In this document: positions 1 to 34,271 of the stretch, piece by piece
Layout of the letters: every line of letters starts with the position of its first letter
How positions within the stretch are numbered: position 1 is the stretch's first letter
NCBI GenBank assembly: GCA_947311115.1
Contig: CAMZKE010000101.1
Location: 1 to 34,271, forward strand
Origin: an uncultured Bacteroidales bacterium
GTDB lineage: Bacteria; Bacteroidota; Bacteroidia; Bacteroidales; JAFGXI01
Length of the DNA: 34,271 nt
Direction of reading: 5' to 3'
Notes under the pieces: model-generated
What the model was told of the DNA's origin: nothing
Database searches by the model: none
Seen by the model: only the letters and a program-made list of their open reading frames with translations
Position numbers and translations under genes: made by a program

Positions 1-326
1 AATAGTCCATTGTAAATGCTCTCAAATACATCAGAACTTCTTCATTTGTTTGCATCAGCCAATGTACTTTTTTTGGGAATATGATTTAATTGAAAATGTT
101 TTGTTTTGCCTGATAAACCGAGCATTGCTCCAGAAACCTCCCGTAGAGAAGAACACTTTGCAAAAGAACTAAACAACATACTAACTATATGATCCTTTGT
201 TGTAAATTTCTTCACATATCTGTCTGAATTATGTTTCTTTGTGCTATTGGAAATGATTTTATGGTCTATTAATTTAATCAGCTGTCCGAAAACCGATGTA
301 CCATAAAAATATGTAGTTTTGCTCAT
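1..326 (-). pseudogene. IS4-family transposase, 5' part, with in-frame stop
   Basis: Reading on the minus strand from the ATG at 326, the 94 residues match the N-terminal region (DUF4372 type) of IS4-family transposases common in Bacteroidota: a YFYGTSVFGQ start, a DRYVKKFTTKDH segment and a CSSLREVSGAMLGLSG segment ending in STLADANK. The frame meets a TGA at 42-44 and then stays open to the window edge, reading RSSDVFESIYNGL. That is the sequence expected after DANKR in intact members, so TGA most likely replaces an Arg codon CGA by one transition. The catalytic DDE region would lie outside the window. The copy is probably inactive unless the stop is read through. Family assignment is from recalled motifs. 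Confidence 0.8.
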
Positions 327-368
327 AGTATTTTAATTCTGTAGTGAAAATCAAAAATACTAAATTTT

Positions 369-430
369 GAGAAAGGAAGATTTATGATTTATTTCTTCCT
401 TCTCTTAATTTTTTATCGGACAACAGTGAT
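369..430. mobile_element. Probable right end of the IS4-type element
   Basis: Just upstream of the transposase start lies an imperfect hairpin (arms 369-380 and 394-404, purine-rich GAGAAAGGAAGA against its complement with one bulged base). It is followed by TTTTTTATCGGACAACAGTG at about 409-428. On the minus strand this reads CACTGTTGTCCGATAAAAAA, which looks like a terminal inverted repeat of this IS group. The other end is outside the window, so neither the inverted repeat nor a target duplication can be confirmed. If correct, the element ends about 80 bp before the next gene's ATG and separates that gene from its original upstream sequence. Confidence 0.35.
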
Positions 431-510
431 TTTAATTAGTTTAGTATCGTATAACACAACTGCTATTATTGCAGTCATTAACCTTAACTAAAGTAAAAAA
501 TAAAAAAAAG

Positions 511-2892
511 ATGAATAAGAACAACTTAATTTTAGTAGTATTATTTTTGTTAATTACAGTTTATATCAAAGCTCAAACACCACCAATTGTTTATGTTGCT
601 GGAGACGGAACAGGAGATTTTAATTGTGATGGAACAAGCGACCAAGTAGAAATAAACCAAGCTTTAGATTATGTTGCTACCCATACAGATTTTACAACTG
701 TATATCTAAAAGGAGCAAATACTTTTGAAATAGATGACCCTGTTCTTGTTTCAAGCAATACTATTTTTACAGGAGACAGTACTGCTACAATAAAACTAAA
801 AGATAATGCTGCTTGGTGGACACAGAATAAACCATTAATTACACAAACCGGCAGACTTGGCTGGGACCGTTATGGAATAGATGGAGAAATAATATCTAAC
901 GTAGAAATTTATGGATTTAGAATTGATGGTGGTCTTTTTCAAGAAGAGCCAAGTGGAAGTGAATACAACACACTTATACATTTTACTTATCCGCACAATG
1001 TAAATATTCACGATATGTATTTTCAATATGGACAATGGGATGCAATCCGATTATCAAGTTTTGATAATACCACACATACAGATTGTCATATTTATAATAA
1101 TAAAATATTTGCCTGCGGACACGATGCTGTTAGTTTTGTTGGTGTTAGATTTTTTGAAGTTTATGCTAATGAAATTTATAAAACAAGAACTAATAGTGGC
1201 ATAAGAATTACCGAGTGCGATTCTGCTTATATTCATAATAATATTATTGGGAATTCTCTTTCTACATCGGCTTCAGGAAATGCGGGAATTCAGATACAAA
1301 ACGAGGTTTACCCATTAAATTATACCGAAATTTAAGAAAATACAATTTATGGTAAAAGTGTAGGAATTACTGTTGGTGGCGAGGAAAATGTTACAGTTAC
1401 TTATCCAACAGGTACTCGAAAAGATGTACATGTCCATCATAACAAAATTTATAAAACAAAATCTTTTGACTTAGGTGGTGGCACCATGCTTGAAAGTGGT
1501 ATAGTTGTTAATGGATTTCAAAATACGATAATTGAAAATAATGTAATTGATGGTAGTGAAGTAGACGGTATTGTTTATAAAGGAGTTGCCGGCGGTGGAA
1601 CAGGCTATCAAACAATAGTTAGAAATAATATAGTAATAAATAATGGTAACTATGGCATTAGTAACGAACAACCAAGTATTAACACATTTATATCAAACAA
1701 TAATCTTGTTTACAATAATGCCGCAGGTAATTACAACAATGTTTCATCAACCGATGATATAAATACAGACCCAATGTTTGGAAGTGCTCACAGTACAATA
1801 AATCAGTGGCATCATATTGTAGCAAGTTATAATAATGCAACCGAAACCATGAAAATATTTATTGATGGTGTTGAGAAAAATAGCATTTCGTATCCCGGTT
1901 TGTTCGGAACACTTCCTGCAAACTTGTATAATTTTGATTTAGGTGCATATTATAATGGTAATTATATGTTTGATGGACGAGAAGATGAGTTAGCATTGTG
2001 GAATAGAGCATTAACAACAAGTGAAATAACTTTGCTTTATAATAATGGATCACCACAAGAGATTACAGGCACATTAACAAATGGAATGCAAGCCTATTTA
2101 AAAATGGATAACGACTGGACTGATGCAAGTGGAAATAATTTTGATGCTGTAGCAAACACTGCAACATTCACAACAGACGCAATAGCAGGTACGCATGCCG
2201 GATTGTTTAATGGTACAGATAGTTATGTTCAATATCCAACTATTCTATCTACAACAAATGGTTTTAGTATTTCTGTTTGGATTAATATTAATGCAATAAA
2301 CGGAGATGTTCAGACTATCGTTAACAAAGGAAATGCAGCCGATTTAGATTTAATATGGTTGTATTTAAAAGGAGAAAGTGTTATTTTTCAATTAGGTAAT
2401 GGTAGTGCAGTTGCCGATTTAGAAGCATATATAATAAATCCTGAAGATTTAGATTATCATGTTAAATCTGAATATGGTAGATGGAACGGTTCTGCCTGGA
2501 TAAACGATGCGGTAACAAGCCCTTGTGTTGATGGAGGTTATTCAACATCAGATTTTGATAACGAACCCACACCTAATGGTGGAATAATTAATATTGGGGT
2601 ATATGGTAACACAGCAGAAGCATCTAAAAGTGCACCTGCAACATATATTCAAGAAAGTATAAAAGATAATATTGTAGTTTATCCAAATCCTACAACCGGG
2701 ATAATACAGTTTTCAAAGCAACTTGAAAATGAAATATATCAAATAACAAGCTTAACAGGAGTAACTGTTAAAAAAGGAATTATTAAAAATAAATCTATTG
2801 ATTTAACAAACTTAACAACAGGAATATATTTTATAAAAATTACTGATAATAAAACAGGTGTTGTAAAAGTTACTAAAATTATAAAAGAATAA
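511..2892 (+). pseudogene. Secreted beta-helix/LamG protein with type-A T9SS tail, split by a stop codon
   Basis: The ATG at 511 gives a good signal peptide (MNKNNLILVVLFLLITVYIKAQ); the frame is open further upstream only via a TTG. Residues of about 25-420 form a right-handed parallel beta-helix with recurring N-N-x-I/V turns. A TAA at 1333-1335 interrupts the frame, which then continues without another stop to 2892 (ENTIYGKSVGITV onward), so a single substitution in a CAA, AAA or GAA codon explains it. Two LamG half-domains follow, then a beta-helix closing segment (YHVKSEYGRW to INIGVYGNTAEASKS) and a Por-secretion tail (VVYPNPTTGI to VTKIIKE). The intact product would be 793 residues and surface-secreted, likely polysaccharide-associated. 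The in-frame ATG at 1486 has no signal peptide, so the downstream half is probably not exported by itself. A 5-bp hairpin (459-475) sits in the leader. Confidence 0.8.
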
Positions 2893-2982
2893 TAATGTTA
2901 ATTGATATGCTTCAATAATATTTGTTATAAAACTCATTAGAAACTTTTTTCTTGATAATTTAGACTAATTAAAAATAATCAT

Positions 2983-3004
2983 TATATTTGCAATTAATTA
3001 ATTG
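2983..3004 (+). promoter_or_regulatory. aqpZ promoter box with overlapping palindrome
   Basis: TATATTTG at 2983-2990 matches the Bacteroidota -7 consensus TAnnTTTG, 42 bp before the aquaporin ATG. It is directly followed by a perfect 14-bp palindrome CAATTAATTAATTG (2991-3004), which would cover the expected transcription start. No TTG sits at the usual -33 distance. The palindrome could be an operator, but AT-rich palindromes arise easily by chance here. Confidence 0.5.
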
Positions 3005-3032
3005 ATTACTTTAGTAGTTAAACTATATAAAT

Positions 3033-3719
3033 ATGAAAAAATTAACAGCAGAATTTATAGGAACTTTTTGGTTAGTATTAGGAGGAGCAGGAAGTGCAGT
3101 TTTAGCAGCAGCTTATCCTGAGTTAGGAATTGGATTTGTAGGTGTATCTATTGCATTTGGACTTACCGTTTTAACAATGGTTTACGCTATCGGACATATA
3201 TCTGGAGCTCATTTAAACCCGGCAGTTTCTGTTGGTTTATGGATTGGCGGTAGATTTAGTATAAAAGAATTACCCGGTTATGTACTTGCTCAAGTATTAG
3301 GTGGAATTGCCGGAGCCGGGGTATTATATTTAATAGCAAGCGGAAAAGCAGGTTTCGAATTGGGCAGTTTTGCATCAAATGGTTATGGCGAACACTCTCC
3401 TGGAGGTTATAGTATGCTTGCTGCATTAGTAACAGAAGTTGTTATGACATTTATGTTTCTCATTATTATTTTAGGTGCTACACACTCAAAAGCTCCAAAA
3501 GGATTTGCAGGTTTAGCAATAGGTCTTGGTTTAACTTTAATTCACTTAATTAGTATCCCGGTAACAAATACATCGGTAAACCCTGCTCGTAGTACAAGTC
3601 AGGCTATTTTTGCAGGTGGCTGGGCAATAGACCAACTTTGGTTGTTTTGGCTTGCACCTATTGTTGGTGCTGCTTTAGCAGGATTAGCTTATAAATTTAT
3701 GTCACCTGAAGAAAATTAA
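3033..3719 (+). CDS. aqpZ: Aquaporin Z, water channel
   Basis: This 228-residue protein is a bacterial major intrinsic protein with six membrane helices and two half-helices. Both NPA motifs are present (HLNPAVS at 62-64, SVNPARS at 183-185). The selectivity-filter residues align with those of E. coli AqpZ: Phe42, His171, Thr180 and Arg186, the combination of a strict water channel rather than a glycerol facilitator. Segments such as [14 protein letters not shown] and [20 protein letters not shown] look almost identical to the enterobacterial protein, as is usual for this very conserved family. The gene has its own promoter box and is followed after 39 bp by the PorP/SprF gene, so it may be co-transcribed with the adhesin module without sharing its function. 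Confidence 0.97.
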
Positions 3720-3758
3720 TTTCTCAAACAACAATATTTGTAAAATAAAAACTTCAAT

Positions 3759-4685
3759 ATGAATAAACTTAAACGAACTAGTTTTTTTCTCCTATTTATA
3801 GTAGGTTTAACAAGTAGTATTTACTCACAACAAGAAGCACTTACAACACAATATATGTTTAATGGCTTGAGTATAAATCCGGCAATGGCTGGCTCCGACG
3901 ATAATCTGAGTGTAACCGGTATTATTCGTTCTCAATGGGTTGGGATTGATGGAGCCCCAAACACACAAGTTTTTAGTATTCATTCTCCTATGCGAAGTGA
4001 TAATTATGCACTTGGTTTAAATGTAACTCACGATAAAATTGCAGTTACAGGTCGTACAACTATTGCTCCATCATATGCCTATCGTTTACACTTTAAAAAC
4101 GGTGCAATTCTTTCTATGGGGTTACAAGCAAGTATTATGAATTACAATGCAGGATTAACCGACCTTAATCCAAAAGATGGAACAGACGATGTATTTACTA
4201 CAGATGTTAATACTTGGTTGTTAAATTTTGGATTTGGGGCATTCTATTATACTAACAAATATTATATTGGAATTTCTGCTCCAATGTTGCTCAATAGCAA
4301 TTATAGTAGTTCCGGTGACAAAATTTCTGAAGCCAAACTTACCAGACATTATTATTTAACAGCAGGCTATGTTTTCGATTTAGATAAAAACTATCATTTA
4401 AAACCCAGTTTATTAGTTAGATATTCTGAAGGCACATACCTTACTGCTGATTTTAATCTAAATTTATATTACAAAAGATATTTTGGTGTTGGAGTTTCGT
4501 ATAGAACAAACGAAAGTATTTCCGGTTTATTCGAATTATTCATTAACAGCCAATTTATGATTGGTTATGCTTACGATTATATTCTTTCCGACATTCAAAT
4601 GGCAACAACAGGTAGTCACGAAATTATGATAAATTATATTTTCCCATATAACGAAAAACGTGTAGTAACACCTCGTTATTTCTAG
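3759..4685 (+). CDS. PorP/SprF-family type IX secretion outer-membrane protein
   Basis: This is a 308-residue outer-membrane beta-barrel. It has a signal peptide ending near YSQQ and the family's N-terminal signature (LTTQYMFNGLSINPAMAGS, then IIRSQWVGIDGAPNTQVFSIHSP). PorP/SprF proteins are T9SS accessory barrels. SprF-like members are known to be needed for secretion of partner adhesins with type-B C-terminal domains, and they are usually encoded beside them. That arrangement is seen here: an OmpA-like gene follows after 39 bp and a giant type-B-CTD adhesin gene after that, so a dedicated export and tethering role for this adhesin is a strong inference. An AATATTTG box at 3733-3740 is one mismatch from the -7 consensus and may give an internal promoter. 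Confidence 0.92.
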   Translation: MNKLKRTSFFLLFIVGLTSSIYSQQEALTTQYMFNGLSINPAMAGSDDNLSVTGIIRSQWVGIDGAPNTQVFSIHSPMRSDNYALGLNVTHDKIAVTGRTTIAPSYAYRLHFKNGAILSMGLQASIMNYNAGLTDLNPKDGTDDVFTTDVNTWLLNFGFGAFYYTNKYYIGISAPMLLNSNYSSSGDKISEAKLTRHYYLTAGYVFDLDKNYHLKPSLLVRYSEGTYLTADFNLNLYYKRYFGVGVSYRTNESISGLFELFINSQFMIGYAYDYILSDIQMATTGSHEIMINYIFPYNEKRVVTPRYF

Positions 4686-4724
4686 AATATATCGTTAAAC
4701 AAAAAAAGACTTAAATTTTTAATA

Positions 4725-6644
4725 ATGAAAAGAACATTACAAATAATATTTCTTTTATTTATATCACTGAATATTTTTGCACAGAATACAGATAAAGAAA
4801 TAACATTAGGAGAAAAATATTATAATAAATTTTCATATTATATTGCCATAAATCATTTTGAAAAGGCATACCAAAAGGATAGTACAAACACTCATGTAAT
4901 ACTACGATTAGCACAATGTAATTACAAAATGCGTGATTTTAAATCTGCACAAATTTGGGGAAGAAAATATGTCGATTTAGTTCAAGAGAATGGAAAAGCA
5001 TCACTTATATATTATTATGTTGAAATATTAGCCGCTAACAGAAAATACGATGAAGCAGCATACTGGTATGGAAAATACATGCAACGTCAAGATGTTGATA
5101 CATTCGAGATAAATAGAATGAAAGGTTTTTTACATATCCAATCATTTAAAGACAATTCAAAATCATACAGAATAAGTCCTGTTTCTTTCAACTCAGAAAA
5201 ATCTGATTTTGCTGTATCATATTTTGGCGATAGTCTTGTGTTTGTATCAGGGCGTAGACCTAGTATAGATGTAAAGAAAGTTTTTAAGAACGATGAAATC
5301 GATTATTTAAACTTATATATAGTTAAGAAAACAGGAGAAAACGAGTATTCTGAGCCAAAAAAATTCAGTGGAAAGCTTAAAACCCGATTTCACGAAGGAC
5401 CTATTGCTTTTTACGACACAACAAAAATTATTTTTTCTCAATCAGGATTAAAAGGAAGGCATTGGTTTGGCGACAGAATGAAACGAAGCCAAAATGGTAC
5501 CTTAAACCAAGAATTATATATGGCCGATTATATCGATGGAAAAATCAAAAACATAACAGAATTTCCGTATAATAATCCGGAGTTTACAAATGCACATCCC
5601 ACTGTTTCTGACGATGGACAAAAACTTATTTTTTCGTCAAATCGTCTTGACGGACAAGGACAAAGCGATTTGTATATTTGTTATAAATCTGGCAATACAT
5701 GGGCTCCCCCCATTAATTTAGGCGACAAAATTAACACAAAAGGGAGCGAACTATTCCCGAAATTAGTAGGAAACGTATTATATTTCACCTCAGACGGTCA
5801 TCAAGGAGTTGGAGGCTTAGATGTTTTTAAAACCGTATTAGTTAACGACAAACCAACAGAAATAATCAACCTTGGTTATCCTATAAATTCTAGTAACGAT
5901 GACTTTGCTTTTAATTCTCTAGATGGTTATACAGGTTATTTTGCATCAAACAGAGGTGATGAAGATAACGATGATATTTATTACTTCGAATATCATAAAC
6001 CAATACCTCCTCATGTTTCTGTTGCTGCAATTGACAGTTCTACAGGCGAATACATTATTAACCCTGATATTTTCTTGGTTTCAAAAGATAGTTTAGAATT
6101 AAATATTTTACCACTTCGTGTAATTGGCGATAGTATTTATGATTTTATTGTTGATAGTACTCTAAATTATGATATTACAGCACAAAAACCAGGGTATTTA
6201 ACAGCGCATGATACAAGAAATCTTAAAGACACCAACTTTTGGGTAATTCCTTTAACTAAAATTATTCCGGGGCAGACCATTAAATTACGTAATATATATT
6301 ACGATTTCGATAAAGCCACTTTACGTGATAGTTCAAAAATAGAATTAAACTTATTGATAAAATGGATGAAAGAAAACCCAACGGTAAAAATAAAACTTAT
6401 ATCACATACCGATAGTAGAGGTAAGGATGCTTATAACTTAAAATTATCAGATAGACGTTCTAAATCCGTTATGAAATATTTAACTGAAAGTGGAATTTCG
6501 GAAGATAGATTACAAACCGAAGGAAAAGGTGAAACAGAACCTATATATTCATGTCCAAATCCAAAAGATTGCACTAAAGAACAGCATCAAGCCAATAGAC
6601 GAACTGAATTTGAGGTTTTGGAGTATGATGAGCAGGGAGAATAG
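4725..6644 (+). CDS. TPR / beta-propeller / OmpA protein, PorE-like
   Basis: The 639 residues contain, in order, a signal peptide (about 1-19), TPR-like helices (about 22-140, including RLAQCNYKMRDFKSA), PD40/WD40-like propeller repeats (about 160-430, including HPTVSDDGQKLIFSSNR and YFTSDGHQGVGGLDVF), a small carboxypeptidase-regulatory-like fold (about 435-515) and an OmpA C-terminal peptidoglycan-binding domain (about 520-635: YYDFDKATL, SHTDSRG, LSDRRSKSV). This architecture is that of PorE-type proteins, periplasmic T9SS components that bind peptidoglycan. It sits between the PorP/SprF gene and the adhesin gene, 29 bp before the latter, and probably anchors the export or attachment complex to the cell wall. 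The C-terminal domain looks intact. Confidence 0.9.
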   Translation: MKRTLQIIFLLFISLNIFAQNTDKEITLGEKYYNKFSYYIAINHFEKAYQKDSTNTHVILRLAQCNYKMRDFKSAQIWGRKYVDLVQENGKASLIYYYVEILAANRKYDEAAYWYGKYMQRQDVDTFEINRMKGFLHIQSFKDNSKSYRISPVSFNSEKSDFAVSYFGDSLVFVSGRRPSIDVKKVFKNDEIDYLNLYIVKKTGENEYSEPKKFSGKLKTRFHEGPIAFYDTTKIIFSQSGLKGRHWFGDRMKRSQNGTLNQELYMADYIDGKIKNITEFPYNNPEFTNAHPTVSDDGQKLIFSSNRLDGQGQSDLYICYKSGNTWAPPINLGDKINTKGSELFPKLVGNVLYFTSDGHQGVGGLDVFKTVLVNDKPTEIINLGYPINSSNDDFAFNSLDGYTGYFASNRGDEDNDDIYYFEYHKPIPPHVSVAAIDSSTGEYIINPDIFLVSKDSLELNILPLRVIGDSIYDFIVDSTLNYDITAQKPGYLTAHDTRNLKDTNFWVIPLTKIIPGQTIKLRNIYYDFDKATLRDSSKIELNLLIKWMKENPTVKIKLISHTDSRGKDAYNLKLSDRRSKSVMKYLTESGISEDRLQTEGKGETEPIYSCPNPKDCTKEQHQANRRTEFEVLEYDEQGE

Positions 6645-6673
6645 TGATAACCAAATAAAGAAAAATAAGAAAT

Positions 6674-9600
6674 ATGAAAATAAAAATATTTATACTACTG
6701 CTAACAATTTCAATAACAAGTGTTTTTTCACAATCAGCAGATTTTACTACAAGTTTAACAAACAATGAAAATTGCGGAGGAACTATTGTTACTTTTACAA
6801 TTAATGACACAACAGGATTAACCGACTACAAATGGGAGTTTGGCAATGGCGAACCCGATGCAATTGGTACAATAGATGCAGGAAACGATGGAACAGCCTC
6901 GACATCTTATGTTAGTGCAGGCGATTTCACCGTTCAATTAACAGTAAATGGTAATATCTCTACAGTTCAGCAAATTACAATACATGCTCTTCCTACTCCG
7001 GATTTTCAAATACTTAATGGAACAGAAGAAGAATGTATAAATGCTACTGCCGATGTAGAATTTCAATATATCGACAATGTGCCTCAATATGGAGCAAATA
7101 TAGTTGAATGGTCGTGGAATTTTGGTGATGGTACCGGAGCTCATACACAAACCGGTGGAGGAGATGTTACCTACACTTATTCTTTATACGGAGATTATAC
7201 TGTTCTTTTAGATGTTACCGATGCCAATGGTTGTACATCTAATACTTTTAAAACAAATATTGTAAAATTACACTCAACACCTAAGGCAGATTTTTCTATC
7301 AACAAACCTACCGATTGTAGTTTGCCGATTACTGTAGATTTTACTGATAATTCTGTCGATGAGCAGTCTAGCATTATCAGTTATGAGTGGACTTTTACTG
7401 ATATTACTTCGGGTGTAGATATTGGTTCAAGTACAGAACAAAATCCAAGTTTTACTTTTGTCAACGAAGGCGATTATTACGCAACACTTAAGGTAACAAC
7501 TAATGCCGGTTGTACCGATGAAATGACACAAACCTTAAATTTCAAAGCAAATACAACTTCGTTTACTCCTAATACAGAGCAACATATTTGTGCAGGGCAT
7601 TCGGTAAGTTTTACAAATACTTCCGTTGATGGAAATGGAACACCAACTTCTTTTTATTGGGATTTTGGCGATGGAGAAACAAGTACTGACGAAAACCCAA
7701 CTCATACCTATAATTCAGCTGCAGGAAGTCCATATACCGTAACATTGCAAGTAACTTTTAGTAATGGTTGTATAGGAACCTCTGTAGCTACTGATTTGGT
7801 TCAAATTACTTCTATTGATGGTTTAGCCATAACGGTTGATAAAAACCAAAGTTGTATGAATTATACTGTTAATGCAACAGCTGGTACTGGTGCAATTCTT
7901 TATCAATGGGATTTCGAATATAATGACACAACTCCATCTTTCGATAAATCAGGTATTAGTAATCAAGCCTCATATAATTACACCGATGAAGGAACCTATC
8001 GCATTTTTTTAAGAGCAACAAATACTAATGGTTGTTTTGCAGATACAATTTACGATAGCATTTCAGTGGAATATCCTAAAGCAGATTTTATAGTTACTAA
8101 TGGGCAATATGGTTGTATGTTAGTTAGTGCCGATTTCGATGCATCTTCTTCTAGCAATCAATATCCTATAGGTCAGAATGCAATTACGGATTATGCATGG
8201 GATTTTCAAAATAATAATGTTATTGATCAAACAGGAAGTTCAGCAACAGTAAGCCATTTTTATTCACAATATGGTAGTTTCGATGTTAAATTAATTATAA
8301 CAACCGAAACGGGTTGTTCCGATACTATTGTTAAAACTAATTCTGTAGAAAGAGGTTTACCTCCAGTTGCAGATTTTACGTTCAATCAGAGCGATTTATG
8401 TATTAATACACCTGTTCATTTTACCAATACCTCACATCCAAATATATTGTTTCCAACGGCACAAATAGATAGTATTATTTGGAACTTTGGAGACGGAACC
8501 ATTATAACAGGAAACCCATTGATAGACCCTAGTTTAAATACACCAACTCATATTTATACAGACGATACACAAGACGATGCTATTCCGTATACCGTAACAT
8601 TAACTGTATTTAATTACGGTTGTAATTCAGCAACTCATACCGAGCAATTAGACATTGATTATCCTGTAGCAAGATTTACCCCAAGTCAAGTCGCAGATTG
8701 TACGGGTGGAGGAGAAATTATTTCTCTCGACGCTTATAATGGAGATCTTTTAAGTGAGGGCGTAGACGAATTTAGATGGGATTTTGGTGACGGAACATTT
8801 TATCCAGGACCAACAGCAAACGAATATCAAACAGGAAACGACCCTACAACAAATATTGTTTATTCATCGGTAGGTCATTATCCTATAACTTTATATGTAA
8901 AAAATAGCAATTCAAATTGTAGTGATAGCGAAACACACGAAATAATTGTAGAACAAGGCTATGTTAATTTTGCTACTACTGATACTATAATATGCAGAGA
9001 TGTAGATGAAGTTCATTTTACAAATCTTTCGGTTTCTTCTGAGCCGGGAATAGAATATACTTGGGATTTCGGTGCAGATGCTAATCCTGCAACTTATACA
9101 GGCTCTACACCTCCTGCGGTAACATATTCAACTAATGGAGAAAAAACAATTACACTTACAAGTAACGACCCTAATACCTCTTGTGGAAATGTAAAAACAA
9201 AAACAAATTATATCTCTGTTCGTGGACCTCAAGCCGATTTCGATTGGACAAGCCAAAATGCCGATGATAATATTGCCTGTTTAAGTCCGGGAGAAGATAT
9301 TAGTTTTACAAGTACAAGCTCAACACATCCTAATGCAAATACAAATATTAGTTTCGAGTGGGTTTTTGGGTTGGGAGCTAATCCTAGTACAGCAACAAGA
9401 ACCAACGAAAATCCAATAGATGTTTCATACTCATCTGTAGGTAAGAAAACAATTACATTAAAAGTAACTGATAATTTGGGTTGTATTGATGAATATACAC
9501 ATCAAGATGCAATTACTGTGCCTGATGTTAAATCCGATTTTATTATTGATGCCAATGTTTATTGTACCACTCACGATATTACTTTTACAGATAATTCTGA

Positions 9601-12600
9601 TGATGCAACAAATTATAATTTAACGGATTGGCAGTGGAATTTTGGTGCTGATGCAACACCAGCAACATTTTCAGGACAAACACCTCCGCAAGTTGTTTAT
9701 TCAACAAAAGGAACTAAAACCGTAAATTTAGTAGTTACTAATGAAAAAGGCTGTAACAACACTTATACAAAAGATTTTCAGATGTATCAAGCCAACGCTT
9801 CGTTTACAAATATTATCGATGCAGGTTGTGCTCCTGCCGATGTTCAATTTACAAATACATCGGAAGATATTACCAGTTGGGAATGGGATTTTGGAGACCC
9901 TTTAAGCCCTTCTCAATCTGTAGAAAACCCTTCAAACATATACATATATCCCGGAGAATATGATGTTACTCTTATTACTACATCAATAGGTGGTTGTAAA
10001 GATACAATAGTAAAATCGGCAGATGTATTAGTCGATGGCTCGTATTACGATAGTTTATCTTATGTAATAGACCAACCTTGTTTATTCTCACCTGCAAATC
10101 CGGAAGTTACTTTTACCATATATGGTTTAACCGATACTAAATATGTAGTTTTCGATTTTGGTGATGGTTCACCAGCATATAATTATACTGTTCCGGATAT
10201 TCTAAATCCTCCTGCAACATTAGATATAACTCATACATACGATCATATTGGAACTTTTTTACCAAAATTAACTCTACAAGATGACCCAACTATTGCAGGT
10301 GCTTGTGGACAGTTTATTTATACCCCATCTGTTTCTCCAATCGTAATTAGTAAAAAACCTACTGCTCAATTTTCAGATAACTCATTATTAGATGAAGTTT
10401 GCTCTGGTTCGCAAGTAGATTTTACCGATGAAAGTATAAATAACGACCCTGCATTTCCAATTAATACTTGGGCTTGGGAATTTGGCGATACAGGAAGTTC
10501 TACCTCATCTAATCAAAATCCAAGTTTTACATATACCGATGCCGATATAGGAAATGTAGATGTAAAATTAACCGTAACTAATGCAATGGGCTGTTTTGAC
10601 GATTTTACAAAGAGTTTGACAATTGTTCCGGGATTAGAAGATTTAACAGTAGCAACTAACGATACAGTATGTGCAGGAATTACAGTAACTTTAGATGCTG
10701 AACAACCTACAGGTGGCGATGGAACTTATGTTTACTTATGGAAACAATCAATAGATGGTGGTTCATCGTGGCAAGCTGCCGATGGAATAAACGACCAAGA
10801 AGACTATATTACACCATCTGTTATTCCAACTTCGCATGTAACGATTTATTATAAGAGAAAAGTAAGTTCGGCAACTTGTAATTTATACACGCCCGAATTC
10901 TCGTTAACTATAGACCCAAGTGCAATAGGTGGTACAATATTGCCAAATCCTGTTACAGAATGCTTCGGCGATAATCATAATACACTAACAGTTAACGGTT
11001 CGTTATCTCAAGTTGTAGAATGGCAATCAGATGTAAATGCAGATTTTTCTACTTATACAACTATTCCAAATACTACAACAAGTTTAACTTATGATAACCT
11101 TACAGAAACTACTTACTATCGTGTTTTAGTGGTTTCGGGTGTTTGTCCAACGGTATTTTCCGATACTGCTATTGTAAACGTAAAACCTGAAATTACCGGT
11201 AACAGAATTTCGCCAAACGACACTTTAGTATGTGCAATGCAAGACCCTGGCGTTATTTCAGCAACAGCACCCCAAGGTGGAACAGGTAGTTTTACTTACC
11301 AATGGCAACAATCTGCCGATAATATTAATTTTGTTGATATTGTAGGTGAAACAAACGAAACATACAGCCCTGGTGGATTAATGGAAACACTCTATTATCG
11401 TAGAGCAGTTACTTCCGATGGTGCTTGTACTGTTTTTTCAGATACATCTGCCATTAATGTAATACCTCAACCCGATACTACTTTAAATGTTTCAGACCCA
11501 TTTGTTTGTGCAGAGGATTATTCATCTACACCAAATACAAATATTGTAATTTCTAATTCAGAAATTGATGTAGAATATCAAGCATTTTTAGTATCTGACG
11601 ATAGTCCGCAAAGTGGATTAATTGCCGGTACAGGTAGCGATATAGATATTTCAGTTGTAACACCAATTACTACAACCGATTATTATATTGTAGCCAGACC
11701 TACAACACCAAACGATGCCGGAGATTATTGTCCGGTAGTATTAGCCGACCATTCTACAATAACTATTGTTCCTATTCCTAGCGATGCTTTGGCTGTTTCT
11801 GACCCAACAATTTGCGAAGGTCAAGATGCAGTTATTACAGTTTCTGCAAGTGAAATTGATGTTAAATACGAATTAAAGTTAGCAGGAACTATTATTGCAA
11901 GTGCCCAAGGCGATGGAAACGATATTGATTTTGTGGTATCTCCCGGACCTTCAAACACAACAACTTACGAAGTTTGGGCAACATCATCATTAAATGCCGG
12001 GGCTTGTAGTCCGGTATTGATGGTTGACCCTGCTATTATTACTGTTATTCCGTTACCGGATAATAGTTTAACCGTATCTGACCCTCAAGTTTGTGGCGAA
12101 GATGTTAATTTTAATATTACTGTAAGCAATACTGCCGACACGGTTGATTATATGCTTATCCCACAAGGAGGAACAGTATTAAATACTTTAACAGGAACCG
12201 GTGCAGACTTAACTTTTACAGTTCCTACGCCACCAACCGCAAGTGTTTACGAAATTTGGGCAAAACCTCATAATGTATCTGATTATGGTGTTTGCGATAG
12301 CATAAAACTTTCTGATGTAGCAAATGTAACTTATGCTCCAATACCGGATATTACCCTTTCTGTTAGTAACGATATTATTTGTAATGGTGATAATGCAGAA
12401 ATAACAATATCAGTAAGCGAAAATAATGTTGAATATACATTAACGCCAAGTGGAAATACTGTATTAGGTAATGGTGCCGATGTTAGTTTCCCTTTGGTTT
12501 CGCCTGCAGTTACAACAACTTATACTATAACTGCAAAATCAACAATTATATCTTCATGTTCTGATGTTACTTTAACGAATAATTCAACGGTAACAGTAAT

Positions 12601-15600
12601 ACCTACACCTATAAATTTAACAATTACAACTAGTCCCGACCCTGCAAATATTTGTAGTGGCGACAATTTTACTATTACTGTAGAAAATACAGAAAATAAT
12701 GTTAAGTACATTCTTAAAGCAGGTTCAACTGCAACAGGAGATGAATTTATTGGTGATGGAACAAATCAAACTTTTACTGTTAATCCAATTTCCGACACAA
12801 CATATTCTGTTTGGGCTATTCCTACAGATTTAGATGCTGATGGAAACGAATGTTCTTCTGTGCAAATAGGAGCAGATATTCCTGTATATGTTGATGGACC
12901 TATAACAATAGATATTCAACCAATAGACGCACAGGTTTGCTCCGGTGCTACGGCTATTTTGGGTGTAACTGCAAGCAATGCCAGTGGCGACCCAATTACG
13001 TATCAATGGCAAGAGGATAGTGGTTCTGGTTTTGTAGATATGCCCGGCGAAACAAGTGCAACTGTATCTGTTGCATCTCCAAACTCTAGTTCGTTTAGAG
13101 TAATTGTAGGTTCTACTTATTGTAATTCTGTTACTTCAAATTCAGTTACAGTCAATTCTTCATCAACACCAGTTACCGACCAACTTACGCTAACAATAGA
13201 TGATGTTTGTTTAGGGAATGATGTGCAAGTTGCTTATCAATCAAATTTATCAACCAATGAGTATTATCGAATATATTTCAATATTACAGGAACAAATCCT
13301 ATTGCTGATACTTCGGTAGTAACATTATTAACTAATGGAAGTGGAACATTTTATATGCCTGCTGATAGTTTCACAAATGTTGGAGCAAATGCATTAATTA
13401 TAACTGCTATTGATTATGCTTATGGTCAAGGCTGCGAAAGTTCCGGCTTAGCAGTAACCGATTTATTTACAATAGAAGCATTACCTGATACAATAAATTT
13501 AGGCTTAAGTTCAAATAATATTTGTTTAGGTTCCGATGCAGAAATAAATCTTAGTGGAAATCTATCAGATGGAGTTTATAATATTGTTTACGACTTGTTA
13601 GGAGCAAATAACACTACAGCTTCTACAGGGCAAATTTCAATATCTTCCGGAGTAGGAACTTTTAATGTGCCAAATTCGGAACTTATAAACGCAGGAACAA
13701 CTCAATTTGTTTTAACTCAAATAAGCAATACTTGGGGATTAAATTGTCCTATTTCTGCTTTAACATATCAAACTCAGTTTGATGTAGAGCCTATGCCCGA
13801 TGTAACTAATTTGGCTGTAAGTATTCCAAATATTTGTACCGGAGATTCTGCTATTGCAAATATTACCGGTAATTTAATCGATGGCGATTATCAAATACTA
13901 TATAATTTATCAGGAGCTAATGCATCGTCAAATATAGTAAATGTTACTTTGGCTAACGGCGACGGAACAGCAAGTTTTGTAATTCCGGAAACACAAGTAC
14001 AGTATGCAGGTACAACTCAGTTCGAACTTACAGATATAAGTTTTGTAAACGGACAGGCTTGTGCAGTATCAGGTTTATCGGTTCAAACCGATTTCGATGT
14101 AGAGCAAACTCCATATATTAACGGAATGGCAATATACGCTCCAAATATTTGTGAAGAAGAAAATGCAATAGTTTACTTTACAAGTAATTTGCCCGATGGC
14201 AATTATTTGGTTCACTATAAAGTTGTAGGCGATGTGCCAACTTACGAACAAGATATTACGCTTAGTTTAAACTCAGGTAATGGTAATTCAAGTTTTACTA
14301 TCGATGCGGCTAATTTACCTGTTTCAGGTTTTAATACCATAAGTTTAACTTCAATAGAAAATACATTTGGCAACCAATGTCAAGTGCCATTAAGTGTAAA
14401 TTGTCCTTTAACAATAGAACCATTGCCTGATACAACAATGTTTGCAATGCAAGTAGATACCATTTGTCCAAATACCGATGCTCGTGTATATATTACAGGA
14501 AATATGATTGATGGACATTATTTATTATCTTACGATTTATCTGGAGCAAATTCGGCAACAGGAATTCCTGTTTATGTTCATTTTGTAAATGGCGATGGAA
14601 CAGCAGAGTTTAGTATACCGGGAACGGAATTAGCAAACGAAGGTTTAACTACTATCACACTTAAAACTGCAAATTTCTTTACCGGACAGCAATGCGGTAT
14701 CAATAATATTAATATAGATGCCAATTTTATGGTTGAAAGCATACCTGATATCAATACTTTAACTCTAAATTCAAATAATATTTGTGTTGGAAATTCTAAT
14801 ACTATAGATATTATAAGTACACTTGCCGATGGCGATTATGTTATTACCTATAATGTAGAAAATTCTAATTATCATACAGGTTTAATCGACACTATAAATA
14901 TCGTATCAGGAGCATCTAATTTTGTTGTTGATGCTATTAATTTAGATGTAGAAGGACCAACAACGGTAGTTTTAACCGATATTATTTCGGCAACAGGACA
15001 GCAATGCGATGCCCCAATAACTACTGCTATAAGTACAAGTTTCGATGTTGAACCGCTTCCTTTAATTCAAGGTGCTAATTTTATTGCCTTAGATGCTTGT
15101 CAAGGAGATGATGTTGAAGTGTACGGAACATCTAATTTAATTGATGGGGAGTATATGATTTACTATCATATCACAGGTGTAAACACATGGCCAAGCGATA
15201 GTGCTATTATTGATATTATTACCGGAGACGGTAATGTTCAATATACTATTCCGGCAGCAAGTGTGCCAAACTTTGGAGCATCTACAATTTGGATTGATGG
15301 CATACGTTTTAACTCAGGAGAGAGTTGTTATATTGCCGATAATTACCAATCTAACTTTACTATTGCAAAAGTTCCGGAAGTTACTAACCTTGTGGCTGTT
15401 GCCGATACCGTTTGTTTAGGCTCGTATATTACAGTAGATTTAATATCGAATTTAGACGATGGAACTTATATATTTACAACAGATATTACAGGAGTAAATC
15501 CTAATGCAAATGTGGAATTTGAAGCAGATATAGCAGCAGGGACAGGTCAATTTATAATTCCTGAAAATCTATTGTTAAATGTAGGCGATAATATTATTAC

Positions 15601-16909
15601 TATAAAGAATATTAAAAATAAAGATGGTGCGCAATGTGCTTCTAATGTGTATAATACATTTAGTAATTTTAAAATAGAAGATATTCCACACATTAATAAT
15701 TTCGATTTCGTTGTCAATAATGTTTGTTTAACATTCGATGCTCAAGTATCAATAGTTAGCGAATTAGAAGATGGAGATTATACACTAACTTACGACCTTA
15801 CAGGGTCAAATACAGCTACCGACCAAACTATAGATGTAAATATAGTTTCGGGTAATGCTACATTTAGTATCCCTACCTCGCTATTGCCAACTGTAGGAGC
15901 AACTGATTGTATTATTACAAATGTTAAAAATAAATTAGGTTTAACTTGTGATGTAGATATGTTCAAATCGGCAAGTTTTATTGTTATTCCTGATCCGGGA
16001 AGTACAAGTGTTAGTATTACAGCAGAAGATATTTGTTTAACAAACGATGCTTTGGTTGAAATAACAAGTATTTTCCCTGATGGCGATGTTGACATAACAT
16101 ACGATTTAACAGGAATTAACGATACTACTAACTTACATGCAACTGCTACATTTACAGGTGGTGCAGGAATCGGTGCATTTGTAATACCTGATACAGTTTT
16201 AAAAGTTGGTGGTGTTCAGAATATAGTAATAACAGGTATCGATTTTATAGGTGCAACTTGTTCTTCAACAGGATTAAATATAAGTACCGATTTTATAATT
16301 GAAGGAGATATTGAAATTACTCAACAACCAATTGCCGACACAAAATGTGAAGGGCAGCCTGTTAGTTTCGAAATTTCAGCTAAAAATAATGGCGGAGGAA
16401 ACTTTTATTACTTATGGTACGAGTTCGATGGTACAGATACAATAGCATTAAATAATCAAGGCGTATTCTCAGGAACTACAACATCTAAACTGTTAATTTC
16501 GGATAATACAGGTTTGGAAAACACCATGTATAAGTGTGTAATATACACCGACCATTGTCCTATAATAGTAAGTGATAGTGTTAAACTAGAAATTCTAACC
16601 GGTTCTGATTGTGGCGATGGTTTAGAAAATATTCCTGATGCAATAAGTCCAAACGGTGATGGCACTAATGATACTTGGGTTATTGATGGTATAGATAATT
16701 ATCCGGACAATCATATAAAAATATACTCTCGTTGGGGTAATCTTGTTTTTGAAACTACCGGTTACACCAATACCGGTAATAATTTTAACGGAACAGGAAA
16801 TACCGGAGCAGGTGCAGGTAAAGATGTTGCAGATGGTACTTATTTCTACTTTATAGATTTAGGTGATGGACAAAAAATAATTCAAGGATATATTGTGATA
16901 AACAGATAA
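6674..16909 (+). CDS. Giant PKD/Ig-repeat surface adhesin with type-B T9SS sorting domain
   Basis: At 3411 residues this is the dominant gene of the window. A signal peptide (MKIKIFILLLTISITSVFSQ) is followed by about 14 PKD-like domains (to about residue 1318) marked by W-x-F-G-D-G variants. About nine Ig-like or PKD-like domains follow (1320-2164), then ten copies of a separate unit of about 105 residues (2165-3213), one more Ig-like domain (to about 3310) and a type-B C-terminal domain (SPNGDGTNDTWVI, IKIYSRWGNLVFE, DGTYFYFIDLGDGQ, GYIVINR). Type-B tails are those of SprB-like gliding or adhesion proteins, exported by T9SS with SprF-type partners, as encoded two genes upstream. Nearly every domain holds one cysteine pair, pointing to disulfide-stabilised rods outside the cell. 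The ligand is unknown. It ends the module; no terminator is obvious after it. Confidence 0.93.
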   Translation: MKIKIFILLLTISITSVFSQSADFTTSLTNNENCGGTIVTFTINDTTGLTDYKWEFGNGEPDAIGTIDAGNDGTASTSYVSAGDFTVQLTVNGNISTVQQITIHALPTPDFQILNGTEEECINATADVEFQYIDNVPQYGANIVEWSWNFGDGTGAHTQTGGGDVTYTYSLYGDYTVLLDVTDANGCTSNTFKTNIVKLHSTPKADFSINKPTDCSLPITVDFTDNSVDEQSSIISYEWTFTDITSGVDIGSSTEQNPSFTFVNEGDYYATLKVTTNAGCTDEMTQTLNFKANTTSFTPNTEQHICAGHSVSFTNTSVDGNGTPTSFYWDFGDGETSTDENPTHTYNSAAGSPYTVTLQVTFSNGCIGTSVATDLVQITSIDGLAITVDKNQSCMNYTVNATAGTGAILYQWDFEYNDTTPSFDKSGISNQASYNYTDEGTYRIFLRATNTNGCFADTIYDSISVEYPKADFIVTNGQYGCMLVSADFDASSSSNQYPIGQNAITDYAWDFQNNNVIDQTGSSATVSHFYSQYGSFDVKLIITTETGCSDTIVKTNSVERGLPPVADFTFNQSDLCINTPVHFTNTSHPNILFPTAQIDSIIWNFGDGTIITGNPLIDPSLNTPTHIYTDDTQDDAIPYTVTLTVFNYGCNSATHTEQLDIDYPVARFTPSQVADCTGGGEIISLDAYNGDLLSEGVDEFRWDFGDGTFYPGPTANEYQTGNDPTTNIVYSSVGHYPITLYVKNSNSNCSDSETHEIIVEQGYVNFATTDTIICRDVDEVHFTNLSVSSEPGIEYTWDFGADANPATYTGSTPPAVTYSTNGEKTITLTSNDPNTSCGNVKTKTNYISVRGPQADFDWTSQNADDNIACLSPGEDISFTSTSSTHPNANTNISFEWVFGLGANPSTATRTNENPIDVSYSSVGKKTITLKVTDNLGCIDEYTHQDAITVPDVKSDFIIDANVYCTTHDITFTDNSDDATNYNLTDWQWNFGADATPATFSGQTPPQVVYSTKGTKTVNLVVTNEKGCNNTYTKDFQMYQANASFTNIIDAGCAPADVQFTNTSEDITSWEWDFGDPLSPSQSVENPSNIYIYPGEYDVTLITTSIGGCKDTIVKSADVLVDGSYYDSLSYVIDQPCLFSPANPEVTFTIYGLTDTKYVVFDFGDGSPAYNYTVPDILNPPATLDITHTYDHIGTFLPKLTLQDDPTIAGACGQFIYTPSVSPIVISKKPTAQFSDNSLLDEVCSGSQVDFTDESINNDPAFPINTWAWEFGDTGSSTSSNQNPSFTYTDADIGNVDVKLTVTNAMGCFDDFTKSLTIVPGLEDLTVATNDTVCAGITVTLDAEQPTGGDGTYVYLWKQSIDGGSSWQAADGINDQEDYITPSVIPTSHVTIYYKRKVSSATCNLYTPEFSLTIDPSAIGGTILPNPVTECFGDNHNTLTVNGSLSQVVEWQSDVNADFSTYTTIPNTTTSLTYDNLTETTYYRVLVVSGVCPTVFSDTAIVNVKPEITGNRISPNDTLVCAMQDPGVISATAPQGGTGSFTYQWQQSADNINFVDIVGETNETYSPGGLMETLYYRRAVTSDGACTVFSDTSAINVIPQPDTTLNVSDPFVCAEDYSSTPNTNIVISNSEIDVEYQAFLVSDDSPQSGLIAGTGSDIDISVVTPITTTDYYIVARPTTPNDAGDYCPVVLADHSTITIVPIPSDALAVSDPTICEGQDAVITVSASEIDVKYELKLAGTIIASAQGDGNDIDFVVSPGPSNTTTYEVWATSSLNAGACSPVLMVDPAIITVIPLPDNSLTVSDPQVCGEDVNFNITVSNTADTVDYMLIPQGGTVLNTLTGTGADLTFTVPTPPTASVYEIWAKPHNVSDYGVCDSIKLSDVANVTYAPIPDITLSVSNDIICNGDNAEITISVSENNVEYTLTPSGNTVLGNGADVSFPLVSPAVTTTYTITAKSTIISSCSDVTLTNNSTVTVIPTPINLTITTSPDPANICSGDNFTITVENTENNVKYILKAGSTATGDEFIGDGTNQTFTVNPISDTTYSVWAIPTDLDADGNECSSVQIGADIPVYVDGPITIDIQPIDAQVCSGATAILGVTASNASGDPITYQWQEDSGSGFVDMPGETSATVSVASPNSSSFRVIVGSTYCNSVTSNSVTVNSSSTPVTDQLTLTIDDVCLGNDVQVAYQSNLSTNEYYRIYFNITGTNPIADTSVVTLLTNGSGTFYMPADSFTNVGANALIITAIDYAYGQGCESSGLAVTDLFTIEALPDTINLGLSSNNICLGSDAEINLSGNLSDGVYNIVYDLLGANNTTASTGQISISSGVGTFNVPNSELINAGTTQFVLTQISNTWGLNCPISALTYQTQFDVEPMPDVTNLAVSIPNICTGDSAIANITGNLIDGDYQILYNLSGANASSNIVNVTLANGDGTASFVIPETQVQYAGTTQFELTDISFVNGQACAVSGLSVQTDFDVEQTPYINGMAIYAPNICEEENAIVYFTSNLPDGNYLVHYKVVGDVPTYEQDITLSLNSGNGNSSFTIDAANLPVSGFNTISLTSIENTFGNQCQVPLSVNCPLTIEPLPDTTMFAMQVDTICPNTDARVYITGNMIDGHYLLSYDLSGANSATGIPVYVHFVNGDGTAEFSIPGTELANEGLTTITLKTANFFTGQQCGINNINIDANFMVESIPDINTLTLNSNNICVGNSNTIDIISTLADGDYVITYNVENSNYHTGLIDTINIVSGASNFVVDAINLDVEGPTTVVLTDIISATGQQCDAPITTAISTSFDVEPLPLIQGANFIALDACQGDDVEVYGTSNLIDGEYMIYYHITGVNTWPSDSAIIDIITGDGNVQYTIPAASVPNFGASTIWIDGIRFNSGESCYIADNYQSNFTIAKVPEVTNLVAVADTVCLGSYITVDLISNLDDGTYIFTTDITGVNPNANVEFEADIAAGTGQFIIPENLLLNVGDNIITIKNIKNKDGAQCASNVYNTFSNFKIEDIPHINNFDFVVNNVCLTFDAQVSIVSELEDGDYTLTYDLTGSNTATDQTIDVNIVSGNATFSIPTSLLPTVGATDCIITNVKNKLGLTCDVDMFKSASFIVIPDPGSTSVSITAEDICLTNDALVEITSIFPDGDVDITYDLTGINDTTNLHATATFTGGAGIGAFVIPDTVLKVGGVQNIVITGIDFIGATCSSTGLNISTDFIIEGDIEITQQPIADTKCEGQPVSFEISAKNNGGGNFYYLWYEFDGTDTIALNNQGVFSGTTTSKLLISDNTGLENTMYKCVIYTDHCPIIVSDSVKLEILTGSDCGDGLENIPDAISPNGDGTNDTWVIDGIDNYPDNHIKIYSRWGNLVFETTGYTNTGNNFNGTGNTGAGAGKDVADGTYFYFIDLGDGQKIIQGYIVINR
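13168..16309 (+). repeat. Ten tandem adhesin units of about 105 codons
   Basis: Within the giant adhesin, ten consecutive units start at about 13168, 13481, 13793, 14108, 14420, 14741, 15056, 15372, 15684 and 15989. Each begins with a PxxxxL-like strand and a first cysteine (for example NNICLG, PNICTG, DTVCLG). Each then has an x-DG-x-Y turn followed by Y-x-x-x-G-x-N, and ends with a second cysteine after an aromatic/Gly-Q stretch (GLNCP, GQACA, GQQCG, GAQCA). Both cysteines are present in all ten. The copies have diverged strongly in DNA sequence, so this is an old expansion rather than a recent slippage array. Confidence 0.85.
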
Positions 16910-16957
16910 TTAACATTAACTTAATATTGAAGTATGTAAATACCTAAATATTAAATG

Positions 16958-16965
16958 TAGCTTTG
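16958..16965 (+). promoter_or_regulatory. Promoter box of the seven-gene envelope operon
   Basis: TAGCTTTG matches the -7 consensus TAnnTTTG exactly and lies 22 bp before the ATG of the DUF481 gene, in the only sizeable gap (78 bp) ahead of seven closely packed genes. A TTG at 16927-16929 is 28 bp upstream, longer than the usual spacing of about 19-21, so the -33 element is weak or absent. Confidence 0.55.
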
Positions 16966-16987
16966 TAATATCAATTAATTTAATAGT

Positions 16988-17998
16988 ATGAAAAAAATAA
17001 TTTTTAGTTTCTTAATTATGTATATGGGTTTAAATATAGTAAAAGCCCAAGATACTTTAGTATCAACAAATAACACTTTAATATTTGGCGAAATTAAAGA
17101 TATGGATAAAGGGGTAATTACAATTGAAACCGATTTTAGTGATAGCGACTTTAAAATTTCGTGGTTAAAAGTAAAAGAGATTAAATCGCAAAGAAGTTAT
17201 AGGTTTATAACAAGTGATGGATCTCATTATTTTGGTACCATTACTACGCAAGGCGATAAATTAGTTATAAATGATGAAAAAGAAGGAAATATTGAAATAA
17301 CTAAAGAGCAATTAGTTTATATTAAACAAGTTGATAAAGGAAAATTTCTTGATGTATTAAACTTGTCAATGGATATTGGTTATTCTTTTACAAATGCTAA
17401 AAATCTTGAACAAATAAACGGAGAAATTAATGCCGATTACTATACAACATATTGGGGAGTAAAAGGATATTTTAACACAGTACGAAGCAATCAAACTGAT
17501 GCATCGGCAATTATTAGAAATAATGGAGGTTTTGGTGTAAAAGGATTTGCTAAATATGGTATTTACGCATCGTTAGATGCCGATTTTTTTAGCAATACAG
17601 AACAAAAAATGGAGTTAAGAAGTAATTACAGTGCTTCGGTAGGTAAATATTTTATACGAACAAACCGAATATATTTTAATTCATCTGTCGGTGTTGCATA
17701 TTTAATTGAAAACTACAGTGATACATTGCCCGATAATAAAAACTACGAGGGTAAAATTAGTATTGAATACAATATGTTTGATATTGGAGATTTAAACTTG
17801 TTTTCTAAAGTTGATTTATTTCCAAGTATAACAGAAAAAGGTAGATTAAGAACACTTTTTACATTTAATGTAAAATATGATTTGCCACGAGATTTTTATA
17901 TTAAAGCAGGGCTAAATTATAACTACGATACCAAACCTGCAGCAGGTATAGACCCTAACGATTATGTTTACACATTTGGTATTGGATGGGAATTATAA
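16988..17998 (+). CDS. DUF481-family outer-membrane protein
   Basis: This 336-residue protein has a signal peptide ending near VKAQ. An N-terminal beta-rich region of about 110 residues contains two similar copies of a short motif (FGEIKDMDKGVITIE and YFGTITTQGDKLVI). The rest is a beta-barrel region ending in aromatic-rich strands (VYTFGIGWEL). The C-terminal two thirds resemble DUF481 (YdiY-like) barrels, outer-membrane proteins without an established substrate. It is the first gene of the seven-gene run, with 28 bp to the next, behind a consensus -7 box. It would supply an outer-membrane component; pore or receptor function cannot be told from sequence. Confidence 0.72.
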   Translation: MKKIIFSFLIMYMGLNIVKAQDTLVSTNNTLIFGEIKDMDKGVITIETDFSDSDFKISWLKVKEIKSQRSYRFITSDGSHYFGTITTQGDKLVINDEKEGNIEITKEQLVYIKQVDKGKFLDVLNLSMDIGYSFTNAKNLEQINGEINADYYTTYWGVKGYFNTVRSNQTDASAIIRNNGGFGVKGFAKYGIYASLDADFFSNTEQKMELRSNYSASVGKYFIRTNRIYFNSSVGVAYLIENYSDTLPDNKNYEGKISIEYNMFDIGDLNLFSKVDLFPSITEKGRLRTLFTFNVKYDLPRDFYIKAGLNYNYDTKPAAGIDPNDYVYTFGIGWEL

Positions 17999-18026
17999 CT
18001 TATAATAATTAATACAATAACTAAAA

Positions 18027-18821
18027 ATGAAGAAATTAGCAGTCTTGTCAATAATTTTGACAATAATTATTAGCAGTGTTTTTGCACAAACAACTATTAA
18101 ACAAATTAAAGACAGAGGGTATCTTTTAGTAGGAACCTCTGGAAATCAACTACCATATACCTATAAACAAGAAGATGGTACTTTTGTTGGAGTTGATATA
18201 GAACTTGCTAAAGAATTAGCAAAAGAGATGGGTGTTGAAGCAAAATTTGTACAAATAGAAATACCATATTTAATTGATTCTTTAAAAGCCGGTAATATAG
18301 ATGTAATACTTTCAGGTTTTTCAATAACAAGCGAAAGAAATTTAGAAGTAATGTTTACAGATTATTACTTTGAAACAGGCAAAGCAATTTTTTCAAATAA
18401 TTCTCATTTACTGTCAGGGAAAACAAAAAATATAAATAAAAGCGATGTAAAATTATTAGCTTTAAAAAACTCATCAAGTATAGATTTTATTAAAAAACAT
18501 TATCCTAATGCAACAATTGTTGAAGGTACAGGTAAAGATGATTGTGTAGAAAAATTAAAGACAAATCAAGCCGATGCTTTTATTGGAGATATAGAAATCT
18601 GCGATTATTATGCGTATGATGGAAGATTTAAAAACTTTGACAGAAAAATACTTGAAGAAACACAGAGTAGCGATCACGAATTTATTGCTATTGCCGTTTC
18701 ACCAAACGATATATTATTTTTCAACTTTGTAAATAACTTTATTAAAGAACAAAAAAGTAAAAATGGTGATAATGATAATGAAATAGAGCAGAATTGGGAA
18801 AGATATTACGATTATGAATAA
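18027..18821 (+). CDS. Family-3 periplasmic solute-binding protein, orphan
   Basis: This 264-residue exported protein (signal peptide ending SSVFAQ, no lipobox) has the SBP_bac_3 fold of polar amino-acid binding proteins: a GYLLVGTSGNQLPYTY first strand, a GTFVGVDIELAKELAKEMG segment and an LKAGNIDVILSGFSITSERN segment that usually contacts the ligand. No ABC permease or ATPase gene is nearby. Its last 8 bases overlap the start of a peptidoglycan-hydrolase-type gene, so translation is probably coupled. MltF combines exactly this type of binding domain with a lytic transglycosylase in one chain, so a sensing or targeting role in wall hydrolysis is as likely as nutrient uptake. Ligand unknown. 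Confidence 0.85.
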   Translation: MKKLAVLSIILTIIISSVFAQTTIKQIKDRGYLLVGTSGNQLPYTYKQEDGTFVGVDIELAKELAKEMGVEAKFVQIEIPYLIDSLKAGNIDVILSGFSITSERNLEVMFTDYYFETGKAIFSNNSHLLSGKTKNINKSDVKLLALKNSSSIDFIKKHYPNATIVEGTGKDDCVEKLKTNQADAFIGDIEICDYYAYDGRFKNFDRKILEETQSSDHEFIAIAVSPNDILFFNFVNNFIKEQKSKNGDNDNEIEQNWERYYDYE

Positions 18822-19668
18822 AAAATATATACTTTTCCCTTTCTTAGTTTTGATACTTCTTAGTTTTACTCAATCGCAAGTAAAAAAAATATCTGTAAAT
18901 AATTACAAGGAACTTATTAGTAAATTAGATGAGTATAAACTCGATTTAAATCAAGTAAGAAAAACAAAACAGCTAGCTAATTTAAGGATTGTAAATATTC
19001 ATAAAAGCATAAAAGATTTATCAGTAAAAGATAAAAAGAGAGCATTTATTTCTGCTATTTTGCTTGCTGCAGTATCTGTAAATAATGATATTTTAGAAAA
19101 CAGAAAAAAGATAAAAGCAATCATTAAAATTGACAAAGAAAATCGCACCGAAGAACAAAATAAGTATATTGAGCGTATGAAAGCCGAAACAAAAATATAC
19201 AAAGCAACCAAAGAAGATGCAATGTGGTATTACGATGTTATTCCTCCATCATTAGTTATTTCTCAAGCCATTTTAGAATCTGCTTGGGGAACATCACGCT
19301 TTGCAATAGAAGGCAATAGTTTGTTTGGCGAACATATGCCAAAATCGGCAAAAGGTAAATATATTCAAGCAAAAGGAGCCGATATTAGACTTAGAGCTTT
19401 CCCGTCTATAGAAGAAGCAGTAAGGGGATATGTGTACAATCTTAACAGAAACAATGCCTATAAAGGTTTGCGAGACCAAAGATTAATTATGCGAGAAGAC
19501 GATAAACCTAGCGACAGTAAAAAATTAGCTAACACCCAAGACCATTATTCTGAAATAGGACACGAATATACAAAAAGAATTATAACAGTCATGGAGCAAA
19601 ATAACTTGAAAGATTTCGATGATTGTAATTTTATAAATGATGAACAAATATCAATAATAATTAATTAA
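18814..19668 (+). CDS. Bax-like glucosaminidase-domain protein
   Basis: This 284-residue protein has a signal peptide (to about FTQSQ), a lysine-rich alpha-helical linker (about 25-135) and a glucosaminidase/Bax-type lysozyme-fold domain (about 140-270). The core motif IPPSLVISQAILESAWGTS carries the presumed catalytic Glu155. It is followed by NSLFGEH and the FPSIEEAVRGYVYNLNRN segment typical of Bax-like proteins. Such enzymes cleave beta-N-acetylglucosaminyl bonds, usually in peptidoglycan, in the periplasm. The start overlaps the preceding solute-binding-protein gene by 8 bases; the next gene starts 12 bp downstream. Activity is inferred from the motif; Bax itself is poorly characterised. 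Confidence 0.85.
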   Translation: MNKKYILFPFLVLILLSFTQSQVKKISVNNYKELISKLDEYKLDLNQVRKTKQLANLRIVNIHKSIKDLSVKDKKRAFISAILLAAVSVNNDILENRKKIKAIIKIDKENRTEEQNKYIERMKAETKIYKATKEDAMWYYDVIPPSLVISQAILESAWGTSRFAIEGNSLFGEHMPKSAKGKYIQAKGADIRLRAFPSIEEAVRGYVYNLNRNNAYKGLRDQRLIMREDDKPSDSKKLANTQDHYSEIGHEYTKRIITVMEQNNLKDFDDCNFINDEQISIIIN

Positions 19669-19680
19669 AATTTAATAACA

Positions 19681-20784
19681 ATGAATAGAATTAAAACAAT
19701 GATTGTTGCAATAGCTATTATGCTATTTGCAAGTAGTACAACAGATGCTTGTACAGGAATAATGATTAAAACTAAGGATGGAAAAACCGTTCATGGTAGA
19801 ACATTAGAATTTGGAATAGAAGTTTCCACTTCTATAATTGCAGTGCCAAAAGGCTACCAATTTATTGGTAAAACCGATAATGGTGCAGGTATGAAATACG
19901 AAACAAAGTATGCTATGACAGGTTTAATAACCTTTTCGGAAATAAATATTGCCGATGGAATGAATACAGCAGGTTTATCTTGTGGAGCATTTTATTTTCC
20001 AACAATGGCAAAATATGCAGAATTAACTAAGGAAAATCAAAGTAAAGCATTGTCTCCAACCGATTTTAACAACTGGGTATTAGCACAGTTTGCTACAGTT
20101 GACGAAGTAAGAAAAGCTATTGAAAACGAAGAAGTTGTAATTGTACCTACTGTTCTTGATGGTTGGGGAGCCGCAGCACCACCATTTCATTATGTGGTTT
20201 ACGATAAAAGTGGAAAAAGTATTGTAATTGAGCCTATTGATGGAAAATTAGTAGTTTATGATAATCCTATTGGAGTAATGACAAACTCTCCAAGTTTCGA
20301 TTGGCACATGACAAATTTAAGAAATTACACAAATTTAAAAGCAGAGAATGTAAACTCAATGACAATTAATGGTGTTACATTTAAACAATTAGGTCAAGGT
20401 TCTGGAATGAACGGAATACCTGGTGATTTTACCCCACCATCTCGTTTTGTAAGAGCTACTGCTTTTTCGGTAACTGCCATACCTACAAATACAACTTACG
20501 AGGCTATTGGCGATGTATTTCATATTCTTAATAATTTCGATATCCCTAAAGGCTTTTCCAGAGAAGTTGTTGATGGTACTATTTATGCCGATTATACACA
20601 ACTTACTTGCGCCAGAGATCCTCAAGAATTAAAATATTACTACAAAACATATAAAAATCAAGACATTAAAATGTTTGATTTAAAAGAGTTTGATGCCAAT
20701 TCAAAAGATATTTTAATACTTAATACTGATTCTGATAAACAAGAGGTTGAAAATGTAAATTCTAAATTGAAACCTATTAAATAA
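19681..20784 (+). CDS. Secreted linear-amide C-N hydrolase (choloylglycine hydrolase/penicillin V acylase family)
   Basis: The 367-residue protein is an Ntn hydrolase. After a signal peptide ending TTDA comes Cys24 (ACTGIMIKTKDG), the expected nucleophile, which signal peptidase I cleavage would expose directly as the N-terminal residue without a propeptide. Other family marks are GRTLEFG (Arg40, Glu43), the TNSPSFDWHMTNLRNY segment with its conserved Asn, and the GIPGDFTPPSRFVRA segment with its conserved Arg. The family hydrolyses bile-salt amides, penicillin V or N-acyl homoserine lactones, and its substrate cannot be read from sequence. It is the fourth gene of the run and its stop codon shares one base with the next start (TAATG), implying translational coupling. 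Confidence 0.9.
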   Translation: MNRIKTMIVAIAIMLFASSTTDACTGIMIKTKDGKTVHGRTLEFGIEVSTSIIAVPKGYQFIGKTDNGAGMKYETKYAMTGLITFSEINIADGMNTAGLSCGAFYFPTMAKYAELTKENQSKALSPTDFNNWVLAQFATVDEVRKAIENEEVVIVPTVLDGWGAAAPPFHYVVYDKSGKSIVIEPIDGKLVVYDNPIGVMTNSPSFDWHMTNLRNYTNLKAENVNSMTINGVTFKQLGQGSGMNGIPGDFTPPSRFVRATAFSVTAIPTNTTYEAIGDVFHILNNFDIPKGFSREVVDGTIYADYTQLTCARDPQELKYYYKTYKNQDIKMFDLKEFDANSKDILILNTDSDKQEVENVNSKLKPIK

Positions 20785-21479
20785 TGAATGTTAAGCATAA
20801 AACATATTGGCTTACATTAATATTATTTGTAATAATAAATCCACTGTATTCTCAAGAGAATACAGTGGATAATTGGGATAATGAGTTGTGGATGGGCACA
20901 CGCTTTTCTTGGGGACAAAAAAAGCTTAAATATACCGGCGAATTTCAATCTCGAGTTAACCAAAACTATACCCAACTCGAAAACTGGTATTTAGAGGGCT
21001 CTATTCACTTTTTAGCCAATAAATACATTGAAATAGTTGCTGATGCAAGAAACTCAGTTTCTCCAAGTGGTAATTCATTTAGACCCGGAATAGCTGCTAT
21101 CGGAAAAATAGGCTTTAATAAATTCTTTATTATCAATCAACTAAAGTTGCAATCGGATAATACATTTACTCCAAAAACCAGCTATGCTCTACGAGAAGTT
21201 ATGTATTTAAACTATGCTATAAATACTAAATGGACACCATATATTGGAGGTGGTGTATTTTTTAGAGATAGCGATAATTTTAAGGGATTACAGGTTATTA
21301 GAGCAGGTGTAGGTGTTTATTATAATTACAATCCGCTTCATAGTTTAAGTTTTAACTACTTTGTGGGACAAAGAAATTTAGGCTCTTATAAAACTTTATC
21401 AGGAATATTATTAGTGCAATTAACCATTAAATTTAGTAATGATTATATCTATATGCCGGCTAGGTATATAAATTTTTAA
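20784..21479 (+). CDS. DUF2490-family outer-membrane protein
   Basis: This 231-residue protein with a signal peptide (cleavage near PLYSQ) and amphipathic beta strands throughout matches the DUF2490 pattern: an NWDNELWMGTRFSW start, FQSRVNQNYTQLENWYL, then alternating strands ending FSLTI-type with aromatic residues. DUF2490 proteins are predicted outer-membrane barrels of unknown function. The start overlaps the preceding stop by one base. Codons 19-29, across the signal-peptide cleavage site, are built from a perfect 15-bp inverted repeat that could fold the mRNA close to the start. It stands between an amide hydrolase and an Omp85-like barrel, so it probably belongs to the same envelope function. 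Confidence 0.7.
   Translation: MNVKHKTYWLTLILFVIINPLYSQENTVDNWDNELWMGTRFSWGQKKLKYTGEFQSRVNQNYTQLENWYLEGSIHFLANKYIEIVADARNSVSPSGNSFRPGIAAIGKIGFNKFFIINQLKLQSDNTFTPKTSYALREVMYLNYAINTKWTPYIGGGVFFRDSDNFKGLQVIRAGVGVYYNYNPLHSLSFNYFVGQRNLGSYKTLSGILLVQLTIKFSNDYIYMPARYINF
20839..20870. repeat. Perfect 15-bp inverted repeat inside a coding sequence
   Basis: The arms ATCCACTGTATTCTC (20839-20853) and GAGAATACAGTGGAT (20856-20870) are exact reverse complements separated by two bases (AA). They fall 55 bases after the start codon of the DUF2490 gene. The sequence is not especially AT-rich for this genome, which makes chance less likely. It could act as an mRNA hairpin tuning translation of the coupled genes, or as a protein-binding dyad. 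Confidence 0.9.
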
Positions 21480-21493
21480 ATTAAACTGTTATT

Positions 21494-22741
21494 ATGAAAA
21501 TAACTTTCACTAGTTTACTATTATTATTAACTATAACAGCTGTTTTTGCTCAATCAAAAGATAGTATAAATACTAATAATACACCACAAAAAGGGGACAT
21601 ATTTTTTTCTCCATTGCCTGTAATTGCAGTTAATCCTACTTTTGGAGTTATGTATGGATTAGCGGCATCAACAAGTATGTTTATGGGAGACCCAAGCAAT
21701 ACAAGAATGTCAACATCATTGGGAACATTTACCTACTCTACCAAAAAGCAATTAATGTTTACTTTTAAAACTAATGTCTATTTATCGCAAGATAATTGGA
21801 TTTTATTGGGAGATTGGAGGGTGTTTAATACTTCACAACCTACTTATGGTCTGGGTACAGGACCTCAATCAACAAAAAATGCAGGAACAGGTTATGAATA
21901 TCAAGATGGCATGTTTTCCGAACCAATTCCTGATGCACAATTAATGAAATTCAAATATATTCGTTTTCACGAAACAGCATTAAAAAAAATGCGTGAGAAT
22001 TTATATGTAGGTATTGGCTATCACCTGGATTATCATTACGATATATCTGAAGATTTATTACAGACAGATACCACAGGAGGACAAACACCCACCTACACAA
22101 GCCATTATTTATACAGTACAGAACAAGGTTTTAACCCCGAAAAATATACTTTATCAGGCCTTTCTTTTAACGCCATGTGGGATAGCCGCGATAATGCTGC
22201 TACGCCTTATAAAGGAAGATACGCTTTAATTACTTACCGCTACAATCCTACATTTTTAGGAAGTGACCAAAACTCATCTTCACTTTGGTTAGAATATCGT
22301 GATTATTTCAATCTATCAAAAAAAACACAGCCCAGTCATTTGCTTGCATTTTGGATTTATGGTAGTTTTCAAACATCGGGTAATTTACCTTACCTCGATT
22401 TACCGGCCTTAGGTTGGGATCAATTTGGCCGTTCGGGTAGAGCATATACTCAAGGGAGATTTAGAGGCGAAAATTTAATGTATTCTGAACTTGAATATAG
22501 AGTTCATATTTTAGGAACGAAGAAAAATCCTGATTTTATGGGAGCCGTTGCTTTTGTAAATGTAACAACGGCAAGTAATAAAGCGACAGATATAGGATTG
22601 TTTCAATACATAGATCCCGGATATGGCGTAGGCTTACGTTTTATGATGAACAAAACATCAAGAACAAATATAACTCTAGATTATGCTTGGGGAGCCTATG
22701 GTGCTCAAGGATTATTTCTAAATGTAAACGAAACTTTTTAA
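21494..22741 (+). CDS. Omp85-type (BamA/TamA-like) outer-membrane barrel without POTRA domains
   Basis: This 415-residue protein has a signal peptide ending VFAQ and then goes straight into barrel strands; there is room for only a short plug or linker, not POTRA domains. Family features are a strand with WDSRDNAATPYKGRYALI, the loop GQ/GRFRGENLMYSELEYR that corresponds to the conserved R-G-x-R-type loop of Omp85 barrels, and a terminal strand ending in Phe. Short barrels of this kind are widespread in Bacteroidota and have no proven substrate. It starts 14 bp after the DUF2490 gene and is followed after 26 bp by the amidohydrolase lipoprotein. A shorter relative lies on the other side of that gene at 24897. 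Confidence 0.85.
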   Translation: MKITFTSLLLLLTITAVFAQSKDSINTNNTPQKGDIFFSPLPVIAVNPTFGVMYGLAASTSMFMGDPSNTRMSTSLGTFTYSTKKQLMFTFKTNVYLSQDNWILLGDWRVFNTSQPTYGLGTGPQSTKNAGTGYEYQDGMFSEPIPDAQLMKFKYIRFHETALKKMRENLYVGIGYHLDYHYDISEDLLQTDTTGGQTPTYTSHYLYSTEQGFNPEKYTLSGLSFNAMWDSRDNAATPYKGRYALITYRYNPTFLGSDQNSSSLWLEYRDYFNLSKKTQPSHLLAFWIYGSFQTSGNLPYLDLPALGWDQFGRSGRAYTQGRFRGENLMYSELEYRVHILGTKKNPDFMGAVAFVNVTTASNKATDIGLFQYIDPGYGVGLRFMMNKTSRTNITLDYAWGAYGAQGLFLNVNETF

Positions 22742-22767
22742 TTGATTATTTAAAATCTAAATTTAAT

Positions 22768-24765
22768 ATGAAAACAAAGATTATAATTTTAGCAGTATTA
22801 GCAACATTATTATTTAGTTGCAGTAATACTACCGAAAGTGCTGATGATAATTCACAAACTGATAGTACAAAAACTATTTATTATGGTGGCGATATCATTA
22901 CTATGGAAGGCAATAAGCCCGAATATGTAGAGGCCGTAGTTCGCGATAAAGACAAAATTGTATTTGTTGGCTCTAAAGCCGATGCTGAAAAGCAATATGG
23001 CAATGCACAGCAATACGATTTAAAAGGCAAAACCTTGATGCCCGGTTTTATTGAGCCTCACTTACATCCACTTATTGCAGCGGTTGTTTTATCAGGTGAT
23101 ATTATTGCACCACACGATTGGAATGTGCCCGAAGGTGTTAAAAAAGGAGTTGGTACTCACGAGGAATTTATCAATCGCTTAAAAGAATCAGTAGCAAAGA
23201 ACGGAAAAGAAGATGAAATCTTGTTTATTTGGGGTTATCATCAATTATGGCACGGAGAGCTAAACAAGCAAATATTGAATGAAATAGCACCTAATGTGCC
23301 GGTTGTTGTTTTACATCGTTCGTTTCACGAAGCATTTTTTAATGACAAAGCCATTGATTTGGTAGGATTGAAAGAAGCTGATTATAAAGGAAATCCACAA
23401 GTAGAATGGGATAAAGGTCATTTCTTCGAAGGCGGATGGATGGCTATGGCTCCTAAACTAAGTAAATATATGCTAAACCCGGAGAAGTATGCAAAAGGTT
23501 TAGAGGATATGACCTTACTTATGGAGAAAAATGGTATCACAACTATTAACGAGCCGGGTTTCCCAAACGTAAATTTTGATATGGAATACAATCTGTTAAA
23601 AGCAGAAATGGATAAAAATCCCCCTTACGAAGTTTATAATATTTTAAGTGGTACGCAACTTACCAATATGAAAGGTAGTATTGAAAAAGCTGCTGAGTTT
23701 ATGGAATCTACTCCTGCAAAATATAATACTGAAAATATCAAAATTTTGCCAAAACAGGTTAAACTATTTGCTGATGGTGCAATTTATTCTTTGGCAATGC
23801 AAATGAAAGAGGGTTATACCGATGGTTTTAAAGGTAAATGGATGACCCCATTGGCTTTATTCGAAGAACAAATGAATTATTTTTGGGATAAAGGATACAA
23901 AATTCATATTCACGCCAATGGTGATTTAGGCATTCAACGTTGCATTGATATTACACGTTCTATGATGAAACGCAACCCAAGAAAAGACCATCAATTAACA
24001 CTGCATCATTTAGGATATTTCACTGCAGACCAGGTAGATGAGATGAAAGAATTGGGAATAGAAGCATCGGTAAATCCCTATTATCTATGGGCACTAGCCG
24101 ATAAATATTCTGAATACGGATTAGGTGAAAAAAGAGCCCAAAACCTTGTTGATATGAAGTTGTTGGTTGACAGAGGAATACCAATGTCATTCCACTCAGA
24201 TTTTGCAATGGCACCGGCCGAGCCACTTACTTTGGCCTGGACTGCAATAAACCGAGTTACAAGCGAAAAAACAGCAATAACACAAGACCAAAGGATTGAT
24301 GTGTTTACAGCAATGAAAGCAATTACTATTACTGCTGCTCATACCCTTAAATTAGAAAAAGAAATAGGCTCAATAAAAGTAGGTAAAACAGCAAACTTTA
24401 CAATCCTTGCCGAAAATCCATTCAAGGTAGATAAAATGCATATTAAAGACATATTTGTTGTTGGTTCAATTTATCATGGCAGAGTTCATTTAAATAAAGA
24501 AAAAGCAGATAGACAGTTAGCTGGTGGATGGAGCAAAACAGAAATTACTCCCGAAGTAGAAAAAGCGGTTGATTTTGTTTTACAACAAATGAATACTTCA
24601 GCTAAATTGGATAAAATTGTTTTTGCAAAAATGCAAATTGTAAAAGGTAGAAACTACGATATCGACTTTCAGTTAGACAATGGAGAAGTTTGGAATACCA
24701 TTGTTTATATGGATTTAGATGGAAAGTGTAAAATGACTAAAGTTGCCAGTTTAAAAGGAATTTAA
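22768..24765 (+). CDS. Amidohydrolase lipoprotein (YtcJ-like) with C-terminal cystatin-like domain
   Basis: The ATG at 22768 is chosen because it gives a lipoprotein signal with lipobox LFSC (Cys19), and the longer frame from 22687 overlaps the previous gene. Residues of about 40-590 are an amidohydrolase of the YtcJ / Amidohydro_3 type with metal-site motifs: PHLHP (His98, His100), KLFADG (Lys332), HIHANGD (His380, His382), LHHLG (His413/414) and FHSDF (Asp478). After it, about 597-665 resemble a cystatin fold: a helix (VEKAVDFVLQQMN), a QIVKG loop (623-627, the Q-x-V-x-G pattern), RNYDIDFQL and TIVYMDLDG strands. Such enzymes hydrolyse amide or related bonds; the substrate is unknown. It is the last gene of the seven-gene run. 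Confidence 0.87.
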   Translation: MKTKIIILAVLATLLFSCSNTTESADDNSQTDSTKTIYYGGDIITMEGNKPEYVEAVVRDKDKIVFVGSKADAEKQYGNAQQYDLKGKTLMPGFIEPHLHPLIAAVVLSGDIIAPHDWNVPEGVKKGVGTHEEFINRLKESVAKNGKEDEILFIWGYHQLWHGELNKQILNEIAPNVPVVVLHRSFHEAFFNDKAIDLVGLKEADYKGNPQVEWDKGHFFEGGWMAMAPKLSKYMLNPEKYAKGLEDMTLLMEKNGITTINEPGFPNVNFDMEYNLLKAEMDKNPPYEVYNILSGTQLTNMKGSIEKAAEFMESTPAKYNTENIKILPKQVKLFADGAIYSLAMQMKEGYTDGFKGKWMTPLALFEEQMNYFWDKGYKIHIHANGDLGIQRCIDITRSMMKRNPRKDHQLTLHHLGYFTADQVDEMKELGIEASVNPYYLWALADKYSEYGLGEKRAQNLVDMKLLVDRGIPMSFHSDFAMAPAEPLTLAWTAINRVTSEKTAITQDQRIDVFTAMKAITITAAHTLKLEKEIGSIKVGKTANFTILAENPFKVDKMHIKDIFVVGSIYHGRVHLNKEKADRQLAGGWSKTEITPEVEKAVDFVLQQMNTSAKLDKIVFAKMQIVKGRNYDIDFQLDNGEVWNTIVYMDLDGKCKMTKVASLKGI

Positions 24766-24779
24766 CAAAATTTATAAAA

Positions 24780-24878
24780 TACAATATTGTAGTTTAAAGA
24801 TTAGAAATTTTTTTGTAATGATTTTATAATTGAACATATGTTATTAATATCAGTTACTATAAGTTTTATTAAAACTTA
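24780..24878 (+). promoter_or_regulatory. Two palindromes upstream of the second Omp85-type gene
   Basis: The 131-bp gap holds a 12-bp palindrome TACAATATTGTA (24780-24791). It also holds a longer one, TAAGTTTTA-T-TAAAACTTA (24860-24878, 9-bp arms around one base), ending 18 bp before the ATG at 24897. The left arm, TAAGTTTT, is one mismatch from the -7 box TAnnTTTG, so the dyad could be an operator overlapping a promoter. No U-tract terminator for the upstream operon is evident. Confidence 0.4.
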
Positions 24879-24896
24879 AGAATAATAAAATAATTT

Positions 24897-25991
24897 ATGA
24901 AAATTCGAATTTCTATATTATTAGTATTTATAAACTTAATCTCTTTCTCGCAGAATACTGATAGTATAGCGAGTCCTAAAAAAGAAAAGAAAGTAAATTT
25001 TGCAATTATCCCTATCGTATCTTATAATAATTCGTTTGGAGCACAATTAGGGCTAATGTCAAATATGTATTATAATGTTCGTAAAAAAGATACTATTTCG
25101 CCCGCATCTGTAGTAGGTATTATGGGAACTTATTTTTTGAATTCAACTTATTTTGCCGGAATATTTGCTAAAAATTATTTTAACGAAGATAAATGGAGAA
25201 CAAATATTATGTTTTTCAATGGTAATATCGAATTTCAGACGTATATTAATTATCCTGAAATTATTTTACCCTTTGTTAATGAGGATGGTGTTTTTTTAGA
25301 TTATAACACAAAGTTTAATTTTCTTTTGCTAGAAGCTCAGAGAAAAGTTTTTCAGAACTTCTATTTTGGTTTACGAGTATCGTATTCTTATGTAACTACA
25401 GAATTTGAAACAAAACTTATTCCTATTCCAAAACAAAAAGAAGATTTATTTGGAGTTGGTGGCATAATTAATTATGATAACCGAGATAATGTATTGAATC
25501 CCAAAAAAGGAATGAATGCTAAAATTTCAACATTTTCTTTTTTAGAGGCTTTAGGCTCAACAAGTCAATATCATAATATAGAAATTCAAGCAAATAAATA
25601 CTTTCCTTTAACAAAAAAATCGCTGATAATGGCACGTTTCTATAGTGTTATATCTGTAGGCGATGTACCTTTTTCAGGACAAAACATTGTAGGTAGAGAC
25701 GATTTAAGAGGCTATAGTAATGGTAAATATAGAGCTAATCAAGTTTATAATATTCAAACCGAATATCGATGGAATTTTTACAAAAAATGGGGATTGGTAG
25801 CCTTTGGTGGTTTGGCTGTAGCTACTGATAACCTAAAAGCTGATAATTATAGCGGTGTATTACCCGCAGTGGGTACCGGCATTAGATTTATGGCTATCCC
25901 TTCTCGAGGGATAAATGTTGGAATGGATGTTGCTTTAGGTAAAGAAGACTGGGGTTTGTATTTTAGAATTGGCGAAGTCTTTAGTCGATAA
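24897..25991 (+). CDS. Omp85-type outer-membrane barrel, second copy
   Basis: This 364-residue protein has a signal peptide ending SFSQ, then a barrel related to that at 21494. It starts with an AIIPIVSYNNSFGAQLG strand, has YDNRDNVLNPKKGMNAKI (the strand-loop equivalent to WDSRDN in the first copy), GRDDLRGYSNGKYR (the Omp85 arginine loop) and a last strand ending in FSR. No POTRA domain is present. It is separated from the seven-gene run by a 131-bp gap with palindromes, and is followed at 26027 by a membrane-tethered regulator with its own promoter box. Role unknown; Omp85 relatives insert or translocate proteins or lipids at the outer membrane. Confidence 0.82.
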   Translation: MKIRISILLVFINLISFSQNTDSIASPKKEKKVNFAIIPIVSYNNSFGAQLGLMSNMYYNVRKKDTISPASVVGIMGTYFLNSTYFAGIFAKNYFNEDKWRTNIMFFNGNIEFQTYINYPEIILPFVNEDGVFLDYNTKFNFLLLEAQRKVFQNFYFGLRVSYSYVTTEFETKLIPIPKQKEDLFGVGGIINYDNRDNVLNPKKGMNAKISTFSFLEALGSTSQYHNIEIQANKYFPLTKKSLIMARFYSVISVGDVPFSGQNIVGRDDLRGYSNGKYRANQVYNIQTEYRWNFYKKWGLVAFGGLAVATDNLKADNYSGVLPAVGTGIRFMAIPSRGINVGMDVALGKEDWGLYFRIGEVFSR

Positions 25992-25998
25992 TTTCATT

Positions 25999-26006
25999 TA
26001 TATTTG
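25999..26006 (+). promoter_or_regulatory. Promoter -7 box for the TPR-HTH regulator
   Basis: TATATTTG is an exact match to TAnnTTTG, 20 bp before the ATG at 26027 and just after the preceding stop codon. The nearest upstream TTG (25969-25971) is 27 bp away, longer than usual. Confidence 0.5.
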
Positions 26007-26026
26007 TTGAATAATAACATAATGAT

Positions 26027-27685
26027 ATGCGTAAATTATTTACATATTTTCTTGTTTTTTCTAATTTTGTATTGTTTGCTTCAACAACAAATTCAACCGA
26101 TACAATAGGCCCAATAAACTCTGGTAATAAACTTATTATTCAAACATTAGTAGATAGTTTAATAAGTAATTCTGATTATCAAAAAAAAACAGAATTAAGT
26201 CTAAAAATAGCAAAACAATTAATTAATACAGATTGGGATAGGTGTAATAAATATATTGAAATTGCAGAAGATAATCTTATTAAGATAGACAACAAAGACA
26301 AGCAAATAACTGCTTATATTAAAATTGCTGATATTTTTTATTCAAAAGATTTATTAGATATTTCTTTAAAATATTATCAAAAAGCATATCAATTAATTAA
26401 TAAAAATACAGGTTTAGATATAAAAAATGAAATTGAAAACAATATTGCCATTGTATATGCTCAATTAAAAAACACAAACAAAGCATTAGAGTATTTTAAA
26501 AAAGTATTGAAATATAACCTAAATAACAATGATACTTTGGGGGTTGCAAAAATATACAATAACATTGGGTTATTATATATGGACACAAAATTAGATTCTT
26601 CAATTAAATATTATAATAAATCGTTATTAATTGCAGAAAAATTGAACAATAAACTTCTTAATACATACATATATACCAATTTAGCGAGATGTTATTCTTT
26701 AAAAAACGATACAATTAAATCTTACTATTTATTTAATAAAGCATTATTAAATATTAATGAAATTGATATTAAAACTCAAGCTTGGGTTTATAAATCAATG
26801 GCTGAAAATTTTATGAAACAAAATAAATTAGATTCGGCTATAAGTTATGCTAAGAAATCAGAAGAACTTATAGTAAATTCTAAATATTCTTTTTTATATA
26901 TCGATATCTCTAAAATACTATACAAATCATATTTAAAATTAAAAAAGTACAAAACTGCTTCTAAATATTTTGAAATATATGACCAAATAAGAGACAGTTT
27001 AAAGGTTGAAGAAAAACTTGCAAACGTTACTAAAATTAAACTTCAACAAGATTATTTGATAAAAGACCAAAAAAGAACATTGCAAGAAAATAAACGTATT
27101 CTTAAATATACTATAATTGCTTTTAGTTTATTATTTACATTATTATTACTATCAATTTTATTAATTATTTATAAAAACAAACTAAATAAATCTAAATTAC
27201 AAAACGAATTAATAAAAGCCAAGCAAGAAGAAATTAAGCATACTTTGGAATCAAAAAACCGTTTGCTTATTGCCAAAGCAATGAAAGAATTACATCAAAC
27301 AGAAATTATACAATCAATTTTAGAAAGTTTAAAAGAAATAAAACTAAAAGCCGTAAAAAAAGAAACTCAGCAAGCTATTAATATAATACAAAAGCAATTA
27401 GAAAGTAATATTGATAACAATATATGGCAAGAGTTTGAGTTTAGTTTTGAACAAGTAAACGAAAACTTTTATAAAAATTTAAAAGAAAAACACCCTGATT
27501 TAACATCAAAAGATAAAAGATTGTGTTCGTTATTGATTCTAGATTTAAGTTCAAAAGAAATTGCTCAAATAACCGGTCAAGATTTTAAATCAGTAGAAAA
27601 TTCACGTACTAGATTACGAAAAAAACTAAATTTAACTAATACTAAAACAGATTTAGTGACCTATTTATCATCACTTAAATCATAA
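26027..27685 (+). CDS. Membrane-tethered TPR regulator with C-terminal LuxR-like HTH
   Basis: The 552 residues consist of a signal peptide or first membrane segment (about 1-20), a TPR array (about 75-330, for example LKYYQKAYQLI, ALEYFKKVLKY, SIKYYNKSLLIAEKL), one membrane helix (about 361-383, YTIIAFSLLFTLLLLSILLI), a coiled-coil (about 384-470) and a C-terminal helix-turn-helix (about 490-548: LTSKDKRLCSLL, LSSKEIAQITGQ, VENSRTRLRKKLNL). This design is common in Bacteroidota: a periplasmic TPR sensor joined through one helix to a cytoplasmic DNA-binding domain without a phosphorelay. Targets cannot be seen; flanking envelope genes are reasonable candidates. It has its own -7 box. After it, 27686-27865 is non-coding, with a weak bulged hairpin (27701-27728). 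Confidence 0.85.
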   Translation: MRKLFTYFLVFSNFVLFASTTNSTDTIGPINSGNKLIIQTLVDSLISNSDYQKKTELSLKIAKQLINTDWDRCNKYIEIAEDNLIKIDNKDKQITAYIKIADIFYSKDLLDISLKYYQKAYQLINKNTGLDIKNEIENNIAIVYAQLKNTNKALEYFKKVLKYNLNNNDTLGVAKIYNNIGLLYMDTKLDSSIKYYNKSLLIAEKLNNKLLNTYIYTNLARCYSLKNDTIKSYYLFNKALLNINEIDIKTQAWVYKSMAENFMKQNKLDSAISYAKKSEELIVNSKYSFLYIDISKILYKSYLKLKKYKTASKYFEIYDQIRDSLKVEEKLANVTKIKLQQDYLIKDQKRTLQENKRILKYTIIAFSLLFTLLLLSILLIIYKNKLNKSKLQNELIKAKQEEIKHTLESKNRLLIAKAMKELHQTEIIQSILESLKEIKLKAVKKETQQAINIIQKQLESNIDNNIWQEFEFSFEQVNENFYKNLKEKHPDLTSKDKRLCSLLILDLSSKEIAQITGQDFKSVENSRTRLRKKLNLTNTKTDLVTYLSSLKS

Positions 27686-27865
27686 TATTTAATATTATTA
27701 TAAATACACTACTCGTTGTAAGTGTTTATAAATATGCATTATACAATAAAATGAGTGTAAATTAAATGCTTAAAAAAGTGTTGTGAGTAATTTACATAGG
27801 GCAGAAAATTATGTATCTGCATTTTTCTTTCTCACATTTGCAATGTCAAAAAAAAATAAAATGAC

Positions 27866-28006
27866 ATGAGTGAAAATAAAAAATCTTTAGAGCAATTAAT
27901 TGATGAAAATCAAACAAAAAAATCTGCTTTAAGGAAAATTGTAAAAGGTTTAGAACCTAACAATAAAGAAAAAGAAATTATTAATCTAAATTTTAAAAAG
28001 AAATGA
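27866..28006 (+). CDS. Small 46-residue protein overlapping the next gene
   Basis: The ATG at 27866 opens a 46-codon frame (starting MSENKKSLEQLIDENQ, ending INLNFKKK). Its TGA stop overlaps the next ATG as ATGA at 28003-28006, a classic coupling arrangement. The product would be highly charged and Lys/Glu-rich, mostly helical, cytoplasmic, with no signal peptide or membrane segment. I do not recognise a family. A CACATTTG sequence (27833-27840), one mismatch from the -7 box, lies 25 bp upstream and could drive both genes. Supporting evidence is the overlap, the upstream box and the amino-acid-like composition; a chance open frame in AT-rich DNA remains possible. Confidence 0.55.
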   Translation: MSENKKSLEQLIDENQTKKSALRKIVKGLEPNNKEKEIINLNFKKK

Positions 28007-29631
28007 AAACGTTAAATTTACTTATTGTATTAATGTTATTATCTATAATAACAAATGCACAATGGACAACAAACACTGATGTAAACACTCAAGTTAGTAC
28101 TTACGAAAGTGAGAATCAGGATTTTAAATCAGTGTCTCTTGATGCAGGAAGAACAGCAATAGTTTTTTGGAAAGAAGTTACAACAGGTGGTAACTATGAA
28201 CTTTGGCTTCAAATACTTGATGCTGATGGGAACAAAGAATTAGGTGCAGAAGGAAGCTTAATTAGTAATACAATTCCAATGTCAACTTTCGTTAATTCAT
28301 GGACATTAACAACCGACATTAACAACAATATATATATTGGCGTTACAGGAACCGATGGAGCTATTGGAATCGCTTTTAAATTAGATAATAATGGCGCGCA
28401 TTTATGGCCGTCTGAAGGCGTTAATTTAGGATCAGGTTATTCGCTAACTATTTTGCCATTAAGCGATGGTAATACAATTATTTCGTGGATGAGTGGAAGT
28501 ACATATAAATCTTACATTCAAAAATTTGACACTAATGGTGATGCAGTATGGGCAACTAATTTATTAACAGACCCTAATGGATATACAGTTCCTGCAAGTT
28601 TGTTTGAGTTATCAAATGGCGATATTGTTTCAATATACCACCAATTGACAGGTTCAGGTGTTAATTCATACCTTTGGGCACAAAGATATACTTCTAATGG
28701 AGATTATGTGTTTACTAACCCAATTCAGATATCATCAAAAGGAACCGTTTATAATACAACATACAGCCCTGCTCAAAATGCTGACACCATTTATTTTGGA
28801 TATGTAGGAAAACACGATAACAGGTTCGATTCATATATTCAAAGAATTAATCCTGACGGAACATTACCATGGGGAGTTGATGGATTAGATTTTGACATCA
28901 GACAGACAGATTATGAGATGGATACTAGAATTGCAATTGAAGATGGCTCTAATTACTTATGGGCTATTTGTACTTATACAAATTCGAGCCAAAGTTTATA
29001 CGGAGAAGCGGTTCAGAAATTTGATATGGCTAACGGAACAAGATTATTATCAGACACAGCAAAAGTAGTTTATGCTATAGGTACAGAATTTACACACAAC
29101 GATAAACTTAAAGTATATAACGATAATCCTCTTTTTGTTTTAGAAAAAGGTGATAACAATGGTGTTAGCGTAACAATGCTAGATTTAATTAAACTTGACG
29201 GTAATGGAAATTTTGCTTGGTCTGATTCTTCCAAAGCAATCGCATCTAATCCCGGTACAAATAAAAGTCAAGCTATGATAAACACAAAATATAATAATCA
29301 AATTGTTATAACTTTTGTAGAGCGAAAAAGTACTGATACAAACCCAAAAATATATGCACAAAACTATGTTGATATAACAACAGGCATAAATAATATTGAT
29401 AATATAGTAAACAATAATATTATCTTCAATAATCCTGTAAATGACAAATTAATAATTACATCTAATAATACAATAAACGACATCAAAATAATAGATGTTA
29501 TGGGTAGAACTGTTTATCAACAAGCAGATTTAAATATTGACAATATAAATATAAATACTGCAAATTGGAATAATGGTTTGTATGTTTTGGTAATTAATTC
29601 GAAAGAAACTTTTAAAATTATTAAGGAATAA
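28003..29631 (+). CDS. Secreted protein with type-A T9SS sorting domain
   Basis: This 542-residue protein has a signal peptide (MKTLNLLIVLMLLSIITNAQ) and a body of repeated beta strands with W/L-x-Q-x-x-D-x-x-G motifs (LWLQILDADGNKELG, SYIQKFDTNGDAVW, IQRINPDGTLPWG). These look like blades of a propeller-like structure, spaced about 50-60 residues. A type-A Por-secretion tail of about 75 residues follows (INNIDNIVNNNIIF, KIIDVMGRTVYQQ, NGLYVLVINSKETFKIIKE). It would be exported by T9SS and attached to the surface or released. No catalytic motif is visible. The start overlaps the 46-codon gene by four bases, and a strong terminator lies 30 bp after the stop. Confidence 0.88.
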   Translation: MKTLNLLIVLMLLSIITNAQWTTNTDVNTQVSTYESENQDFKSVSLDAGRTAIVFWKEVTTGGNYELWLQILDADGNKELGAEGSLISNTIPMSTFVNSWTLTTDINNNIYIGVTGTDGAIGIAFKLDNNGAHLWPSEGVNLGSGYSLTILPLSDGNTIISWMSGSTYKSYIQKFDTNGDAVWATNLLTDPNGYTVPASLFELSNGDIVSIYHQLTGSGVNSYLWAQRYTSNGDYVFTNPIQISSKGTVYNTTYSPAQNADTIYFGYVGKHDNRFDSYIQRINPDGTLPWGVDGLDFDIRQTDYEMDTRIAIEDGSNYLWAICTYTNSSQSLYGEAVQKFDMANGTRLLSDTAKVVYAIGTEFTHNDKLKVYNDNPLFVLEKGDNNGVSVTMLDLIKLDGNGNFAWSDSSKAIASNPGTNKSQAMINTKYNNQIVITFVERKSTDTNPKIYAQNYVDITTGINNIDNIVNNNIIFNNPVNDKLIITSNNTINDIKIIDVMGRTVYQQADLNIDNININTANWNNGLYVLVINSKETFKIIKE

Positions 29632-29658
29632 AAATAGTAGTAGTAGTTTTTTTTCATT

Positions 29659-29692
29659 TAAGAGGAGTGTTTTTAATACTCCTCTTTTTTTG
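29659..29692 (+). terminator. Rho-independent terminator
   Basis: The 8-bp stem AGAGGAGT (29661-29668) and ACTCCTCT (29678-29685) encloses a T-rich loop and is followed by a run of T. It ends the transcript of the type-A-CTD gene. The A residues before the stem also allow use in the opposite direction. Confidence 0.93.
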
Positions 29693-30021
29693 TAATAATA
29701 TAAGTTTGATATAAATAATAATATTATACTAAAGCAGTCAATTATGACAATATCCTTGGACTTGCTTACAACTTCACTTTGACTTTGCTAGTGAGGTATA
29801 AGCTTTTTACTTAGAGGGATAAGGTTTGTGGGGTCAAGTTCAAATTATGAGGCCTAATGTTATCTTTGCAATAAAAGAATATTGCAGTAAATAAGACTAA
29901 TAGTAACTATGTAATTTTTTTTCAGCTACGCATTATGAAAAATTTATTTTACTAACTAAGGTAAAACCAAACCTAATAGTAAATTATAACCAAACTAACA
30001 TACAATAAAAGTGTCAATCCA
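29693..30021. other. Gene-free stretch with an orphan promoter box and hairpin
   Basis: No plausible gene is seen on either strand. TATCTTTG (29861-29868) matches the -7 consensus but precedes only short open frames. It overlaps a perfect 7-bp inverted repeat (TGCAATA 29867-29873, TATTGCA 29880-29886). The G/C-richer segment around 29755-29850 differs in texture from its surroundings and could be a gene remnant, but I cannot identify it. GTAAAACCAAA at 29961-29971 recurs at 34208-34218. Confidence 0.5.
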
Positions 30022-30051
30022 TTGATATTTATTATAAAATAACTATCTTTG
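30022..30051 (+). promoter_or_regulatory. Consensus promoter of the AAA ATPase gene
   Basis: TTG (30022-30024), 19 bases, then TATCTTTG (30044-30051) gives the full Bacteroidota pattern TTG-N19-TAnnTTTG, 18 bp ahead of the ATG at 30070. This is the best-formed promoter in the window. Confidence 0.75.
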
Positions 30052-30069
30052 TATTGATAAATATTATAT

Positions 30070-31263
30070 ATGGAAAAATTAAAACAAAAGTTTTACAATA
30101 AGTATGCACTAACACAGACTAATAAAGTACGTAGTTATATTAAAACAATTGATTGGTCGAATAGATTTATTGGAATAAAAGGAAGTAGAGGTGTTGGCAA
30201 AACAACTCTTATACTTCAATATTTAAAAATGAACTATAAAACAAATAATAAAGTTTTGTATGTGAGTTTAGACGATTTATATTTTGCAAACAACAAGTTA
30301 TACGATTTAGCTGACAGTTTTTATAAAAAAGGAGGCGAGTTATTAGCAATTGATGAGGTGCATCGTTACGAAAATTGGGCAATAGAGTTAAAAAATATTT
30401 ATGATGATATGCCGGATTTAAAGATAATATTTACAGGATCATCATTGTTGCATTTGCAAAAAGCCAAAGTCGATTTAAGCAGAAGAGCTGTAATGTATGA
30501 TATGCCCGGATTATCGTTTCGAGAGTTTTTATATTTTGAAACTCAAAAACCATTTAAAACATATTCTTTAAACGACATATTAGAAAATCACACCGAAATT
30601 GCAGTTGAAATAATACCACAAATAAAACCATTAGCATATTTTGAAAAATATTTGAATTATGGGTATTATCCATTTTACAAAGAAAATTTAAAATCGTTTC
30701 ATTCTAAATTAGATAATACTGTTTTAACTGTTTTAGAAATAGATATTCCTCAATTTGCAATGATACAGACAGGGAATATAAAATATTTAAAAAAACTACT
30801 TGCAATTATAAGTAATTCCGTGCCATTTAAACCAAATTTAAAATCGCTAAGCGAACGAACAGGTATAAGTTTAAATACAATGAAGCTATATTTAAAGTTG
30901 CTTAATGATGCTGATTTATTACAAATGTTATATGTTCAGGATAAGGGGATTAATAGTTTAAATAAACCTGAGAAGATATATTTAAATAATACTAATTTAA
31001 TGTTTAATAGAGGTAAGGATAATGTAAATATTGGGAATATAAGAGAGACTTTCTTTTATAATCAAGTAAAAAATAACAATATTATAAATGCTTCAAAACA
31101 ATCCGATTTTCTGGTTAACGATAAATACACTTTCGAAATTGGTGGCAAACATAAAAGCCAAAAACAAATCGAATCTATTAAAAATGCTTTTGTCGTAAAG
31201 GATAATATAGAAATAGGTTCTGATAATATTATTCCATTGTGGTTATTTGGGTTTACTTATTAA
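30070..31263 (+). CDS. AAA-family ATPase with DUF4143-type C-terminus
   Basis: This 397-residue cytoplasmic protein has the AAA_14 / DUF4143 architecture. Walker A is GSRGVGKTT (38-46), Walker B is LLAIDEVHRYENW (91 onward, Asp95 and Glu96), sensor 1 is IIFTGSS, followed by LSRRAVMYDMPGLSFREFL. The C-terminal half contains a winged-helix-like segment (LSERTGISLNTMKLYLKLL) and a nuclease-like core (SDFLVNDKYTFEIGGKHKSQ) in which the D...E-x-G-x-K pattern resembles PD-(D/E)XK folds. These proteins are common, often laterally acquired and poorly characterised. The gene stands alone behind its own promoter and converges on the integrative-element remnant, so it may be cargo of that element or a neighbouring insertion. 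Confidence 0.88.
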   Translation: MEKLKQKFYNKYALTQTNKVRSYIKTIDWSNRFIGIKGSRGVGKTTLILQYLKMNYKTNNKVLYVSLDDLYFANNKLYDLADSFYKKGGELLAIDEVHRYENWAIELKNIYDDMPDLKIIFTGSSLLHLQKAKVDLSRRAVMYDMPGLSFREFLYFETQKPFKTYSLNDILENHTEIAVEIIPQIKPLAYFEKYLNYGYYPFYKENLKSFHSKLDNTVLTVLEIDIPQFAMIQTGNIKYLKKLLAIISNSVPFKPNLKSLSERTGISLNTMKLYLKLLNDADLLQMLYVQDKGINSLNKPEKIYLNNTNLMFNRGKDNVNIGNIRETFFYNQVKNNNIINASKQSDFLVNDKYTFEIGGKHKSQKQIESIKNAFVVKDNIEIGSDNIIPLWLFGFTY

Positions 31264-31300
31264 TGTAATTATTAACTCTATTAAGTATAATTAAGCTTTG

Positions 31301-31627
31301 TTAATTATTGCTATCGCTTATTGCTTTTTCTCTTACTTGTGTTAATTGCTGCGGTTCTAATTTATCAATATCTAAAATTATCATTTTAGAATATTCCAAT
31401 AAATTTACTTGTTTTCTGCCACCAACAAATCTACCAGATGGAGTAAAAGCCGGCAAGGTTCTTTTCTTATTGGAATATTCTTTATCCTTGCCTTGCTTTA
31501 ATAAATCTCTGAGTATAGCAATCTGATTTTGATACTTGCTACTGCGGATTATCTCCGCAATAGCATCGTATTTCATTACTGCAACAACTTTGTTGAAGCC
31601 TGTAAATATGCTTATTTTTGTTTGCAT
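31301..31627 (-). pseudogene. BT4734/VirE-type protein, N-terminal fragment
   Basis: These 108 residues correspond to the BT4734-like N-terminal domain found in large primase-related proteins of Bacteroidota mobile islands: KISIFTGF start, KKRTLPAFTPSGRFVGGRK, LLEYSKMIILDIDKL and LTQVREKAISDS. Intact relatives run on with a phe/ser-rich SPSG motif and several hundred more residues (VirE or DUF3987 domains). Here the frame stops after ISDSNN and the sequence beyond does not resume the family, so the gene looks cut by a deletion near 31300. It lies 11 bp downstream of the HTH gene on the same strand. Confidence 0.7.
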
Positions 31628-31638
31628 TGCGGGTAGTT

Positions 31639-31917
31639 TTATAATTCGTTTTCAAAATTATCAACAGAGAAGTAAAATTTATTGAGATATTTTACTAAAT
31701 CTGATTTTTTATAACGTATGCTTCTGCCATCTTTTGAATAAGCCAATTTACCGGCATCACGATAGCGTTTTAAGCTTTTTTTGCTTACTTTTAAAAATTC
31801 GGCAGCTTCTTCAGAACTATACCATTTTTCGTTTATTTCTGCATTTTCTTTTTTAATTTCAGAAAGTTTTTTGTTTAACTCTCTAATGTCTTTTTTGTCG
31901 ATTAATTTTAAGTCCAT
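31639..31917 (-). CDS. Excisionase-like helix-turn-helix protein
   Basis: This 92-residue protein has a charged coiled N-terminus (about 1-30) and a MerR/excisionase-type DNA-binding domain (about 32-80: WYSSEEAAEFLKVSKKSLKRYRDAG, then the wing KDGRSIRYKKSDLVKYL). Proteins of this type act as recombination directionality factors or as regulators of the downstream replication genes in Bacteroidota integrative elements. It sits between the integrase/RteC-like pair and the BT4734-type fragment, the usual order. A perfect palindrome with an additional half-site lies 65-90 bp upstream of its start. The reading frame looks intact. Confidence 0.82.
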   Translation of the reverse strand: MDLKLIDKKDIRELNKKLSEIKKENAEINEKWYSSEEAAEFLKVSKKSLKRYRDAGKLAYSKDGRSIRYKKSDLVKYLNKFYFSVDNFENEL

Positions 31918-31981
31918 ATTTTAAATTTTTAGTTTGCAAAAAATATCTTGCGACAAGTTTAATCGAAAAAACAACTCGATT

Positions 31982-32006
31982 TTCACTTATAAGTGAACAT
32001 AAGTGA
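31982..32006. promoter_or_regulatory. Operator-like palindrome plus third half-site
   Basis: TTCACTTATAAGTGAA (31982-31997) is a perfect 16-bp palindrome. Its right half ATAAGTGA (31989-31996) recurs at 31999-32006, exactly 10 bp further on, one helical turn. The site lies about 65-90 bp upstream of the excisionase-like gene (minus strand) and just beyond the 3' end of the RteC-like gene. By analogy with RteC control of the excision operon in CTnDOT it is a candidate activator site; the binding protein is not known. Confidence 0.6.
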
Positions 32007-32044
32007 TTTATTTATTGATATTTTGTAAGTTTGTTAATATCTAA

Positions 32045-32699
32045 TTATATAACTGCTTGGTTTTCAGATTTTGTAAAAAATAATTGTTTATAAGTCTGCG
32101 AAAAAATCACGCATATTCGACATTTCTTGTGTTTTTGGAATCTATTAATATCTGATTTTAAATGAGATAAGCCTATAAAATCTTTGTCAAAAAGTTTAAA
32201 AACTGTTCTGATATTGTCATTTATATTACTTTTTTGCCCCTTAAAGTAAAGCTGTTTTGAAGCGAAAAGTAGGGCAATAAGGATTTTTAAGTCTATTAGT
32301 TTACCATTCCATTCAAATTTTGGGCAAATATTTACAGTTGCTTTTTGTTCTTTTTTGTTCGGTATTTTTATATGTTTTATTATCTCAATTTGAAGCGATA
32401 AATATTCTATAATACGTTTATTACATTTAGCGTATAATTGTTTTTTTTTTGATATTGTTTTCTGTTGGAAATATCTCTAATTGCATAGGTAAATAATATC
32501 CGTTTTTAATTTCCTTAAAGAAAAAGCGAGTTTCTAATAAGTATCGATAAACATCATTATAACTATCTAAGTTTTCAATATTGTATTCTATTTCGTGTTT
32601 AAATTTTTGATAAGCATTTTGCAATTTTCTTTGCGATACAAGATTTGATTTATAATTTATCAAATAATCGGATATTCTTTTTTTATCTGTTTCTTTCAT
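32045..32699 (-). pseudogene. RteC-like regulator, frameshifted in an A10 tract
   Basis: From the ATG at 32699 the frame ends after 90 residues (stop at 32427-32429). At the run of ten A (forward T10, 32441-32450), removing one A restores a frame that runs on through KKKQLYAKCNKRIIEY, NICPKFEWNGKLIDLKILIA and FKGQKSNINDNI to a TAA at 32045-32047, giving about 217 residues. RRFFFKEIK-like and W-N-G-x-x-x-D-L-x-x-L-x-x-A features recall RteC-domain proteins, which commonly sit beside integrases in Bacteroidota elements. The match is weak and the family call tentative; the frameshift itself is clear. It may be a mutation, a phase-variable tract, or bypassed by polymerase slippage. Confidence 0.6.
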
Positions 32700-32760
32700 C
32701 TAAATATAATTTTAAGTTTTAAAAAACAGCAAAAGTATATTGTTAAATCATAAGGCTAAA

Positions 32761-33981
32761 TTATAAATCGTTCATAATTTCCATTGCTTTGTCTAATTCT
32801 TTGTCAATAACCTTAGCATATATTTGTGTGGTACTAATATTTGAGTGGTCTAATATTTTTGATACATATTCTATTCGCATACCCTTTTTTAATGCAATTG
32901 TTGCAAATGTGTGACGTGAGGTATGAAAAGTTAAATTAAAAGGTAGGTCAATATCTTTTGCTACAATTTTTAATAGTGTATTTGCGTAATGATTATGTTC
33001 TCTAATTCTATTGTTTCTGATTTTCTCTGTTATTTTTTCCTCTGCTATGTACTTTAATGCCGGAAAAATGTAATCATCTTGTGATGTTCCTTCTGTTTTA
33101 TATTTTAAAATTATTTCGTTTGCCGTATTTGGTAATTTTATTTTATGAGTCCTTTTCGTTTTTTTTATCAATTTTACTATTTTACAATCTTCTTCAAAAT
33201 AATTATTCCATTTTAAATCTATAATATCAGAAAAACGTAAACCGCCACTATAACAACCAAAAATAAACATATCTAAATATACCGGTTTTTTAAGATTTAT
33301 TCTATCGTATTCTATAACTTGCTTTAATTGTTCTTCGGTTAAATATTTAATCTTTGATTGAACTTTTTTAATTTTATGTTTTTTAAAAATTGAAATATCA
33401 GCTCCTTCTATATTATCAAAGAGAGCATAATTTACCATTGTTTTTATTAATTTTATATTATTAATAACTGTATAGGGTTTGTTTTTTAGCACTTCATATT
33501 GATATTTATCGTACTTATAAAGTAAATCTAAATTAACTTCATCAAAATAAAGTTTTTTCCCTTCACAAAACTTTTTAAATTTTCCAAGTCTAACCTTATA
33601 CTCAGAGTATGTACTATAGGTTAATCCTGTTTTTAGTTCCTCTAACTTTTTTTCACTGTAAGAAAAAAAATCTAAAATTTCTTTTCTTTTTATTTTGTCT
33701 TTTATTTTTTCAGATGTTACACCTGTTAAACGAGAATCTAAATCTAATGATGTTCGCTCTATTTCTGCTCTTTTTTGAAGAATATACGCGTTTATTTCTT
33801 TGTAATTTATTGCTCCTTTTTTTATTAATGATTTATCTTCATTCCAATACTTGGGTTCAATTTTTATCCCTAATGATATAAATTTACTTTTTCTATTTTG
33901 GGTTATTCTTATATATAGTGGAGCTTTATTTGTTTTTTTGCTCATTTTGTCTTTTCTAAGTACAATTTTTATTGTTGCCAT
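32761..33981 (-). CDS. Tyrosine recombinase, integrase of the element
   Basis: The 406 residues have the three parts of Bacteroidota integrases: an arm-binding N-terminus (about 1-90, PLYIRITQNRKSKFISLGIKI), a SAM-like core-binding domain (about 100-205, YSTYSEYKVRLGKFKKFCEG) and a catalytic domain (about 215-400). The catalytic set is complete: Arg249 in SGGLRFSD, a Lys in the KTKRTHKIKLP hairpin, His353 and Arg356 in HTSRHTFA, His379 in LDHSNIS, and nucleophile Tyr388 in TTQIYAKV. It should therefore be able to cut and join DNA even though neighbouring genes are broken. It is transcribed leftward, 61 bp ahead of the RteC-like gene, from a region with two TATATTTG boxes and a tandem 12-bp repeat. 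Confidence 0.95.
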   Translation of the reverse strand: MATIKIVLRKDKMSKKTNKAPLYIRITQNRKSKFISLGIKIEPKYWNEDKSLIKKGAINYKEINAYILQKRAEIERTSLDLDSRLTGVTSEKIKDKIKRKEILDFFSYSEKKLEELKTGLTYSTYSEYKVRLGKFKKFCEGKKLYFDEVNLDLLYKYDKYQYEVLKNKPYTVINNIKLIKTMVNYALFDNIEGADISIFKKHKIKKVQSKIKYLTEEQLKQVIEYDRINLKKPVYLDMFIFGCYSGGLRFSDIIDLKWNNYFEEDCKIVKLIKKTKRTHKIKLPNTANEIILKYKTEGTSQDDYIFPALKYIAEEKITEKIRNNRIREHNHYANTLLKIVAKDIDLPFNLTFHTSRHTFATIALKKGMRIEYVSKILDHSNISTTQIYAKVIDKELDKAMEIMNDL

Positions 33982-34007
33982 TACTCTATTTTTTATTGAT
34001 TTGCTCT

Positions 34008-34064
34008 ACAAATATAGGTATATTTTTTAATATATTGGTACAACAATTGGTATAACAAATATAG
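34008..34064 (-). promoter_or_regulatory. Integrase promoter region with duplicated -7 boxes and tandem 12-mers
   Basis: ACAAATATAG occurs at 34008-34017 and 34055-34064; on the minus strand each contains TATATTTG, an exact -7 box, the nearer one 27 bp from the integrase start. Between them two tandem 12-mers differ by one base: ATTGGTACAACA (34034-34045) and ATTGGTATAACA (34046-34057). These could be regulator or integrase arm-type sites. The remaining sequence 34065-34241 shows no gene. Confidence 0.55.
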
Positions 34065-34241
34065 TGTTTTATAGGTTTTATTGTCTTCTTATGTCTTGTT
34101 AATAATTTACTATATCACTTAAATACAATACATTAATTACTTTTAGTGGACATTAGGATACATATCAAGCAAATCATTCTGATTTTGTATATTGACGAAA
34201 AAAAATTGTAAAACCAAAATGATTTTGCTACTTTTACACGT

Positions 34242-34271
34242 ATGAAATTTTGTGCTAAACATATCCAAAAC
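34242..34271 (+). CDS. Possible start of a gene running off the window
   Basis: An ATG at 34242 opens a frame (MKFCAKHIQN) that continues past the edge. Upstream, TTG (34206-34208), 20 bases, and TACTTTTA (34229-34236) approximate the promoter pattern with one mismatch in the -7 box, which would put the transcript start at or next to the ATG. Only ten codons are visible, so no function can be given. Confidence 0.3.
   Translation, partial: MKFCAKHIQN

Follow-up and report, generated by a model that had tools for sequence, protein, structure and literature searches.

Conservation of a putative exported amidase pair within a seven-gene envelope run of an uncultured Bacteroidales bacterium

A stretch of 34,271 nucleotides from an uncultured Bacteroidales bacterium (the window) carries a run of seven tightly packed genes, and an earlier sequence-only reading proposed that the seven may form one envelope system that degrades or detoxifies an amide-containing compound. 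This raises the question of whether the run is kept together as a whole in relatives, or whether a smaller part of it is the conserved unit, and what that part might do.

Layout and boundaries of the run

The ORF coordinates agree with the sequence-only reading in placing seven genes at 16988-24765, all on the + strand, with gaps of no more than 28 bp and two overlaps (measured spacings of 28, -8, 12, -1, 14 and 26 bp). This close spacing, together with the overlaps, suggests co-transcription. The seven products were searched against Pfam and, in addition, NCBIfam; the cut-off for DUF2490 is 29.8 bits.

16958-16965, + strand: TAGCTTTG, possible Bacteroidetes-type -7 promoter element, a pattern match alone, 30 bp before gene 1
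16988-17998, + strand: gene 1, DUF481 outer-membrane beta-barrel with a signal peptide (Pfam DUF481 7.3e-12)
18027-18821, + strand: gene 2, orphan SBP_bac_3 amino-acid-type binding protein (Pfam SBP_bac_3 2.2e-26)
18814-19668, + strand: gene 3, Bax-like Glucosaminidase (GH73-type), an exported hydrolase (Pfam 4.3e-19; NCBIfam Bax 1.7e-25, below cut-off)
19681-20784, + strand: gene 4, CBAH/PVA-family Ntn amidase, putative core gene (Pfam CBAH 1.8e-78, match from residue 24)
20784-21479, + strand: gene 5, DUF2490 outer-membrane barrel (Pfam 1e-6, 29.1 bits, just under the cut-off)
21494-22741, + strand: gene 6, Omp85-superfamily barrel (Pfam Omp85 7.9e-9; NCBIfam Omp85_fam 1.8e-23, below cut-off)
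22768-24765, + strand: gene 7, lipoprotein, YtcJ-type Amidohydro_3 metalloamidase (AMH), putative core gene (Pfam 9.6e-60)
24897-25991, + strand: second Omp85-superfamily barrel (Pfam 1.6e-12), 131 bp downstream of gene 7, possibly in the same unit as genes 1-7
32761-33981: integrase gene

A hydrophobic N-terminal signal sequence was recognized in every product by reading the sequence by eye, in line with the claim that all seven have a signal peptide or lipobox. In gene 7 the lipobox is LLFSC; its mechanical ORF runs from TTG 22687, and the lipoprotein start is ATG 22768. Since exported products are also encoded on both flanks of the run, the export of all seven is nothing special.

The -7 box pattern was found 70 times in the window against 62 expected by chance, which is no enrichment, and promoter scans of the window gave no excess above chance. 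No terminator-like sites were seen between the seven genes, nor in the 131-bp gap from gene 7 to the next same-strand exported gene. Because no such site precedes the second Omp85 gene, the end of the unit at 24765 is uncertain, and transcription may extend past it. The possibility that a 14-bp inverted repeat at 20839-20870 acts as a terminator or regulatory hairpin was rejected, the repeat not being conserved in L013, a locus from the nearest relative with a searchable genome.

Like SusCD/PUL or ABC uptake loci, the run holds exported hydrolases, outer-membrane barrels and a binding protein, but it has no SusC/SusD, permease or ATPase. A Pfam match to a SusC/SusD pair or an ABC permease was obtained in none of the window genes scanned, which were all but the gene at 6674-16909. 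ABC permease PF00528 was found nowhere in the 99% complete genome, in a search that gave a match in all 14 control genomes. The view that this is not a standard uptake locus was upheld.

Conservation of the run and of the amidase pair

Conservation of the seven genes as one system was not borne out, as four or more of the families occurred together in no relative locus found, the best loci having three each. These were Omp85, AMH and CBAH in L012, L015 and L017; AMH, CBAH and DUF2490 in L013; and DUF481, AMH and CBAH in L068 and L078, the latter from Sulfurimonas, with the DUF481 gene 19 bp upstream of a barrel-AMH-CBAH cluster. The binding protein (SBP) and Bax were never alongside the remaining families in the relative loci found, and in the genome of L013 their homologues lie on contigs other than that of CBAH. 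Within contig limits, the CBAH-AMH pair is intact without genes 1-3 in L012, L013 and L017. Gene 3, which has a paralogue elsewhere in the window's genome, is best taken as added locally to the run, and neither it nor gene 2 has a conserved link to the pair in the loci found. Genes 2 and 3 resemble MltF (SBP_bac_3 plus a lytic domain) in placing an SBP_bac_3 protein next to, and overlapping with, a cell-wall hydrolase, but here they are separate genes, with a Glucosaminidase where MltF has SLT; the two were not found together elsewhere in the relatives searched.

As judged from sequence comparison, the conserved core is the pair of an exported CBAH-family Ntn amidase and a YtcJ-type Amidohydro_3 metalloamidase. 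While neighbourhoods of four families were found nowhere, this pair keeps to the spirit of the proposed conservation and has a wider spread than was visible earlier. Of 80 CBAH loci, 20 have a same-strand AMH, which is within 434 bp in 19 of them, and paired loci span Bacteroidota, Campylobacterota, Pseudomonadota and one cyanobacterium. The remaining 60 loci have no AMH nearby, an absence that is often unproven because 29 of the 80 have less than 2.5 kb on one side; among fully flanked loci, only 12 of 51 are paired. The AMH subfamily was found in 21 of 50 genomes with a gene 4-type CBAH versus 3 of 395 Bacteroidota genomes (the window's own included). Restricted to the Bacteroidota clade of the CBAH tree (ten loci), the figures are 5/10 versus 2/394 (Fisher p 6e-8, the samples being from different collections). 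CBAH was absent from the window's genus-mate and the other family members sampled.

The order of the pair varies, being AMH-CBAH, CBAH-AMH or, as in the window with genes 5 and 6, with two barrel genes in between. On the CBAH tree pairing requires 9 changes, at least 8 of them forced by starred branches, and the AMH tree is discordant with it; in L015, CBAH is 81% identical to that of the window and AMH only 46%, grouping with L036, L055 and L160. Given the changes of order and the discordant trees, CBAH and AMH have probably come together anew on several occasions. No description of the pairing was found in the open-licence papers searched.

Outer-membrane barrels were recurrent neighbours of the pair. 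Omp85 is beside it in L012, L015 and L017, where the L012 and L017 copies of gene 6 (78-86% identical) lie directly before AMH, and DUF2490 is beside it in L013, where a relative of gene 5 (71% identical, DUF2490 score 39.9) directly follows CBAH. In gene 6 itself no POTRA domain was matched. An unnamed family (cluster 4), which has no Pfam or NCBIfam match and is called barrel-like from the look of its sequence alone, has members close to CBAH in Sulfurimonas, Helicobacteraceae and L040. Another neighbour cluster (cluster 2, 10 loci) was discarded as an artefact of long antisense ORFs overlapping CBAH. In L030 and L032 the gene immediately upstream of CBAH encodes a CoA-transferase III, and in L171 AMH is followed immediately by a CoA-transferase-like gene. 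AMH is closely preceded by SBP_bac_3 histidine kinases in L171 and L172, and in Desulfobulbaceae SBP_bac_3 domains also adjoin AMH. These neighbours may link the pair to acid activation and amino-acid sensing.

Features of the two amidases and the binding protein

By its domain, its N-terminal Cys and its equivalents of Arg18, Asn175 and Arg228, gene 4 is placed in the CBAH/PVA Ntn hydrolase family. The predicted signal peptide ends at A23, so that Cys24 takes the N-terminal nucleophile position, and the A23-C24 junction is present in 77 of 86 aligned sequences. Residues C24, R40, E43, Y105, N202 and R255 align to C2, R18, D21, N82, N175 and R228 of CpBSH, and in the 86 rows of the alignment the catalytic N202 and R255 are invariant. 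Gene 4 shares with the Ntn BSH/PVA family (CBAH, PF02275) the fold family, the N-terminal Cys and the aligned catalytic Arg, Asn and Arg. It differs in being exported, in an aromatic residue at the BSH Asn position and in having Glu for Asp21 (invariant, 86/86), and its relatives differ in having a metalloamidase alongside in a quarter of loci. Where bile-salt hydrolases have the oxyanion-hole Asn (81/82), gene 4 has Tyr105, and Y, F or W is found in 85 of the 86 sequences. On account of this replacement gene 4 was not taken as a bile-salt hydrolase proper, and the aromatic residue marks it as PVA-like. The Trp-Trp pair carried by most Gram-negative PVAs (PMC8066178) is absent from it.

The six metal ligands of gene 7 (H98, H100, K332, H382, H414 and D478) are invariant in 24 aligned sequences, and the catalytic sites of both enzymes look intact. 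Its C-terminus has a Cystatin match (Pfam, 4.9e-7). For the AlphaFold2 model (pLDDT 84), the predicted fold was closest to 3igh (best PDB match, Z 31.6) and 3icj, with 3mtw also among the matches. For BwBSH1, a metal-dependent bile-salt hydrolase, 3icj and 3mtw were named as the closest structures (PMC13081902), and both are structural neighbours of the two proteins alike. The family of metal-dependent bile-salt hydrolases, reported in 2026 (PMC13081902), is in function the closest analogue to gene 7. The two share the Amidohydro_3/YtcJ type, export, the six metal-ligand types, a Ser-x-His motif and an Asn two residues past the third metal His. In BwBSH1, Ser194, Gln381, Asn443 and His544 are predicted to bind sulfonate, and His196 is catalytic (PMC13081902); S185, H187 and N384 of gene 7 agree with BwBSH1 residues, and Tyr340 stands at the Gln381 position, all placed only by spacing from the metal ligands. 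Apart from that Tyr, gene 7 differs in being a lipoprotein of other hosts, with 665 aa and a cystatin-like C-terminus against the 945 aa and BwBSH C-terminal domain of BwBSH1. Given its length and the lack of a BwBSH-type C-terminal domain, gene 7 was not classed as a metalloBSH.

The nearest solved chains to gene 2 are AncCDT-1 and amino-acid-binding SBPs, and its R104 and D188 line up with the conserved R and D. A role as a cyclohexadienyl dehydratase, after the nearest chain AncCDT-1, was tentatively set aside, the binding-type Asp being retained at the aligned position.

Possible role of the pair

Both enzyme families are able to cleave the same bile-salt bond by unrelated chemistry, the metal-dependent class being the recent one (PMC13081902). 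We give roughly even odds (about 0.5) that the two core enzymes form an exported pair for acyl-amide deconjugation, lying within a lineage-specific run of envelope genes. Of the amide-degrading pathway proposed earlier, the conserved core is consistent with extracytoplasmic action on amide compounds; the seven-gene system is not supported. It might work as follows. By cutting off residues 1-23 of gene 4, signal peptidase would by itself expose the Cys24 nucleophile, and the enzyme would then split an N-acyl amide into acid and amine. Gene 7, with its complete binuclear amidohydrolase site, would use metal-activated water to hydrolyse a related or follow-on amide, the two enzymes presumably acting in one pathway on N-acyl amino acid or taurine-like conjugates. 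The Omp85, DUF2490 and DUF481 barrels may pass the hydrophobic substrate or product across the outer membrane. As the genome has no ABC permease, the orphan SBP would bind a released amino acid, either to store it or to sense it. Two enzymes that share an operon need not share a pathway.

A further possibility considered is that the pair inactivates amide signals or antibiotics, such as acyl-homoserine lactones or penicillin-like amides, and serves defence, not feeding. The PVA-type aromatic residue of gene 4 is in keeping with this, penicillin is reported to be degraded by one bile-salt hydrolase of its superfamily (PMC9207391), and the patchy distribution is compatible with horizontal spread of a protective trait. 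Yet no resistance or signalling genes adjoin the pair, the CoA-transferase III beside CBAH in L030 and L032 points to acid use, and the Trp-Trp pair is missing, and we consider such a defensive role unlikely. Remodelling of the cell's own envelope, in which the enzymes would process amide lipids or cell-wall fragments and Bax would cleave peptidoglycan, could account for Bax and four outer-membrane-type genes in or adjoining the run, and recalls the Brucella mutant of a CBAH-family gene (CGH), in which outer-membrane proteins and resistance to polymyxin were altered (PMC3234258). It is nonetheless quite unlikely, as the pair is also present in Campylobacterota, Pseudomonadota and a cyanobacterium, whose envelopes differ, CBAH is missing from the genus-mate and other sampled family members, and none of the other pairs has Bax close by.

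The tight spacing and overlaps, and the SBP_bac_3 domains adjoining AMH in Desulfobulbaceae, are what a single seven- (or eight-) gene pathway peculiar to the window's lineage has in its favour; with at most 3 of 7 families together in any relative, and SBP and Bax homologues elsewhere in the genome of L013, it is improbable. We give very little credence to the genes having no shared function, as chance neighbours in an island of exported genes with the CBAH-AMH adjacency brought about by mobile gene cassettes. The nearby integrase gene and the rare, patchy occurrence of the genes would agree with this, but CBAH and AMH meet in several phyla, and because partners and orders differ there and the trees disagree, a single moving cassette is an unlikely source.

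Deconjugation by an exported amidase pair is the reading that we retain. Its wider form is put forward only tentatively: an undescribed, cross-phylum system in which Ntn and YtcJ-type amidases would cooperate outside the cytoplasm, both acting on a single family of acyl-amide conjugates (e.g. N-acyl taurines or N-acyl amino acids), with barrels for passage and, in some lineages, CoA-transferases for use of the acid. The recurrence of the pair across phyla offers an entry point to the natural, possibly non-gut, substrate of both enzyme families, and genes 4 and 7 provide a concrete pair of proteins for testing.

The seven-gene run and its surroundings

The seven genes lie where the sequence-only reading had placed them (ORFs checked), the sole correction being that gene 7 starts at ATG 22768 with lipobox LLFSC, and not at the TTG of the mechanical ORF. 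The spacing claimed there (gaps of at most 28 bp, two overlaps) was borne out at 28, -8, 12, -1, 14 and 26 bp, and its family names are those of Pfam, the DUF2490 score being slightly below threshold.

3759-16909, 5' of the run: PorP/SprF and OmpA (both by Pfam), and a giant, PKD-rich protein of 3411 aa
16988-24765, plus strand: DUF481, SBP_bac_3 (SBP), Bax-like Glucosaminidase (Bax), CBAH, DUF2490, Omp85 and Amidohydro_3 (AMH)
31301-33981, minus strand: integrase (Phage_integrase, Arm-DNA-bind_5) and a BT4734-like fragment

The first of these resembles an adhesin locus of type IX secretion, and the last possibly marks a mobile element near the window end. Since a second Omp85 gene starts 131 bp 3' of the run, with no terminator-like site in that gap, and exported genes adjoin the run at both ends, its borders are not sharp. 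A perfect 14-bp inverted repeat (20839-20870) within the start of the DUF2490 gene was not conserved in L013, the closest relative whose genome could be searched.

The sequence-only reading took the run as a candidate envelope system of seven genes, to be checked by whether relatives keep at least four of the families together. All seven proteins were searched for in 80 loci that code for CBAH-protein relatives and include flanks of up to 10 kb; no locus held more than three families, and the run is not a conserved seven-gene system. The nearest relatives carry Omp85-AMH-CBAH (loci L012 and L017) or AMH-CBAH-DUF2490 (L013), and their proteins are 71-86% identical to those of the window. In none of the 80 loci was SBP or Bax found near CBAH; the L013 genome has their homologues on contigs other than that of CBAH, and paralogues of the two occur elsewhere in the window genome without adjoining each other. 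CBAH is also absent from a genus-mate and four other family members sampled. On these results the run is specific to its lineage and built around a smaller core.

Recurrence and history of the CBAH-AMH pair

AMH was found on the strand of CBAH in 20 of the 80 loci, 19 times within 434 bp and once at 3.3 kb; among the 51 loci with at least 2.5 kb on both sides, 12 were paired. By record title the hosts are Bacteroidota, Campylobacterota, Pseudomonadota and one cyanobacterium, with one titled Ignavibacteriales. The AMH subfamily (E 1e-60 or better) occurred in 21 of 50 CBAH-bearing genomes searched and in 3 of 395 Bacteroidota genomes, the window's own included; Bacteroidota-clade loci L012-L021 compare with the phylum sample at 5/10 versus 2/394 (p 6e-8), the samples coming from different collections.

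On the CBAH tree, 9 changes are required to account for the paired state, and well supported branches force at least 8; the AMH tree is discordant with the CBAH tree. How often pairing arose is uncertain, since each change may be a gain or a loss and both trees had branches flagged as long. The L015 CBAH is 81% identical to that of the window and falls in its clade; the L015 AMH, at 46%, groups with L036, L055 and L160. Sulfurimonas and the window share 65-69% identity in AMH and just 45-46% in CBAH, and the order of the pair differs between loci. This pattern is not accounted for by one mobile cassette.

Genes for barrels recur nearby: Omp85 (L012, L015, L017, L019), DUF2490 (L013), an OMP_b-brl protein (L016) and an OmpA-like protein (L021, L070). 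Campylobacterota and L040 carry an unnamed barrel-like family, cluster 4, with DUF481 5' of it in L078 and L068 (Pfam confirmation on the L078 copy). A CoA-transferase III gene lies immediately 5' of CBAH in L030 and L032, and the ORF immediately 3' of AMH in L171 (Desulfobulbaceae) opens with nearly the same sequence; that genome (L171, L172) has two AMH copies, each immediately 3' of an SBP_bac_3 histidine kinase. These few cases are leads towards acid activation and sensing, respectively.

A second AMH-CBAH pair (L175, 5304-8638) was seen in the genome of L057, with a shortened cluster-4 barrel gene 5' of it that may be decaying. A flavobacterial contig (L125, 516-3415 and 13110-15899) carries several broken or fragmented AMH copies close together in repeated order.

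Active sites of the two amidases

C24, R40, N202 and R255 of gene 4 align to C2, R18, N175 and R228 of the bile-salt hydrolase (BSH) CpBSH (residue roles from PMC8066178). The CpBSH Asp21 position is Glu43, invariant as Glu in 86/86 aligned sequences, and the BSH Asn position is Tyr105. As the signal peptide ends at Ala23, immediately before Cys24, export itself would free the nucleophile.

The six amidohydrolase-superfamily metal ligands of AMH are invariant in 24 sequences, and the AlphaFold2 model of gene 7 (pLDDT 84) best matched 3igh (Z 31.6) and 3icj (Z 30.6). According to a 2026 preprint (PMC13081902), BwBSH1, an Amidohydro_3/YtcJ-type metal-dependent BSH, hydrolyses taurine conjugates of bile salts and, less readily, other N-acyl taurines; it names 3ICJ and 3MTW as the closest structures. 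Gene 7 has the metal ligands and Ser-x-His motif of BwBSH1 and, placed by spacing, its Asn443; Gln381 (by spacing) and the C-terminal domain differ, and no position could be given to His544. Gene 7 appears to resemble this class in chemistry and is not assigned to it as a member. Its residues 588-644 (24529-24700), joined to the amidohydrolase lipoprotein, match Pfam Cystatin and hold a QIVKG motif. This tail recurs in L012, L013 and L017, whereas the AMHs of L036, L055, L153, L158 and L160 end instead in a Cys-rich GYxWC...CxRPWE-like tail with no Pfam match.

Proposed working of the pair

CBAH and AMH are each already known as enzyme families; no description of them as a recurrent pair came up in the open-licence papers searched or in the passages of PMC13081902 consulted, of which the one on genomic context names a further homologue and a type II secretion system. 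From this anatomy we infer that two exported amidases of different chemistries probably cleave acyl-amide conjugates, either on the cell surface or within the periplasm. The pair might alternatively inactivate signals or drugs, or remodel the envelope. A single pathway for all seven genes, as the sequence-only reading had it, is a further alternative, as are chance neighbours. The SBP_bac_3 gene overlaps the Bax-like glucosaminidase gene by 8 bp (18027-19668), like a split MltF, and the two were not found together elsewhere.

If the amidases do cleave such conjugates, the barrels would let substrate or product through. SBP retains the Arg and Asp found in amino-acid binders, residues with a role in ligand binding in HisJ/LAO-type proteins, and PF00528 (ABC permease) had no match in the 99% complete window genome, all 14 control genomes being matched; on these grounds the orphan SBP would hold or sense a released amino acid.
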